From the NCBI RefSeq assembly GCF_001984035.1, contig NZ_CP019449.1, positions 3,849,501 to 3,913,500 on the forward strand: a stretch of DNA of 64,000 bases. The letters run 5' to 3'. Every line of letters begins with the position of its first letter. Positions within the stretch are counted from its first letter, which is position 1. This document shows positions 1-64,000 of the stretch, piece by piece. Both the position numbers and the translations under genes were made by a program. Source of the DNA: Sphingopyxis sp. QXT-31. GTDB lineage: Bacteria > Pseudomonadota > Alphaproteobacteria > Sphingomonadales > Sphingomonadaceae. A model generated the notes under the pieces. It saw only the letters and a list, made by a program, of their open reading frames with translations, was not told the DNA's origin and made no database searches.

Positions 1-1120
1 CGAAGTCGGTCGGCTTGCTGTCGGCCGTGCGTCCGCGCCGCTCGCCGCGCCGCGCCTTGCGGATCTGCTTGCTGTGCGCCTTCGCCTGCGCCTTCAGCGC
101 CGATTTCGGCGGCGGACCCTTTTCCTGCCCATCGGTCCCGACCTCGCCGAGCAGCGGGTCGAACCCCAGCGCGTCGAGGCTCGCGGCAAAATGCTCGGGC
201 ACGTCGGCGCTGATATCGATCGCGCCGCCGTCGGGGTGGTCGATGCGCAAGCGGCGGCTGTGCAGATGCATCTTGCGGCTGATCGTCCCGGTCAGGAACG
301 CGCCCTTGCCGCCATATTTGCCGTCGCCGACGATCGGATGGCCGATCGCCGCCATATGCACGCGCAGCTGGTGCGTGCGCCCGGTCAGCGGCTGCAGCTC
401 GACCCACGCCGCGCTGTTGCCCGCGCGCTCGATCACGCGGTAGCGCGTCTTCGACGGCAGGCCCTTGTCGTCGACATGCATCTTCTCGCCGCCCGATCCG
501 GGCTGTTTGGCGAGCGGCAGGTCGATCTCGCCCTGCTGGATGTCGGGCACGCCGACGATCAGCGCCCAATAGGTCTTCTTGGCGCTGCGGTTCGAAAAGC
601 TTTTGGCGAAATAGGCCGCGGCGCGCGGGGTGCGCGCGATCAGCAGCGCGCCCGACGTGTCCTTGTCGAGCCGGTGGACGAGCTTGGGCCGCACCGGCCC
701 GTCGAATTTCAGCGCGTCAAGCAGCCCGTCGACGTGGCTCTCGGTCTTGGTCCCGCCTTGGGTGGCGAGCCCCGGCAGCTTGTTGAGCACGATCGCGCTG
801 GCGTCGCGGTGGATCACCATCCCCGTCGCGAGCGCGACATCGGCGTCGGTCAGCGGCCGCCCCTTGCGCGCCGGCCGCGCCTCGGCCTCGACCGGCGGGG
901 TCGGCATCACGAGCTTCTGCCCCGTCGCGATGCGGTCGGAGACATCGGCCTTCTTGCCGTCGAGCGTCAGCTGCCCCGACCGCGCCCAGCGCGCGAGCAG
1001 CGCATGCGGCGTGCCCTCGCGGTGGCGCTTGAACCAGCGGTCGAGCCTGATGCCATCATCCTCCTCGGCGATCGTCGCCCCATCCATTTTGGCAGCGTCC
1101 ATTTTCGCTTTCTCGCTCAT
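1..1120 (-). CDS. RluA-family 23S rRNA pseudouridine synthase, cut by the left window edge
   Basis: The reading frame is open from an ATG at 1120 to the window edge (about 373 codons). It isomerises uridine to pseudouridine in rRNA, acting in the cytoplasm. An S4-type RNA-binding segment lies at about residues 22-70. The catalytic signature HRLDKDTSG is at about 149-157, with the invariant Asp. A later LTGRTHQLRVH motif is also typical of RluA/RluC/RluD. The C-terminus is a Lys/Arg-rich tail, so little is probably missing. Its ATG overlaps the crcB stop (ATGA), so the two are translationally coupled. I cannot tell RluC from RluD-like specificity from sequence alone. Confidence 0.92.
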   Translation of the reverse strand, partial: MSEKAKMDAAKMDGATIAEEDDGIRLDRWFKRHREGTPHALLARWARSGQLTLDGKKADVSDRIATGQKLVMPTPPVEAEARPARKGRPLTDADVALATGMVIHRDASAIVLNKLPGLATQGGTKTESHVDGLLDALKFDGPVRPKLVHRLDKDTSGALLIARTPRAAAYFAKSFSNRSAKKTYWALIVGVPDIQQGEIDLPLAKQPGSGGEKMHVDDKGLPSKTRYRVIERAGNSAAWVELQPLTGRTHQLRVHMAAIGHPIVGDGKYGGKGAFLTGTISRKMHLHSRRLRIDHPDGGAIDISADVPEHFAASLDALGFDPLLGEVGTDGQEKGPPPKSALKAQAKAHSKQIRKARRGERRGRTADSKPTDF

Positions 1121-1494
1121 GCCGGCACCTGCCGCATCAAAAGCAGGCCGATGCCGCAGGCGGCGATTGCGCCGGCCACGGACGCCGCGACATAAACAAA
1201 GGCCTGCGCCGACTGCCCGCGCTCGAACAAAGTCCAGAATTCCATGCTAAACGCCGAAAAGGTGGTGAAACCGCCGAGCACGCCGACCCCGAAAAACAGC
1301 CGCGCCGCCTCGCCGCCGCCGCTGCGCGCGAGCCAGCCGACCAGCAGGCCCATCGCCAGGCTACCCACGATATTGATCGACAGCGTCCACCAGGGGAAGC
1401 CGGGGCCGAGCCGCGCGAGCATCGCGCCGCCGACGAGGTGCCGCGCGCCGGCGCCGAGCGCGCCGCCGATCATCACAGGGAAAAGGCCGTTCAT
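1117..1494 (-). CDS. crcB: CrcB/Fluc fluoride channel
   Basis: A 125-aa inner-membrane protein that exports fluoride as a dual-topology dimer. Four hydrophobic segments are visible. The family signature GGFTTFSAF is at about residues 74-82 (the Phe-box and Thr of the pore), and NIVGS is at 41-45. The length is normal for the family. It is followed by the pseudouridine synthase with a 4-bp overlap, a pairing common in alphaproteobacteria. I see no fluoride riboswitch in the short gap upstream; that gap holds a terminator hairpin for the preceding gene instead. Confidence 0.93.
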   Translation of the reverse strand: MNGLFPVMIGGALGAGARHLVGGAMLARLGPGFPWWTLSINIVGSLAMGLLVGWLARSGGGEAARLFFGVGVLGGFTTFSAFSMEFWTLFERGQSAQAFVYVAASVAGAIAACGIGLLLMRQVPA

Positions 1495-1523
1495 CCGCCC
1501 GCCCTAGCCGCAAATGCGCGGCG

Positions 1524-1553
1524 CGAAAAGCAAGAGCGGTCGAAAACCGCTCT
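1524..1553 (-). terminator. Rho-independent-like terminator of the nuclease gene
   Basis: Perfect 8-bp arms AGAGCGGT/ACCGCTCT (1533-1540 with 1546-1553). Read on the minus strand the hairpin is followed by TGCTTTTC. It overlaps the stop codon of the upstream nuclease gene and separates it from crcB. Confidence 0.6.
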
Positions 1554-2139
1554 AATGGTCAGCGAGGACCGCCGCCGAACGGACATGCGCCGCGCGCCAG
1601 TCGGCGGGGCGCGCGAAATCGCCCGCCCAGATCCCGCGCCGCGCGCGCTCGGCTTCGCCCTCTTCGGACAGCAGCGCATCGTCGGTCGCGACCGCCCAGC
1701 CCAGCCGGACCATCTCGCCCGCCAGGTCGACGCCTTCGGGTTCGGCCCGCGTGCGGCACGCCGCGAGCGTGCGGCCATATTTGTCCTTCGCCGCGAAGCT
1801 GCAGAAGAGCGGCCCGTGCTCCGCGAGCCCCACCAGCGCCGTCCGCGCCGCCTGCCCGCACGCCCAGCCGCTGCCGTCGGGGCGCGTGCAGCGCTGACGA
1901 TATTCGACCGCGTCGAGGCCGCTCAGCCGGATCTTGCGCACTGCGCCGCCCTGTCGCACCGACAGGCTGTCGCCGTCGATCACCTGCACCAGCGGCACCG
2001 CCTCGGCCGGCGCCGGCCGCGCCAGCCACAGTGCCGCGGCCATCGCCGCGAGCAGCAGCAGCGCCCCGAGCGAGCGGAGCCGCCGCCGCCAGCGCAGCCG
2101 GGTCGACAGGGAAGGGCGCGGCGCCATGGCGCCGACCAT
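1552..2139 (-). CDS. Membrane-anchored thermonuclease-like (SNase) protein
   Basis: A 195-aa protein with an Arg-rich N-terminus and one transmembrane segment (about residues 23-42), placing the rest in the periplasm. The remainder is a staphylococcal-nuclease fold. IDGDS at 54-58 supplies metal ligands. RLSGLDAVE (71-79) supplies the equivalents of the catalytic Arg35 and Glu43. YGRTLA (121-126) supplies the Arg87 equivalent, so the active site looks intact. Expected activity is Ca-dependent hydrolysis of DNA or RNA. Two in-frame ATGs (2139 and 2127) are possible. Four Cys in the nuclease domain could form disulfides. Confidence 0.85.
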   Translation of the reverse strand: MVGAMAPRPSLSTRLRWRRRLRSLGALLLLAAMAAALWLARPAPAEAVPLVQVIDGDSLSVRQGGAVRKIRLSGLDAVEYRQRCTRPDGSGWACGQAARTALVGLAEHGPLFCSFAAKDKYGRTLAACRTRAEPEGVDLAGEMVRLGWAVATDDALLSEEGEAERARRGIWAGDFARPADWRAAHVRSAAVLADH

Positions 2140-2361
2140 CGGCGGGCGGCGTCAGGCTGGCAAGCGCGAAAGGGGATTGACGGCGAGAACAAACCATGTC
2201 CAAAATGGAGGCAAATTCCATCCCTACCGTCCGGTCGAACGTTGGCCTCTTGGCATCAATGTCCGGATCGGCGGCAGTTTGGAACGAACAAAACGTGAAT
2301 ATCGCCATTCTGACGGCATAAAGACGCCAGGGTGGCGCGGCGGCGAGGAAAGGGCGGCACG

Positions 2362-3390
2362 ATGGACCAGTTGATCGATACGAACCTGCGGACCGGAGCT
2401 TTACCGACGCCGCGCTTCGATGCAGCCGCGCCGTGGCAGGCCGCCACGGGTGCCGGCGAACGCACGGCGTCGGTCCTGTTCACGGGCCCGCGCGCGATCG
2501 GTGCCGAGCTGGCGCGCGCCGGCCGTGCCCGCGTGATCGACCAGGTCGCGCCGGCGCGCGTCGCGGCGCATCTGCGCAACATGACGCTGCCCGACATCGT
2601 CTGGCTGTTCGACGCCGAAACGATCGAGGAGGCGAGCTTCGCCGACATCTGCGACGCGGTCGCCGCGATGGAATGCGGCCTTGTCTGCGAAACCTCGCTC
2701 GGCGCGCTTGACCGCGTCGCCGCTTTGGTTCCCGAGACGATCCGCACCGAATGGCTGGTCGACCCCGATCCCGCCGACCGCATCGTCGCGCTCGCGTCGG
2801 CATCGTGCGCGCTGGGGCATGTCGTCCACGACGCCGCGCGCGACGAGACGATGGAGCGCATCGACCGGCTGCAGGACGAGGTCGCGCGCATCTCGCGGCT
2901 GCTCGGCGATCTCGCGGGCCAGCGCGCGCTGCCGGGGACGCCGACCGCCTATGCGCCGCCGGGCGAGAGCGGCGTCGATGGCATGGGCCAGGTCCGCTCG
3001 CCGATCCGCGATTTTTCGTCGGCGCCGCGCAGTTTCGAGCCCGAGGAACGCACGATCCAGCGCCTGCGTGCCAAGGCGGTGCGGCGGATGCTGCGCCAGC
3101 GGCGGATGCGCGAACAATATTTCCCCGCCGACCTCTTCGCCGATCCCGCATGGGACATGCTGCTCGATCTTTATGCCGCGCGGCTCGAACGCCAGCCGGT
3201 TTCGGTCTCCAGCCTGTGCATCGCCGCCGCGGTCCCCGCGACGACGGCGCTGCGCTGGATCAAGACGATGACCGATGCCGGGCTTTTCCTGCGCGAGGCC
3301 GACCCGCACGACGGCCGCCGCATCTTCATCGGCCTCGCCGAATCGGCGCACGACGCGATGGGCCGCTATTTCGAGGCGCTCGAGGAATAG
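2362..3390 (+). CDS. Winged-helix regulator with extra N-terminal domain (paralog 1 of 3)
   Basis: 342 aa from the ATG at 2362, which has a good AAAGGG ribosome site; an earlier in-frame start at 2332 is less likely. Residues 1-170 form an alpha/beta-looking domain that I do not recognise, possibly receiver-like without a clear phospho-acceptor. A short coiled segment (MERIDRLQDEVARI) follows. The C-terminal 110 residues are a MarR-like winged helix containing FPADLFADPAWDMLLDLY. That C-terminal part is about 85% identical to the protein at 10748-11338 and clearly related to the one at 9917-10450. The ligand and targets are unknown. It lies just upstream of a tRNA-Val gene. Confidence 0.8.
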   Translation: MDQLIDTNLRTGALPTPRFDAAAPWQAATGAGERTASVLFTGPRAIGAELARAGRARVIDQVAPARVAAHLRNMTLPDIVWLFDAETIEEASFADICDAVAAMECGLVCETSLGALDRVAALVPETIRTEWLVDPDPADRIVALASASCALGHVVHDAARDETMERIDRLQDEVARISRLLGDLAGQRALPGTPTAYAPPGESGVDGMGQVRSPIRDFSSAPRSFEPEERTIQRLRAKAVRRMLRQRRMREQYFPADLFADPAWDMLLDLYAARLERQPVSVSSLCIAAAVPATTALRWIKTMTDAGLFLREADPHDGRRIFIGLAESAHDAMGRYFEALEE

Positions 3391-3477
3391 GCGCCGAGGG
3401 TCCTGCGACCCGAAAGCTTGCCCCCGCCACGAAGCTGTGGCAGGGGCGCGCTTCTCCGCATATGGCGACATCGCGGA

Positions 3478-3553
3478 GGGCGCTTAGCTCAGTTGGTAGA
3501 GCATCTCGTTTACACCGAGAGGGTCGGCGGTTCGAGCCCGTCAGCGCCCACCA
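3478..3553 (+). tRNA. tRNA-Val (anticodon TAC)
   Basis: A complete 76-nt cloverleaf including an encoded CCA. Acceptor GGGCGCT (3478-3484) pairs with AGCGCCC (3543-3549). The D-arm is AGCTC-AGTTGGTA-GAGC. The anticodon stem is CTCG/CGAG with loop TTTACAC, giving anticodon TAC. The T-arm contains GGTTCGAGCCC. It reads GUA and other GUN valine codons. I found no second copy of its 3' end nearby, so there is no sign of an element integrated here. Confidence 0.97.
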
Positions 3554-3566
3554 GAGACCACCGGCC

Positions 3567-3977
3567 TCAGTCGCCGCCGGCCATGGCGGCGGGATCCATC
3601 CACACCGCTTCCCACACATGCCCGTCGGGATCGGCGAGGTTGCGGTTGTATAGGAAGCCCAGATCCTGCTTCGGGTTGATGTCGGCCGTGCCGCCGTGCG
3701 CTGCCGCGGCCTCGTTCATCCGGTCGACCTCTTCGCGGCTGTCGCACGACAGCGCGATCATCATCTCGCTCGCCGTCGCGGGCGGGATCGGGCGATCGGT
3801 GAAACCGCGCCACTTGGCGTGGGTCAGCAGCATCACATGGATCGTCTCGCTGACCACCATGCACGCGGTGCCGTCGTCGCTGAACTGCGGGTTGTTGGTA
3901 AAGCCCAGCGCCTCGTAAAAGCTCGTGGCGCGCGCCAGTTCGGTCACGGGCAGGTTCACGAAAATCATCTTCGACAT
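3567..3977 (-). CDS. VOC (glyoxalase/bleomycin-resistance fold) family protein
   Basis: A 136-aa single-polypeptide VOC protein with paired beta-alpha-beta-beta-beta modules. N-terminal FVNLPVTELARATSFYEALG is the typical first strand-helix unit. The second half ends with NLADPDGHVWEAVW, whose acidic residue usually supplies a metal ligand. Such proteins are often annotated as 'lactoylglutathione lyase-like' or 'glyoxalase/bleomycin resistance', but the substrate cannot be read from sequence. It is a single gene, transcribed towards the tRNA-Val. Confidence 0.85.
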   Translation of the reverse strand: MSKMIFVNLPVTELARATSFYEALGFTNNPQFSDDGTACMVVSETIHVMLLTHAKWRGFTDRPIPPATASEMMIALSCDSREEVDRMNEAAAAHGGTADINPKQDLGFLYNRNLADPDGHVWEAVWMDPAAMAGGD

Positions 3978-4086
3978 CGTCGGTCTCCTCTAATCGGAAG
4001 CCCCGCCATGACCGTCACGGCGGCTGCTTGCCCGCTGAGTAGAGGGAGCGGTCCGCCGACGAATTGATATTTGGTAGGAAATCGCC

Positions 4087-4686
4087 TCAGCGCTGGTCGG
4101 GCCGGGTCATCGCGATCGTTCGCCTGAGGCGGCTCAGGCTTTCGGGGGTGATGCCGAGCCAGGCGGCGATGTGATGCTGCTTCAGCCTCTTGTGCAGTTC
4201 GGGCTCGGCGCGGATGAAGTCGACATAGCGCTGCATCGCGTCGTCGTGGCGGAAGGCGACCTCGCTCGGCTCTTTTTCGATGATCCAGTGCCGTTCCATA
4301 TAGGCGATATAGATCGCGGCGAGGTCCGGAAAGCGGCCGACGAGCGCCTTGAACGCCGGAAAATCATATTCGAGGACATGGCTCTTCTCGATCGCGGTGA
4401 TAGAAAAAGCGCTCGGCGTCCCCGTCAAGGTCGCGCTCACCGACGCCGCGATGCGGTTCTCGGGGAAAAAATGCTTGGCGATCAGGTCGCCCTCGGGACC
4501 GATATAATGCTGGTAGAACAGCCCTTCGACGACGAAGGCATAATGCGTCGGCACATCTCCCGCGCGGATGAAGGGCTCGTCCCTGGCATAATGGCGCGGC
4601 CGCAACAGCGCCGCCCACGCCCGCTCGCCCTCGGCCGACAGGTCGCCATAGTTCCGGATCTTCGTAAAAAATTCCGCCGTGTCCAT
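4087..4686 (-). CDS. Crp/Fnr-family transcriptional regulator
   Basis: 199 aa. A cyclic-nucleotide-binding-like beta-roll occupies about residues 20-120 (FIRAGDVPTHYAFVVEG), followed by a dimerisation helix. A C-terminal helix-turn-helix contains IAAWLGITPESLSRLRR (about 172-189). There is no N-terminal Cys cluster, so it is not an Fe-S FNR sensor. The Arg of the cAMP-binding consensus is not evident, so the effector is unknown. It is monocistronic, and downstream there is only a short gap to the VOC gene. Confidence 0.85.
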   Translation of the reverse strand: MDTAEFFTKIRNYGDLSAEGERAWAALLRPRHYARDEPFIRAGDVPTHYAFVVEGLFYQHYIGPEGDLIAKHFFPENRIAASVSATLTGTPSAFSITAIEKSHVLEYDFPAFKALVGRFPDLAAIYIAYMERHWIIEKEPSEVAFRHDDAMQRYVDFIRAEPELHKRLKQHHIAAWLGITPESLSRLRRTIAMTRPDQR

Positions 4687-4763
4687 GGGGGTGATTCGCC
4701 TGTCGCCGGTGGTTCCCGTTCATCCCGGCTTCGGCGCCTTGGGGCAACCGGTACGCGTTCGCG

Positions 4764-4805
4764 GAAAAAAAAATGCCGGCGGCCCAAGGGGAAAGCCGCC
4801 GGCAT
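4764..4805 (-). terminator. Strong intrinsic terminator downstream of the DUF1328 gene
   Basis: An 11-bp perfect stem (4773-4783 with 4795-4805, core GCCGGCGGC/GCCGCCGGC). On the minus strand it is followed directly by a run of nine T. It lies about 35 nt after the DUF1328 stop codon. Confidence 0.88.
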
Positions 4806-4840
4806 TATTGTAAAGCGCGCAAACGCGCTCTCGGGTCGGG

Positions 4841-5008
4841 CTAGAGCGTGCGTCGCCCGCGGCCGAACACAAAGGCCACGACGAACAGGATCACGCCGAT
4901 GACCAGCAGGATCTTGGCGAAATCGGCCGATAGGCCGGCGACCCCACCAAAGCCGAGCAGCGCGGCGATCAGCGCGATGACGGCGAAGATGATGGCATAT
5001 CTGAACAT
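4841..5008 (-). CDS. DUF1328 (YtjA-type) small membrane protein
   Basis: A 55-aa protein, [20 protein letters not shown] at the N-terminus, with two hydrophobic helices joined by a Gly-rich turn and a basic RGRR tail. This is the whole DUF1328 family pattern. The ribosome site AAGGAGAAG lies 4 nt before the ATG. It is flanked downstream by a strong terminator and upstream by a GGAAC-N17-CGTT motif on the same strand (5101-5126). It is therefore probably a single-gene unit of the EcfG general stress regulon. Biochemical function is unknown. Confidence 0.9.
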
Positions 5009-5100
5009 GGTCTTCTCCTTCCCGAACGCACGACCCCGTACGCTCCCGCACGCGCCATGCGCCGGGCCAGTCTCGCTTCGTCATGCATCGATGAGCCGTT

Positions 5101-5126
5101 AACGCCCTCTTGCGGATAAAGGTTCC
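5101..5126 (-). promoter_or_regulatory. EcfG-type (general stress sigma) promoter of the DUF1328 gene
   Basis: On the minus strand GGAAC (5126-5122) is separated by 17 nt from CGTT (5104-5101). This matches the GGAAC-N16/17-CGTT consensus of alphaproteobacterial EcfG sigma factors. The leader to the ATG at 5008 would be about 85 nt. Two EcfG-like sigma genes lie at 60-62 kb. Confidence 0.65.
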
Positions 5127-5163
5127 GGCCTCCGCAATCGGTGCCCCGGCGCGGGTCGAAGCC

Positions 5164-5439
5164 CTAGGGCAAGGCCTCGCGCGCGACCTGCCGCGCGCGC
5201 CACACGCTCCACAGGGTGAACAGCCCCATCGCCGCCCAGATCACGTTGAGCACCGCCGATGGCAGCGCGCCATTATAGCCCGAATTGATCACGAAGCCGC
5301 CCGCGCCGATCACGTTCATCCACTGATAGGCATAGCCGCGCGCCTCGAGCTTGCCGAGCGAGAGCAATATATAAGCCGCGAGGATGAGCACCGCCGCCGT
5401 CCAGCCGGTGGCTTCGATCGCGATGGTGAAAGCGTCCAT
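5164..5439 (-). CDS. Small multi-pass membrane protein, CBU_0592-like
   Basis: 91 aa from the ATG at 5439, which has an AAGGGACGG ribosome site; a longer frame upstream lacks support. Three hydrophobic segments are visible, at about 8-30 (ending LSLGK), 38-57 (WMNVIGAGGFVINS) and 60-80. The arrangement resembles the CBU_0592 family of inner-membrane proteins of unknown function. Gap to the L7/L12-like gene upstream is 46 nt on the same strand, so they may share a transcript. Confidence 0.75.
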   Translation of the reverse strand: MDAFTIAIEATGWTAAVLILAAYILLSLGKLEARGYAYQWMNVIGAGGFVINSGYNGALPSAVLNVIWAAMGLFTLWSVWRARQVAREALP

Positions 5440-5485
5440 ATCCGTCCCTTCGCACGGGGAGCACCCCCATTGCCGCGACGGCGGC

Positions 5486-5767
5486 TCAGCGCATCGCGTC
5501 TTCCATCGCCTCGACTGCATCCTTCGCCTCGGCGAGGCCGAGCCCGGTCTTCTGGCGCATCAGCTTGATTGCGTCGATCTTGCGGTTCTGGCGGATGAGC
5601 TCGCGGATTTCCTCGTCGTCGATCCGCTCGTCGCCGACGCGCCGCAGCGGCGGGCGCGCGGGCGGCGGCGCGGTGAGGTCGCGCCGCCCGCCGCCGCCGC
5701 GTAGGAACCGCGCAAGCAGCAACCCGATCAGCAGGCCGACGGCGAGGAAGAGCAATTTGCCGATCAT
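5486..5767 (-). CDS. Membrane-anchored protein with ribosomal L7/L12 C-terminal-like domain
   Basis: 93 aa. One N-terminal transmembrane helix (residues 3-22) and a short Pro-rich linker lead to a C-terminal domain with KLMRQKTGLGLAEAKDAVE. That is the KxxTGLGLxEAKxxVE signature of the ribosomal protein L7/L12 C-terminal fold. It is not the ribosomal protein, because it lacks the N-terminal dimerisation region and carries a membrane anchor. Such proteins are scattered in bacteria and their role is unknown. It lies directly downstream of acnA. Confidence 0.82.
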   Translation of the reverse strand: MIGKLLFLAVGLLIGLLLARFLRGGGGRRDLTAPPPARPPLRRVGDERIDDEEIRELIRQNRKIDAIKLMRQKTGLGLAEAKDAVEAMEDAMR

Positions 5768-5786
5768 CGCCGCCGCCTCTTGGTGC

Positions 5787-8459
<2,673 letters not shown>

Positions 8460-8827
8460 AGGCTTGCAGTCCCCTGTTTGGGCGCGGCGGGGAAATGACG
8501 CCCGAGGCCCGTCCGGGAGAGCGGGGCAAACGGGAGTCGCACGCGCGGTTTTGTTGGGGACGCCTTACGCCGGGGCGGGGGAATTGCAAGGGGGTGGGGG
8601 AGGTTGGTTGGCGCAGCGACGCCGTGCGGCCGGCGAGGGCGCGAAGATTTTTTCGCACAAAGCCACGAAGCCACAAAGAGCGACGGCTCTTCCCTTAGTC
8701 GTCACCCCGGACTTGATCCGGGGTCCCGCTTTCCAACGTCGCTGAGCGGGACCCCGGATCAAGTCCGGGGTGACGTGGAAGGACAGGCCCGCTTGTTCGC
8801 CGCTCCCACAAATGCTATCTTACCGGT
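8460..8827. other. Intergenic stretch without a gene
   Basis: 368 nt between divergent acnA and the antitoxin gene. No frame has a credible ribosome site or family match. The only clear structure is the large palindrome at 8701-8774. The acnA promoter must lie in the left half but I cannot place it. Confidence 0.6.
8701..8774. repeat. Large REP-like palindrome (30-bp perfect arms)
   Basis: Arms 8701-8730 and 8745-8774 are exact reverse complements with a 14-nt loop. Each arm itself contains the smaller inverted repeat CCCGGACTTGATCCGGG. This is an extragenic palindromic repeat. Related hairpins with a different core sit at 58778-58854 and 62338-62381. Confidence 0.85.
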
Positions 8828-9115
8828 ATGACCAAGGAAACCAGAGTCTCTGCCAAGGGCCAGGTCGTCATCCCCAAGGACGTCCGCGACCGGCTGCACT
8901 GGGACGTCGGCACGGTGCTCGAAGTCGTCGACGGCCCCGCCGGCGTGATGCTGCGCGCCAAGCCCAAGGCCAAACCCGCGCTAAGCTTCGAAGAGGCAAT
9001 GGCGAAGCTGCGCAAGACGGTGAACTACAAGGGCCCCCGGATCAGCGACGAGGACGCGCACGCCGCGATCGACCGAATGTTCCGCGAGGATAAAAGCTGG
9101 GACCCGCCGAATTGA
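8828..9115 (+). CDS. AbrB/SpoVT/MazE-fold antitoxin (VapB-type)
   Basis: 95 aa. The N-terminal swapped-hairpin DNA-binding domain (RVSAKGQVVIPKDVRDRL) is the classic AbrB/MazE signature. The acidic, flexible C-terminal half, ending DRMFREDKSWDPPN, is the expected toxin-binding region. It probably represses its own operon. The PIN-domain gene starts inside its stop codon region (TTG at 9112 overlapping the TGA at 9113-9115), so expression is coupled, as usual for type II toxin-antitoxin modules. Confidence 0.9.
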   Translation: MTKETRVSAKGQVVIPKDVRDRLHWDVGTVLEVVDGPAGVMLRAKPKAKPALSFEEAMAKLRKTVNYKGPRISDEDAHAAIDRMFREDKSWDPPN

Positions 9116-9495
9116 AGGCGGTCGCTACCAACATCCTCGCGCGCTTCATGCTGGACGACGATCCGGTGCAATCGCCGTTGGCGCGCGATCTGGTGAAGGC
9201 AGGCGTGTTCGTCCCCCTGACCGTGCTGCTCGAACTCGGATGGCTGCTGCAATCGCGTTACGGTTTGGCACGCGAACATCTCGCGGCTTCCCTGAACGAC
9301 CTGTTCGACGTCCCAGGAATCGTGCTGGAGGATGATCAGGCTGTGCGCGCGGCGGTGGCGGCGTATGCTAAAGGCGGCGACTTCGCCGACCATCTCCATC
9401 TAGTCGCGGCGAAGGGTGTCGAGGCGTTTGTGACATTCGACCGGGGCTTGGTGGCGAATGAAGCAGTCGGGGTGAGGGTCAGGTCGAGCGGATGA
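9112..9495 (+). CDS. PIN-domain toxin (VapC-like) with a lost catalytic Asp
   Basis: 127 aa from a TTG start that overlaps the antitoxin stop. PIN-domain layout: the first acidic position, normally xxDTN, reads KAVATN here (Ala5, codon GCT; one base change from GAT). The others are present: Glu41 (LLELGW), Asp93 (GGDFADHL) and Asp110 (FDRG). PIN RNases need these acids for Mg binding, so this toxin is probably weak or inactive. Its final codons and stop (TGA 9493-9495) lie inside an IS481-type transposase remnant, so the natural C-terminus may also be altered. Confidence 0.85.
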   Translation: MKAVATNILARFMLDDDPVQSPLARDLVKAGVFVPLTVLLELGWLLQSRYGLAREHLAASLNDLFDVPGIVLEDDQAVRAAVAAYAKGGDFADHLHLVAAKGVEAFVTFDRGLVANEAVGVRVRSSG

Positions 9496-9715
9496 ACCGC
9501 ACCATCAAGGAAGCGACCGTTAAACGCTTCCATTACGAGAGCCATGAGCAGCTACGGACACACCTCACCGACTTTATCGCCACCTATACTTCGCCCGTCG
9601 GCTCAAGACGCTCAGCGGCCTCACCCCCTACGAATACATCGCCAAGATCTGGACGGCTGAGCCAGAACGGTTCATTGTCAATCCGATCCACCAAATGACC
9701 AGACTAAATACTTAG
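9474..9715 (+). pseudogene. IS481-type transposase remnant (C-terminal end, frameshifted)
   Basis: Read in frame from about 9477, the DNA encodes GQVERMNRTIKEATVKRFHY and continues to ATY at 9587, the end of an rve integrase core. A one-base deletion near 9588 then breaks the frame. In the +2 frame it resumes (9590 onwards) with RRLKTLSGLTPYEYIAKIW and ends at TAG 9713-9715. The catalytic D-D-E region upstream is absent, so only about the last 80 codons survive. I cannot identify terminal inverted repeats. The fragment abuts the end of the PIN toxin gene. Confidence 0.8.
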
Positions 9716-9916
9716 CGCACTAAGCTATATGTTTCCGAATAGAGACGGCATTGAAAAACAGTCCGTTTAATCGCGCGGTGCTGCCGATTACGGCGAGAGA
9801 TCAAAAAACCAGCTTAGGTCAATTGCAATCGCTGCCAAATTGATGCTTAATGTGGAGGTAACTTGCATCGAAAACAGACATGAACCCTTAGGACGACAGC
9901 CGCATGGGGGGATGCG

Positions 9917-10450
9917 ATGCCAATAGAGAAGGACCGCGAGGACGCGGGGGGCGAAGACGACAGCGCGCGACCGAGGGAAGCCGCGCAATTGGCGGCTATT
10001 CGCCTTGAGGTCCAACGGCTTGCTGAAATGATGAATGCACTGGTCGGCGACGACCCGAGCAAGGCAAACGAGATCGAGACTGCAAGTCCTATCTCATTCG
10101 ACCAAGGGCGAGCCGCCGAGGCCGCCCGGATGTATAAAGAGCGCCGTTTGCGCGACCATTTCCTACCATCCGATCTTTTTACCGAGCCAGCTTGGGACAT
10201 GCTGCTGGACCTTTACAGGGCGCACTATCGAAAAATCGAAGTCGGCATATCGAGCCTATGCCTCGCGGCGTGCGTTCCCATCACAACCGCTCATCGCTGG
10301 ATTGAAACGATGGAGGAGGCGGGGCTGTTCAAGCGGAGATGCGATCAGAGAGATCGCCGCCGCATCTTTGTAGAGCTAACGGAAAGCGCCCGGCTTGCGA
10401 TGGACAGATATTTTGACCGGTTGGCGGTGATCAGAAGCCAAGGCGCCTAG
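9917..10450 (+). CDS. Winged-helix regulator (paralog 2 of 3)
   Basis: 177 aa starting at the ATG at 9917 behind a G-rich ribosome site. The acidic N-terminus (EKDREDAGGEDD) is followed by a helix and a winged-helix domain at about residues 68-170. LPSDLFTEPAWDMLLDLY and RDRRRIFVELTESARLAMDRYF are shared with the proteins at 2362-3390 and 10748-11338, although this copy is the most diverged of the three. Local base composition is more AT-rich than in its neighbours, consistent with an acquired patch. Targets are unknown. Its stop overlaps the stop of the convergent small gene at 10447-10638. Confidence 0.78.
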   Translation: MPIEKDREDAGGEDDSARPREAAQLAAIRLEVQRLAEMMNALVGDDPSKANEIETASPISFDQGRAAEAARMYKERRLRDHFLPSDLFTEPAWDMLLDLYRAHYRKIEVGISSLCLAACVPITTAHRWIETMEEAGLFKRRCDQRDRRRIFVELTESARLAMDRYFDRLAVIRSQGA

Positions 10451-10638
10451 GGACTCGTCTCGCCAGTAATAGAAGCATTAGAGCCGATCGCGCCGCGTCC
10501 GTCGTTGAGTAGGTCGATAGCGTGACTCAGGGCATTGGCGGCGAGGTTCTGACCAAGGCGATCCAGCACGCGCAGTTCGGATCGCAAGCGATCTCGCACC
10601 GCGCGGATATCGTCCGCATTCGTCGAAGCGTTGTCCAT
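10447..10638 (-). CDS. Small hypothetical protein
   Basis: 63 aa, predicted mostly helical (DDIRAVRDRLRSELRVLDRL), with no signal peptide or membrane segment. I do not recognise a family. It sits tail-to-tail with a winged-helix gene, the two stop codons sharing bases 10448-10449, and downstream of another winged-helix paralog on the same strand (gap of about 110 nt). It may be a small accessory of those regulators. Coding status is supported only by its open frame, ATG start and amphipathic composition. Confidence 0.5.
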   Translation of the reverse strand: MDNASTNADDIRAVRDRLRSELRVLDRLGQNLAANALSHAIDLLNDGRGAIGSNASITGETSP

Positions 10639-10747
10639 GCGACCCGTTCCCCGATGAAGCCTCCGGCCTGATAGGCTCTGTGAGGACGCGGGGACATATC
10701 AAACTAGGTTGCGAATTGAAACATCAAACCGCGACCACGGTTGGGAT

Positions 10748-11338
10748 CTATTCGTCCAGAGCTTCGAAGTAGCGCTCCATCCCCTCGAAGGTGGCATCTG
10801 CAAGGCCGATGAAGATACGGCGCCCATCCAGCGGATCGGCTTTGCGCAGGCATAGTCCGGCATCGGTCATCGTCTTGATCCAGCGCAGCGCCGTCGTCGC
10901 GGGAACCGCTGCGGCGATGCATAGGCTGGAGACTGACACCGGGTGGCGTTCGAGCTGTGCGGCATAGAGGTCGAGCAGCATGTCCCACGCCGGATCGGCG
11001 AAGAGGTCGGCGGGGAAATGTTGCTCACGCATCCGCCGCTGGCGCAGCATCCGGCGCACCGCCTTTGCGCGGTGGCGTCGCATGATCCGCTGGTCCAGTT
11101 CATAGTCACGCGGACCAACTGAAAAACTGTGCGAAGCGGCGGGAGGCGGCAGTGCGCGTTGTTCTTCGGCTGCTTTGTCTGGAGGATCGAATGGGGCGCG
11201 CACCGAACCGCCTTGCCTCATCAGATCGGCCAACATGCGCCCGATTCGCGCGACTTCATCCTGCAAGCGGTCGAGCCGTTCCGCATCGTCCGCCCCGGCG
11301 CCAATATGGAAACTGCGTCCATCGATTTCTTGCCCCAT
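10748..11338 (-). CDS. Winged-helix regulator (paralog 3 of 3)
   Basis: 196 aa from the ATG at 11338, which has a GGGGG ribosome site; a longer frame to 11479 has hydrophobic codons without support. Residues about 20-45 are a coiled segment (ERLDRLQDEVARI). The C-terminal 110 residues are a winged helix about 85% identical to the C-terminus of the 2362-3390 product, and the DNA is also highly similar over KAVRRMLRQRRMRE and PADLFADPAWDML. It lacks that protein's N-terminal 170-residue domain. This looks like a fairly recent duplication that kept only the DNA-binding half. Confidence 0.8.
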   Translation of the reverse strand: MGQEIDGRSFHIGAGADDAERLDRLQDEVARIGRMLADLMRQGGSVRAPFDPPDKAAEEQRALPPPAASHSFSVGPRDYELDQRIMRRHRAKAVRRMLRQRRMREQHFPADLFADPAWDMLLDLYAAQLERHPVSVSSLCIAAAVPATTALRWIKTMTDAGLCLRKADPLDGRRIFIGLADATFEGMERYFEALDE

Positions 11339-11485
11339 TGCTACCCCCTGTTGCAAGGACGTTCGCAATATGATCCAGAACGACACGATATTCACGACAA
11401 TATCTGTCCGTTTCGGGATCAGATACTGCCAATCTGGTAGGAAGATTACTGTGACAGGTGCAACGATCCCCAAACACACCGCCGA

Positions 11486-11785
11486 TCAGTCCGCCAATCC
11501 CAACTCCTGCGCGGCACGGAATATCCGCAACACCTCGACCGCCGCTTCAACCCGATAGGCAATAGCCGTCCGACCCCGAAAGTTCGGCGTGCGGACGCCC
11601 GGTGCGATGTCGTCGCGTGGGGTGTCGCGGGAGGGGTCAGTGGCGGGGTCGGCCGTATGGGCTTCGATGGCGCTGGTGCAGGCAAAGGCCGTGTCGGGAT
11701 CGGCGCGGGCGGCGATCCGGTCGTAGAGGCGGGTGAGGTCGTCGTTGGCGGTCCGGCGCCGGGCGACGCGGACTTTTGTCGTCAA
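11486..11785 (-). CDS. ParE/RelE-superfamily toxin
   Basis: 99 aa from a TTG start at 11785 that overlaps the antitoxin stop. ParE-like features: N-terminal basic strand (TKVRVARR), a helix with DLTRLYDRIAARA, and a C-terminal beta sheet with RTAIAYRVEAAVEVLRIF, close to the ParE consensus (YRVEGDTVVILRIF-like). ParE toxins poison gyrase; RelE ones cleave ribosome-bound mRNA. The ParD-type partner upstream favours ParE. The middle loop is rich in Asp, Pro and Thr and longer than usual. Confidence 0.78.
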   Translation of the reverse strand: MTTKVRVARRRTANDDLTRLYDRIAARADPDTAFACTSAIEAHTADPATDPSRDTPRDDIAPGVRTPNFRGRTAIAYRVEAAVEVLRIFRAAQELGLAD

Positions 11786-12075
11786 GCGCCTTGGCCCGTC
11801 CGTTTCGCATGGCGGGCGGCAAGGCCGCTGCGGACCTCTTCGGCGGGCTGGGCCGGGCGGGGGTCGGCGAGGGCTTCGGCGAGGCGGGCCTTGAGCAGCT
11901 CGTCGAGCAAAGCTTCCTCACGATCGAGCGCGCGCAGGCCGGCGCGCACGACCTCGCTGACCGAGGCGGTGCGGCCCGCTTCGACGCGATCCCGCGCAGC
12001 GGCGGTGAGCGGGCCGAGCGAGCCGCGCGTCCCGATCGCGGGTGAGGAAAAATGGCTCTTTCCAAAAATATCCAA
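11782..12075 (-). CDS. ParD-like (CopG/ribbon-helix-helix) antitoxin
   Basis: Up to 97 aa from a TTG at 12075. The true start is uncertain because the ribosome site is poor. The segment RDRVEAGRTASVSEVVRAGL followed by RALDREEALLDELL is the ParD pattern (ribbon then two helices). The C-terminus is Ala/Glu-rich, the usual toxin-wrapping tail. It overlaps the toxin gene by 4 bp. It would neutralise the ParE-like toxin and repress the operon. Confidence 0.75.
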   Translation of the reverse strand: MDIFGKSHFSSPAIGTRGSLGPLTAAARDRVEAGRTASVSEVVRAGLRALDREEALLDELLKARLAEALADPRPAQPAEEVRSGLAARHAKRTGQGA

Positions 12076-12454
12076 ATAGGTTATAAATGGCGCCGCTTCA
12101 TTCCAGATGATGCGGGCGGTGGATTATGCGGCCGATGGCGGCGAGGATTTTGCGGGGGAGATCGGCGATCATGTCGGGCGGCGGCGCATACCGGAACGCG
12201 CGCTTTCCGAACCCTCGCTTGCCGAGGGGCGCAAGCCGCTCGACCGCACCCGACCAACACATCGACGCTTTGCGTGAAGTTAAAGCAAAAGCGCGTCCCC
12301 GGCATCGTCATTGGGCTGAACTTTACTGAACTTTGGCCACGGGAGCCGACGCGGCCCGCGGCATCGCGATGAAACGGACCGCCCCGCATGGCGCGAAGCT
12401 TGCGCCCGCGCGCGCCCCCTGTCACCTTTCGCCCCGAGGACACGAAGAGGGGAG
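12076..12454. other. Intergenic stretch, no confident gene
   Basis: 379 nt between the antitoxin start and the RidA-like gene. A 56-codon plus-strand frame (12107-12277, starting ATGATG, MMRAVDYAADGGEDFAGEIG) has protein-like composition but no recognisable family and no ribosome site. I treat it as a possible remnant only. The promoters of the ParDE pair and of the RidA-like gene must lie here. Confidence 0.4.
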
Positions 12455-12928
12455 ATGATCATGCGAAGCCCATATGCCGCGCTGGCCGCCGCCGCGCTGG
12501 CCCTGCCGTTCGCGGCGCCCGCCGCGGCGCGTGAAGCGGCCGATGTGATCATGCCGGTCGATCCCAAGGCGCGCGCCTTTCAGGAGGAGGTCGGCTTTGC
12601 CGATGCGGTGATCGCGGGCGATACCATCTATCTCTCGGGCGTCGTCGCCGCGCCGCGTGCGGGCGAGACGGGGCTCGAGCCCGCCTTCGAACGCGTCTTC
12701 GTTCGCATCGCCGACGTGCTGGCGCGCGCGGGGGTGGGCTGGGACGATGTCGTCGACATGACGACCTTTCACACCGACCTGCCCGCGCAGATCGACGCCT
12801 TCGTCGCGGTCAAGAACCGCCATGTGAAGGGTCCGCCGCCGGCGTGGACCGCGATCGGCATCGCGCGCCTCTACGAGCCGACCGCGATCGTCGAGGTCAA
12901 GGTGATCGCGCGCAAACCCAAGGGCTGA
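12455..12928 (+). CDS. Exported RidA/YjgF-family protein
   Basis: 157 aa. A signal peptide (about 1-25, ending APAAAREA) precedes a RidA-fold domain. Conserved parts are GDTIYLSGVVA, VDMTTFHTDL and the C-terminal VEVKVIA. In RidA the enamine/imine deaminase Arg lies in a P-x-R-S context; here the sequence is GPPPAWTAIGIARL, with Trp in that place. The canonical deaminase activity is therefore doubtful, and an export signal is itself unusual for this family. The role is unknown. The start is ATG with a GGGGAG ribosome site. Confidence 0.82.
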   Translation: MIMRSPYAALAAAALALPFAAPAAAREAADVIMPVDPKARAFQEEVGFADAVIAGDTIYLSGVVAAPRAGETGLEPAFERVFVRIADVLARAGVGWDDVVDMTTFHTDLPAQIDAFVAVKNRHVKGPPPAWTAIGIARLYEPTAIVEVKVIARKPKG

Positions 12929-12997
12929 TCGTCCCGAAACGCTTGCGCCGCGCCGCGCGGTCGGCGAAAGTCTGCGCCGAAACGGGGAGGGAAACGC

Positions 12998-13468
12998 GTG
13001 CAGGCGGTCGACGACGACAAGGCGCTGGGGATGAAGGTGATGAAGCTGTCGCGGATGCTGCGGCTGCGCTTCGACCGGCGCGTCGTGCCGCTGGGGCTGA
13101 CGCGCGCGCAGTGGCAGACGATCGCCTGTATCCGGCGGCGCCCCGGCGCGACGCAGCGCGAGGTCGCGGGGCTGCTCGAGGTCGGCGAGGTCACCGTCGG
13201 GCGCTCGATCGACAAGCTCGTCGAGGCGGGCTGGGTCGAGCGGCGCGCCGACCCCGCCGACCGCCGCGCACACCGCATCTGGCTGACCCCCGCGATCGAG
13301 CCGCTTATCGACGAACTGACGCGCATCGGCATCGAAGAGGAAGAAGCCGCGCTCGCGGGCTTCGACCCCGCCGAACGCGCCGCGCTCCACGCGATGCTCG
13401 CCCGCATCACCACGAATTTGGGCGGTGATACGGCCGAAACTGCGGCGTGCGAGCCGGAGGAGGGCTGA
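12998..13468 (+). CDS. MarR-family transcriptional regulator
   Basis: 156 aa from a GTG start with a GGGAGGG ribosome site. Canonical MarR winged helix: LTRAQWQTIACI (helix 2), TQREVAGLLEVGEVTVGRSI (recognition helix) and the wing RRADPADRRAHRIWLT with the DxRA motif. An acidic C-terminus follows. It dimerises and binds palindromic DNA, usually released by a phenolic or oxidant signal. It lies 70 nt after the exported RidA-like gene on the same strand, so they may be co-transcribed or functionally linked. Confidence 0.88.
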   Translation: MQAVDDDKALGMKVMKLSRMLRLRFDRRVVPLGLTRAQWQTIACIRRRPGATQREVAGLLEVGEVTVGRSIDKLVEAGWVERRADPADRRAHRIWLTPAIEPLIDELTRIGIEEEEAALAGFDPAERAALHAMLARITTNLGGDTAETAACEPEEG

Positions 13469-13504
13469 GGGGAGAGCCTGTCCCCCGCCCGGCGCGCGTT
13501 CCGG

Positions 13505-13789
13505 CTATTTCTGCTTGAGCGCTTCGCTCTTCGTCAGCGTGGTGACCAGCTTGCCGTCGACGATGCTGAGCGTGTCGGCAGGGATGCGCACGGTTTCGCG
13601 GTTGACGATCGCGAGCACCGCGCCCGACGGCTGGACCTTGTACACCTGGCCGATCTGGCGGCCGCCGGTGTCGCGAAGGACCTCGCCCTGCCGAGGCGCG
13701 CGCTCGAGCGCGGGCGCGGCGGCGGTTTCATTGGCGAAAGCGGGCGCCGCGACGAGCAGAGCGGCGGCGAAGGAGAGAGCGAGACGCAT
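13505..13789 (-). CDS. Small secreted hypothetical protein
   Basis: 94 aa with a clear Sec signal peptide (MRLALSFAAALLVAAPAFA, cleaved before NE). The mature part (about 75 aa) has a beta-rich segment GRQIGQVYKVQPSGAVLAIV ending VTTLTKSEALKQK. It resembles a short PRC-barrel-like sheet seen in many sphingomonad periplasmic proteins, but I cannot name the family. It is a single gene, convergent with the MarR gene. Confidence 0.7.
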   Translation of the reverse strand: MRLALSFAAALLVAAPAFANETAAAPALERAPRQGEVLRDTGGRQIGQVYKVQPSGAVLAIVNRETVRIPADTLSIVDGKLVTTLTKSEALKQK

Positions 13790-13935
13790 AGATGAACCCC
13801 TGTAAGACTATATACTAAGCTATATTAGTATAAGCCTGATTAGTGTGCAACGCACAATCGACGTGCCGCGCAATGAGGGATAGTCGCGATGACGATAGGT
13901 TGCGCCTCAGAGGCGACGAAGAGATGGGCGCGGGT

Positions 13936-14952
13936 CTATGCGCTGCCGCGCAGCGCCAGCCGAACCGGAACGCGGGTACCGTCGCGCGCGTGTTCGTCAT
14001 CCTCGAGCGCCATCGCGACGAGCGCTTCGCCCGCGGCGTCGAGGTCGGGCTCGATCGTGGTGAGCGCGGGGTCGGCGAGGGTGCCGGCGCGGATACCGTC
14101 GAAGCCGATCAGCGCGACGTCGCCCGGCACGCTCCGCCCCATCTCCTTCAGCCCCTGCAGCACGCCCAAGGCGAGCATGTCGGTCGCGGCGAAGACCGCA
14201 TCGACGTCGGGGTGCGCCGCGAGCAGGTCGCGCACGCCCTGAACGCCCTGCGCGTGGCGGTCGGCGGCCGAGACCGCGGGCCAGACGATCGGCGCGATGC
14301 CATGATCCGCGAGCGCGGCGGCGAGCCCCTCGCGCCGCTCGTCGAACTGGCGCTGCGCCGAATCGGCAGGGCCGAGGAAGGCGATGCGGCGGCGCCCCTG
14401 CGCGACCAGATGTTCGGCGGCGAGCCGGCCGCCCGCGTCATTGTCGCTGCGCATCCAGTGGAAGGGATCGCCCGGGCTGCCCCAGCAGACGAAGTCGAGC
14501 CCCGAGGCCTGCGCCTCGGCAAAATAGGCCCAGGCAGGGCGATTGCTGGTGGTGCCGATGACGATCATCGCGTCGGCGAGCCCCGAGGCGACGAAGTCGG
14601 CGCGGAAATTGGCCGGGCTTTCCTGGAAGCTGACGAGCAGGTTGAAGCGGCGCGCCGACGTCGCCTCCGCAATGCTGCCGAGCAAGGCGAAGTAGAAGGG
14701 ATTGATCGCGCTGCGATCCTCGCGGGGGCGGCAGATGGTGACGAGCGCGATCGTCTCGCTGCTCTTCAGCCGCAGCGACGAGGCGTGGCGGTCGACGACA
14801 TAGCCGAGTTCGCGCGCCGCGGCCGACACGCGCGCGCGCGTCTCGGCATTGACTCCGGGGCTGCCGCGCAGCGCGCGCGAAACGGTCGATTGCGAGACGC
14901 CCGCGCGTTCGGCGACGTCGAACGATGTCGGGCGCAGCATTTTTGCGGTCAT
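13936..14952 (-). CDS. LacI-family transcriptional regulator
   Basis: 338 aa from the ATG at 14952, with an AGGGGAAGAGG ribosome site. The N-terminal HTH (TSFDVAERAGVSQSTVSRAL, about residues 7-26) and hinge helix are followed by a periplasmic-binding-protein-like effector domain ending at ALRGSA. LacI proteins usually control sugar or nucleoside uptake and catabolism, but no such operon is adjacent. It is 49 nt downstream of the last sulfotransferase gene of the lasso locus on the same strand. It could therefore be an end gene of that transcript or merely a neighbour; the regulator of the lasso locus is otherwise not evident. Confidence 0.9.
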   Translation of the reverse strand: MTAKMLRPTSFDVAERAGVSQSTVSRALRGSPGVNAETRARVSAAARELGYVVDRHASSLRLKSSETIALVTICRPREDRSAINPFYFALLGSIAEATSARRFNLLVSFQESPANFRADFVASGLADAMIVIGTTSNRPAWAYFAEAQASGLDFVCWGSPGDPFHWMRSDNDAGGRLAAEHLVAQGRRRIAFLGPADSAQRQFDERREGLAAALADHGIAPIVWPAVSAADRHAQGVQGVRDLLAAHPDVDAVFAATDMLALGVLQGLKEMGRSVPGDVALIGFDGIRAGTLADPALTTIEPDLDAAGEALVAMALEDDEHARDGTRVPVRLALRGSA

Positions 14953-15001
14953 TCCGGCCTCTTCCCCTCTGTCGCGTCTGTCGCCGCGAGGGGGACGCTT
15001 G

Positions 15002-15757
15002 TCAATCGGCGAGCGGCCAGCGGCGCGCGCGGACCCAGTCGACGAGCGCGACATCCCCGGGCGAGTCGGCGTGGATGCGCGCGCGCAGATCGTCGTCGAG
15101 GGCGAGGCGGCGCGCGACCACCTCGCTTTGCGAAGGGTGCGAGGCGGGGAGCGGCGCGGAATCGCCCGCGGCGCGATGATGCTGCCAGTCGGTCGGGATG
15201 CCCATCGCGTCGCAGACGAAATCGAGCCCCTCGTTCCAGCGATCGACGGTGGTCACGAACCAGCAGCGGGTCAGCATCTGCCGCGCCATGGCAAGGCGCT
15301 GCGCGCCGTCGGCGGGCAGCGCGGTACCGTAGAGCGCCTCGGCGAAAAAGCGGACCATGTAGTTGCGCTGCTCGGCGAGATAATAGTCGCGGTACCAGAT
15401 GGTGAAATCGTCGGGGGCGTGGCCGCGGCTCCAGCGGAAATTATAGAGCGAGACGCAGCGCTCGGCCGGGTCGCGCAGCACAGTGAAATAGCGCGGATCG
15501 CGCGGGCCGGGGACGAGGCGGTCGATGCCGTAATAAGTCTGATGCCCAGAGAGGATTTCGGCGCTGGCGCGCTCCTCCGGCGGGCGGTCGGCGAAATCGG
15601 GGCGGCCGTGCGTCTTGCGATAGCTGCGCCCCCAGTGCGAAAATTCGACGAGCTGTTCGTCCATCACGAAATGGCGTTCGAGATGCGCCTTCAGCGTCGT
15701 GCCGCCGCATTTGGGGACGTGGAGGAAGATCCACAGCGGGCGCGCGGCGTCGGTCAT
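15002..15757 (-). CDS. Sulfotransferase-family (Sulfotransfer_2-like) protein, lasso locus
   Basis: 251 aa from the ATG at 15757. The PAPS 5'-phosphosulfate loop is IFLHVPKCGGTT (residues 10-21), the form typical of carbohydrate (HS2ST-like) sulfotransferases. The 3'-phosphate site is FTVLRDPAERCVSLY. It would transfer sulfate from PAPS to a hydroxyl group. It is the last of five minus-strand genes joined by 4-bp ATGA overlaps starting at the lasso cyclase gene, hence a candidate tailoring enzyme. The acceptor (peptide side chain or an added sugar) is unknown. Confidence 0.8.
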   Translation of the reverse strand: MTDAARPLWIFLHVPKCGGTTLKAHLERHFVMDEQLVEFSHWGRSYRKTHGRPDFADRPPEERASAEILSGHQTYYGIDRLVPGPRDPRYFTVLRDPAERCVSLYNFRWSRGHAPDDFTIWYRDYYLAEQRNYMVRFFAEALYGTALPADGAQRLAMARQMLTRCWFVTTVDRWNEGLDFVCDAMGIPTDWQHHRAAGDSAPLPASHPSQSEVVARRLALDDDLRARIHADSPGDVALVDWVRARRWPLAD

Positions 15758-16554
15758 GCGCCGACCCTGTCGTAGCCGAAACGGGTGAGCAAGGGGCGGT
15801 GCGCGGCGAAGACCGTATCGAGGTCGGCGATCTGCTGCGGCGTCAGGCGCGCTATCTGGTCGGCGTTCATGTCGCGCAGCGGCTCGTCGTAGCGGCCCTT
15901 GACGGGACGCGCGCGGGCGAGGTCGAGGTCGGCGAGTTCGGGGACGAGCGTCGCGATGCGCGCGGCGACGTCGGTGGGCGCGGCGCACATCTCTTCATAG
16001 GTGAAAAAGGCCGCGCGCGAACCGAGCGCGGCGCGGTTCGCCTCCTGCGCCGCGAGCGCGGCGACGATATGGCGCGCGGCGGTGGTGGCGAGGCTGTCGC
16101 CGGGAGGGACGGGACCCGCCGCCCCGCCGCGGCGGATGATGCCCTCGGCGATGGCATAGGGATTGCGGACGAGGATCAGGAACGCGGCATCGGGAAACTC
16201 CGCTGCCAACTGGTCGGCGATCAGCAGGAAGGGCGGCGAGGCCACGACGAGCGTGTCGGCGCCTGCCTGCGAAGCGCGCGCGTGGAATTCCCACGCGCGG
16301 CGGGTGCGCGTCCAGTCGTAGGCGGCGGCCTCGCGAAAGGTTGCGATCGACGCCGGGCCGGCGGCCCAGAGCAGGCGCGTGCCGGTGCCGCGCGAGCTGG
16401 GGCCTTGGAAACCCGCGACATGCTGGCCCTCGCGCGGCAGCGACCAGGCGCGGGCGCAATCGGCGAGCGCGGCGGCGAGGAAGGTCGATCCGCTGTTGTT
16501 TGGCGCGAGCAGGAAGAGGTGGCGCCGCACCGCGCCCGCGGCGCCGGTGATCAT
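15754..16554 (-). CDS. Sulfotransferase-family protein, lasso locus
   Basis: 266 aa from the ATG at 16554. The N-terminal nucleotide loop HLFLLAPNNSGSTFLAAAL (Asn-Ser-Gly-Ser-Thr at about 20-24) and the later FLILVRNPYAIAEGI (3'-phosphate-binding Arg) fit the sulfotransferase/PAPS-binding superfamily. It is more divergent than the 20640-21506 enzyme. It overlaps its upstream glycosyltransferase and its downstream sulfotransferase by 4 bp each. Function in lasso peptide tailoring is inferred from this coupling only. Confidence 0.75.
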   Translation of the reverse strand: MITGAAGAVRRHLFLLAPNNSGSTFLAAALADCARAWSLPREGQHVAGFQGPSSRGTGTRLLWAAGPASIATFREAAAYDWTRTRRAWEFHARASQAGADTLVVASPPFLLIADQLAAEFPDAAFLILVRNPYAIAEGIIRRGGAAGPVPPGDSLATTAARHIVAALAAQEANRAALGSRAAFFTYEEMCAAPTDVAARIATLVPELADLDLARARPVKGRYDEPLRDMNADQIARLTPQQIADLDTVFAAHRPLLTRFGYDRVGA

Positions 16555-17387
16555 GCCCGGCTCCGGAGCCAGTCGGCGCGCGCCGCCGCCCATAGGCGGA
16601 GCGCCTCGGCATAGGCGGGGTCGCGCGCGATGGCGTCGGCGTGGCGGTCGGGGCGCCACGGTTTGGCAGCGCCGTTGAAGTGGAGCACCCGCGCGTCGGC
16701 GACCGGCACGGCTTCGTGTGCGAAGCTGGCGGCGCGGTGGCCGATCATCAGGTTGAAGCCGGTGCCGACGAGCGCGACGCGGTCGCGCAGCAGCAGGTTC
16801 CACACCGCCTGGTCGGTGTGCTGCGAGGCGATGCGCGACCATCCGGCGGGATCGAGCAAGGGCCAGAGCGCGTCGGCCATCGCAGGGTCGGGGTCGTAGA
16901 CGAGCAGCCCGGCGTTGAAGCTGGCGCGCGCCTCGCCTTCCGCCGCCACCTCGGCGAGCGTGTCGGCGTCGCGCTGGTTGCCGCGCAGCATCGCGGCGTC
17001 GGGGGCAGCGACGAGTGACGCGTCGCTGGCGAACAGCGACGAGATGTCGCCGCGGAAGAGCAGGTCGCTGTCGGCGAAGATGCGCTTGCCGGGGCCGCCC
17101 AGAAGCAAAGTCTCGAGGCTGAGGAAGCGGTCACGGCGGCCGCCAAGATACGGGTGCGCGGCGACTAGGGCATCGATCGCGGCGACGAGGCGTCGGCTGG
17201 CGGTGCGGCATGAAAGACGCGGGAAGGCGTCGGCGAGCGTGGTCTGGTCGGTTTCGGACAGGCGGCTGTGGAAGACGAGGATGTCGCCGTCGAACCATGG
17301 GTTGGTCGCGCGGAAGCTCGCCAGCATGACCTCGGTCCCGATGCGAAAATCGGGCGAAGAGACGGTGACGAGCGTCGGCGCGGTCAT
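16551..17387 (-). CDS. GT8-like glycosyltransferase, lasso locus
   Basis: 278 aa. GT-A fold features: N-terminal LVTVSSPDFRIGTEVML, the metal-binding DxD motif as FADSDLLF (DSD at about 106-108), then FNAGLLVYDPD, HTDQAVWN and the C-terminal VLHFNGAAKPW. The HFNGxxKPW element is typical of GT8 (glycogenin/LgtC-like) retaining enzymes. It would use a UDP-sugar. It sits between two sulfotransferase genes with 4-bp overlaps and downstream of the lasso cyclase, suggesting that a sugar may be attached to the peptide and then sulfated. This remains an inference. Confidence 0.8.
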   Translation of the reverse strand: MTAPTLVTVSSPDFRIGTEVMLASFRATNPWFDGDILVFHSRLSETDQTTLADAFPRLSCRTASRRLVAAIDALVAAHPYLGGRRDRFLSLETLLLGGPGKRIFADSDLLFRGDISSLFASDASLVAAPDAAMLRGNQRDADTLAEVAAEGEARASFNAGLLVYDPDPAMADALWPLLDPAGWSRIASQHTDQAVWNLLLRDRVALVGTGFNLMIGHRAASFAHEAVPVADARVLHFNGAAKPWRPDRHADAIARDPAYAEALRLWAAARADWLRSRA

Positions 17388-18010
17388 GGCGCCGCGTCCG
17401 GATCATAGCCGAAGAGCGCGAAGTCGCGCGCGTAACGGGCGCGGATCATGTCGGCGAGTTCGGCGTCGAGGGTGGCGCCCTGGTTTTCGGGCGAGACATT
17501 GACCGGCTCGAGCGGGGCGAGCGGCGCGCCGAGCGCGGCCGAGAGGCGGGCCATGTCGGCGGCGAGATTCTCGTGGCGGAGGAGCAGGCTGGTGCGGATT
17601 CTGCCGTCGTCGTCGCAGACGAATTCGTGCTGCGGACGGAGCAGGATATGGCCGCGGTCGTCCTTGAGCGCGCGCTTCATCGTGCCGAGCGGGTCGCGTT
17701 CCATCGCGTCGCCCTTGCGCCAGGCGAAGCGCGCGAAGGAGAGAAAGCGGTCGAAGGGGGAGCGGACGACCGCGAAGCTGGTCATTGCGTCCCACTGGCT
17801 GGGGAGGAGGAAGGGCTGGACGTCGCGGTAGGAGAGGTGGCCGTGACCGATCGCCGCGAGCGGCGCCACGGGGAAATAGCGCCTGTCGAACAGGGTGCAT
17901 TGTTCCCAGTCGTTCGGCGCGAGCAGTGGGCGGAGCGCGGTGCGCAGCGCATGCCCCGCGGTCTTGGGGATCGCGATAAAGGCGAAGCGGCGGCTGAACG
18001 ACAGGATCAT
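17384..18010 (-). CDS. Sulfotransferase-family (Sulfotransfer_2-like) protein, lasso locus
   Basis: 208 aa from the ATG at 18010. Phosphosulfate loop FAFIAIPKTAGHALRTAL (residues 9-26) and 3'-phosphate motif FAVVRSPFDRFLSFA. Several later conserved residues (QHEFVCD, HENLAADM) match the Sulfotransfer_2 family. It overlaps the lasso cyclase gene upstream and the glycosyltransferase downstream by 4 bp each. A much longer open frame covering this gene and the antisense-like frame of the cyclase is an artefact of high GC. The substrate is unknown. Confidence 0.8.
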   Translation of the reverse strand: MILSFSRRFAFIAIPKTAGHALRTALRPLLAPNDWEQCTLFDRRYFPVAPLAAIGHGHLSYRDVQPFLLPSQWDAMTSFAVVRSPFDRFLSFARFAWRKGDAMERDPLGTMKRALKDDRGHILLRPQHEFVCDDDGRIRTSLLLRHENLAADMARLSAALGAPLAPLEPVNVSPENQGATLDAELADMIRARYARDFALFGYDPDAAP

Positions 18011-19827
18011 GGCCGCGCCGCCGGATCGGGAGGGATGTCGAGGAACTGGATCGCGAGGCGTAGCGCCGAATCGCGGCTGATGCCGGTGCGGCGCGCGTCG
18101 GCGAGGCGCCGGTGCACTTCGGCCATGTCGAGATAGCGCGCGCGCTTTGGCGGCGTTCCGGCGGCGTCGAGGCGGTCGGCGATGCGGATCATCGCCTCGC
18201 CCAGCGCGCGTTCGATCCACGCGACCCGCAGCGGCTCCTTCTTGCTGTTGTTGAGGCGCACGACGTCGGGGAGGAGGCCCGCGCTCGCCTGCTTGATCAG
18301 CCAGCGGCGCATCGGACCGCGGCGGAACATGCGCGGCGGCAGCGTATAGATAAATTCGAGCAGGCGGCGGTCGAGTAGCGGGAAACGATAGTCGAGGCCG
18401 TGCGCGGCGCCGCTGATCGCCCAGTCCTCTAGCCGCGCGGTGGTCGAGCTGTAGCGCAGCAGATAATGCTGGGTGTGGCGGACGCCGAATTCGCGCAGCC
18501 GCGGCACGGGGTAGAGGCGCGCACGGCGGAGGAAGCCGGGGTCGATCAGGCTGTGGCCGGTGCGCGCGCGCCAGCGCAGCGGCACGCGCGGGCGATATTC
18601 GCGGCCGAGGCGGCGGCCGGCGTGATAGATGGTGCGCAGCCCTGCGACGAGACCCGGCCGCTGCGCATCGCGGTAGAGTGCCCTCCAGCGGCCGGTCGCG
18701 AAGAGTTTCGGATGATGGCCGCGGCCGTTGAACGAGGCGCCCTCGTCGCCGCCCCAGCCCGACAGGATGACCTGGATATCGCGCGCCGCCGCCTCGCGCT
18801 GCGTCGCGCCTTCGTGGAGCAGGTTGCGGATGTCGGGACCGCGCGTCCAGTCGCGCGCGAACAACTCGGTCATCTCGTCGGCCGAGAGGGTGGGCGCGAA
18901 GAGCTCGAGCCCCAGATGCGCGCGGATCGCCTCGCTCCATCCCGGTTCGCTGTCGGGTTCGGCGTCCGGATCGACGAGGTGCCAGCTGTAGCTCGGCGGG
19001 TCGGCCAGGCCGCGGCGGCGGAGCTCGGGCACCGCGAGCGCGGCGATGAGCGAGGAATCGAGCCCGCCGCTCAAATGCACCGCGACGCGCGTCGCGCCGG
19101 CAAGGCGATCGATCACCGCTTGTTCGACGAGGAAACGGTAGCGGGCGAGGGTTTCGGCGTCGCCAGCGCGCTCGTCGACGACGATCGCCTCGGGCTGCCA
19201 CCAGCGGTCGATGTGGACGGTGCCACCCGAAAGATGCAGCCGGTGGCCGGGTTCGAGGCGGCGAACGGCACGCAGGAAGCTGCGGCCGAGCGGCTGGAAC
19301 TCGCGGTGGACGAGCGTGGTCGCGGCATAATCCTCGTCGAGGTCGTCGGGTACGCCGGGGAGCGCGAGCAGCGCCGCGAGATCGCTGGCGAAAGCGAAGC
19401 GCTCCGCATCGAGCGTATAGAAGAAGGGGCGTGCGCCGACATGGTCGCGTGCGGCGAAACTGTCGCCGGTCGCGGCGTCGTGCAGGACGAAGGCATAGTC
19501 GCCGTAGAGATGGAGCGGGCAATCGCTGCCCCAGCGGCGCCAGGCGGCGGCGATCAGCGCGGCGGCGGGCGCGCCTTCGGGCGGGGCTAGCGGGCCGAGC
19601 GCGGTACGGAGTTCGGCTTGGCCGTCGATGCGCGCATCGGCGACGAGGATCAGGCTGTCTGAAAAGAAAAGCGCATCGCACGAGGGTGCAGGGCGCATCG
19701 TGGCGACGGAGCCGAATGCGGCGGCGGCGCGCGTTTCGATGGCGGCTTCGGGGCCGAGCGTGGCGGCGATCGCTGCGCGATCGGCGGGTGCGCCCCGGCG
19801 GTGGATGCTACCACAAAATCGATGCAT
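18007..19827 (-). CDS. Asparagine-synthetase-like lasso peptide cyclase (C protein)
   Basis: 606 aa. An N-terminal glutaminase-like domain (1-200) begins MHRFCG; the essential Cys2 of true AsnB is absent, so it does not make asparagine from glutamine. The C-terminal ATP-PPase domain has LSGGLDSSLIAAL (PP-loop Ser at about 253) and LSGWGGDEGAS. In lasso pathways this protein adenylates the Asp/Glu side chain of the core and forms the macrolactam with the N-terminal Gly. The precursor gene lies 196 nt upstream on the same strand, separated by hairpins. It overlaps the next sulfotransferase gene by 4 bp. The ribosome site is weak. Confidence 0.93.
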   Translation of the reverse strand: MHRFCGSIHRRGAPADRAAIAATLGPEAAIETRAAAAFGSVATMRPAPSCDALFFSDSLILVADARIDGQAELRTALGPLAPPEGAPAAALIAAAWRRWGSDCPLHLYGDYAFVLHDAATGDSFAARDHVGARPFFYTLDAERFAFASDLAALLALPGVPDDLDEDYAATTLVHREFQPLGRSFLRAVRRLEPGHRLHLSGGTVHIDRWWQPEAIVVDERAGDAETLARYRFLVEQAVIDRLAGATRVAVHLSGGLDSSLIAALAVPELRRRGLADPPSYSWHLVDPDAEPDSEPGWSEAIRAHLGLELFAPTLSADEMTELFARDWTRGPDIRNLLHEGATQREAAARDIQVILSGWGGDEGASFNGRGHHPKLFATGRWRALYRDAQRPGLVAGLRTIYHAGRRLGREYRPRVPLRWRARTGHSLIDPGFLRRARLYPVPRLREFGVRHTQHYLLRYSSTTARLEDWAISGAAHGLDYRFPLLDRRLLEFIYTLPPRMFRRGPMRRWLIKQASAGLLPDVVRLNNSKKEPLRVAWIERALGEAMIRIADRLDAAGTPPKRARYLDMAEVHRRLADARRTGISRDSALRLAIQFLDIPPDPAARP

Positions 19828-19947
19828 TGCGCTTGATCGATCCGTCCCGATTATGCGTCCGGTCCCGAAGAATCCCCGACCGCGCAGCCGTGCCCGAGCG
19901 GCAGACGGGCGTCAAGCGAGGGCGCCCAGGTCCAGGACACAGCAACA

Positions 19948-19970
19948 ACGGCCGCGCGCCGCGCGGCCGT
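19948..19970 (-). promoter_or_regulatory. GC-rich hairpin between precursor and cyclase genes
   Basis: A perfect 10-bp inverted repeat ACGGCCGCGC/GCGCGGCCGT around a 3-nt loop, 54 nt after the precursor stop. There is no T-run, so it is not a standard terminator; it could stabilise the 3' end of the precursor message or set polar expression. Confidence 0.5.
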
Positions 19971-19981
19971 CCAACGGGTCC

Positions 19982-20016
19982 GAAAAGAAAATGGACGGGC
20001 GCCTCTGGGGTGCCCG
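19982..20016 (-). terminator. Partial intrinsic terminator/attenuator just after the lasso precursor
   Basis: On the minus strand an 8-bp stem (20016-20009 with 20003-19996, one mismatch) lies 7 nt after the precursor stop and is followed by TCCATTTTCTTTTCGG. Such leaky terminators commonly make RiPP precursor mRNA more abundant than that of downstream enzymes. Confidence 0.55.
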
Positions 20017-20023
20017 GTCGCAA

Positions 20024-20164
20024 TCAGGACGCGTCGTAGAAAGTGTCGTCCTGATCGTTGATGTCGCCGCCACCGCCGCGCGTGCGCTCGGCCGGGATCA
20101 CCGAACGCAGTTCGGGCTTCTGCCAATCCTTGCGCGGCGTGCGAGTTTCTACGGTCTTGGTCAT
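20024..20164 (-). CDS. Lasso peptide precursor (A), predicted core GGGGDINDQDDTFYDAS
   Basis: 46 aa, MTKTVETRTPRKD then the leader motif WQKPELRSVIPAERT. This fits the lasso pattern Y/W-x-x-P-x-L with Thr at the penultimate leader position (Thr28), followed by Arg29. Cleavage after Arg29 gives a 17-residue core starting with Gly. Asp8 of the core allows an 8-residue Gly1-Asp8 macrolactam with tail QDDTFYDAS. The core has five Asp and ends in Ser, the residue phosphorylated in paeninodin. There is a strong ribosome site (AGAGGGGGAAG). It is flanked by the B1 and C genes on the same strand, with a promoter-like element upstream. Confidence 0.9.
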   Translation of the reverse strand: MTKTVETRTPRKDWQKPELRSVIPAERTRGGGGDINDQDDTFYDAS

Positions 20165-20238
20165 GACTTCCCCCTCTTTACGCTGATGCCGGTAGCATAG
20201 CCTTCGGCCCTTGCTACCCCAATGACAAATACCTTCTC

Positions 20239-20267
20239 ATAGTGGGACAGAATGACCCTTGCGTCAA
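20239..20267 (-). promoter_or_regulatory. Candidate promoter of the lasso precursor gene
   Basis: On the minus strand TTGACG (20267-20262), a 17-nt spacer and CACTAT (20244-20239), giving a leader of about 70 nt. An inverted repeat TGGGACA/TGTCCCA (20243-20249 and 20281-20287) brackets the -35 region and could be an operator. Confidence 0.45.
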
Positions 20268-20292
20268 GGCATTAGGCCCATGTCCCAAATAC

Positions 20293-20583
20293 TTAGGACT
20301 CCTGCAGCGTTACGAGGCCTTTTTCGGCCAGCTCCTCAATGAATCCAATTGTTTCGGTGCGGCAAACATCCGCGTCGACATCATATTCGGCGACCAGCGA
20401 TTCGCAGATCACATCGAGCGTCGCGGGGGCGTCGATCAGCGCCCAGATGCGGCCGCCGACCGAATCGATGTCGAAATAATTGCCGCTGTCGATGTCCATC
20501 ATCATCAGCCCGTCGTCGAAATCGTTGAAGAGTATCGACGGATTGCGTGCGACGACGGTGCTGCCCGAAATTGCGGCTGTCAT
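20293..20583 (-). CDS. PqqD-like lasso RiPP recognition protein (B1)
   Basis: 96 aa from the ATG at 20583 with a GGGGGAAAG ribosome site. PqqD/RRE fold: VVARNPSILFNDFDDGLMMM (first beta strands), DIDSGNYFDIDSVGGRIWAL, then the helical CESLVAEYDVD and the C-terminal GFIEELAEKGLV. This matches the small winged-helix-like domain that binds the leader and presents it to the B2 protease and the cyclase. It sits directly upstream of the precursor gene. The split B1/B2 arrangement is the one used by paeninodin-type clusters rather than the fused McjB of microcin J25. Confidence 0.9.
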   Translation of the reverse strand: MTAAISGSTVVARNPSILFNDFDDGLMMMDIDSGNYFDIDSVGGRIWALIDAPATLDVICESLVAEYDVDADVCRTETIGFIEELAEKGLVTLQES

Positions 20584-20639
20584 GCTTTCCCCCAAAATCT
20601 CTGCCCCGCCGCGGCGATAGCGAGCGGGTGCGGGCGGCG

Positions 20640-21506
20640 TCAAGCGATTGAAGGCGGCAGATAATCGAGCGCCGCCATCTGCGCGCGATGGTCGGCGACG
20701 ATGCGCGCGACCTGGGCTTCGCTCAGCACCGCGGTCCACTCGCCGGCGCGGCCGCTGCGGAAGAAGGCGGGCATGTTGGCGGGCTTTTCGGAAAAGCCCT
20801 CGGCCGCCTCGCGCAGCTGGAGGTTTTCGAGGCTGCTCGCGGCGACTGCGGCGGCGACGGCCTCGGGGTTCGTGTCGATGCCCACCGCGTCGGCGACGCG
20901 CTTCAGCGCCATGGCGGGGTCGGCGAGCATGTCCTCGTAGCGGAGGAGGCAGACGCGAATCGCCTGCTGCTGCGTCCAGCCGGCGACATGGTCGCTCCAG
21001 CGGCCGAGGTGGACGGGCAGGAAGTCGCTGATCCGGTCGGGCCAGACGTTGAGCGTCGCGTGCGGGTCGGCCATGCGCGCGATGGTGGCGTCGAGGTCCT
21101 GCTGGCTGTGATGCGCGAAGCTGAGCGCGACGTCGAGCGGGTTGCGCACGATATAGATCGCGGCGCGGCTGGCGTCGGCGGGGAAGAGCGCGGTGCCGTC
21201 CGGGCCAATCGCATATTGGTCGTGCGTCTTGACGAAGAAGGGGGCGGTCGCTTCGGCCGCCATCTGGCGGTGGAGCAGCGCGCGATAGGGGAGCAGCTCG
21301 GCCGCGGTCATTTCGGCCGAGGAAATGGCGCAGGCATCGTCGAGCGCGTGGCGGTCGCCCCCGGTGATACCGCCCGCCAGCGCATTGACGCTGAAGTCGT
21401 CGCCGGGCGCGTGGAGCAGGTTGGTGAGCATCGCGCGCAGCCAGGTGTTCCCCGACTTGGGGTAGGAGGCGAGCCAGACGAGCGAGCCGGGCATCGCGTG
21501 CGTCAC
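20640..21506 (-). CDS. PAPS-dependent sulfotransferase (Sulfotransfer_1-like), lasso locus
   Basis: 288 aa, the most canonical of the four. Phosphosulfate loop SYPKSGNTWLRAML (about 14-27), catalytic KTHDQ (His of the KTH motif), and 3'-phosphate site AIYIVRNPLDVALSF (about 115-129). A C-terminal segment ending MAALDYLPPS matches the cytosolic sulfotransferase fold. It overlaps the kinase gene upstream by 4 bp and is followed, after 56 nt, by the PqqD-like B1 gene. It is probably an active O-sulfotransferase. Candidate acceptors on the predicted core are Thr12, Tyr14 and Ser17, or a hydroxyl introduced by the linked hydroxylases. Confidence 0.88.
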   Translation of the reverse strand: MTHAMPGSLVWLASYPKSGNTWLRAMLTNLLHAPGDDFSVNALAGGITGGDRHALDDACAISSAEMTAAELLPYRALLHRQMAAEATAPFFVKTHDQYAIGPDGTALFPADASRAAIYIVRNPLDVALSFAHHSQQDLDATIARMADPHATLNVWPDRISDFLPVHLGRWSDHVAGWTQQQAIRVCLLRYEDMLADPAMALKRVADAVGIDTNPEAVAAAVAASSLENLQLREAAEGFSEKPANMPAFFRSGRAGEWTAVLSEAQVARIVADHRAQMAALDYLPPSIA

Positions 21507-22429
21507 GCCGCCGGTTCGAGCGCGGGGTCGATGCCGAAATGATCCATCACCGCCGCCGCCATCGACGCGGGGGTTGCGCCGAGCATCGGCCGGCCGATCG
21601 CGACCATGTCGACCGACTGGGCGAGACGGACGACCGCGTCGAAACCCCAGCGCTGGAGCCCGAGGCCGCGGAGGAAATTCTTGCGGTGGACGTAACGCGC
21701 GAGCGCCTCGACGCGATTCGCCATCGCGACCGGGCGCGAGGTGATGGCGGCGCCATTATGGCCCTGGAGCAGCACGACCGCGCGTACCGGCATCGGGTGG
21801 CCGTGGAAGCGGTCGACGCCGACATAATATTTCTCGATATCCTCGCGCACCTGGACTTTGTCGTCGGCGTCCTTGCCGAGCAGCGACAGGCTGTCGGTCC
21901 ACAGCCGCATCGCCGGGAAGGCGGGGATCGCGGTTGCGCCCGCGTCGCCCACAACCACGCCGGTGACGTCGTCGGCGAGCATCGTGCAGCCTGCCGCCAT
22001 CAGACCGCCGAGCAGGGTCGACTTGCCCGCGCCCGAGCGCCCGATGACGAGGATCGCGCCCGTGTCGCTGGCGATAGAGCAGGCGTGCATCGGCAGGATG
22101 CCGCGCTGCATCAACAGCGCCGAGACCCCGGTGCCAAGGATGATCGAGACCAGCGCGGCGTCGGTCGCGCCGGCTTCGCGCTCGACGGTGATCGACCGGC
22201 CGCCGGCGATGAGCAGACGGCAGATACCGAAGGCCTGGAAGAGGATCTCGCCCGGTTCGGCGCGCCAGTTGCGGAAATGCAGCGCCTCGTCCAGCCGGTC
22301 GGCGGCGATGGGGGCGAGGCGGATTTCGGCGTCGACCGGCGCGGCGGGATCGCCGGGCAGCAGGTGCGGCAGCGCGAGGTCCGAGCGCAGGTTGAACCCG
22401 TAATGCGAATAAAAGGGACCGGCGGTCAT
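21503..22429 (-). CDS. HPr-kinase-related peptide kinase, lasso locus
   Basis: 308 aa. The P-loop is GRSGAGKST (about 130-138), preceded by ILPMHACSIA (His115, the HprK catalytic-base region) and followed by LADDVTGV (Asp153-Asp154, Mg-binding). These match the catalytic core of HprK/PadeK-type kinases. The N-terminal 100 residues replace the HprK regulatory domain. In the paeninodin cluster a related kinase phosphorylates the C-terminal Ser of the precursor, and this locus's core also ends in Ser. It overlaps the hydroxylase gene upstream and the sulfotransferase gene downstream by 4 bp each. Confidence 0.88.
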   Translation of the reverse strand: MTAGPFYSHYGFNLRSDLALPHLLPGDPAAPVDAEIRLAPIAADRLDEALHFRNWRAEPGEILFQAFGICRLLIAGGRSITVEREAGATDAALVSIILGTGVSALLMQRGILPMHACSIASDTGAILVIGRSGAGKSTLLGGLMAAGCTMLADDVTGVVVGDAGATAIPAFPAMRLWTDSLSLLGKDADDKVQVREDIEKYYVGVDRFHGHPMPVRAVVLLQGHNGAAITSRPVAMANRVEALARYVHRKNFLRGLGLQRWGFDAVVRLAQSVDMVAIGRPMLGATPASMAAAVMDHFGIDPALEPAA

Positions 22430-23025
22430 TTCGCGGGCGCGGTCTCGGCAGCGGCGGTGTTTTCGGTCGCGGCACGGTCGAAGACTTCGAAGATGAAATG
22501 GATACGATCGGCGTCGCCCTCGTTCACTCCGCCGTGCGGCGCGATATTATTGACCTCCCACGCGCGGCCATAGGCGAGATGGTGGCGGTTGGGGCCGCAG
22601 AGGAAAAAGGCCCCCGGATTGGTGATCAGCGGGACGTGGATCTTGTGCGTCCGAAGGTTCGATCCCGCGCCATCGCGGTGGAGGTCGATCAGCTGCCCCG
22701 CCTCGAGCCGCGCGAGCATCGCTTTCGGAAAGGCGGGGTCGACAAAAGCATAGGGCGCGATGGCAGCGTCCATCACCGGCTGGAGCAGCCCGCGCCAGAC
22801 GTGCCAGCCGGGATTTTCGTAATGATCCTCTGGGTCGCGATTGCCCGGGGTGAAGCGGAAGACGATATGGCGGGGGTGGTGGAAGACCTCGAAATCATTT
22901 TCCTTGAGCGCATCTTCCTGCCCCCAGGTGCGGTCCGAAATCGCGACGACACGGTCGCGCAGCGCCGATGCGTCGACGGGCCCCAAGTCGCGGACATTGG
23001 CGGGTTTGGTGACGATCACGGCCAT
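22426..23025 (-). CDS. Aspartyl/asparaginyl beta-hydroxylase-like 2-oxoglutarate oxygenase, lasso locus
   Basis: 199 aa from the ATG at 23025. The Fe(II) triad is visible: His116 and Asp118 (LIDLHRDGAG) and His164 (APHGGVNEGDADR), with Arg174 placed for 2-oxoglutarate. The region HKIHVPLITNPGAFFLCG is characteristic of the Asp_Arg_Hydrox family. It would add a beta-hydroxyl to Asp or Asn; the predicted core carries five Asp and one Asn. Start of the minus-strand gene set, overlapping the kinase gene by 4 bp. A longer upstream frame lacks family similarity. Acting on the lasso precursor is an inference from position. Confidence 0.88.
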   Translation of the reverse strand: MAVIVTKPANVRDLGPVDASALRDRVVAISDRTWGQEDALKENDFEVFHHPRHIVFRFTPGNRDPEDHYENPGWHVWRGLLQPVMDAAIAPYAFVDPAFPKAMLARLEAGQLIDLHRDGAGSNLRTHKIHVPLITNPGAFFLCGPNRHHLAYGRAWEVNNIAPHGGVNEGDADRIHFIFEVFDRAATENTAAAETAPAK

Positions 23026-23111
23026 GGGGGGTCTTATTGGCGGGTGCGGGCTGGGGCGGCAAGGGGGAAGTGGGGTGGGGAGTTTGGCAAACCGATCCAT
23101 AAGTCCCGTTC

Positions 23112-23179
23112 GTGTCGAGCGAAGTCGAGACACCCCGAAGGCGCGCGCTGCTGATGGGTGTCTCGACTACGCTCGACAC
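23112..23179. repeat. REP-like inverted repeat in the divergent lasso intergenic region
   Basis: 23-bp arms 23112-23134 and 23157-23179 (GTGTCGAGC.../...GCTCGACAC) with one mismatch and a 22-nt loop. It sits between the divergent hydroxylase and JmjC genes (23026-23275). The arms belong to a common sphingomonad extragenic palindrome type, so this is probably not a specific operator. Confidence 0.75.
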
Positions 23180-23275
23180 CAACGGAAATAGAGCGCGGTT
23201 TGGCAGCCTCACCGTACCCCAACACCCCACGCGCATTGAACCGCCGCGCCGCGCTGGCTAAGACGGGGCGGGGCG

Positions 23276-24523
23276 GTGTTCGCCCCGGGGGAGATGCGCG
23301 TGGCGGAGCGGGACCAGGGGCAATTGAGCCGCGAAGCGGCGACGCCGGTGCTGGCCGACCTGGTCGCGCCGCTGCAGGTCGCCGATTTCCTGGCGCAATA
23401 TTGGAACCGTGCCTTTCACGCCTGGCCGGGGCAGGCGGGGCGTTTTGCCGCGCTGATCGGCTGGGACGAGATCAACCATGTCCTGACCACGCAGCGGCTG
23501 GAGCCGCCGCGGCTGATCCTGGTCAAGGGCGGCAAGAATGTCGCGACCGAACGCTTCGTCCATGTCTCGGGCAACAACCGGCGGATCGACGCGGGTGCGG
23601 TGACCGCGCAGCTGGCGCAGGGCGCGACTTTGGTGCTGAGCTTCGTCGATGAGATGGTGCCGCGGATCGGGGTGCTCGCCGACCGACTGAGCGGCGAGCT
23701 CGGCGCGCGCTGCAACATCAACCTTTACGCCGGGTGGCGCGCCGACAATGGCTTCGACCTGCACTGGGACCGGCACGACGTGTTCATCCTCCAGGTTGCC
23801 GGGCGCAAGCATTGGCGCGTCCACCGCCCGACGCGCGATTTCGCGACGCGCGGCGAGGAGGCGCCGCCGCTGCCGAAGGACGACGTGCCGGTGTTCGACG
23901 GTATCCTCGAAGAAGGTGCGATCCTCTATATCCCCCGCGGCTGGTGGCACGTCGCAACCCCGGTCGAGGAGCCGAGCCTGCACCTGACGCTCGCGCTCGG
24001 ACCGCCGTCGGGGCAGGATTATCTGCGCTGGCTGGTCGGCCAGGCGCTGGCCGACCCGCTGTTCCGAACCGACTGGCCGGTCGCCAGGGGCGAGGCGGCG
24101 ATTACCCAATATTGGCACGAGCTGGGCGCGGCGCTGCAGGCGCTGCACGCGGCGCATCCGCCCGCCGCCTTCCTCGCCGCGCAACAAGCCGAGCGCGTCG
24201 CGCGACCGCGCTTCACCCTGCCCGAATTTGCGGCGGGCACGCTGCCGCGGCTCGACGACGAGAGCCGTTTGCGGCTGGCGAGCGCGCGCGGACTGGCGCC
24301 GGTGCACGACCCCGCGAGCGGCGGTTTCGGGCTGTGGGTCGGCGAGCGTTTCCAGGCGTGCAGCGAGGCCGTCGGCGCGGTGCTGGGGCGGCTGTCGAGC
24401 GGCAACGACATGCGCTTTGCCGCGCTCGCCGACGGGCTGGACGCGGCGGGGCGGCGCGAGCTCGCCGCTACTGTCGTGCGGCTCACCGCGGCGGGTGCGA
24501 TCTTCGTCGACCTGGACGCATGA
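23276..24523 (+). CDS. JmjC/cupin-fold oxygenase, lasso locus
   Basis: Up to 415 aa. GTG 23276, ATG 23294 and GTG 23300 are all possible starts, and the GGGGGAG site fits 23300 best. Cupin_4/JmjC features: the iron-binding HxD as FDLHWDRHDVF (His163, Asp165 from 23276), then LYIPRGWWHVAT (His225). DVFILQVAGRKHWRVHRP is typical of ribosomal-oxygenase-like JmjC proteins. It would be a 2-oxoglutarate-dependent hydroxylase. It starts the plus-strand unit with B2, the exporter and the nucleotidyltransferase, so it is a second candidate hydroxylase of the peptide. Confidence 0.85.
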   Translation: MFAPGEMRVAERDQGQLSREAATPVLADLVAPLQVADFLAQYWNRAFHAWPGQAGRFAALIGWDEINHVLTTQRLEPPRLILVKGGKNVATERFVHVSGNNRRIDAGAVTAQLAQGATLVLSFVDEMVPRIGVLADRLSGELGARCNINLYAGWRADNGFDLHWDRHDVFILQVAGRKHWRVHRPTRDFATRGEEAPPLPKDDVPVFDGILEEGAILYIPRGWWHVATPVEEPSLHLTLALGPPSGQDYLRWLVGQALADPLFRTDWPVARGEAAITQYWHELGAALQALHAAHPPAAFLAAQQAERVARPRFTLPEFAAGTLPRLDDESRLRLASARGLAPVHDPASGGFGLWVGERFQACSEAVGAVLGRLSSGNDMRFAALADGLDAAGRRELAATVVRLTAAGAIFVDLDA

Positions 24524-24536
24524 GCGGGCGGGACGT

Positions 24537-25025
24537 ATGACCGGGCGGATCGCCCTCGCGCGGCGCAAGCTCACCAGCGCGTGGCGGCTCGGCGGGCCGC
24601 GCGTCCTGCTCGTCGCCGAGGCGAGCCTGCTCCTGCTCGCGGCGCGGATCGCGGTGGCGGTGCTGCCGTTCCGGCGCGTCGTGCGCTGGCTGGGGAGGCC
24701 GGTGTCGCCCGCGGCGCTGCCGCCGCCCCCGCGGCGCGAGCGCCCCGACGACCGCGCGACGCGGGTGAGCTGGGCGGTGCGCTTTGCAGCAAGGCGCCTT
24801 CCGGTCGAGGCGGTGTGCCTGCCGCAGGCGATCGCGGCGCGTATAATGCTGAAGCGGCGCGGGATCGCCGCGACGCTGCACCTCGGCGTGTGGCGCGACC
24901 ATCGGGCGGCGGTAGAGGCCGACCCCGACACGCCGCCCGCGCATGCCTGGCTCGAGGCGTCGGGGCAGCGGGTCACCGGTTATCCCGTCGATCCAGCTTT
25001 GGTCGAGGTCGCGGCCTTTGTCTGA
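24537..25025 (+). CDS. Lasso peptide leader peptidase B2 (transglutaminase-like)
   Basis: 162 aa from the ATG at 24537. A hydrophobic helix at about 22-44 precedes the catalytic domain. The Cys-protease residues are Cys94 (VEAVCLPQAIAAR) and His136 (PAHAWLEASG), with Asp152 (YPVDPALV) possible as the third. This is the McjB-type fold without its RRE part, which is supplied by the PqqD-like B1 protein. It removes the precursor leader after Arg29. The gap to the JmjC gene is 13 nt; its end overlaps the ABC gene. A longer upstream frame overlaps the JmjC gene and is not credible. Confidence 0.9.
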   Translation: MTGRIALARRKLTSAWRLGGPRVLLVAEASLLLLAARIAVAVLPFRRVVRWLGRPVSPAALPPPPRRERPDDRATRVSWAVRFAARRLPVEAVCLPQAIAARIMLKRRGIAATLHLGVWRDHRAAVEADPDTPPAHAWLEASGQRVTGYPVDPALVEVAAFV

Positions 25026-26754
25026 GCCCGCGCTGCCCGTCGAGCCCGTGGCGCTGGTCCGGGCGATGCTGGCGACGGCGGACCGCGGGCGGCTGCTCGC
25101 CGTGCTGCTGCTGATGATCGCGGCGGCGCTGACCGAGGGGGTCGGCATCATGATGCTGGTGCCGATGCTGGCGCTGGTCGACGGCGGGGGCGGCGGCGCG
25201 GCGGTGCCGGGGCGGCTCGGCGAGCTGCTCGGCGGCATCGCGGGCGGGGTGACGCTGGGGCAGGTCGTGCTGATCTTCCTCGCGCTGCTGATCGTCCGTG
25301 CGTGGGTCAAGCATGTGCAGACGATGAAGGCGCTCGAGCTGCAGCATCGCCTGGTCGATCGCATGCGCGAGGCGATATTTGCCGGGCTGGTGTCGGCCGA
25401 GTGGCGCTGGCTGGCGAGCCGGCGCGCGTCGGACCATGCGAGCCTGCTGATCACCGACATCGGGCGCATCGGCGGCGCGTTCCAGCAATTGCTGACGCTG
25501 GCGGCGACGTCGTTCACCGCCATCGCCTATCTGGCCGCGGCGTATCTGCTGTCGTGGCAGGTCGCGCTGGTCGCGACCTTGGGCGGGGCGCTGATCCTGT
25601 TCGGCTTTGCCGGGCACCGCCGCCATGCGGTGCAGCTGGGGCGCGCGCTGAGCGGCGCGAACAAGGCGCTGCAGGCCGAGGTCGCCGAGGGCTTCGACGG
25701 GGTGCGGATCACCAAGATGCTGGGCGGCGAGGCGCGACAACGCGCACGATTCGCCGCCGTGCTGCGGTCGCTGCGGACGCGGCAGGTCGACCATGCGGCG
25801 AGCGCGAGCCATGGGCGCACGGCGCTGCAGCTGGGCGGCGGGGCGCTGCTCGCTGCGCTGGTCTATGTCGGGCTGGCGGTGCTGGACCTGCCGCTCGCGG
25901 CGCTGCTGCCGATCCTACTGGTCTTTGCGCGGCTGGTCCCGATGCTGGGGGTGATGCAGCAGAGCTGGCACAGCTGGCTGCATTCGGCGGCGGCGATGGC
26001 CGAGAGCGAGGCGCTGCGGCGCGAGACCGAAGCGGCGACCGAGGCGCCCGCGCCGGAAGGGGCGACGCCGATCCGGCTGGAGCGCGCGGTGGAGCTGCGC
26101 GGCGTCGGCTTCACCTATGAGGGGCGCGAGGGCGCGGCGCTCGACGATATCGACCTGGTCCTTCCGGCGCGGACGACGACCGCAATCGTGGGGCCGTCGG
26201 GCGCGGGCAAGAGCAGCATTGCCGATATATTGATGGGGCTGCTGTCGCCCGACGCGGGCGAGATGCGCGTCGACGATCTCGTCATCGCCGGCGCGACGCG
26301 GCAATTGTGGCGGCGCTCGGTCGCCTATGTCCAGCAGCAGCCCTTCCTGCTCGGCGGCAGCATCCGCGACAATCTGCTGTGGGCCGCGCCCGATGCGGAC
26401 GAGGCCGCACTATATACCGCGCTGGAGAAGGCGTCGGCCGATTTTGTCTTTGCGCTGCCGCAGGGGCTCGACACCCCGGTGGGCGACCGCGGCCAGCAAC
26501 TGTCGGGCGGCGAGCGCCAGCGCATCGCGCTCGCTCGCGCGCTGCTGCTGTCGCCCCAACTGCTGGTGCTCGACGAGGCGACGAGCGCGCTCGACCCTGC
26601 GAACGAGGCGGCGATCCGGCGCGCGATCGCCGGCCTGCACGGGCAGGTGACGCTCGTGATCATCGGGCACCGCCCGACGATGCTCGACCTCGCCGACCAG
26701 CTCGTGCGGATCGAGGACGGGCGGATCGTCCCGCACGCTGAGGCCGCCGAATGA
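25018..26754 (+). CDS. Lasso peptide ABC exporter (D protein)
   Basis: About 578 aa. The start is uncertain: TTG 25018, GTG 25048 and ATG 25066 are in frame, and TTG overlaps the B2 end. A six-helix transmembrane domain (about residues 20-310) is fused to an ATPase domain. Walker A is VGPSGAGKSSIADIL, the signature is LSGGERQRIALARA and Walker B is LLVLDEATSALD. It is a half transporter acting as a homodimer that exports the peptide and gives self-protection. It overlaps the nucleotidyltransferase gene by 4 bp. Confidence 0.92.
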   Translation: MSEPALPVEPVALVRAMLATADRGRLLAVLLLMIAAALTEGVGIMMLVPMLALVDGGGGGAAVPGRLGELLGGIAGGVTLGQVVLIFLALLIVRAWVKHVQTMKALELQHRLVDRMREAIFAGLVSAEWRWLASRRASDHASLLITDIGRIGGAFQQLLTLAATSFTAIAYLAAAYLLSWQVALVATLGGALILFGFAGHRRHAVQLGRALSGANKALQAEVAEGFDGVRITKMLGGEARQRARFAAVLRSLRTRQVDHAASASHGRTALQLGGGALLAALVYVGLAVLDLPLAALLPILLVFARLVPMLGVMQQSWHSWLHSAAAMAESEALRRETEAATEAPAPEGATPIRLERAVELRGVGFTYEGREGAALDDIDLVLPARTTTAIVGPSGAGKSSIADILMGLLSPDAGEMRVDDLVIAGATRQLWRRSVAYVQQQPFLLGGSIRDNLLWAAPDADEAALYTALEKASADFVFALPQGLDTPVGDRGQQLSGGERQRIALARALLLSPQLLVLDEATSALDPANEAAIRRAIAGLHGQVTLVIIGHRPTMLDLADQLVRIEDGRIVPHAEAAE

Positions 26755-27983
26755 CGGTGCGCGGGGCGCTGGCGGGGTTGCTGCTCGACATGCTCGCGGA
26801 GGTGCGTTTGGCCGACCGCGCGGCGCTCGCGGCGCTGTCCGAAGCCGAGTGGGACGTCATCGGCGACATGGCGAAGCAATATCGGCTGGCGCCGCTGCTG
26901 CACCACCAGCTGCAGGGACGCGGTGCCGACTGGCCGGTGCCCGAAGCGCTGCGGACGCGCTGGGCGCGTGGGTGGCGGGCGGCGAGCGAGCGAGTGCTGG
27001 CGGTGCAGCAGGCGCTGATCGCCGTGGCCGCGCTCGCCGACCGCGAGGGGTTGGCCTATGCGGCGCTCAAGGGCGCATGGCTCGCCTGGCATGCCTATCC
27101 CAATCCGGCGCTGCGCCCGATGCGCGACATCGACCTGCTGCTGAGCGAAGCCGATGCGCTGCGGCTCCATGCGGCGATGGAGGCCGCAGGCGCGGTGCCG
27201 GGGCCGGTGTCGCATACGCCGATCGACTATGCGCTCGTCCACCACAAACATCTGCCGCCGTTGCACTGGGGGCCGCAGAAGATCGCGTTCGAGCTGCACT
27301 GGCGGTTGTCGAACCCGGTGGAGGGCGAGGATCGCGGCGCGGCGGTGGCGGCGACCGAAGGGCTGCTCGCGCGGCGCGTGCGTGCGGGGTTGGGGCCGGC
27401 GGAGATATCCTATCTCGATCCCACCGATATGCTGCTGCACCTCGTCGTGCACGCGGCCTATGGGCGCCAGCCTTTCGATACGGGGCCGCAGGTGCTGAGC
27501 GACCTCGTGCGCGCGATCGACGGCGCGGCGATCGACTGGCCGCGCTTCTGGGGCGAGGCCGAGGCGGTGGGCCGCGCGGGCGGGGCGCGGCTGCTGTTCG
27601 CCTTGGTCGCCAAATATATGGGCAAGCGCGAGACCGGCGACCCCGCGACCGCGGCGGTGCCCGCGCGGCTGATCGCGGCGGCCGAGGCGCTGCTGCTGCA
27701 GGACGCCGGGCGGCGCGCCGAGCGTGGCTTTGCGACGCGCATGGCCGAGACCGGGCGGCGGCGCGGCAAGCTGGCGCTGGCGCTCACGCGGTTGTTCCCG
27801 CCGCGGCATATCGTCGCGCATTATGCCGGGGTGCCGGTGGACAGCTGGCGCGTGTGGCCCGCCTATCCGGCGCGAATGGCTCACCACGGCTGGCGCTGGG
27901 TGCGGCAGCGCGGCGATAGCGTGCTCGACGCCGAGGTCGCCGATGCGCGCGCGTTGCGTGCCTGGCTGGGGACCGAAGCCTAG
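26751..27983 (+). CDS. Nucleotidyltransferase-fold (NTP_transf_5-like) protein, lasso locus
   Basis: 410 aa. The motif LAYAALKGAWLAWHAY (Lys107) followed by RPMRDIDLLLSEAD (Asp126, Asp128) is the metal-binding DxD of the family PF14907. The remaining two-thirds is helical and Trp/Arg-rich, with no other known domain. Such proteins recur in lasso clusters of the paeninodin type next to the HprK-like kinase. Their reaction is not generally established; they may add a nucleotide or sugar phosphate. It overlaps the exporter by 4 bp and ends tail-to-tail with the DUF2891 gene. Confidence 0.85.
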   Translation: MTVRGALAGLLLDMLAEVRLADRAALAALSEAEWDVIGDMAKQYRLAPLLHHQLQGRGADWPVPEALRTRWARGWRAASERVLAVQQALIAVAALADREGLAYAALKGAWLAWHAYPNPALRPMRDIDLLLSEADALRLHAAMEAAGAVPGPVSHTPIDYALVHHKHLPPLHWGPQKIAFELHWRLSNPVEGEDRGAAVAATEGLLARRVRAGLGPAEISYLDPTDMLLHLVVHAAYGRQPFDTGPQVLSDLVRAIDGAAIDWPRFWGEAEAVGRAGGARLLFALVAKYMGKRETGDPATAAVPARLIAAAEALLLQDAGRRAERGFATRMAETGRRRGKLALALTRLFPPRHIVAHYAGVPVDSWRVWPAYPARMAHHGWRWVRQRGDSVLDAEVADARALRAWLGTEA

Positions 27984-28969
27984 AGCCCGTCGAGCGCGAG
28001 CAGCGCGAAGCTCGCGAGCCAATGTTCGCCCATATAGTCGCCGGTCACGTGCGGGAGCGCGGCGGCGAGGTGTCGCTCTGCGGCCGCCTCGGCGACCGGT
28101 GCGACGGGGTGCGCGGGACCGAGCGTCGCGGCGATCATGCGCCAGTTCCAGGCGCGGCTGAGGTTCAGGCCGTCGAGATGCGCGATCTTGCCATCGCTGC
28201 GGTCGGAGACGGTGGCGGGGGTGAAAAGGGTGACGGGCTGCTCTTTCGCGGCGCGGGGGAGGAAGGCGTCGAACCAGCGGGTGAAGTCGGTGCCGAGGAC
28301 CGCGGCCATGAGATGCCCCTCGCTGAGCGCCGAGGAGAGGAATTCGTCGCCGCCGGGCTCCCACGCCTGGCAGTCGCGGTCATCGGCGAACCAGCGCCGC
28401 GCGCTCGTATCGATCAGCGTGACGAGGGCGGGGTCGCGGGTTTCGGCCCAGTGTCGCGCGAGGAGAAGCGCGAAGGCGATGTTGAAATGGGTTCCGACGC
28501 GCAGCGGATAGGTGAGCTTGGGGAGGAAGGCGTGGAAGCGTCCGGCGAAGGCGAGGGCCAGCGGTTCGAGCGCCTTCGCCCAAGGGGCTTCGTGCTCTTC
28601 TGCCTCGGCGTGGAGCGCGAGCAGCCAGGCCCACCCATAGGGGCGCTCGAAGGCGGCGGAGTAAGGGCGATCCAAGAAGGCGAGCTCGCCCGCTGCCTTT
28701 TCGGGGACGAGCATCGCGTCGGCACGCGCACGGATGTCGGCGCTGATCGGCAGGTCGGGGAAGCGGCGCGCGAGGCGCAATATCTGCCACCAGCCGTGGA
28801 CGCAGCTGTGCCAGTCGAAGCTGCCGTGGAAGATCGGGTGATGCTCGCGCGGGGGCTGTGCATCCTCGGGGCCGAGGAGGACGAGGTCCATCTTGTACGG
28901 ATATTCGCGGCCGAGATGCGACAAGGTGGCGGTTGCGAACCGGGCGGCGTGATCGGGGTTGAGGTGCAT
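27980..28969 (-). CDS. DUF2891 family protein
   Basis: 329 aa, no signal peptide. Pattern HPIFHGSFDWHSCVHGWWQI near the N-terminus, with FERPYGWAWLLAL and a later EPGGDEFLSSAL, is the DUF2891 signature. It is a mostly alpha-helical, alpha/alpha-barrel-like protein. The His/Asp-rich FDWHS segment suggests an active or binding site, but the activity is unknown. DUF2891 genes often neighbour DUF969, DUF979 and 5-oxoproline enzymes, as here. Its stop overlaps that of the convergent nucleotidyltransferase gene of the lasso locus. Confidence 0.85.
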   Translation of the reverse strand: MHLNPDHAARFATATLSHLGREYPYKMDLVLLGPEDAQPPREHHPIFHGSFDWHSCVHGWWQILRLARRFPDLPISADIRARADAMLVPEKAAGELAFLDRPYSAAFERPYGWAWLLALHAEAEEHEAPWAKALEPLALAFAGRFHAFLPKLTYPLRVGTHFNIAFALLLARHWAETRDPALVTLIDTSARRWFADDRDCQAWEPGGDEFLSSALSEGHLMAAVLGTDFTRWFDAFLPRAAKEQPVTLFTPATVSDRSDGKIAHLDGLNLSRAWNWRMIAATLGPAHPVAPVAEAAAERHLAAALPHVTGDYMGEHWLASFALLALDGL

Positions 28970-28990
28970 GGGGTACCTCTAGACGTCACG

Positions 28991-29120
28991 ATCCTCCCTG
29001 TCGCGCAGCGATGGGGAGGTGGCAGCGCGGAGCGCTGACGGAGGGGCGATGACGCAACGTCGCTGGCCCCTCCACCACTCGCTTCGCGAGCGGTCCCCCT
29101 CCCCATGGCTTCGCCACACG
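28991..29120. repeat. Sphingomonad-type intergenic repeat (GGAGG-TGGCAGC family)
   Basis: Contains TGGGGAGGTGGCAGC, then GCTGACGGAGGGGC, and the complement CCCTCCCCATGGC at the far side, folding into a large hairpin. It lies between DUF2891 and DUF979. The same arrangement recurs at 44847-44997 and 51983-52122. Confidence 0.7.
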
Positions 29121-29129
29121 TAGGATTGA

Positions 29130-30068
29130 TTAGAAAGCAAACAGCCAGATGAAGACGATGTTCACCGCGAGCAGCGGGACCGCCGTGCCGATCTGCGCCT
29201 TGATCACGCCATAGGGGTTTTTGAGCTCGAGCAGCGCGGCGGGGACGAGGTTGAAATTCGCCGCCATCGGGGTCATCAGCGTGCCGCAGAAGCCCGCCAG
29301 CATGCCGATCGCCGCGACCACCGCGGGGTCGCCGCCGTGCTGCTTGATGAGCAAGGGCATGCCGACCGCAGCGAGCATCACCGGAAAGGCGGCGAAGGCG
29401 TTGCCCATCACCATGGTGAAGAGCGCCATGCCGAGCCCGAAGGCGAGCACCGCGCCGAACAGGCTGCCCTGCGGGATCGCGGTGCCGATGAGGCCGCCCA
29501 CCACGTCGCCGACCCCGGCGAGCGCGAAGACCGCGCCGAGGCTGGCGAGCATCTGCGGCAGGATCGCCGCCCAGCCGACCGAGTCGAGCAGGCGGCGGCC
29601 CTGTTGCAGCGGGAGCAGCGCGGGCGGTTTGAGCCGCGCCATGCCGACGGCGAGCGCGATCAGCACGCCGATGGCGAGCGAGATGAGCGTCGCCTGCTTG
29701 GGGTCGGCGAGGCCGGGAATTTCCTTGAACAGGAAGGTTCCGATCAGCGCGACCGCGGGGATGATCAGCGCGACGAGGAGCAGGAAATTGCCATATCTGG
29801 CCGCGCGTTCCGCCTGCACCTCCGCAGGAACCTCGCCGCCGGGCGCGCGGCCGATCTGGCCGGTGCCGGCGATCGCGACGAGCGCGAGGACGAGCAGCCC
29901 GTTGCCGAAATCGCCGAGATAATCGCCCGCCATCATCGCGGTTGCGACGAGGCCCCAGAAGGCGGCGTTGCCGAAGCGCTTGGGGTTGCTGCGGTCATAG
30001 AGGCCGAGCAGCGCGAAGAGCGCGAAGACGATGCCCGCCAGCAGATAGACATGGCCGAGGGTGATCAT
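29130..30068 (-). CDS. DUF979 membrane protein (putative 5-oxoproline-associated permease subunit)
   Basis: 312 aa, about nine or ten hydrophobic segments, ITLGHVYLLAGIVFALFALL at the start. The DUF979 family always occurs beside a DUF969 membrane protein. The pair is commonly linked to pyrrolidone-carboxyl peptidase or 5-oxoprolinase genes, and I infer they form a two-part transporter. Its start overlaps the end of the DUF969 gene by 4 bp. It contains no ATPase or periplasmic binding domain, so any transport would be secondary. Confidence 0.88.
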   Translation of the reverse strand: MITLGHVYLLAGIVFALFALLGLYDRSNPKRFGNAAFWGLVATAMMAGDYLGDFGNGLLVLALVAIAGTGQIGRAPGGEVPAEVQAERAARYGNFLLLVALIIPAVALIGTFLFKEIPGLADPKQATLISLAIGVLIALAVGMARLKPPALLPLQQGRRLLDSVGWAAILPQMLASLGAVFALAGVGDVVGGLIGTAIPQGSLFGAVLAFGLGMALFTMVMGNAFAAFPVMLAAVGMPLLIKQHGGDPAVVAAIGMLAGFCGTLMTPMAANFNLVPAALLELKNPYGVIKAQIGTAVPLLAVNIVFIWLFAF

Positions 30069-30739
30069 GCGCCGCGCTCCCCGGTCGGGCGGATCCGCTT
30101 GTCGAGGCGGCGGAGGCGGAAGCCGTGGATCAGGAAGGCCGCGATCGCGGTCGGGATCGCCCAGAGCGAGAGGTGCAGCGGCTCGATGTCGTAACCATAG
30201 CCTTCGAGGATGCCGCGCATCAGCAGGATCGAGCCGAAGGCGAGGAAGATATCCTCGCCGAAAAAGACGCCGACATTGTCGGTCGCCGCGGCATAGGCCT
30301 TGACCTCTTCGCGCTCGTCGTCGGAGAGCGCGGGGCTCTGCGCCTCGGCGGCGGCTTCGGCCATCGGCGCGACGAGCGGGCGGACGGTCTGCGCGTGGCC
30401 CGCGACCGAAGTGAGGCCGACCGCGGCAAAGGCCTGACGCAGGAAGAGATAGCCGGTGAGCAGACGGCCGAGGGTCGCGCCGCGCATGCGGCCGATGATG
30501 TTGCGCGCATGCTGTTGCAGGCCATAGGCTTCGAGCAGTCCGATGACGGGGAGGACGATCCAGATGATCGAGACGTAGCGCGTGTCGTTGAACGCCTTGC
30601 CGAAGGCGGCGATGATCGCCGCGATGTCGAGCCCGGCGGCGAGACCGGTCGCGAGCGCCGACGCCATGATCACGAGCAAAGGATTGAAGCGGAGCAGGAA
30701 GCCCGCGATGATGATGAGAATGCCGATCAGGACGAGCAT
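30065..30739 (-). CDS. DUF969 membrane protein (partner of DUF979)
   Basis: 224 aa with about five hydrophobic segments (MLVLIGILIIIAGFLLRF first). The segment VLPVIGLLEAYGLQQHARN and a cytosolic loop APMAEAAAEAQSP are typical of DUF969. It overlaps DUF979 by 4 bp, which supports subunit pairing. Upstream, about 200 nt including a repeat separate it from the 5-oxoprolinase gene on the same strand; a single transcript is plausible but not certain. Confidence 0.88.
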   Translation of the reverse strand: MLVLIGILIIIAGFLLRFNPLLVIMASALATGLAAGLDIAAIIAAFGKAFNDTRYVSIIWIVLPVIGLLEAYGLQQHARNIIGRMRGATLGRLLTGYLFLRQAFAAVGLTSVAGHAQTVRPLVAPMAEAAAEAQSPALSDDEREEVKAYAAATDNVGVFFGEDIFLAFGSILLMRGILEGYGYDIEPLHLSLWAIPTAIAAFLIHGFRLRRLDKRIRPTGERGA

Positions 30740-30745
30740 GGTTAT

Positions 30746-30935
30746 TTCCCTCCCCCTTGATGGGGGAGGCAGCGAGACTTGGCGGCTTGCCGTCTAGTCG
30801 CAGCGGTGGGGGTGCGGTTTCGGTCTGTTTCGAAGGTGCAGGGACGTGTCCTCACCCTCATCCAACTCCGCCTAATCGCTTCGCGATAAGGCTTCGTATC
30901 CTTCTCCCATCGAGGGAGAAGGAAGATTTGCGCCG
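30746..30935. repeat. Degenerate intergenic repeat with hairpins
   Basis: CCTCCCCCTTGATGGGGGAGG at 30750-30769 is a self-complementary hairpin. A second (CTTCTCCCATCGAGGGAGAAGG) lies at 30900-30923. These are members of the same GC-rich intergenic repeat style as 28991-29120. Confidence 0.6.
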
Positions 30936-30941
30936 CTGCCG

Positions 30942-34521
<3,580 letters not shown>

Positions 34522-34535
<14 letters not shown>

Positions 34536-36177
34536 CGCGATCGGGCCAGCGGATGGTGATGGCGAGGCCGTGGTCGGTCGCGGCGCGCGACCAACTGCCC
34601 TTGAGCTGGCGCTCGATCAGCGTGCGGATGAACTGGGTGCCGAAGCTCTCGCCGTCGATCGCCGGGGTTTCGGGAAGGTTGCTCTCGATCCAGCTGAGCT
34701 CGATATCGCCCTCGACGCGGCGCCAGCCGACCTTGAGGTCGCCCTTGCCCGCGAGCGCGCCATATTTGATGCTGTTGGTCACGAATTCGTGGAGCGCGAG
34801 CGAGAGCGCCTGCGCCGCCTCGTCGTCGAGGCGGACGTCGGGGCCGCTGATGTCGTCGGAACCGCGCCCGGCAAGGTCGAGTTCGCGGCGGACGATCCGG
34901 CCGAGGTCGAACAGGTCGACCGCGCCGGTGACCAGCATCTGCTTCGCGTCGGACAGCGCGCGCATGCGGCCATCGAATTTCGCCTCGAACTCCTCGAGGT
35001 CGGCGGACTCGCGGATCGTGATCCGCGCGAGCGCGCCGATGCGCGCGAAGGCGTTCTTCATGCGGTGCGCCATCTCGCCGATCATCAGCTCGCGGTCCTC
35101 GGCGTGGCGTTTTTGCTCGTCGGCGAGCGCCTGCGCGACGTCGAGGCGGCGGTGCTGCAGGCGATGGATCTGCATCGCGAGCAAGGCGAGCGCGACGCCG
35201 AACAGGAAGATGCCGAGCGGGCGGCCGAGCCGGTCGAGGAAACGGCCGTAGGAGATGCGGATCGTCCATTCGCGGTCGGCGACGCGGAGCTTCTGCTCGT
35301 GCGCGTCCCAGCCGAGCGTGCCGTGACGGAAGACGAGCGGCGCCGACGGCCCCTCGCCCGCGCGCACCTCGACCCCGTCGAGCGTATCGAGCTGGTCGCC
35401 GAGGATCGCGCGCATCATGTCGTCGGTACGGAAGGGGGCGTAGATGAAGGCTTCGACCGGACGCTGTCCCGGCAGCGTCGCGACGACCGGGGCATCGGTC
35501 TCGGACGGCGGTCCGCCGGGCGGCAGCATGGGCGCCGCGATCGCGCGCCGCGCGTAGACGGGGATATAGATGAGGAAACCGGGCTGTTTGACCTGGGCGG
35601 CGCGTTCCTGCGCGAGCTGGACGATGCCGCTCGCGGCGGGACGGCCGGTCTGCCACGCGCGGCGCATGGCCTCGCGCCGCGTCTTTTCGCTGTACATGTC
35701 GAAGCCGAGCGCGGCGTTGCGGCGCGGGGTGTAGGGTTCGACGAGGACGACCGTGAAGCCGACCTTCTGGCTGCTCGTCCGCGGCCAAACCTCGATGTCG
35801 CGGCCGTAATTGGCGCGCAGCTGCACCTCGGCGGTCGCGGGGTCGTCGCGGCGCATCGCGGCGGCGATGCCGACCCCTTCCATCCCCGGCGCTTGTTCCT
35901 GCGGCCGGAGCGCAGCGAGATAGGCGCGGATGCCGGGGCCGCTCGCCGCGGTGTCGGACTGATACATCGCGCGCACCCCCTCGAGCACGCCGACATGGTC
36001 GCGCAGCCGCGTGTTCATCTGCAGCGCGACGCGCGCCGCCTGATCGGCCTCCTGTGCCTGATTGTAGAGGAAGCTGCCCGCCGCCCCGGCGAGCGCGGCG
36101 GCGACGATCACGAAGCCGATCACGCGCACCGACAGCGCCATCAGCCGATCTGCCCACATCGAGCCCATGTACTTCAT
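34522..36177 (-). CDS. CHASE-domain sensor histidine kinase (HWE/HisKA_2 type)
   Basis: 551 aa from the ATG at 36177 (a second ATG at 36168 is possible). A TM helix (about 15-38) precedes a periplasmic CHASE-like sensor (about 40-320, with YLAALRPQEQAPGMEGVGI), a second TM helix (LGIFLFGVALALLAMQI) and a cytoplasmic kinase. The phosphoacceptor is His371 in EMAHRMKNAFARI, and the ATPase N-box is ALHEFVTNSIKYGAL, typical of HWE/HisKA_2 kinases, which often feed general stress response. No response regulator is adjacent. Its 3' end overlaps the 5-oxoprolinase start by 14 bp. Confidence 0.88.
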
Positions 36178-36339
36178 TTTCCTGTGGCTTAATGCTGCGC
36201 CGGGCGCCCCTCTGACTGTCACATTCCCATGCGGACGGCCGGCTGGCAAGCGCTATATGGCGCGCGCCATAAGGACTGGCGACGGTTGCGGTTTGCAACC
36301 TGAGGCGTAAGACGGGACCGGAGAAATGGGAGCGGTGAT

Positions 36340-36987
36340 ATGATCATTTACGGTTCGCTGGTGTCGCCTTTCGTGCGCAAGCTGCTTGCCTATCTGGGCG
36401 AGAAGGGGCTCGATTTCGAATTGAAAGGCGTCGGCATCGGCGATCCCGACCCGGGATTCCGCGCGGCCTCGCCGCTGGGCAAGATGCCCGCGATGGACGA
36501 CGACGGCTTCATGCTCGCCGATTCGAGCGCGATCGTCCAATATCTGGAAGCGAAACATCCCTCGCCCGAACTGATCCCTGCCGACCCGCAGCAACGCGGG
36601 AAAGTGATCTGGTGGGAGGAGTTCGGCGACACGGTTTTTGCGGCGTGCAGCGGCAAGATGTTCTTCAACCGCATCGTCGCGCCGAAATTCCTCGGCCGCG
36701 AGGGCGATCTGGCCGCCGCGGCGCTGGCCGAGAGCGAGGAATTGCCCAAGCTGCTGGCCTATCTCGAAAGCGCGATCCCCGCGTCGGGTTTCCTCGTCGG
36801 CGACCGGATCACGCTCGCCGATCTCGCGGTCGCGTCGCCGCTGATGAATTTCAAGCATTGCGGCGCATGCGTCGACGCGGCGACGCACCCGAAGGTCGCT
36901 GCATGGAGCGCAGCGATATTGGCGCGGCCGAGCTTTGCACCCTGGGTCGAAAAAGAAGAGCGGATGATGGCGAAGGTGCTCGCCTGA
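36340..36987 (+). CDS. Glutathione S-transferase family protein
   Basis: 215 aa, complete. N-terminal thioredoxin-like domain with the active-site region GSLVSPFVRKLLAYL and the Pro of PLGKMPAM (cis-Pro, glutathione backbone), then LADSSAIVQYLE (gamma-Glu site). The all-helical C-terminal domain starts near residue 85. The catalytic residue is probably Ser8 or Ser10 rather than Tyr. Substrate is not determinable. Its stop overlaps the start of the SRPBCC gene (TGATG), so the two are coupled. Confidence 0.88.
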   Translation: MIIYGSLVSPFVRKLLAYLGEKGLDFELKGVGIGDPDPGFRAASPLGKMPAMDDDGFMLADSSAIVQYLEAKHPSPELIPADPQQRGKVIWWEEFGDTVFAACSGKMFFNRIVAPKFLGREGDLAAAALAESEELPKLLAYLESAIPASGFLVGDRITLADLAVASPLMNFKHCGACVDAATHPKVAAWSAAILARPSFAPWVEKEERMMAKVLA

Positions 36988-37553
36988 TGCGCGCCTGGGT
37001 GCTGGCCGCCGCGCTGTCGATCGCGGTGCCGGCGGCCGCGCAGGCAGACACGGTCGTGGTGACCAAGACGGTCGAGGCCGATGCGACGACGACGATGAAG
37101 CACGAGGTGCTGGTCGACGCGAGCCCGGCGGAGGTATGGGCGGCCATCTCGACCGCCGAGGGCTGGATGGGCTGGGCGGTGCCGGTGGCGCGCACCGTCG
37201 GCGGCGATCCCGACCTGATCGAAAGCGGCTATGATCCCGCGGCCAAGCCCGGCGGGTCCGACACGATCCAGCAGCGTTTCGGCGCGCGCGTGCCGGGCAG
37301 GAGCCTGGCGTTCCGGACGGTCAAGGCGCCGGCGGGCTTCCCGCACTGGGACGAGTATCAAAAGGTGACGAGCGTATTCGAGATCGAGGCGGCGGGAAAG
37401 CAGACGCGCGTGCGGCTGACCTCGCGCGGCTATCCCGGCAGCGACGGCGGCCGCGCGCTGGTCGGCTTTTTCGAGGGCGGCAACGCGATGGCGCTGGGCA
37501 ATTTGCGGCAGCGTTTCGCGACGGGGCCGATCGACTGGGCGGCGATGCGCTGA
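36987..37553 (+). CDS. Secreted SRPBCC (START-like) domain protein
   Basis: 188 aa from the ATG at 36987. A Sec signal peptide (MRAWVLAAALSIAVPAAAQA) is followed by an AHSA1/SRPBCC-type hydrophobic-ligand domain: HEVLVDASPAEVWAAI is the first helix, and the long C-terminal helix contains FFEGGNAMALGNLRQRF. Such proteins bind small hydrophobic ligands, but the ligand and role are unknown. Coupled to the upstream GST gene by an overlapping TGATG. Confidence 0.83.
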   Translation: MRAWVLAAALSIAVPAAAQADTVVVTKTVEADATTTMKHEVLVDASPAEVWAAISTAEGWMGWAVPVARTVGGDPDLIESGYDPAAKPGGSDTIQQRFGARVPGRSLAFRTVKAPAGFPHWDEYQKVTSVFEIEAAGKQTRVRLTSRGYPGSDGGRALVGFFEGGNAMALGNLRQRFATGPIDWAAMR

Positions 37554-37557
37554 GGTC

Positions 37558-37734
37558 GTGCGCACGCGGGCGAGCATCTGCGCGCGGAAGGCGCGCTATG
37601 CGAGTTTCGACGAGGCGATGGATGCGGCGCGGGCGAGCGGGCTGGTGCTGCGGGCGTACCGCTGCGAGCGGTGCGGGCGGTATCATCTGACCAGCCGGAC
37701 GAAGGGGAAGAGGGTGCCGTTTGGGGATGGGTGA
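37558..37734 (+). CDS. Small CxxC zinc-ribbon-like protein
   Basis: 58 aa from a GTG at 37558, 4 nt after the SRPBCC stop. The N-terminal helix (YASFDEAMDAARASGL) is followed by AYRCERCGRYHLTSRTKGK, an RCxxCG knuckle with a nearby His that could bind Zn. Similar short proteins appear in sphingomonads and some phages as 'hypothetical'. The role is unknown. It is too short for most gene callers but has consistent codon use and close spacing. Confidence 0.65.
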   Translation: MRTRASICARKARYASFDEAMDAARASGLVLRAYRCERCGRYHLTSRTKGKRVPFGDG

Positions 37735-37768
37735 GGGCATGTTTCGGGCGGTTGCGGACGTTCGCAGG

Positions 37769-37936
37769 GCTATGCTCTCTCCCCTTGAGGGGAGAGATAC
37801 GCAGGCTTGGCAGCTTGCTGCCTAGCCGGAGTTGAGAGGGGTTTTGACCGCCAGCGTCCAAGCACCCCTCTCCAAGCTTCGCTAGCTCCTGACGGAGCAA
37901 GCTGCGCTGTCCTCTCCCCTCAAGGGGAGAGGGCTA
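37769..37936. repeat. Intergenic repeat with paired 'CTCTCCCCTTGAGGGGAGAG' hairpins
   Basis: The hairpin CTCTCCCCTTGAGGGGAGAG occurs near 37775-37796, and a complementary copy (CTCTCCCCTCAAGGGGAGAG) at the other end near 37913-37932. Between them are short direct elements AGCTTGCTGCCTAG/AAGCTTCGCTAGC. It is a composite extragenic repeat between the zinc-ribbon gene and corA. Confidence 0.7.
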
Positions 37937-37970
37937 AACGGCAACTCCCCACCCCAAAGCCGTCGTCCGC

Positions 37971-38942
37971 CTACAGCCACCCGATATGCTTGAAGCGCCA
38001 GAAGACCAGCGCCGAGCCGCCGAAAATCAGCCCGAGCGCATAGGGGTAGCCGAGGTCCCAGCCCAGTTCGGGCATGAAGTCGAAGTTCATCCCGTAGATC
38101 CCCGCGATCGCAGTCGGCACCGCGAGGATCGCGGCCCAGGCGGCGAGCTGGCGGGTGATCACGCCCTGGCGCTGCTGTTCAAGCAGCGAGTTGGTCTCGA
38201 CCACCGAGGCGGTGATTTCGCGGAGCCCCGACAGGCGGAATTCGGCGCGCTGGACATGGTCCCAGATGTCGCGGAAATAGGGACGCACCGCTTCGTCGAT
38301 CCACGGCAGATCCTCGGCATGGACGAGTCGCCAGGCGACTTCCTTCATCAGCCCGACGATGCGCTGGAAGCGGATGATCTCGTGCCGCTGGGCATAGAGA
38401 TGGCGGATTTCCTTTGCGTCGAGCGGGGTGTCCATCACGCTTTCCTCGACGAGCAGCAGCCGGTCCTCGATGTCGTCAATCACCGGGAAATATCCGTCGA
38501 CGATGAAGTCGAGGATCGCATAGAGGACATAATCGGGACCGTGCGACAGTTTGGCGGGCAAGGTTTCGAGCCGCGCGCGAACGTCGGTATGTGCGCGCGC
38601 CGAGCCGTGGCGGACGGTGACGATGAAGTGGCGCCCCACGAAGATCGCGGTTTCGCCCGACTGGATCGTATCGCCCTCGCGGTTGCCCGTCGCGGCGATG
38701 ACGAAGAGCTGGTCGCCATAGACTTCGACCTTGGGCAGTTGCTTCGCTTTGAGCGCGTCTTCCACGGCGAGCGGGTGGAGGCCGAAGCGCTTGGCGATGC
38801 CGGCCAGTTCGCCGGCGGTGGGTTCGTAGAGGCCGAGCCAGTAGAAATCGCGGTCGTCGCAATCCTCGGGGATTATCTCGTCGGGGCCGAGATCGCGGAC
38901 GAGCTTGCCATTGTTATAGTGGCGGGCGGCCATGATCGGCAT
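37971..38942 (-). CDS. corA: CorA-type Mg2+/Co2+ transporter
   Basis: 323 aa. The large N-terminal cytoplasmic domain includes VYGDQLFVIAATGN, and long coiled helices follow. Two C-terminal TM helices flank the signature IYGMNFDFM (GMN, about residue 285), which is the selectivity filter. The C-terminus is positively charged. It functions as a pentamer in the inner membrane. Starts at 38942 or 38933 are both possible. A terminator was not identified. Confidence 0.93.
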   Translation of the reverse strand: MPIMAARHYNNGKLVRDLGPDEIIPEDCDDRDFYWLGLYEPTAGELAGIAKRFGLHPLAVEDALKAKQLPKVEVYGDQLFVIAATGNREGDTIQSGETAIFVGRHFIVTVRHGSARAHTDVRARLETLPAKLSHGPDYVLYAILDFIVDGYFPVIDDIEDRLLLVEESVMDTPLDAKEIRHLYAQRHEIIRFQRIVGLMKEVAWRLVHAEDLPWIDEAVRPYFRDIWDHVQRAEFRLSGLREITASVVETNSLLEQQRQGVITRQLAAWAAILAVPTAIAGIYGMNFDFMPELGWDLGYPYALGLIFGGSALVFWRFKHIGWL

Positions 38943-38952
38943 TGGAGCGCTC

Positions 38953-39393
38953 CTATTGGCCGGCGGTCGACATCGAATAGGGCCGGGCGGTCGCCGCCTT
39001 GCCCCATTCGGCGTTGGGCGTCGACTGCATCGTGAAGCGCAGCGTACCGCCCTTGCGGATTCCGGCGTCGGCGATCCAGCCGCGGGTCAGGGCTTTTCCG
39101 TTGAGTTCGACCTTGCCGACGTAAGGATTGGCGTCCGACAGACCGAGCGTCTCGACGGTGAATTTTTTGCCGTCCGGCAGGTTCAAAACCGCGCGGTCGA
39201 CGAACGGCCGGCCGATGACATATAGGTCGAGGAGCAGATGCGCCTTCTGCCCCGCGGGGAAGGTGTGGCCCTCGGGCCCGATGCCGATCGTCGGGTCCAC
39301 GTAGGTGAGGACGTCGGGCGCGGGCTCTTCGGCAGAGGTGGGGATCGCGAAGGCGGCGGCGACGAGCGCGGCGGCGAAGGACAGGCGGTTCAT
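38953..39393 (-). CDS. Internally deleted GH92 (alpha-mannosidase) remnant
   Basis: 146 aa with an intact signal peptide (MNRLSFAAALVAAAFAIPTS). The first 20 mature residues (LTYVDPTIGIGPEGHTFPAG) match the very N-terminus of GH92 mannosidases (VDPFIGT-GGHGHTFPGA). The rest, from about 60 (VDRAVLNLPDGKKFTVETLG) to NPYVGKVELNGKALTRGW and a terminal RPYSMS, matches the extreme C-terminus of the same family. The catalytic domain of about 600 residues between them is missing with the frame kept. It is either a decayed enzyme or a small secreted protein recruited from it. The start is the ATG at 39393. Confidence 0.7.
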   Translation of the reverse strand: MNRLSFAAALVAAAFAIPTSAEEPAPDVLTYVDPTIGIGPEGHTFPAGQKAHLLLDLYVIGRPFVDRAVLNLPDGKKFTVETLGLSDANPYVGKVELNGKALTRGWIADAGIRKGGTLRFTMQSTPNAEWGKAATARPYSMSTAGQ

Positions 39394-39470
39394 GGCCGAC
39401 CTTGTGCCGCGAAGCGGAGCGCCCGCCAATGGGAATATGGTGGCTGGTATCGGGCGGAAGTGGACGTCGA

Positions 39471-39587
39471 TCTCCCCTCCCTGCAAGGGAGGGGCCGGGG
39501 GTGGGTGGCCGCCGAAGGCGGCGCTCTGCCTCTTGCTCGCTTCGCTCGCTACCCACCCCTAACCCCTCCCTAAAGGGGAGGGGAATG
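39471..39587. repeat. Intergenic hairpin repeat upstream of the BlaI operon
   Basis: CTCCCCTCCCTGCAAGGGAGGGG near 39472-39494 and CCCCTCCCTAAAGGGGAGGGG near 39564-39584, with GGTGGGTGGCCGCCG and GGCGGCGCTC between. It belongs to the extragenic repeat family. The rest of 39394-39721 holds the BlaI operator and presumably the operon promoter, but no gene. Confidence 0.65.
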
Positions 39588-39674
39588 GCTTAAACCCACC
39601 CCAAAAGCCGCCTTCGCCAAGGCCTTCCGGCGCCCAAGTGTGTTATCCGAATAAAACCCCTTGCCAAGGCTGCG

Positions 39675-39702
39675 CTACAAATGTAGCACGCTACAAATGT
39701 AG
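39675..39702. promoter_or_regulatory. Double BlaI/MecI-type operator
   Basis: Two identical copies of CTACAAATGTAG (39675-39686 and 39691-39702), each containing the TACA-NN-TGTA half-site pattern bound by BlaI/MecI dimers, spaced by 4 nt and 20 nt before the blaI start. Autoregulation is strongly suggested. Confidence 0.85.
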
Positions 39703-39721
39703 CGCATGAGGTGATTCGGAA

Positions 39722-40099
39722 ATGCTGACCAGTTTGCCGCCGCGGGAACGCGAGATCGTCGATATTCTCTATGAGCGCGGCGCCTCGACCGTGACCGAGA
39801 TCGCCGACGCGCTCGCCGACGAATTGTCGGGCTCGGCGATCCGCGCGATGCTGAAGCGGCTCGAAGGCAAGGGCTTCGTCGCCCGCGAAGCCTCCGACCG
39901 CGGCTTCGTCTATGCGCCGAGCGTGCCCGAAAAGGCGGCGAGCAAGTCCGCGCTGAGCCAGGTGGTGCGCGTCTTCTTCAACGGATCGCCGACCAGCGCC
40001 GCCGCGGCGCTGCTCGGCATGCAGGGCGAGATGAGCAACAGCGAACTCGACGAGCTCGAGAAACTGATCGCCGATGCGCGCGAGGGGAAAGCGAAATGA
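39722..40099 (+). CDS. BlaI/MecI/CopY-family repressor
   Basis: 125 aa. A winged-helix N-terminus (LPPREREIVDILYERGASTV, then DELSGSAIRAMLKRLEGKGF) and a helical C-terminal dimerisation part. In the BlaI/BlaR1 model the M56 metallopeptidase cleaves the repressor. It overlaps the M56 gene by 4 bp and sits 20 nt behind the double operator, so the operon is probably self-repressed. In this context it is unlikely to control beta-lactamase, as none is nearby. Confidence 0.92.
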   Translation: MLTSLPPREREIVDILYERGASTVTEIADALADELSGSAIRAMLKRLEGKGFVAREASDRGFVYAPSVPEKAASKSALSQVVRVFFNGSPTSAAAALLGMQGEMSNSELDELEKLIADAREGKAK

Positions 40100-41817
40100 T
40101 GCCGGACATCCATATCACCGCAGACATGCTGCTGGGCCTCGCCTGGAAGTCCTTTGCCATCGCGGGCGTCACCCTGCTGTTGCTGCGCCTCGTCCGGCGG
40201 CGCTCGGCGGGCGAGCGCTCGATGGTCGCGCACGCCGGGCTGCTCGCGCTGCTGGCGCTGCCCGCCGCGAGCCTGATGCTGCCCGCATGGAATCCGCTGC
40301 CGGCGCACTGGTTCGCCGAAACCATGCCCCCCGCCGCCATTATCGCACACACAGGGGGATCGGCGGTCGATCCGGCCCCCGCCACGGCTTCAGTCCCTGT
40401 CGTGGTCGAACAGGCCGGATCGCCGCCGATCGTTTTTGCGGCAGGTGACCTTGCCCCCTTTCTCTATGCGATCCCGCTGGCGCTGCTGTTTGGAGTGATG
40501 CTGCTCGCGGTGGTGCGGCTGTTCGCGATGCGGAGCCGCGCCGAGATTCTGACCAATGGCTCGTGGCTGTCGGCGCTGGCCGAGGCGCAGCGGCGCATGG
40601 GTTTCAAGCATGGCACCGCGCTGCTGGTCAGCGAGGAATTGCGCTCGCCGATCAGCTGGGGCGTGCTGCGCCCGACGATCGTGCTGAGCCCCAAGGCGGT
40701 GAGTGCGACGGGCGAGGCCGAGGCGATCATCGCGCACGAACTGGCGCATGTCGCGCGGCTCGACTGGGCGAAACTGCTCGGCGCGCGCGTCGCCTGCGCG
40801 GTCTTCTGGTTCAACCCGCTCGTGTGGATGCTCGCGCGGGAGAGCCATCAACTCCGCGAGGAAGCCGCCGACGACGCGGTGCTGATGGCCGACATCGACG
40901 GCCCCGATTATGCGAGCCTGCTCGTCGGCGCGGCGCGCCACGACAACCAGGGCGCGCTGCTCGCGGCGCATGGCGTCGCGCCGGGCAAGTCGAGCCTGAA
41001 GCGCCGCATTACCCGCGTGCTCGACAGCGGGCTGAAGCGCGGCCCGGCGAGCGCGAGCTGGATGCTGATGAGCCTGTTGCTGCTCGCCGGGGTCACCGCG
41101 CCGCTCGCCGCCTTTTCGGCGACCGCGGACCGGGATGCTGCGGTCGAAATAGCCGTCGCCGAAGTGTCGCAGGCAAAAGAACTGGCCGAATCGCAGTCTG
41201 CCGACGCGGCGCGCGCCGTCGCCGAGGCCGACCGCGACGTCGCGGCGGCCGAGGCCAAGGCGCTGACCGCCGACGAGCTGGTGAGCATGCGCGCGGTCGG
41301 GGTCACCCCCGAATATGTCGCCGAGATGCGCGAGCAGGGCGGATGGATGGACCCCGACGACATCATCGCGGCCAGGGCGAGCGGGGTCGACATGGCCTAT
41401 GTCGGCGAGATGCGCCGCCTGTTCCCCGGCGCCGACCTGGGCGAGTTCATCGGCGCTCACGCGGTCGGCATCGACCCGGCCTATGTCCGCGAGATGCGCA
41501 CCTATTTCCCGCGCGTCGATATCGACGAGTTGACCGGCATGCGGGCGATGGGGGTCGACGGCGCCTATATCCGCGAGATGCGCAAGGCCGGCGTCCGGCT
41601 GGAGGCTCCCGACGACGCCATCGCGATGCGCGCCGTGGCCGCCGGACACGGCCCGCGCCTGTCGGTGTCGAAAGGCGGCAAGGGCGGCAAATCGGCGACG
41701 GTGCGGATGGGACCCGGGCCCGGTTCGGGGGTGGTCGAGGTCCGCGGTGCCGACGGATCGGTGGCGCGCGTCGAAGTCCCCGAGACCCCCGTGCCCCCGG
41801 CGCCGCCGGAATATTGA
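40096..41817 (+). CDS. M56-family (BlaR1-type) membrane metallopeptidase with C-terminal repeats
   Basis: 573 aa. Four N-terminal membrane segments surround a gluzincin HExxH motif, IIAHELAHVARLDW (HELAH at about 214-218), with the third ligand in LREEAADDAVL. Another TM segment (MLMSLLLLAGVTAPLAAF, about 316-335) precedes the extracytoplasmic part. There four ~28-residue repeats of form ExxxMRAxGVxxxYVxEMR occur at about 393-505. The usual penicillin-binding sensor of BlaR1 is absent, so the repeats may be the sensor or partner-binding part. It is operon-linked to BlaI and to a lipoprotein with the same repeat. Confidence 0.9.
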   Translation: MMPDIHITADMLLGLAWKSFAIAGVTLLLLRLVRRRSAGERSMVAHAGLLALLALPAASLMLPAWNPLPAHWFAETMPPAAIIAHTGGSAVDPAPATASVPVVVEQAGSPPIVFAAGDLAPFLYAIPLALLFGVMLLAVVRLFAMRSRAEILTNGSWLSALAEAQRRMGFKHGTALLVSEELRSPISWGVLRPTIVLSPKAVSATGEAEAIIAHELAHVARLDWAKLLGARVACAVFWFNPLVWMLARESHQLREEAADDAVLMADIDGPDYASLLVGAARHDNQGALLAAHGVAPGKSSLKRRITRVLDSGLKRGPASASWMLMSLLLLAGVTAPLAAFSATADRDAAVEIAVAEVSQAKELAESQSADAARAVAEADRDVAAAEAKALTADELVSMRAVGVTPEYVAEMREQGGWMDPDDIIAARASGVDMAYVGEMRRLFPGADLGEFIGAHAVGIDPAYVREMRTYFPRVDIDELTGMRAMGVDGAYIREMRKAGVRLEAPDDAIAMRAVAAGHGPRLSVSKGGKGGKSATVRMGPGPGSGVVEVRGADGSVARVEVPETPVPPAPPEY

Positions 41818-41934
41818 GCTGACGTCCGGACGTTCGTCCGCACCCACAAGCTACTGATCGAACCTGTTTTGAAAATTGTCGCTGCGGCGGCGAGCGATGG
41901 CGCTCGTCCGGCGCACGAAGGGAGGAGTGTTGCC

Positions 41935-42741
41935 ATGAAGACCCTGAATTTCGCCTCGAGCCTGGCTGTGCTGTCGGTGCTCGCCTGCACCACGCCTAGC
42001 CAGCCCGCGACCGCCGCGGCGCAGGAGAGCGGTGCGGAGAATGGCGATATGCGCTGGAGCGTGGAGCCCGATGGCGGCAAGGACCGCGCGCCGAAACTGC
42101 GTCTCAGCCACCGGAGAACGACCAGCGACCTGTCGCTCGATGCCGATCTGGGCGTCAAGCGCCCCGAATTCGGCGCCGCGCAGAGCGCGCTCGGCGGCAG
42201 CGGGCCGGTGCGTTTTTCGGTGCGCCACGAATCGGGCACGCTCGAGTGCAGCGGCACGCTGGCGCAGAGCTACGACGGCGAGGGCCGTTGCAGCTTCACC
42301 CCCGACGCGGCGTTCGAGCGCGCGCTCGCGTCGCGGGGGCTGGCTCCCGACAAGCGTGGCGACCTATTCGCGATGCTGATCGTCGATGCGACGATCGAAC
42401 TCGCCGACGGGCTGACCGCCGAGGGGGTAAAACCGGGCGACTGGGACGATCTGGTCGCCGCCGCGGCGCTCGAGGTGACGCCGGCGTTCGTACGCGGTTT
42501 CAAGGGCACGTCGCTGCAACTGAGCGACGTCCGCGACCTCAATGCGGCGGGCTTCGCCAAGCTCGGCATCGACGACGTCACGGGCATGAAGGCGCTCGGC
42601 GTCACCGGCGACTATGTCCGCGAGCTGCGCACCGCGGGCTACGACAAATTATCGGCAGAGGATGTGATCGGGATGAAGGCGATGGGGGTGACGGGCGATT
42701 ATGCCCGGCGGATGAACGGCGCGGCAGGGGGCACCCGGTGA
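41935..42741 (+). CDS. Lipoprotein with the same MRAxGV-type repeats as the M56 protein
   Basis: 268 aa from the ATG at 41935, with a GGGAGGAG ribosome site. The N-terminal lipobox is SVLAC, so it is a lipoprotein. The middle has a beta-rich stretch (VRFSVRHESGTLECSGTLAQ), and the C-terminus has repeats DVTGMKALGVTGDYVRELR and DVIGMKAMGVTGDYARRM, the same motif as in the M56 protein upstream. The remaining sequence has no family I recognise. The TonB receptor gene starts inside its stop codon. It may be a substrate or adaptor of the M56 peptidase. Confidence 0.8.
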   Translation: MKTLNFASSLAVLSVLACTTPSQPATAAAQESGAENGDMRWSVEPDGGKDRAPKLRLSHRRTTSDLSLDADLGVKRPEFGAAQSALGGSGPVRFSVRHESGTLECSGTLAQSYDGEGRCSFTPDAAFERALASRGLAPDKRGDLFAMLIVDATIELADGLTAEGVKPGDWDDLVAAAALEVTPAFVRGFKGTSLQLSDVRDLNAAGFAKLGIDDVTGMKALGVTGDYVRELRTAGYDKLSAEDVIGMKAMGVTGDYARRMNGAAGGTR

Positions 42742-44843
42742 GCCATCGAAAGAGCCTGGGGACGAGCCTTGCCGCGGTCGCCGCGGTGCTGACGTCGGTC
42801 CCGGCCGCGGCGCAGGACGCCCCGACCGGCGACACCCCGCCGCCCGCTCCGACCGAGGCGCCGGTCGGCGGCCAGCAAACGCAGGGGCAGGTCTATAGCC
42901 CCGCCGACTTTGCGCGCTACGCGCCGAACAACGCGTATGACATGCTGATCCAGGTTCCGGGCTTCTCGATCCGCGACAACGAGAATCTGCGCGGGCTGGG
43001 GGTCGCGACGGGCAATGTGCTGTTCAACGGCGAGCGGCCGTCGAACAAGGCCGACGACATGTACACCCAATTGTCGCGTATCCCCGCGGGCAATGTCGAG
43101 CGGATCGAGATCGTCGATGGCGCGAGCCTCGACATCCCCGGGCTGTCGGGGCAGGTCGCGAACATCGTCTATCGCGCCGACAATTTCTCGGGGCAGTTTT
43201 CGTGGAAGCCGCAGTTTCGCGCGCATTACACCGATCCCCTGTTCACCCGCGGCGACGTGTCGGTGCGCGGGCGCAAGGGCGAGATCGAATATGAGGCGGC
43301 GCTCAGCAACGACGATTCGGCGCGCAGCGGGGCGGGCGGGCCGACGATCATCACCGACGGTGCGGGCAACATCATCGAGCGGCGTCGCGATGTCTGGAAC
43401 ACCCATTATGACACGCCCAAATTGTCGGGGCGCATCACCTGGGACCCCGCGGGCGACACGGTCGCGAATTTCGGCGGCCATTATCAGCGCAAATATGACC
43501 GCTATTACGAGGATGGCGTGCGCACCGGACCCGGCCTCGTCGACCGCTTCCGCACCGTGCGCGACAAGGCCGACAGCTGGAACTACGAACTCAGCGGCGA
43601 TTACCAGTTCGGCTTCGGCCCCGGCAAGCTCAAGCTGATCGGGCTGCGGCGCTTCAGCCACGAGCCCTATTCGTCAGAAGTCATCTCCACCCCCGACGAC
43701 GGCAGCCCCGCGACGGGCGACCGCTTTGCGCAGGTCGGCGACCTCGGCGAGACGATCGCGCGCGGCGAATATCAGTGGAAGATGTGGGGCGGCGACTGGC
43801 AATTGTCGGGCGAAGCCGCGTTCAACACGCTCGACAATATTGCCTCGACTGGCGAGCTCCAGCCCGACGGCACCTTCGACAAAACCCCCTTCGTGCCTGG
43901 AACGGGCGGGGTCAGCGAAGACCGCTACGAGGGGCTTTTGAGCTTCGGGCGCAAGATCACCGACACTTTTTCGTTCCAGCTCGTCGCGGGCGCCGAACAT
44001 TCGACCATCGTCCAGGCGGGCCCCGACGGCGTCAGCCGCAGCTTCGCACGGCCGAAGGGCTCGCTGACCTTGTCATGGAAGCCCTCGGACGATTTCGACG
44101 CCTCGCTCAAGATCCGGCGGCGCGTGCTCCAGCTTTCCTTCTACGATTTCCTCGGCCGCGCCTTCCTCAACGACGGCAACCAGAACGAGACCAATTTCGA
44201 CCTCCGTCCGCAGCAGGATTGGAGCTTCGAGGCCGAGATCAACAAGAAGCTGGGCGCCTGGGGGTCGACGAAGATCATCCTGATCCACCGCGACGTCGAG
44301 GACCGAGTCGACATCGTCCCCGTCGGCAATGGCGAGGCGGTGGGCAATATCCCCAAGGCGAAGGCGAGCGCGATCGACTGGACCGCGACGATCAACCTCG
44401 ACCCTGCGGGGATCAAGGGCATGAAGCTCGAGCCGCGGCTGTTGCTCCAGACCAGCTCGCTGCGCGATCCCTTCACGGGCGAGAAGCGCCAGTGGAGCGG
44501 CTTCACCGATACCGTTGCCTCGATCGGCCTGCGCCACGACATCCCGGGCAGCGACATCGCCTGGGGCGCGAACGCCGAATATGCGCATTACCAGCCCAAT
44601 TACCGCCGCAACCAAGTCGACAAGGTCTGGGAGGGGCCGGTGTGGGCGTCGGTCTTCGTCGAGCACAAGGATGTCATGGGACTGACGATCCGCGCGTCGA
44701 TCAACAATATCGTCAACGCGCGCTCGCGGCGCGACCGTACGGTCTACACCGGGGTGCGCGGCGAAAGCCCGGTCGCCTTCGTCGAGGATCGCAACCGGCT
44801 GATCGGCCCGATCTTCTCCTTTTCGGTGCGCGGGACGTTTTGA
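42738..44843 (+). CDS. TonB-dependent outer-membrane receptor
   Basis: 701 aa from a GTG that overlaps the lipoprotein stop (4-bp overlap). Signal peptide (SLAAVAAVLTSVPAAAQ), then a plug domain with SPADFARYAPNNAYDMLIQV and VLFNGERPSNK. A 22-strand barrel runs to the C-terminal aromatic FSFSVRGTF end. The plug is the 'PNNAYDMLIQVPGF' sphingomonad type rather than the standard TonB-box form. The ligand is unknown. Being in the BlaI/M56 operon is unusual and hints at signal-controlled uptake. Confidence 0.88.
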   Translation: MSHRKSLGTSLAAVAAVLTSVPAAAQDAPTGDTPPPAPTEAPVGGQQTQGQVYSPADFARYAPNNAYDMLIQVPGFSIRDNENLRGLGVATGNVLFNGERPSNKADDMYTQLSRIPAGNVERIEIVDGASLDIPGLSGQVANIVYRADNFSGQFSWKPQFRAHYTDPLFTRGDVSVRGRKGEIEYEAALSNDDSARSGAGGPTIITDGAGNIIERRRDVWNTHYDTPKLSGRITWDPAGDTVANFGGHYQRKYDRYYEDGVRTGPGLVDRFRTVRDKADSWNYELSGDYQFGFGPGKLKLIGLRRFSHEPYSSEVISTPDDGSPATGDRFAQVGDLGETIARGEYQWKMWGGDWQLSGEAAFNTLDNIASTGELQPDGTFDKTPFVPGTGGVSEDRYEGLLSFGRKITDTFSFQLVAGAEHSTIVQAGPDGVSRSFARPKGSLTLSWKPSDDFDASLKIRRRVLQLSFYDFLGRAFLNDGNQNETNFDLRPQQDWSFEAEINKKLGAWGSTKIILIHRDVEDRVDIVPVGNGEAVGNIPKAKASAIDWTATINLDPAGIKGMKLEPRLLLQTSSLRDPFTGEKRQWSGFTDTVASIGLRHDIPGSDIAWGANAEYAHYQPNYRRNQVDKVWEGPVWASVFVEHKDVMGLTIRASINNIVNARSRRDRTVYTGVRGESPVAFVEDRNRLIGPIFSFSVRGTF

Positions 44844-44846
44844 CCA

Positions 44847-44997
44847 GATCCTCCCCACGCGCAGCGATGGGGAGGTGGCAGCGGCTTTAGCCGCTGACGG
44901 AGGGGTCGACGCCGTCAGGCGTCGGTGCAAGGCCAGACCCCTCCACCACCGCCTGCGGCGGCGGTCCCCCTCCCCATCGCTGCGCGTGGGGAGGATC
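44847..44997. repeat. Complete intergenic repeat with 29-bp perfect terminal arms
   Basis: Arms 44847-44875 and 44969-44997 are exact reverse complements (GATCCTCCCCACG... and ...CGTGGGGAGGATC). Inside are GGTGGCAGC, GCTGACGGAGGGGTC and a further GACGCC/GGCGTC hairpin. It is the best-preserved copy of the family in this window. Confidence 0.85.
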
Positions 44998-45033
44998 TTT
45001 CCGGATCGCGGCGGTGGGCGCTATGCTCGAGCC

Positions 45034-45417
45034 ATGACGACCCGCCGGACCAAAATCTATTTCGACGGCGGCGCGCGGCCCAACCCCGGGGCGATGGAGA
45101 TCGCCACCGTTTGCCGCGGCGTCGTTCATGTCGAGCGTGATCTCGGCGTCGGGACCAGCCTCGACGCCGAGTGGCTGGCGCTGATCGCGGCGCTGCGGCT
45201 GGCGCGCGCGCAGGGGCTGGAGGATGTGCTGCTGCTCGGCGACGCAGCGGCGGTCGTGGCGCAGGCGAACGGTGCCGCGCCCGCGCGCGGTAGAGCGGCG
45301 CAGCATTTCGCCGTCTTTCGCGCACTGGTCGGCGAGGGGACCGCGCCGCGAGTCCGCCATGTCGGGCGCGCGCAGAATCTCGCCGGCATTGCGCTCGCGC
45401 GGCTGCATCCGCGATAG
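45034..45417 (+). CDS. RNase H-like protein (possibly inactive fourth site)
   Basis: 127 aa. RNase HI core: KIYFDGGARPNPG (Asp11), SLDAEWLALIAAL (Glu46) and VLLLGDAA (Asp70). The fourth catalytic Asp normally follows an N-x-x-A motif near the C-terminus. Here the sequence reads RAQNLAGIALARL with Gly in that region, so activity may be reduced. Single gene 36 nt after the intergenic repeat. It could be an RNA/DNA-hybrid nuclease paralog or a binding protein. Confidence 0.8.
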   Translation: MTTRRTKIYFDGGARPNPGAMEIATVCRGVVHVERDLGVGTSLDAEWLALIAALRLARAQGLEDVLLLGDAAAVVAQANGAAPARGRAAQHFAVFRALVGEGTAPRVRHVGRAQNLAGIALARLHPR

Positions 45418-45440
45418 TCCGCGCCTTCGGCCGGACCTGA

Positions 45441-47272
<1,832 letters not shown>

Positions 47273-47299
47273 CGCATTCTCCGGGGTTCATTGGCGCAT

Positions 47300-47315
47300 G
47301 ATACCAGCTAGTATC
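47300..47315. promoter_or_regulatory. Candidate TetR operator palindrome
   Basis: GATACCAGCTAGTATC, a 16-bp palindrome with GATAC/GTATC half-sites, 11 nt before the outer-membrane factor ATG. A further GGTATC half-site lies near 47253. A TTGACA hexamer at 47266-47271 could be the -35 element. Confidence 0.65.
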
Positions 47316-47325
47316 GTTGGACGCC

Positions 47326-48747
47326 ATGCTCTCCAGATTTTTTCTCTCCACCGCGCTTTTGGGCCTGCTTGCGGGCTGTGTCGGCACCCCCGACGTCGGG
47401 CCGAAGCCCGTTCCGGTCGCCGCCGAGTCGCTCGAGTCGCGCACTTCCTTTGCCGATGCGAAAGGCAGCTGGCCCGCCGAGGGCTGGTGGCGGGCGATGG
47501 GCGATGCGCAGCTGAGCGCGCTGATCGACGAGGGGCTGGCGGGATCGCCCGACGTGGCGATCGCCGCGGCACGCGTGCGCGCCGCCGATGCGCTGGCGCA
47601 GCAGGCGCGCGCCGCGCTCGGCCCGCGCGTCGGCGTCGAGGGCAGCGCGGGCGGGGTCCAGCAGAGCAAGAATCTCGGCATTCCGCCGCAGTTCGTGCCC
47701 GACGGCATCCAGGACACCGGACGCCTCGCCGCAACCTTCGGCTTCGATCTGGACCTGTGGGGCCGGAACCGTGCGGCGCTGGCGGCGGCGACCTCGGAGG
47801 CCGAGGCGGCGCGCGTCGAGGCGGCGCAGGCGCGGCTGATGCTGACCACCGCAATCGCGGCGGCCTATGTCGATCTCGCAGGCCAATATGCCGCGCTCGA
47901 TGTGGCGCAGGATGCGGTCCGCGTGCGCGATGCGAGCGCCGCCCTGTCGGCCGAACGCGCCCGGGCGGGGATCGAGAATCGGTCGGCGCAGCGTCAGGGC
48001 GAGAGCCGCGCCGCCGCGGCGCGCGGCGACGTCGTCGCGCTCGAGGAAGCGATATCGCTGACCCGCAACCGGCTCGCGGCGCTGGTCGGCGCCGGGCCCG
48101 ATCGCGGGCTCGCGCTGGAGCGGCCGACGCTGGCCGTGCCCGCCGCGGGTCTTCCCGCCGATGCCGGGATCGCGCTCGTCGGGCGGCGTCCCGATATCGT
48201 GGCCGCACGGCTGCGCAGCGAGGCGGCGGCCAAGCGCATCGACGTGGCGAAGGCCGATTTCTATCCGAACATCAGCCTGTCGGCGCTCGTCGGCTTGCAG
48301 TCGCTCGGCCTGTCGAACCTGTTCGATACGGGCTCCGAATATGGCAATGGCGGCGTGGCCTTCACGCTGCCGATCTTCGACAGCGGGCGGCTGCAGGGGC
48401 GCTATCGCGGCGCGCGTGCGGACTATGACGTCGCGGTCGCCAGCTACGACAAGACTTTGATCGGCGCGTTGCGCGAGGTCGCCGACGTCGTGCGCAGCCG
48501 TGAGGCGAATGTGCGCCAACTCACGGAACGCCGCGCCGCGCTGACGGCGGCGGCCGAGGCGTCGAAGCTCGCGACCCTCCGCTACCGCGCCGGCCTTTCG
48601 AACCAGATCGTGGCGCTCACCGCCGAGGACAGCGCGGTCGCGCTGGCGCGCGCGGTTGCCGACCTCGAGGCGCGCCAGCTCGCGCTCGACATTTCCCTGA
48701 TCCGCGCGCTCGGCGGCGGGTACCAGATTTCAACAGGAGAGCGATGA
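47326..48747 (+). CDS. NodT-type outer-membrane efflux lipoprotein
   Basis: 473 aa from the ATG at 47326, with lipobox LLAGC (Cys at about residue 16). Two OEP repeats: the N-terminal QLSALIDEGLAGSPDVAIA and the second half ending DISLIRALGGGYQI. It is the TolC-like channel for the following EmrAB-type pump. It overlaps the membrane-fusion gene by 4 bp. The TetR operator lies immediately upstream and may cover its promoter. Confidence 0.9.
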   Translation: MLSRFFLSTALLGLLAGCVGTPDVGPKPVPVAAESLESRTSFADAKGSWPAEGWWRAMGDAQLSALIDEGLAGSPDVAIAAARVRAADALAQQARAALGPRVGVEGSAGGVQQSKNLGIPPQFVPDGIQDTGRLAATFGFDLDLWGRNRAALAAATSEAEAARVEAAQARLMLTTAIAAAYVDLAGQYAALDVAQDAVRVRDASAALSAERARAGIENRSAQRQGESRAAAARGDVVALEEAISLTRNRLAALVGAGPDRGLALERPTLAVPAAGLPADAGIALVGRRPDIVAARLRSEAAAKRIDVAKADFYPNISLSALVGLQSLGLSNLFDTGSEYGNGGVAFTLPIFDSGRLQGRYRGARADYDVAVASYDKTLIGALREVADVVRSREANVRQLTERRAALTAAAEASKLATLRYRAGLSNQIVALTAEDSAVALARAVADLEARQLALDISLIRALGGGYQISTGER

Positions 48748-49895
48748 TGGCCGACGAAACGGCTGCGACCCCCGCCGAACCCTCCCCCGACTTGGGCGGC
48801 AATGGCGCCAAGCGCCGGAAGTTCCTGCGCATCCTCCTCATCGTCGTCGTGGTCGCGGCGCTGATTTGGGCCGCTTGGTATTATCTGACGCAGGCGGGAC
48901 GCGTGCACACCGACAACGCCTATGTCGGCGCCGATTCCGCCGTGGTCACCGCGCTCGTCGCGGGGCCGGTGCAGGAGGTCCGCGTCGCGGGCACGCAGGC
49001 GGTGAAGAAGGGCGACATCCTCGTCATCCTCGACGACGCGGATGCGAAGCTCGCGGTCGCCGACGCGCAGGCGGCGCTGCGCCTCGCGCGTCAGCGCTAC
49101 GGCCAGGCGGGCGCCAACGCCGATGCGGCGCGCGCGCGCGTCGTCGCGCGCGGCGCCGATGTGAACCAGTCGCGCGCGCGGCTGCGCGATGCCAATGCCG
49201 CGGTCGAGAAGGCGCGCGCCGAACTCGCGCGGCGCGAGAGCATCGCGGGCACCGGCGCGGTCTCGGCCGAGGAAATCACCGCCGCGCGGGCTGCGCTCCA
49301 GTCGGCGACCGCCGCGCGCGATCTCGCTTCGGCGGGCATCGCTTCGGCGCAGGCGACGCAGGGTTCCGCGAGCGGCGACCTCGGCGCGGCCGAGGCGCTG
49401 GTGCGCGGCACGACGATCTACACGGCGCCTGACGTGGCGGCGGCGCAGGCGCGGCTTGAAAAGGCCGAGCTCGACCTCGCGCGCACGGTGATCCGCGCGC
49501 CGGTCGACGGCATCGTGACGAACAAGCAGGTGCAGGTGGGACAGCGCATCGCCGCGGGCGCGCCGATCATGACGATCGTCCCGATTGCGACCGCCTATGT
49601 CGACGCGAACTACAAGGAAAGCCAGTTCCAGGACATCCGCATCGGCCAGCCGGTCGAGCTGCTGTCGGACTATTATGGCGACGATGTCGTCTTCCACGGC
49701 AAGGTCATCGGCATCGCGGGCGGCACCGGCGCGGCTTTCTCCTTGATCCCCGCGCAGAACGCCACCGGCAACTGGGTGAAGGTGGTGCAGCGCCTGCCGG
49801 TGCGCATCCAGCTGGACCCGAAGGAGCTGAAGGCGCACCCGCTCCGCGTCGGCCTGTCGATGGAAGCGACGATCGACACGCGCGGCAAGGATTGA
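48744..49895 (+). CDS. EmrA/HlyD-type membrane fusion protein
   Basis: 383 aa. An N-terminal TM helix (FLRILLIVVVVAALIWAAWY, about 31-50) anchors a periplasmic adaptor with lipoyl/barrel-sandwich pieces (VHTDNAYVGADSAVVTALV and IRAPVDGIVTNKQVQVGQ) flanking a long Ala-rich coiled coil. It links the NodT channel to the EmrB transporter. ATGATG start behind a GGAGAGCG site. It overlaps the NodT gene by 4 bp. Confidence 0.92.
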   Translation: MMADETAATPAEPSPDLGGNGAKRRKFLRILLIVVVVAALIWAAWYYLTQAGRVHTDNAYVGADSAVVTALVAGPVQEVRVAGTQAVKKGDILVILDDADAKLAVADAQAALRLARQRYGQAGANADAARARVVARGADVNQSRARLRDANAAVEKARAELARRESIAGTGAVSAEEITAARAALQSATAARDLASAGIASAQATQGSASGDLGAAEALVRGTTIYTAPDVAAAQARLEKAELDLARTVIRAPVDGIVTNKQVQVGQRIAAGAPIMTIVPIATAYVDANYKESQFQDIRIGQPVELLSDYYGDDVVFHGKVIGIAGGTGAAFSLIPAQNATGNWVKVVQRLPVRIQLDPKELKAHPLRVGLSMEATIDTRGKD

Positions 49896-49904
49896 GCTTA
49901 GCCG

Positions 49905-51449
49905 ATGGCCAGCGCCGCCGCCACGACCATTCCGGACGAACCCGCACCGCTGACCGGGGTGCGACTGTTCGCCGCGGCTTTCGCGCTGGCGCTCGCCAAC
50001 TTCGTCGTCGTGCTCGACACGACGATCGCCAATGTGTCGGTGCCGCACATCGCGGGCGGTCTCGCGGTGTCGCCGACGCAGGGGACGTGGGTCATCACCA
50101 GCTATGCGGTCGCCGACGCAATCAGCGTACCGCTCACCGGCTGGCTCGCGATGCGCTTCGGCACGGTGCGCTGGTTCCTCTATTCGATCGTCGGTTTCGG
50201 CATCTTCTCCTTCCTCTGCGGCATTTCGCAGACGCTCGACGGGCTCATCGTCTTCCGCATCCTGCAGGGGCTCTCGGGCGGGCCGCTGATGCCGCTGTCG
50301 CAGATCCTGCTGCTGCGCATCTTCCCGCGTGAAAAGGCCGGCATCGGCCTCGCGATCTGGGCGATGACGACTACCACCGCGCCGATCCTCGGTCCTATCC
50401 TCGGCGGCCTGATCAGCGACAATTGGAGCTGGCCGTGGATCTTCTTTATCAACCTGCCCGTCGTCGCGTTGTGCTTCTTCGGCGTCATGAGCATGCTCAA
50501 GCCATTCGAGACGAAGAAGGCCAAAGCACGGATCGACACCATCGGGCTGATCCTGCTCGTGCTGTCGGTCGGCGCCTTCCAGCTGATGCTCGACACCGGG
50601 CGCGAACATGACTGGTTCGAATCGACCTGGATCGTCGGCTTCGCGATCATCGCGGCGATCGCTTTCGCCGCCTTCGTGATCTGGGAACTCACCGACGAAA
50701 ATCCCGTCGTCGACCTCCGCGTCTTCCGCTTCCGCGGCTTCAGCTTCGCGACGATCGCGATCTCGCTCGGCTTCGGCGCCTTCTTCGCGCAGGTCGTGCT
50801 GACGCCTCTGTGGCTGCAACAGGTCGCGGGCTATACCGCGACCGAGACCGGCTATATCGTCGCATGGATCGGGGTGTTCGCGGTGCTGCTCTCCCCCGTC
50901 GCCGCCGGACTGATCGGCAAGATCGACATCCGCATCTCGATCAGCGCGGGAATCCTCTGGATGGCCTTCATTTCGGTGCTGCGCGCCAGCTGGAACGCCG
51001 ACGTCGATTATTGGACGCTCGCGCTGCCGCACCTGCTCCAGGGTATGGGCATGCCCTTCTTCTTCGTCGGGCTCACCGCGCTTGCACTGTCGAGCGTACC
51101 GCCTGAGAAACAGACCTCGGCGGCGGGGCTGATGAGCTTCCTCCGCACCTTGTCGGGCGCGATGGGCACCGCGATCGCGACGTCGGCGTGGGACAGCGAA
51201 AACCGCGTCGCGCGGTCGGAACTGGTCGGCCATATGAACGGCACCGCCGAGACGATGGACCTGCTCCAGCGCGCGGGGCTCACCCTCGAACAGGCGCGCG
51301 CGGCGATCGAGCGGCTGGTCGATGTGCAGGCGGCGACGATCGGCGTGCTTCACCTCTTCCTCGCTGCGGGCGTGGTGTTCGTGATCGCGGCGATTGCCGT
51401 ATGGTGCGCGCCCTTGCCGAAGCAGGTATCGATGGGCGCCGCGCATTAG
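49905..51449 (+). CDS. DHA2-family drug transporter (EmrB-type MFS)
   Basis: 514 aa, 14 transmembrane segments by hydrophobic pattern. DHA2 motif C-like LDTTIANVSVPHIAGGL near the start and LTGWLAMRFGTVRW (motif A) follow. It exports small hydrophobic compounds using the proton gradient through the EmrA/NodT partners. It begins 9 nt after the EmrA stop. Which drug it handles is not visible. Confidence 0.93.
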   Translation: MASAAATTIPDEPAPLTGVRLFAAAFALALANFVVVLDTTIANVSVPHIAGGLAVSPTQGTWVITSYAVADAISVPLTGWLAMRFGTVRWFLYSIVGFGIFSFLCGISQTLDGLIVFRILQGLSGGPLMPLSQILLLRIFPREKAGIGLAIWAMTTTTAPILGPILGGLISDNWSWPWIFFINLPVVALCFFGVMSMLKPFETKKAKARIDTIGLILLVLSVGAFQLMLDTGREHDWFESTWIVGFAIIAAIAFAAFVIWELTDENPVVDLRVFRFRGFSFATIAISLGFGAFFAQVVLTPLWLQQVAGYTATETGYIVAWIGVFAVLLSPVAAGLIGKIDIRISISAGILWMAFISVLRASWNADVDYWTLALPHLLQGMGMPFFFVGLTALALSSVPPEKQTSAAGLMSFLRTLSGAMGTAIATSAWDSENRVARSELVGHMNGTAETMDLLQRAGLTLEQARAAIERLVDVQAATIGVLHLFLAAGVVFVIAAIAVWCAPLPKQVSMGAAH

Positions 51450-51523
51450 CATTGGCGTGCGCGCTCACCACTTGTTAGGGGCCCGGCGCTAGCCAGAGGG
51501 GGCGTAGCGGGAAGGGCGCGGCG

Positions 51524-51973
51524 TTGAAACACAGACATCCCCTGCCGATCCATCACAGCTGGCCGCTGTACGACAGCGCGCGCCATTTCGAGCTGGGGCA
51601 ATTGCTGGGTTATGATTCGCTCGATGCCGAACCGTTCGCGTCACCACGCTTTCGACATATCGGGCACTGGTCGTGCGACCTCGCCGACAACAGCCTGAAC
51701 TGGTCGCGCGAAGTCTATGAGATTTTCGGGCTGCCCGAGGGTGCGTCCGTGTCGCGCGGCGAGGCGGTGGCGCTTTATGCCGAGCCGTCGCGCGCGGCGA
51801 TGGAGAAGCTCCGCGCCTATGCGATCCGCCACCGCCGCGGCTTCACCCTCGATGCCGAGATCAGGCCCGCGACCGGCGCGCCGCGCTGGATGCGGCTGAT
51901 CGCGGCGCCGGTATGCGTCGGTGATGCAGTGGTCAAATTGCAGGGGCTGAAGTTCCTCGTCCCTCAGCGATAG
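51524..51973 (+). CDS. Stand-alone PAS-domain protein
   Basis: 149 aa from a TTG at 51524, with an AAGGGCG ribosome site. A single PAS fold covers about residues 40-140: RFRHIGHWSCDLADNSLNWS, VYEIFGLPEG and the PAS_3-type beta strands FTLDAEIRPATGAPRWMRLI. There is no kinase, GGDEF or HTH output domain, and no obvious heme or flavin residue. It could be a free-standing sensor that binds partners. The N-terminal 35 residues are not part of the fold. Confidence 0.72.
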   Translation: MKHRHPLPIHHSWPLYDSARHFELGQLLGYDSLDAEPFASPRFRHIGHWSCDLADNSLNWSREVYEIFGLPEGASVSRGEAVALYAEPSRAAMEKLRAYAIRHRRGFTLDAEIRPATGAPRWMRLIAAPVCVGDAVVKLQGLKFLVPQR

Positions 51974-51982
51974 GCCTTTAGT

Positions 51983-52122
51983 TCCTCCCCACTTGTGGGG
52001 AGGTGGCAGCCGCGTAGCGGCTGACGGAGGGGGGTGGCGTCCGTCCGCGGCGTTGCTGAAGGACGCCACCCCCCCCCTCCACCACCCTTCGGGTGATCCC
52101 CCTCTCCCGCCGGGCGGGGTGG
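51983..52122. repeat. Intergenic repeat (GGAGG-TGGCAGC family)
   Basis: TCCTCCCCACTTGTGGGGAGG hairpin, then TGGCAGCCGCGTAGCGGCTGACGGAGGGGGG, and the complementary CCCCCCTCCACCACCC at the right side. It lies between the PAS and adenine deaminase genes. Confidence 0.75.
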
Positions 52123-52136
52123 ATTTGCGGCTCTGG

Positions 52137-53162
52137 TCAGGCGTAGGCGTCGATCGCGGCGAGGTGCCGCGCCTTGGCGACCTCGTCCAGGAACGACCCG
52201 GTGAAGCTGTTCTGTGCGAGCGTGACGAGGTCGTCGCGCGACAGGTCGAGCGCGTCGGCGACCGCCAGATAATTGGCCCCGACATAGCCGCCGAAATAGC
52301 TCGGATCGTCGCTGTTCACCGTCGCTTTCAGCCCGGCACCCAGCATCGTCTTGAGCGGATGCGCCGCGAGGTCGCCGACGACGCAGAGCTTGAGGTTCGA
52401 GAGTGGACAGACGGTGAGCGTCATTCCCTCGGCGGCGAGCCGCGCGACGAGCGCGGGGTCCTCGAGGCTGCGGTTGCCATGGTCGATGCGGTCGACCTTC
52501 AAGAGGTCGAGCGCCTCATGGACATAGGCGGGCGGGCCCTCCTCGCCGGCGTGGGCGACGATCTTGAGCCCGAGGCCTTTCGCGCGCGCGAAGACGCGTT
52601 CGAACTTCGACGGCGGGTGGCCGACCTCGCTGCTGTCGAGGCCGACGCCGTCGATTCGGTCGAGCCAGGGCAGCGCCTCGTCGAGCGTCGCCTCGGCGTC
52701 GGCCTCGCTGAGGTGGCGCAGGAAACACATGATGAGCTTCGACGTGATGCCGTGCTGCGCCTCGGCCTCGTCCAGCGCACGGGTGATGCCCGCGATCACG
52801 GTTTCGAACGCGACCCCGCGCTCGGTGTGCCCCTGCGGGTCGAAGAAGATCTCGACGTGGCGGACATTGTCGGCGTGCGCGCGCGCGAGATAGGCGGCGG
52901 TCAGGTCGTAAAAATCCTGTTCGGTGATCAGCACGCCCATGCCTTGATAATAGATGTCGAGGAAATCTTGGAGATTCGAGAAGGCATAGGCGGCGCGCAC
53001 CTCGTCGACGCTGGCGAAGGGAATCGCGACGCCGTTGCGCTGCGCCAGCTCGAACATCAGCTCGGGTTCGAGGCTGCCTTCGATGTGCAGATGCAACTCG
53101 GCCTTGGGCAGGCCCGCGATGAAGGCCGCGCGTTCCTCGCGCGATAAAAAAGCCTCAGGCAT
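52137..53162 (-). CDS. Adenine deaminase (ADE type 2, adenosine-deaminase superfamily)
   Basis: 341 aa from the ATG at 53162. Zn-site motifs: [16 protein letters not shown] (HxH near residue 23), [19 protein letters not shown] and [15 protein letters not shown]. The pattern [21 protein letters not shown] and [10 protein letters not shown] matches the adenine-specific type 2 group more closely than classical adenosine deaminase. It deaminates adenine to hypoxanthine. It overlaps the phosphoribosyltransferase gene upstream by 8 bp; together they salvage purine bases. Confidence 0.88.
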
Positions 53163-53730
53163 CGGGCACCTCCTCCTCGCGCAGGATGATCGCCGCCTCG
53201 GGCTTGTGGCGACGGATTTCATCGACCGAGAGCCCGTCGATCTCGTGCGGGAAAATCAGCCACTGATCGGTTTCGTGGATATAATAGTCGGGCTTCAAGT
53301 CGGTGACGTTGCGGCGCGGTTTGTACCATACGGTCGCGATGCGGATGTCGCGCGGCATATTGTGGCGACAGCGCGCCTTCAGCTCGGCGATGAAGGCGCG
53401 GATGCTGCGCCCGCTGTCGAAGACATCGTCGATGATCAGCAGCCGGTCGGTGGGGTCGAGCGTGTCAATCAGATAGCCCAGCGCGAACACCTTCACCTGC
53501 GGGTCCTGCCGGTCGATGCCGTGGTAGGAGGAGGTGCGGATCGCGATATGGTCGCAATGCTGGCCGTGATAATCGAGCAGCTCCTGCACCGCGATGCCGA
53601 CCGGCGCCCCGCCGCGCCAGATGCCGACGAGATGCGTCGGTTTGAAGCCGCTGTCGATCACCTGCATGCCCAGCCGCAGCGAGTCGGCGAGCAGGTGATT
53701 CGCATCGATGAAGATTTTCTCGTCGCCCAT
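53155..53730 (-). CDS. Purine phosphoribosyltransferase (hypoxanthine type)
   Basis: 191 aa from the ATG at 53730 with an AGG ribosome site; a GTG at 53739 is an alternative. PRPP-binding loop [19 protein letters not shown]-terminal [17 protein letters not shown] and [11 protein letters not shown] flexible-loop region. It converts hypoxanthine or guanine with PRPP to the nucleotide. It is the first gene of a two-gene unit with adenine deaminase, so adenine to hypoxanthine to IMP is a consistent route. Confidence 0.9.
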
Positions 53731-53850
53731 GGACCGCACCTAATCCTGCGACCGACGCCCCGCAAGCAGGGGACTCGACATTCGAGCGATCCGCTATTAT
53801 GTATGGTATTGTGTATGGCTTACTACACGGCATCATGCAGGGTATCGAAG

Positions 53851-54288
53851 ATGAGCGGCGAACGTGAAGGGCGCGAAAAATGGCTCTGGATCTATCGGAC
53901 GGGGCTGCACGGCCACTGCCCGTGCTGCGGCGAGGGCAAGATGTTCCGCCGCTGGCTCAAGGTCTCGGACCGCTGCGAGGTCTGCGGGCTGGATTATGAG
54001 TTCGCGGCGCCCGACGACGGCCCGGCCTTTTTCTCGCTCTGCTTCGTCGCCTTTCCCTTGCTCTTCCTCGTCGTGTGGTTCGAGGTCGCGGTGAACCCGC
54101 CCTGGTGGGTGCATCTTTTGACCTCGGTGCCGTTGATGATCCTGCCGTGCCTCGCGGTGCTGCACCCGATCAAGGGCTGGCTCGTCGCGTCGCAATATGT
54201 GAACAAGGCGCAGGAAGCGGGCACGGGCGCGCTATGGGCCGAGCTCAACGCGCGCGCCAAGGGGGAGGTTCGGGAGGCGGATGCCTGA
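53851..54288 (+). CDS. DUF983 membrane protein
   Basis: 145 aa from the ATG at 53851. A Zn-ribbon-like N-terminus (HCPCCGEGKMFRRWL plus CEVCGLDYE) is followed by two TM helices (FFSLCFVAFPLLFLVVWFEV and the next segment ending LAVLHP). This is the DUF983 family architecture, function unknown. It overlaps the following MocR gene by 8 bp, a coupling that may only reflect gene packing. Four cysteines in CPCC/CEVC pairs suggest metal binding. Confidence 0.88.
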   Translation: MSGEREGREKWLWIYRTGLHGHCPCCGEGKMFRRWLKVSDRCEVCGLDYEFAAPDDGPAFFSLCFVAFPLLFLVVWFEVAVNPPWWVHLLTSVPLMILPCLAVLHPIKGWLVASQYVNKAQEAGTGALWAELNARAKGEVREADA

Positions 54289-55639
54289 AGCGTGGGTTCC
54301 CGATCTCAGCCGGATCAGCGGCGCCAAATATCTCGCGATCGCCGATGCGATGCAGGCGGCGGTCGAGAGCGGGCGACTGCGCGCGGGCGACCGGCTGCTG
54401 CCACAGCGCGACCTTGCGGCGCGGCTCGGCGTCGATCTGACCACCGTCACCAAGGCCTATGACCAGGCGCGCGGGCGCGGGCTGATCGGCGCGCGCGGGC
54501 GCGCGGGCAGCTTCATTCTGCCGCAGGATGTGATCGCCGCGGGGCCGCCGCCGCGCGACACGGGGATGAACATGCCGCCCGAGGTCGCGGACGGCTCGCT
54601 GCTCGCGACATGGGAGCGCACCGCGAGTGCGCTGCTCCGCGCCGAGGGCGCAGGCGGGCGGCTGCACTATACGCCCGCGGGTGGACGCGCCGTCGACCGC
54701 GAGGCGGGCGCGGCGCTCTTCGGACGATTGGGATTGGCGAGTGAGCCCGACCAGCTGGTCGTCGCGGCGGGCGCGCAAAATGCGCTGCACGCGATCGTGT
54801 CGGCGACGCTGAAACCCGGCGATGTCGTGGCGTGCGGGGCGCATGTCTATTCGGTCTTCCTCGCGCTCGCGCGGCGCTTCGGCCTCCGCCTCGCGCCGCT
54901 CGCCAGCGTCGATGCCGCCAGCCTCGACGCGCTGTGCCGCACGACCAAGGTCGCCGCCCTCTATCTGGTCCCGACCAACGACAACCCGACCTCGCGCACG
55001 CTTGATCTCGCCGAACGCGAGGCGCTCGCCGCGGCGCTGCGCCGCCACGACGTACGACTGATCGAGGACGACGCTTATGGCCAGCTCCCCGATCACCCGC
55101 TCGCCCCGGTGACCAGCTTCGTCCCCGACCTCGGTTTCTATGTCGCGAGCGTGTCGAAAATCCTGTCGCCCGCGCTGCGCGTCGCGCACGTCCGCGCGCC
55201 TAGCATGCGCGACGCGCTCGCGCTCGCGGCCGAAGTGCATGCTTCGACGGTGATGGCCCCGCCGCTCGACTGCGCGCTGGTGACGCGCTGGATCGAGGAC
55301 GGCAGCTACGCCCGCCTGACCGCCGAAACGCGGGCCGAAGCGAAGGCGCGGCAGGCGATCGCAGCCTCGGTGTTGCCGCCCGGCAGCTATGCCGCGCACG
55401 ACTGCGGCTATCATCTGTGGGTGCCGCTGCCGCCGCCGCTCGACCGCGTGCAGGTCGCGGCCGCGCTGCGCGCCGAGGGGCTGACCGCCGTCCCCTCGGA
55501 CATGTTCGCCGCGGGCGAGAGCAGCGTGTCGGCGCTGCGCGTGTCGCTCGGCGGCGCGATCGACCGTACGGGCCTCGCGCGCGGGCTGACGGCGCTCGAA
55601 ATGCAACTGTCGGGGAGCGGCCGCGAGGGCGTGATCTAG
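54281..55639 (+). CDS. MocR/PdxR-type GntR regulator with aminotransferase domain
   Basis: 452 aa. GntR winged helix (YLAIADAMQAAVESGRL then LLPQRDLAARLGVDLTTVTK, about residues 17-65). A fold-type I PLP domain follows; the Schiff-base lysine is in VASVSKILSPALRVAH, and the PLP-phosphate region ends with the Arg of the C-terminal VSLGGAIDRTGL part. It usually controls PLP synthesis, GABA or amino-acid genes. The target is not visible: the nearby Rrf2/methyltransferase pair is convergent. Confidence 0.9.
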   Translation: MPEAWVPDLSRISGAKYLAIADAMQAAVESGRLRAGDRLLPQRDLAARLGVDLTTVTKAYDQARGRGLIGARGRAGSFILPQDVIAAGPPPRDTGMNMPPEVADGSLLATWERTASALLRAEGAGGRLHYTPAGGRAVDREAGAALFGRLGLASEPDQLVVAAGAQNALHAIVSATLKPGDVVACGAHVYSVFLALARRFGLRLAPLASVDAASLDALCRTTKVAALYLVPTNDNPTSRTLDLAEREALAAALRRHDVRLIEDDAYGQLPDHPLAPVTSFVPDLGFYVASVSKILSPALRVAHVRAPSMRDALALAAEVHASTVMAPPLDCALVTRWIEDGSYARLTAETRAEAKARQAIAASVLPPGSYAAHDCGYHLWVPLPPPLDRVQVAAALRAEGLTAVPSDMFAAGESSVSALRVSLGGAIDRTGLARGLTALEMQLSGSGREGVI

Positions 55640-55642
55640 GCC

Positions 55643-56338
55643 TCAGGCATACCCCACCCAGCCGCGCCAGGTGAAGGCCGCGTAAAATTGCTCGACCCCG
55701 GCGAATCCCGCGGCGCGCAGCACATCCTCGTCGGCTTCGGGGCTCAGCATCGCGACGTGCGTGGCGACCGCCTCGCGGCCTTTGGCGACCTGCTCGGGAT
55801 CGCCGCCCGAGGCGATGGCGAAGGCGGCGTAGCGGTCGAGCCACCGGTCGCGCTCGTCCGGGCCTTGCGGGAAGCTGCCGTGCGCGGCGACGAAGGGTGC
55901 GCCGGGTTTGAGGCGCTTGCGGATCGCGGCGGCGGTGCGGATGCGCTCGTCGCTCGCGAGGAAGTGCAGCGTGAGCAGGCAGATCGCGCCGTCGAAGGGG
56001 CCGGCGGGCGCGTCGTCGATATAACCCTCGACCAGATCGGCGCGGTGCGCGTGCGGGCCGAGTGTCTGCGCCGCAAGACGCAGCATCGCGCCCGCGGGAT
56101 CGACCCCGGTGAAGGCCCAGCCGGGATATGCGTCGGCCAACGCTTTGAGCTCCAGCCCGCCGCCCGCGCCGAGCGCGAGGATATGCGCGTCCGCGGGCAC
56201 GCGCTCGGCGAGCAGCAGCCCGGTCATGCGGTGGAGCCCGTCGAGCGCGGGGACGAAGCGGCGCGGGCCGTCGGTGTAATGCGCGACGGCTTCGGGGTCC
56301 TTGAAGCTGTCGAGGAAATGCCTAGCGCCTTCAGCCAT
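55643..56338 (-). CDS. SAM-dependent methyltransferase (class I)
   Basis: 231 aa. SAM-binding motif [16 protein letters not shown] (about 53-67) with post-I acidic [10 protein letters not shown]; motif IV-like [14 protein letters not shown]. There is no tyrosine-rich substrate marker, so the substrate is unknown. It overlaps the Rrf2 regulator gene upstream by 8 bp and so is probably its regulated partner. Its stop lies 3 nt from the convergent MocR stop. Confidence 0.87.
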
Positions 56339-56789
56339 GATGACGATCCTTTGTGTGGGGAGGGCGCGCGGCGAGGCGCGCTTGGAAATCGGCGGCGAGC
56401 GCCGCGAGCGTCACGTCGCCGAAGCGCGCCAGCAGCAGCGCCTCGGCCTCGCGAAAACCGGTGTCGAGCGCGGCGTTGACCGCCTGCTCGACGAGGCAGC
56501 CCGGCGCCTCGGTGCGGTTGCCCATCGCCATCAGCCGCGGCCGGCCGATCGCGTCATAGACGTCGCGCATCGTGATCTTCGACAGGTCGCGCGCGAGCGT
56601 CCAGCCGCCGCCATGGCCCTTTTCGCTGTGCACGAACCCCGCGTCGCGGAGGCCGCCAAGGATGCGGCGGACGACGACGGCGTTGGTCTGCATCGCCTTG
56701 GCGAGCTGCTCCGACGTCATCGGCGCATCCGCTTCGGCCATGTGGAGAAGGACGTGGAGCACGCCAGAGAGCCGGCTGTCGCGTTTCAT
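56331..56789 (-). CDS. Rrf2-family transcriptional regulator
   Basis: 152 aa. Winged helix [19 protein letters not shown] then [20 protein letters not shown], followed by the dimerisation helix. Only one Cys (GCLVEQAV, about residue 98) is present, so it lacks the three-Cys Fe-S cluster of IscR/NsrR; a different signal must apply. It overlaps the methyltransferase gene by 8 bp. The upstream region (56790-56830) is AT-rich with no clear palindrome that I can assign. Confidence 0.88.
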
Positions 56790-57031
56790 GTAACTTTAAA
56801 TAGTACGTGAAATACGATCGTCAAGACCCGGGATTGACCGGCGATCGCGGAGCGATTAGCCACACCGGCGATGACCAACGACCGATCCACCCGATTCAAG
56901 GCGTATTGGCGCTCCTTTACATAGGAGCGGCATGGCATCACCTGTGACCATCGCCGCCGTGTTCGGACAGGCGAATGGTCATCATCATATCACCCCTCCG
57001 GTCCCGGCGTGCGCATCCTGAAAGACGCGAC

Positions 57032-57544
57032 ATGACCGATGTTTTGCTTGCCCTATCGACCGACCGCTGCCGCATCGCGCCGCTGCACGCCGACGACGCG
57101 TCCGCGCTCGCGGCGATCACCGATGCGTCGGTGACCGACCAGGTCCATTTCCTGCCCGCGCCCTTCACCGAGGCCGATGCGCGCGCGCTGATCGCCGGAT
57201 CGGGCGGCGGCGATGTGTTCCATGCGGTGCGCGACCGCGGCGATGGGCGGCTGCAGGGGGTGATCGGCGTCCACAGGCGCGACGCGCGCGAGGTCGAGGT
57301 CGGTTACTGGTTCGCAGCCTCGGCGCGTGGGCAGGGGCTCGCGACCGAGGCGGTCGATGCGGTGGTGCGCGAGATCGCGGCGTCGCGCCCGGGCGGCGCG
57401 ATCGTCGCCGAATGCCATCCGGAGAATGACCGCTCGCGCGCGCTGCTGCGGCGGATCGGCTTTCTGGCGACGGGGAAAGTGGGGCGGCGGCCGGGACGGG
57501 TGTTGATGAAATGGCGGCCGGGATCGGGGATCGACGTGTGCTGA
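57032..57544 (+). CDS. GNAT-family N-acetyltransferase
   Basis: 170 aa from the ATG at 57032. Acetyl-CoA binding region GYWFAASARGQGLATEAV (about 98-115; R/QxxGxG/A). The N-terminus (RIAPLHADDASALAAITDA) and VAECHPENDRSRALLRRIGF match the RimJ/RimL-like GNAT pattern. The acceptor is unknown. Isolated gene with about 240 nt upstream (56790-57031) containing no identifiable feature. Confidence 0.88.
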   Translation: MTDVLLALSTDRCRIAPLHADDASALAAITDASVTDQVHFLPAPFTEADARALIAGSGGGDVFHAVRDRGDGRLQGVIGVHRRDAREVEVGYWFAASARGQGLATEAVDAVVREIAASRPGGAIVAECHPENDRSRALLRRIGFLATGKVGRRPGRVLMKWRPGSGIDVC

Positions 57545-57571
57545 TCGCGGCTTTGGCTCACTACTCCCTGG

Positions 57572-58021
57572 TCATTGGGCTGCTGATTTTGGCCAAGGAT
57601 GCAATTCCCATCCTTGTCCCTGTTCGGTCATCGCGGTGAGGAACTTGTCCCAGTAGGGCTCCCAATCCTCGAGATTGTCGTCGATGCACGTCCGTTCGAC
57701 CGACGCCACCCCCACGCTGGCCCCGGGGCGCCAAGTGACGCGGATCAGCAGGCTGACTTTCGGGCTCTGCAGGCCATAGATGCTGAAGTCATGGCCGACG
57801 AGGCTCCAGTCGGTCATGCCGAGCTGGGTTTCGGCGTTCGCGAGGAGCGCCTCGATCGGGCGCGTTCCCCGTTCATCGAACCGCAGACGCGCGGCGGCCT
57901 TGATCTCTGCCCGCGCAGGGTCGGAGCAGATCGTTTCGGTGGCACCGGCAAACCCGGCGCCGGGGGGTGCCAGGAGCGCGCCAGCGAAAAGCAGCGCCGC
58001 GATGCGGTGCGGCGCCTTCAC
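57572..58021 (-). CDS. Secreted hypothetical protein
   Basis: 149 aa with a Sec signal peptide (MKAPHRIAALLFAGALLAPPGAGFA). The mature part has two Cys (TICSDPARAEIK and ERTCIDDNLED) that may form a disulfide, a central YGLQSPKVSLLIRVTWRPGA strand region and a C-terminal ending GWELHPWPK. I do not recognise a family. It overlaps the alpha/beta-hydrolase stop region upstream by 4 bp on the same strand, so they may be co-expressed. Confidence 0.7.
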   Translation of the reverse strand: MKAPHRIAALLFAGALLAPPGAGFAGATETICSDPARAEIKAAARLRFDERGTRPIEALLANAETQLGMTDWSLVGHDFSIYGLQSPKVSLLIRVTWRPGASVGVASVERTCIDDNLEDWEPYWDKFLTAMTEQGQGWELHPWPKSAAQ

Positions 58022-58758
58022 GCCACCTCTTCCTGCAACGCCTTGACGATCGCCGCCACCGAGGTCGGGGCGTAGGCGAAGCCCATATGGCCGCAGTCGA
58101 CCTCGACCTGGCGGTCGCTTTCGTGCGGGGCGCCGCGCGCGCTGGTCACCGCGACGACGCCGTCATAGGACGACCAGAGCGCGAAGGTCGGCATTTCGGG
58201 GCGCGGCGCCGGGTGGAAGTCGATCGGCGGGTTGTCGACCGGATGGCGCGCGATCAGATGATAGAGGCGCCACGCGCGGTTGGCGCGGCGGCTGCCCGAA
58301 AAGGGCGAACCCAAAGTGACGACGCGCGCGACCTTCCCCGGATGATGCTTGGCATATTCGCGGGCGTAGATGCCGCCGAGGCTCCAGCCGACCAGTGCGG
58401 GGGCGTGGCCGGTGCGCTCGATGATCCACTGCACGCGGCCGTCGATGCGCTCGATGATGTCAGGCGTCGCGCCGCGGTTGAAGCCGAGGCCCCAGGCGTA
58501 GCAGCGAAAGCCCGCGCGGCGCAGGTCGGCGCGCAGCGCCTTGGTCGCCCAGTCGCCCGACAGGAAACCCGGCAGCACCATCACCGGCGGATGGTCGCTG
58601 TCGGGATTGGGTTCGGCGGGCATCGGCCGGATGCGGCTCCACAAGGCCCAGAGCAGCCCGGTCACCTCGCGCCACAACAGCCGCAGCGGTGGCGGCGCGT
58701 CGGGATCGGGAATGCGCGCCGGCCATTCGGCGCGCCGGGTGAGGAAGCCGCGGATCAT
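58018..58758 (-). CDS. Alpha/beta-hydrolase (lipase/esterase-like)
   Basis: 246 aa from the ATG at 58758. Nucleophile elbow PALVGWSLGGIYAREYA (G-x-S-x-G), oxyanion region MVLPGFLSGDWATKALRADL and catalytic His likely in VDCGHMGFAYA. An acid Asp is probably in SSYDGVV. There is no signal peptide, so it is cytoplasmic or peripherally associated. It ends with a 4-bp overlap with the secreted hypothetical protein downstream. A longer frame to 59118 is not credible. Confidence 0.83.
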   Translation of the reverse strand: MIRGFLTRRAEWPARIPDPDAPPPLRLLWREVTGLLWALWSRIRPMPAEPNPDSDHPPVMVLPGFLSGDWATKALRADLRRAGFRCYAWGLGFNRGATPDIIERIDGRVQWIIERTGHAPALVGWSLGGIYAREYAKHHPGKVARVVTLGSPFSGSRRANRAWRLYHLIARHPVDNPPIDFHPAPRPEMPTFALWSSYDGVVAVTSARGAPHESDRQVEVDCGHMGFAYAPTSVAAIVKALQEEVA

Positions 58759-58777
58759 CGTGGGGGATATAGTCCTT

Positions 58778-58854
58778 ACCGTTCCCCGGCGAAAGCCGGG
58801 GAACAGAAGCATAGCCCGGGTGGTGGTGGATCCCGGCTTTCGCCGGGGAACGGT
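58778..58854. repeat. REP-like palindrome (23-bp perfect arms)
   Basis: Arms 58778-58800 and 58832-58854 (ACCGTTCCCCGGCGAAAGCC... and its complement) with a 31-nt loop. Each arm contains the inner hairpin TTCCCCGGCGAAAGCCGGGGAA. It spans the gap between two minus-strand genes and ends at the stop of the upstream PQQ-type dehydrogenase, so it may also act as a terminator. Confidence 0.85.
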
Positions 58855-60032
58855 TATTTCTTCGGGACCAGCTTGAGCAGCTTGCCGCCGCTGCCGTCGG
58901 TGAGCAGCCACACCGTGCCGTCCTCGCGCACCTCGACCTCGCGGATGCGGGTGCCGAAATCCCAGCGGTCGGACTTGTGGAGCGTCTCGCCGTCCACGCC
59001 CATGCGGATCAGCCCCTCGCCCGACAGCGCGCCCATCAGCAGGCTGTTCTTCCAGCCGGGATAGAGGTCGCCGTCGTACCAGGCGAGCCCGGCGGGCGAG
59101 ACGGCGGGGTTCCACCACAGTTTCGGTGCGGCGAATTCGGGGCGCGTCGGGTGGTCGGGGATGTCCTTGCCGTCATAATGGTCGCCGTTCGAGACGATCG
59201 GATAGCCGTAATTCGCCTTCGCCGCGACGAGATTGACCTCGTCGCCGCCCTTGGGCCCCATTTCCTGGTTCCAGAGCTGGCCCGCGCCGTCGAAGGTCAG
59301 GCCGAGGATATTGCGGTGGCCGAGCGACCAGATCTGCGCGGTGACGCCGCCTTCGCCGACGAAGGGGTTGTCGGCGGGCACGCTGCCGTCGGGATTGAGG
59401 CGCAATATCTTGCCGAGATTGGCCTTCATGTCCTGCGCGGGGTCGAACTTCTGCCGCTCGCCCGATCCGATGAAGAGATATTTGCCGTCGGGCGAAAAGG
59501 CGAGGCGGTGCGAAAAATGGCCGCGGCCGCTGACCTTGGGCGACTGGGTCCAGATCTGCCGCAGCCCCTCGATCCTGGGCGACGCGCCCTGCACCAGCTT
59601 CGCTGTGCCGACCACCGCGCCGAAGGTGCCGCCCTCGCCAGGTTCGACCCAACTCAGGTAGATCGTGCCGCTGGTCGCAAAGTCGGGGGCGAGGATGACG
59701 TCGCCGAAACCGCCCTGTCCGCCATAAGCCACAGTCGGCGCACCCGCGACATCGAGCGTCGAGCCGCCCTCCTGCCACAATTTGAGCTTGCCCGGTTTCT
59801 CGGTGACCAGCGCCTGCTTGCCGCCGGGGAGGAAGGTCATCGCCCAGGGCTCGTTGAAGCTCGCGACGTCCTCGACCGTGAAGGGCGCCGCGCTGAGCGG
59901 GGCCGCGGGCTGTTCGCCATTGGCGTCGATGGTCGAGGTATCCGCGGGGGCGGCTTCGCTCTGCGTCGCGCCCGTCGAGCAGGCGCCGACGAGCATCGCC
60001 GCGGCGATGGCGAAATTGGGGAGGGTCTTCAT
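58854..60032 (-). CDS. PQQ-dependent aldose sugar dehydrogenase-like lipoprotein
   Basis: 392 aa from the ATG at 60032. The signal ends in a lipobox (LVGAC). The mature protein is a six-bladed propeller of the GDH-B/YliI type: EPWAMTFLPGGKQALVTEKP near the N-terminus, VSGRGHFSHRLAFSPDGKYLF, and ILGLTFDGAGQLWNQEMGPKGGD. Conserved residues GH, HR and D in these stretches bind PQQ and Ca. It oxidises aldoses to lactones in the periplasm. No PQQ biosynthesis genes are nearby. Confidence 0.87.
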   Translation of the reverse strand: MKTLPNFAIAAAMLVGACSTGATQSEAAPADTSTIDANGEQPAAPLSAAPFTVEDVASFNEPWAMTFLPGGKQALVTEKPGKLKLWQEGGSTLDVAGAPTVAYGGQGGFGDVILAPDFATSGTIYLSWVEPGEGGTFGAVVGTAKLVQGASPRIEGLRQIWTQSPKVSGRGHFSHRLAFSPDGKYLFIGSGERQKFDPAQDMKANLGKILRLNPDGSVPADNPFVGEGGVTAQIWSLGHRNILGLTFDGAGQLWNQEMGPKGGDEVNLVAAKANYGYPIVSNGDHYDGKDIPDHPTRPEFAAPKLWWNPAVSPAGLAWYDGDLYPGWKNSLLMGALSGEGLIRMGVDGETLHKSDRWDFGTRIREVEVREDGTVWLLTDGSGGKLLKLVPKK

Positions 60033-60103
60033 GGATGTCACTCGTTTCGCTGGGGGGATCGAAGCTGCAATCTGACGCGCCCTGCCCGCAATGTCGAGAG
60101 GGT

Positions 60104-60736
60104 CTAGCGCTCCCCCGCACCATGCCGCGCGGCGATGGTCTCGACGCTGTCCATGATCGCGTCGATCGCCTCGCTCGCGGGCGCGGCGTCGGCGCGCTTC
60201 TGGCTGAAATGCCCGCTGCTCATGATTTCCTCGAGCGCGTGGCGCGCGCGCGACACGCGGCTCTTCATCGTGCCGAGCGCACAGCCGCAGATGCCCGCGG
60301 CTTCCTCGTACGACATGCCGCCCGCGCCGACGAGGATCAGCGCCTCGCGCTGGTCCTGCGGCAATTCCATCAGGCCGCGCTGCAGGTCGGCCATCTCGCC
60401 CGATTCCTCTTGGCTCGCCGGAGTCGACAGCGTGCGCTCGACCGCGGTCTCGTCATAGTCGCCGACAAACTTGTTGCGGCGCATCTGCGACAGGAAGGTG
60501 TTGCGCAGGATGACGAAGGTCCACGCCTTGATCGACGTGCCCGCCTCGAAACGGTCGCGCGAGGCCCACGCCTTGACCATCGTGTCCTGGGTGAGATCGT
60601 CGGCGAGGTCGGGATTGCCCGACAGGCTGCGGCCATAGGCGCGAAGATGGGGGATGACCCCCGCGAGCAGAGTCTTGAACTCCCGGTCGGAAAGCTGCCC
60701 ATCCTCCCGCTGTGAAACGGCGCTTGCCTGGGTCAT
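60104..60736 (-). CDS. EcfG-type general stress sigma factor
   Basis: 210 aa. Region 2: HLRAYGRSLSGNPDLADDLTQDTMVKAW and AWTFVILRNTFLSQMRRNKF (-10 recognition). Region 4: PQDQREALILVGAGGMSYEEAAGICGCALGTMKSRVSRAR. These match EcfG (ECF15/SigT-like) factors, which are held inactive by NepR until phospho-PhyR releases them. The C-terminal extension DAIMDSVETIAARHG is typical. It overlaps nepR by 4 bp. Confidence 0.93.
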   Translation of the reverse strand: MTQASAVSQREDGQLSDREFKTLLAGVIPHLRAYGRSLSGNPDLADDLTQDTMVKAWASRDRFEAGTSIKAWTFVILRNTFLSQMRRNKFVGDYDETAVERTLSTPASQEESGEMADLQRGLMELPQDQREALILVGAGGMSYEEAAGICGCALGTMKSRVSRARHALEEIMSSGHFSQKRADAAPASEAIDAIMDSVETIAARHGAGER

Positions 60737-60951
60737 TCGTGTCCGGGCGCTTTCTGGTCGAGCTGGTGGAGCAGGTCGAGCATATCGTCGGGAAGCGGTT
60801 CGGCGACGACATTGCCATAAATCATCTTCAGCTTCGTGCTCACCGGCTCAGGGGCCTGCCGCCCGGTCAGCGCGCGGTGCCACTGGTCACCATTGGTGCC
60901 GGGGAAGCTGCCGTTCTGCGCCCGCCGACCGTTGGTCGCGGGGCGCGGCAT
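60733..60951 (-). CDS. nepR: NepR anti-sigma factor of the general stress response
   Basis: 72 aa from the ATG at 60951 with a GGAAGG ribosome site 7 nt upstream; a start at 60990 would sit on the transcription start. The conserved core is LKMIYGNVVAEPLPDDMLDL, the NepR helix that wraps EcfG and is mimicked by PhyR. The flanks are disordered. It overlaps the EcfG gene by 4 bp. An EcfG-type promoter sits at 60999-61023, which gives the usual autoregulated nepR-ecfG loop. No phyR is in the window. Confidence 0.92.
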   Translation of the reverse strand: MPRPATNGRRAQNGSFPGTNGDQWHRALTGRQAPEPVSTKLKMIYGNVVAEPLPDDMLDLLHQLDQKAPGHE

Positions 60952-60998
60952 TTCGCTGCCTTCCATCCTATGATCGCCGTGGGTTGCCATATCCGATG

Positions 60999-61023
60999 AA
61001 CGAAAAACCGGCAGGCAAGTTCC
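60999..61023 (-). promoter_or_regulatory. EcfG-type promoter of nepR-ecfG
   Basis: On the minus strand GGAAC (61023-61019), 16-nt spacer, CGTT (61002-60999), matching the EcfG consensus. The leader to the ATG at 60951 is about 40 nt. It indicates positive autoregulation. Confidence 0.78.
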
Positions 61024-61161
61024 CCGGCGGGTTGTTTTTTGCGACGGGTGGAGCAGCCGACCGCCATTTTGTCCCGCATAATCTAGGTTAAGCCGCCGCC
61101 GCGGCCGGGCGACTAAGGTCTACGAAAGCCTCCGCGCGTCGCGGCGGGCGGGAGGTCGCGA

Positions 61162-61566
61162 ATGCTTTCGGTCATATATATAAGCGTGGCCGACCCCGGC
61201 CTGACGGTCGGCGACGTCGCCGCGCTGGTCGAAAGCGCGCAGCGGTGCAATGTGCGCGACGAATTGACCGGCGCGCTGATCTACAACGGTCAGAATTTCA
61301 TGCAGCTACTCGAAGGACCTGTAGCGAAGGTCGAGGCGTGTCTCGCGCGCATCCGCGCCGACAGGCGGCACAACGGGCTGATCGAAATCCGGCGGCGACT
61401 TGTATCGGAGCGCGAATTTGCCGGCTTCTCGATGCTGTACAGTCCGCTCTTCCGGCATCACGGCGAAGATCTGTCGCGCCTCGCGGCACGGGGCCGTTTC
61501 GATCCGCAGGACGAACGGCTGATGACGAATTTCCTCGCGCTCGGCCGGCACGGCGGGGCGGGGTGA
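61162..61566 (+). CDS. BLUF-domain blue-light receptor protein
   Basis: 134 aa, a single BLUF domain from residue 1 to about 95. The flavin-binding signature residues are present: Tyr6 (SVIYIS), Asn30 (QRCNVRDELTGALI) and Gln48 (NGQNFMQLLEGP), with Met91 (GFSMLYSP) near the W/M site. It binds FAD and senses blue light through the Tyr-Gln hydrogen-bond switch. There is no output domain, so it acts through a partner. Ribosome site GGGAGG at 7 nt. It lies between nepR-ecfG and a second EcfG-like sigma gene. Confidence 0.93.
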   Translation: MLSVIYISVADPGLTVGDVAALVESAQRCNVRDELTGALIYNGQNFMQLLEGPVAKVEACLARIRADRRHNGLIEIRRRLVSEREFAGFSMLYSPLFRHHGEDLSRLAARGRFDPQDERLMTNFLALGRHGGAG

Positions 61567-61675
61567 GCGGCGCTGCCGCCCATATGGGTTTGCATCGCCC
61601 GCCGAACGGGCTAAGCCGTCGGAAGATGATATTAATTTCGATGGAAGCGGCCCGGCGTCCGAAACGGCGCGCGCG

Positions 61676-62290
61676 ATGACCGTGGATATAGCTCAGCCGC
61701 TCGACGACGCGACCTTCAAGCGCGAACTGGCCGCGATGCTGCCGCATCTGCGCGCCTTCGGGCGCAGCCTTTGCGGCAACGCCGACCTGGCCGACGACCT
61801 GGTCCAGGAAACGATGCTGAAGGCGTGGAAGGCGCGCGAACAATATATTCCCGGCCCGTCGAGCATGAAGAGCTGGGCCTTCGTGATCCTGCGCAATTGT
61901 TTCCTGTCGCAGATGCGGCGCAAGAAATTCACCGCCGAATATGACGAACTCGCCGCCGAACGGCTGCTCGTGGCGCCCGACGACCAGGACGACAGCCTGC
62001 ACCTCGCCGACGTCCAGCGCGGGTTGTTGCTACTGCCCGTCGACCAGCGCGAGGCGCTGGTGCTGATCGGCGCGGGACAGCTGAGCTACGAGGAGGCCGC
62101 GGCGATCTGCGGCTGCGCGGTGGGCACGATGAAGAGCCGCGTGTCGCGCGCGCGCACCGCGCTGCACGCGATCCTCGAGGGCGGGCAGATGCCGCTGCGC
62201 AGCCACGATATCCTGCCCGCGAGCGAGGCCTTCCGCAGCATCATGGACGATGTCGACAGCCTGACCTCGAATGGCCCGAGCGGGGGATAA
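61676..62290 (+). CDS. Second EcfG-like sigma factor
   Basis: 204 aa. Same region 2 (HLRAFGRSLCGNADLADDLVQETMLKAW, WAFVILRNCFLSQMRRKKF) and region 4 (LSYEEAAAICGCAVGTMKSRVSRARTAL) as the gene at 60104-60736, with a more diverged middle. Several sphingomonads carry two EcfG paralogs with overlapping targets. It lies 109 nt behind the BLUF gene on the same strand; I see no GGAAC motif directly upstream and only a weak ribosome site, so co-transcription with the BLUF gene is plausible. Confidence 0.9.
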   Translation: MTVDIAQPLDDATFKRELAAMLPHLRAFGRSLCGNADLADDLVQETMLKAWKAREQYIPGPSSMKSWAFVILRNCFLSQMRRKKFTAEYDELAAERLLVAPDDQDDSLHLADVQRGLLLLPVDQREALVLIGAGQLSYEEAAAICGCAVGTMKSRVSRARTALHAILEGGQMPLRSHDILPASEAFRSIMDDVDSLTSNGPSGG

Positions 62291-62337
62291 GCCCCCTGCT
62301 TGTCTGGTTCGATAGGGACTGGTCTCGGGCGCCTTCC

Positions 62338-62381
62338 GTCATCCCGGCGAAGTCCGGGATCTCACCCTTCGCCGGGATGAC
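62338..62381. repeat. Short REP-like palindrome
   Basis: Arms GTCATCCCGGCGAA (62338-62351) and TTCGCCGGGATGAC (62368-62381) are perfect complements with a 16-nt loop containing GTCCGGGATC. It lies between the convergent sigma and saccharopine-dehydrogenase-like genes and may act as a shared transcription stop. Confidence 0.8.
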
Positions 62382-62429
62382 GATGCAAAATCGGATGTCT
62401 CAAATCCACCCCAAAGCCGAGGGCCGCGG

Positions 62430-63530
62430 TCACTTGCCGCCATCGTGCCCGGTCGTAATCCCCAGCGCAGCAAAATCGGCGGCGAACTCGGCGAGCGAAA
62501 GCATGCCCGCGCAGGCGCGGGCGCCGGGCTCGGGGGCCTGGCCGTCGCGAAAACGGCGCAGCATCGCAAGCGCCGCCAGCGTCGGCACATAAGGTCCGCG
62601 ATTGCCGTCGGCGCGCAACGTCCAGCGCGCGGTCGTCGCCTTGCCGCCCGCGTCCTGCCCACCGACGCATATGTCCATCGCGCCGACATCGCTGCCGAAG
62701 GGGAGCAACAGCCGGGCGATCGCGAGCAAGGGCCGTGCCGCGGGGCGCAGGCTGCGCGGCAATCCCCAGCGCACCGGCAGCGCCAGCAGCGCGAGGCCGA
62801 GGTGGAGGATCGACAGCTCCATGCCGGCGAAAAATTCGGCGCTGTCTGCGGGGCGATAGCGCGCGACGAGCAGATCCTGTTCGGGCGTATCGCACACGCT
62901 GGCCCAGCGTTTGCCGACGCCCGGCACCGCCCAGCGCTGCGTCATCCCCCAGCCGGGGACCGCGGTCCAGCGCCCTCCGCGCCACACGCGCACCGGATGG
63001 CCGACATAGGAGAGGATCGCCTGCACCACCGCCAGCCCGCGCGGCGCGCGGTTGCCGGGAAAGATGCCCATCGCGATCCGGTCGATCCTGCTCCACCCGG
63101 CGGTCAGATCGTCGAGCACCGCGTGCGACAGCGCCGGGATCGAGCTGGCGCCGCAGGTGATACTGATCCCCGCCGCCCGCGCCGCGGCGTCGTGCGCGGC
63201 GATGCCGGCGACGAAATCGCGGCCATCGGCGAGGTCGATATAGGAGACGCGCGACGCGATCGCGGCCTCGATCACCGTCGGGGCCGAGGCCTGGAACGGC
63301 CCCGCGGCATCGACGACGACGTCGAAACCGGCGAGGTCTGCGGCGGCGATATTCGCGCGGTCGAGCGTTCGCACCGGCAGGCCGCCGAGCCGCGCCGCGA
63401 GCGCATCGAGCTTCGCCCGGTCGCGCGCGGCGAGGGTGAGCGCGATACCGTCTTCACGCGCGGCCCGTTCGGCGAGGCGGCTGCCGAAGACGCCCGTCGC
63501 GCCGATCAGCAGCACGCGAAGCTCAACCAT
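62430..63530 (-). CDS. Saccharopine-dehydrogenase-like NAD(P)-binding protein
   Basis: 366 aa. Rossmann GxxGxxG: LLIGATGVFGSRLAERAARE (about residues 7-26), then LTLAARDRAKLDALAARLGG and VVVDAAGPFQASAPTVIEAA. It has the saccharopine-reductase-like Sacchrp_dh_NADP fold, with a C-terminal half of unknown function. Reaction and substrate are not clear. It overlaps the DUF4166 gene upstream by 8 bp; fusions and neighbours of these two families are common in actinobacteria and proteobacteria. Confidence 0.85.
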   Translation of the reverse strand: MVELRVLLIGATGVFGSRLAERAAREDGIALTLAARDRAKLDALAARLGGLPVRTLDRANIAAADLAGFDVVVDAAGPFQASAPTVIEAAIASRVSYIDLADGRDFVAGIAAHDAAARAAGISITCGASSIPALSHAVLDDLTAGWSRIDRIAMGIFPGNRAPRGLAVVQAILSYVGHPVRVWRGGRWTAVPGWGMTQRWAVPGVGKRWASVCDTPEQDLLVARYRPADSAEFFAGMELSILHLGLALLALPVRWGLPRSLRPAARPLLAIARLLLPFGSDVGAMDICVGGQDAGGKATTARWTLRADGNRGPYVPTLAALAMLRRFRDGQAPEPGARACAGMLSLAEFAADFAALGITTGHDGGK

Positions 63531-64000
63531 CGCGGAATAGCCCGTGCTGGTTGACCAGTTCGCCGAGCCGCGGATGGGTGACCTTGAGGTCGAAGGCGAA
63601 GCGCGCGTGGCCTAGGTGTTGGTGCGTGACGACCGTCTCGCCCGGTGCCAGCCAGGCGGGAAGGCGCAGGCGGACGCCGCCGAGCTGCCAGAAATAATGG
63701 TCGGACGCGAAGATCAGCGCGTCGGCCTCCGCGCGCACGGTCAGCGCCATGCCGAAACCGCGGCCGATATGTTCCTCCAGCCCCGTCGGACCCGCGAAGC
63801 TCTTGGCGCTGTGGATCGCCTGCGGATGGCCGCGGCGGCGGCCGTAGAGGCGCGTCCAATATTGGCCTCCGCGGCGGCGTTCCTCGCTGACCGCGACCGC
63901 CGCGGGGGCGGGGCCGCTGGCCTCGAGCGGGAGCGGCGCGCCGATCAGGCGGCAGAGCTGCGCGAGCAGCCAGCCCGCGCGCGAGAGCCGCGTCCAGACG
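63523..64000 (-). CDS. DUF4166-domain protein, cut by the right window edge
   Basis: The frame is open from the window edge (TRLSRAGWLLAQLCRLIG) to a stop at 63523; about 158 residues are visible. Contains SEERRRGGQYWTRLYGRRRG, SAKSFAGPTGLEEHIGRGFG, ALIFASDHYFWQLGGVRLRL and HQHLGHARFAFDLKVTHPRL, a beta-rich DUF4166 pattern. The N-terminus is outside the window. It overlaps the saccharopine-dehydrogenase-like gene by 8 bp, so the two probably act in one pathway. Confidence 0.83.
   Translation of the reverse strand, partial: VWTRLSRAGWLLAQLCRLIGAPLPLEASGPAPAAVAVSEERRRGGQYWTRLYGRRRGHPQAIHSAKSFAGPTGLEEHIGRGFGMALTVRAEADALIFASDHYFWQLGGVRLRLPAWLAPGETVVTHQHLGHARFAFDLKVTHPRLGELVNQHGLFRDG

What the first reader, a model, noticed from the sequence alone, without database searches (positions are those of the whole stretch)
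15002..27983. A lasso-peptide locus with an unusually large tailoring set
Seen: a 46-aa precursor, PqqD-like B1, transglutaminase-like B2, Asn-synthetase-like C (no Cys2) and an ABC exporter, together with an HprK-like kinase, an Asp/Asn beta-hydroxylase, a JmjC oxygenase, a GT8-like glycosyltransferase, four sulfotransferase-family proteins and an NTP_transf_5 protein. Known: A/B1/B2/C/D define lasso peptides, and the kinase and nucleotidyltransferase recur in paeninodin-type clusters. Inference: the rest are tailoring enzymes. I know of no described lasso peptide with all of these.
Basis: partly seen in the sequence, partly recalled or inferred. Interest (0 to 1): 0.95.

Follow-up and report, generated by a model that had tools for sequence, protein, structure and literature searches.

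The report
Sulfotransferase-rich lasso locus with scattered precursors
A Sphingopyxis bacterium carries a 14-gene locus that is predicted to make a lasso-shaped peptide and likely decorates it with phosphate, sugar, sulfate and hydroxyl groups; among 80 genomes of its genus, close look-alike precursor genes lying elsewhere in the genome turned up only where the locus is present, so one enzyme set would likely serve several peptides.

Summary
In detail: 15002-27983 holds precursor A, B1, B2, C and an ABC exporter plus nine further genes (HprK-like kinase, NTP_transf_5, GT8, two oxygenases, four sulfotransferase-family proteins). It is one unit: 7 of 13 junctions overlap by 4 bp, and in 26 of 26 inspected genus genomes without the block its flanking genes LacI and DUF2891 lie side by side. 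A core set (AspH, kinase, two sulfotransferases, B1, C, GT8) recurs in 21 loci, in rearranged order.

The larger result goes beyond the finding: precursors of this type also lie alone, elsewhere in the genome. In 80 genus genomes, strong precursor matches occur in 8 of 8 with the cluster and 0 of 72 without; 15 of 23 are unlinked, one of them in the window's own genome. G376 has the enzymes without a local precursor and four precursors elsewhere. All 50 intact precursors keep a near-terminal Tyr and a terminal Ser. STc is predicted to fold like tyrosylprotein sulfotransferase. In 17 of 50 the first usable acid is at position 10 or later, so cleavage or ring size looks non-canonical. All product chemistry is untested.

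The parts
20024..20164 (-). A: 46-aa precursor MTKTVETRTPRKDWQKPELRSVIPAERTRGGGGDINDQDDTFYDAS; leader motif WxxPxL, Thr before the Gly stretch, near-terminal Tyr and C-terminal Ser
   Evidence: a local precursor was found in 19 of 21 loci and unlinked copies exist
20293..20583 (-). B1: PqqD-like RiPP recognition element
   Evidence: Pfam PqqD 63.8 bits; NF033536 lasso PqqD 70.7 bits, below its cut-off of 80
24537..25025 (+). B2: transglutaminase-like leader peptidase; Cys94 and His136 invariant in 14 aligned sequences
   Evidence: NF033537 lasso_biosyn_B2 86.4 bits, cut-off 33
18007..19827 (-). C: Asn-synthetase-like macrolactam cyclase, PP-loop SGGLDSS, no Cys2
   Evidence: (best NCBIfam NF033535 lasso cyclase, 206.8 bits, below its cut-off of 525)
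24943..26754 (+). D: ABC exporter
   Evidence: ABC_membrane + ABC_tran
21503..22429 (-). K: HprK-like kinase, predicted to phosphorylate the C-terminal Ser
   Evidence: His115, Lys136, Asp153, Asp154 invariant in 18
26751..27983 (+). N: NTP_transf_5; by analogy with PsmN predicted to add hexose to phospho-Ser
   Evidence: PF14907 146.7 bits; PF14907 found in 22 of 22 genomes with related kinase clusters and in 2 of 14 controls
16551..17387 (-). GT8 glycosyltransferase with DxD (D106, D108 invariant in 17)
22426..23025 (-). AspH: aspartyl/asparaginyl beta-hydroxylase family; His116, Asp118, His164 invariant in 18
23276..24523 (+). JmjC oxygenase with HxD (H163, D165) and H225 invariant in 5; exact start uncertain
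20640..21506 (-). STa: Sulfotransfer_1 protein, motifs YPKSGNTW, KTH, RNPLDVALS; best solved relatives Teg12 and Teg14
17384..18010 (-). STb: Sulfotransfer_2 protein
   Evidence: no significant solved relative; structure model poor
15754..16554 (-). STc: Sulfotransfer_3 protein, predicted TPST-like fold; unusual P-loop PNNSGST
15002..15757 (-). STd: Sulfotransfer_2 protein with HVPKCGGTT and RDPAERCVS; marginal Pfam score

Best explanation
Window 15002-27983 holds one co-inherited 14-gene locus that is predicted to make a lasso peptide, likely decorates it with phosphate, sugar, sulfate and hydroxyl groups, and likely also matures precursors encoded elsewhere in the same genome. Shown: the genes, their overlaps, the presence or absence of the block as a whole, and the co-occurrence of unlinked precursor genes with the locus in the 80 genus genomes searched. 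Inferred, in order: B1 binds the WxxPx[LVI] leader; on the linear precursor K phosphorylates the C-terminal Ser, N adds hexose to that phosphate and GT8 adds or extends sugar; AspH and, where present, JmjC hydroxylate side chains; STc sulfates the Tyr near the C-terminus; STa (often the neighbour of the kinase) and STb/STd sulfate the C-terminal Ser/phosphate/sugar group; B2 cuts off the leader, C joins residue 1 to an Asp or Glu, and the ABC protein exports the product. Because the same leader and tail motifs occur in the unlinked precursors, one enzyme set would yield several peptides that differ mainly in the ring.
Against: No product is known. 33 of 50 precursors have an acid at positions 7-9 when cut as in known lasso precursors; 17 do not. 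All 24 rows of the profile used come from genomes with the cluster, 10 of them from the genus, so its hits there are partly by construction; the absence in 72 genomes is the independent part, and two of those (G021, G034) have weak partial matches (E 0.002). One of the 15 unlinked matches (L164) has no in-frame start. Several genus genomes are drafts, so unlinked there means on another contig. In 8 of 21 genomes searched no unlinked precursor was found. No cluster-free genomes outside the genus were searched for precursors. STc lacks the usual Lys/Arg of the PAPS loop (PNNSGST), and G356 has the Tyr without an STc in the 20 kb read. STa does not track Tyr: only 2 of 11 precursors picked from wider kinase-STa clusters have Tyr. 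BsfK, a lasso kinase, phosphorylates core Ser3, not the last residue (PMC10368454, passages).
Confidence: 0.7

Rival explanations
1. The locus matures only its own precursor; the unlinked precursor-like genes are relics or serve another system.
For: 8 of 21 genomes searched show no unlinked copy. L164 lacks an in-frame start and one of the four copies in L174 has lost the Thr and Pro, so some copies do decay.
Against: Co-occurrence 7 of 8 versus 0 of 72; purine-rich, Shine-Dalgarno-like stretches before most starts (by eye); the orthologous copies of five genomes differ most at the third codon position in 9 of 10 pairs, and the two of them whose surroundings were listed (L157, L163) lie beside the same gene; G376 has no local precursor in the region read.
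Confidence: 0.2
2. The sulfotransferase-family, GT8 and oxygenase genes belong to a neighbouring surface-polysaccharide or other pathway and sit by the lasso genes by accident.
For: STd has weak similarity to heparan sulfate 6-O-sulfotransferase, and JmjC, STb and STd are missing from the compact versions.
Against: Overlapping reading frames through C, the block is present or absent as one, and AspH, STa, STc and GT8 stay with A, B1, C and K while the order changes.
Confidence: 0.07
3. The product is a macrolactam but not a threaded lasso, or is a lasso cut one residue later, with Thr at -3.
For: 17 of 50 precursors have no acid at 7-9 after the usual cut; a one-residue later cut leaves 3 exceptions; position 2 is Gly or Ala in 50 of 50. 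KK2 and P0020 have their first acids at 13 and 14.
Against: B2 is over its lasso-specific cut-off; wider relatives with similar aromatic-to-Thr spacing mostly have, by my reading, the acid at 8 or 9 with Thr at -2.
Confidence: 0.45

Closest known systems
Paeninodin / SyanK-type phosphorylated lasso clusters (PadeK, ThcoK, SyanK)
   Same: Split B1/B2, HprK-like kinase with the His-Lys-Asp-Asp residues, C-terminal Ser in the precursor (passages in PMC8498205 and PMC9266682; here)
   Different: Those passages describe the kinase, and in some clusters a nucleotidyltransferase or a sulfotransferase gene, but not AspH, JmjC, GT8 or four sulfotransferase genes, nor unlinked precursors
Pseudomycoidin (PsmK, PsmN)
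   Same: Kinase plus a nucleotidyltransferase-type protein; PsmN adds one or two hexoses to phospho-Ser (passages). That PsmN is PF14907 is recalled, not tested
   Different: No sulfotransferase set, hydroxylase or GT8 described in the passages read
Canucin A (CanE)
   Same: 2-oxoglutarate oxygenase hydroxylating an Asp of a lasso precursor, helped by B1 (passage)
   Different: Whether CanE is in the same family as AspH or JmjC here was not tested; the core of G221's local precursor has neither Asp nor Asn although its cluster has AspH, so the target here need not be Asp
Prochlorosin-type lanthipeptides (recalled, no call)
   Same: One enzyme set serving many precursors, some far away
   Different: Different chemistry; here the core enzymes are of the lasso type and the variable part is between the Gly stretch and the acid
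Gene list in Zhou et al. 2023, PMC10040529 Table 2, clusters 1738-1748
   Same: B2, nucleotidyltransferase, ABC, sulfotransferase, AspH, hypothetical, sulfotransferase, PqqD, Asn synthase-related, glycosyltransferase (1745 not listed), in the same order as the genes of L050
   Different: Given there as genes co-occurring with halotolerance in six strains; not presented as a lasso locus in what I read

Membership tests
Lasso peptide biosynthetic locus | Split leader-recognition (B1) and peptidase (B2) | tested here: met
   PqqD 63.8 bits; NF033537 86.4 over 33
Lasso peptide biosynthetic locus | Asn-synthetase-like cyclase C | tested here: met
   Asn_synthase 108 bits, PP-loop invariant, no Cys2; best NCBIfam is the lasso cyclase model but below its cut-off
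Lasso peptide biosynthetic locus | Leader with aromatic-xxPx[LVI] and Thr near the cut | tested here: met
   W, P and Thr invariant in the 24 aligned rows; a W 14 residues before Thr in 49 of 50; from the passages the known spacing is 15 (Tyr -17, Thr -2)
Lasso peptide biosynthetic locus | Acidic acceptor at core position 7-9 | tested here: inconclusive
   Window precursor: D8 met. Family: 33 of 50 with the usual cut, 47 of 50 with a cut one residue later
Lasso peptide biosynthetic locus | Threaded product | not testable with these tools
   needs MS and a threading assay
Paeninodin-type phosphorylated lasso | HprK-like kinase with His-Lys-Asp-Asp | tested here: met
   H115, K136, D153, D154 invariant in 18
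Paeninodin-type phosphorylated lasso | Precursor ending in Ser | tested here: met
   50 of 50, which found most unlinked ones, did not filter on the last residue
Paeninodin-type phosphorylated lasso | Phosphorylated product | not testable with these tools
   no product known
Pseudomycoidin-type phosphoglycosylated lasso | Nucleotidyltransferase-type protein with the kinase | tested here: met
   PF14907 in the window and in 22 of 22 related genomes; identity of PsmN's family recalled
Tyrosylprotein sulfotransferase (for STc) | Fold | tested here: met
Tyrosylprotein sulfotransferase (for STc) | Basic residue in the PAPS loop (recalled motif) | tested here: not met
   PNNSGST invariant in 17; so STc is not filed as a TPST, only as perhaps working like one

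The most novel reading that the evidence does not exclude
A genome-wide combinatorial lasso system: one sulfotransferase-rich locus matures a dispersed and fast-varying set of precursors into sulfated, phospho-glycosylated lasso peptides, with rings of 10 or more residues or a cut with Thr at -3 in part of the family.
Probability: 0.45. Interest if true: 0.92.

Novelty: new variant of a known kind. Interest (0 to 1): 0.8.

Why it matters
If one enzyme set serves scattered precursors, genome mining that looks for a precursor beside the cyclase misses many products, and clusters that seem to lack a precursor (as in G376) may be active. The tailoring set would give sulfated and phospho-glycosylated lasso peptides; I saw no report of a sulfated lasso peptide in the listings of my searches or in the passages opened. 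The conserved Tyr and Ser give direct mass tests, and the position-10 acid makes the assumed ring size and cleavage rule testable.

Tried and rejected
Tyr as the target of STa: rejected, because kinase-STa pairs occur with precursors without Tyr (9 of 11 picked by eye). Register of the leader motif as a way to settle the cut: not decisive, since wider relatives show spacings of about 13-15. A degenerate DNA pattern for the Thr-Gly-Gly region: uninformative, control matches outnumbered hits. Cluster on plasmids: no match to C at E 1e-40. STb: structure model mean pLDDT 49, not searched further; no significant solved relative by sequence. AspH substrate = Asp in general: not supported, the core of G221's local precursor has neither Asp nor Asn. 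Literature: two searches for unlinked or orphan lasso precursors returned no paper; the library lacks most subscription journals, and PMC4919450 and PMC11912497 were not held, so Zhu 2016 and Sun 2025 were not read. Of the papers named I saw passages only, except the outline and the first part of section 6 of PMC10040529.

Rows dropped before the count of 50 precursors: L164 (no in-frame start codon) and one ORF of L174 (Thr and Pro lost). The wider-clan precursors were picked by eye by leader motif and terminal Ser, so their terminal Ser is partly selection; the second precursor of L057 has no Tyr.
Full report
OBSERVATION. The fourteen genes are present as described, from 15002 to 27983. Ten lie on the minus strand (AspH, K, STa, B1, A, C, STb, GT8, STc, STd in order of transcription) and four on the plus strand (JmjC, B2, D, N). 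Six minus-strand junctions and D/N overlap by exactly 4 bp, B2/D by 83 bp. STd is only just over its Pfam cut-off, and its G671 relative falls just below. The kinase is recognised mainly by its invariant residues.

ONE UNIT. The window's genome is one contig of 4,285,026 bases. C has close relatives (71-92% identity) in 7 of the other 147 genomes of that search, all in the same genus; the three contigs found in the named collection are labelled Sphingopyxis. In these relatives the genes recur in the same order between LacI and DUF2891, as far as the contigs reach. Of 80 genus genomes 57 have DUF2891; of the 30 loci read, 26 are from genomes without the cluster and have LacI directly beside DUF2891, while 4 with the cluster have N there. 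The block is thus present or absent as a whole. In G055 several genes, including LacI and DUF2891, are broken into pieces; that genome is 87% complete and sequencing error is a likely cause.

WIDER FAMILY. The kinase is matched in 99 of 396 genomes of the order at E 1e-10 and the C profile at E 1e-60 in 41 of 397 family and 12 of 385 class genomes, own genome included. Close relatives of the whole set are 13 loci outside the genus (L049-L054, L067-L073). With the eight Sphingopyxis loci that is 21. K, STa, B1 and C are in 21 of 21; STc in 20 (not seen in the 20 kb of G356); AspH and GT8 in 20 each (contig ends explain the misses); A in 19 (G376 none found within 20 kb, G652 contig end). STb and STd occur in 10 (Sphingopyxis, G221, G671). 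JmjC beside the cluster was seen only in Sphingopyxis and G671; the other genomes have weaker JmjC matches elsewhere or none. NTP_transf_5 is in 22 of 22 related genomes tested and 2 of 14 controls. Among the 30 best kinase loci, read about 1.5 kb to each side, 16 (own included) have STa beside the kinase, so kinase plus sulfotransferase is a common pairing, but not a rule.

UNLINKED PRECURSORS. Looking for the missing precursor of G376, a search with a relative's precursor found four copies together at one distant place, and three in G652. A second search in 18 cluster genomes found more. I read 18 regions: each holds one to four precursor-like ORFs, and none has B1, B2, C, K or sulfotransferase genes in the 6-16 kb fetched; L171, L172 and L174 show weak ABC-like matches. 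The window's own genome has one at 730,721-730,873, against 3,869,524-3,869,664 for the local precursor, that is 3.1 Mb apart on the contig, or about 1.1 Mb if the contig is circular. Copies with nearly the same core occur in G032, G059, G026 and G027; in L157 and L163, the two whose surroundings I listed, it follows the same gene, a GH5 cellulase-family gene in L157. Profile A8 in all 80 genus genomes gave strong matches (E 4.2e-11 or better) in the 8 with the cluster and in none of the 72 without; G021 and G034 have weak partial matches (E 0.002). Of 23 strong matches 15 are unlinked, in 7 of the 8 genomes, one of them (L164) without an in-frame start; 7/8 versus 0/72 gives Fisher p 2.5e-9, which ignores shared ancestry. 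All rows of A8 come from genomes with the cluster, so the independent part of this test is the absence elsewhere. G000, G001 and G059 are single contigs, so their unlinked copies are truly distant; in draft genomes unlinked means on another contig. In all, 13 of 21 cluster genomes searched have an unlinked copy; G055, G325, G404, G356, G540, G671, G503 and G660 showed none. A database search with A8 found 28 proteins at E 0.001; the organisms named are Sphingopyxis and Pontixanthobacter aestiaquae.

WHAT THE PRECURSORS SAY. In 24 aligned rows W, P, Thr, Tyr and the last Ser are invariant besides Met1. In 50 intact precursors (19 local, 31 unlinked) Ser is last in 50, Tyr stands three (47) or two (3) residues before it, the residue after Thr-x is G, A or S and the next is G or A. 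The stretch between the Gly pair and the acid varies in length and letters. With the usual cut two residues after Thr, 33 of 50 have an acid at 7-9; of the other 17, 14 have their first acid at 10, two at 11 and KK2 at 13; a cut one residue later leaves three exceptions. P0020 is a second sequence of the KK2 kind. The accepted range is 7-9 (PMC10368454, passage); a review says an engineered fusilassin ring of up to 10 was tolerated (PMC13352647, passage); metanodin's unprecedented ring is a matter of Asn at position 1, not of size (PMC12670498, passages). So either the cut is shifted here or rings of ten and more occur. In the window precursor D8 with the usual cut, or D7 or D9 with the shifted cut, could serve.

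IN PRINT. Reviews seen in passages list phosphorylation, phosphoglycosylation, hydroxylation and others; I saw no sulfation of lasso peptides there, and one mentions a sulfotransferase gene in some Firmicutes clusters. PMC10040529 Table 2 lists most of the compact gene set. Searches on sulfation or unlinked precursors showed no description of this system in their listings; few of the listed papers were opened.

VERDICT. The finding is real and coherent; its larger point is the likely service of scattered precursors by one locus. Product, topology and every modification remain to be shown.

Noticed in passing
27980-34535 (-): Next to the cluster lie DUF2891, DUF979 and DUF969 genes and a long gene that looks by eye like a hydantoinase/oxoprolinase; PMC10040529 Table 2 lists DUF969, DUF979, DUF2891 and hydantoinase B/oxoprolinase among its halotolerance-associated genes.
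   Followed up: partly
23100-23190: An inverted repeat (about gtgtcgagcgaagtcgagacacc and ggtgtctcgactacgctcgacacc) between the two divergent gene sets; seen by eye, not tested; looks like a dispersed palindromic element.
   Followed up: no
L014 (G055): Frame breaks in several genes of the cluster and in the flanking LacI and DUF2891, suggesting sequencing error in that genome.
   Followed up: no
L055:5218-5451: A kinase-associated precursor candidate (GPSTFGSGQAAHVS after Thr-Leu) has no acidic residue in its core, so it cannot close a usual macrolactam.
   Followed up: no
L080 (G996): Three neighbouring kinase, STa and B1 sets with three C-like matches within 20 kb on one contig.
   Followed up: no
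L157:4722-6686: The own-genome unlinked precursor directly follows a GH5 cellulase-family gene on the same strand.
   Followed up: partly
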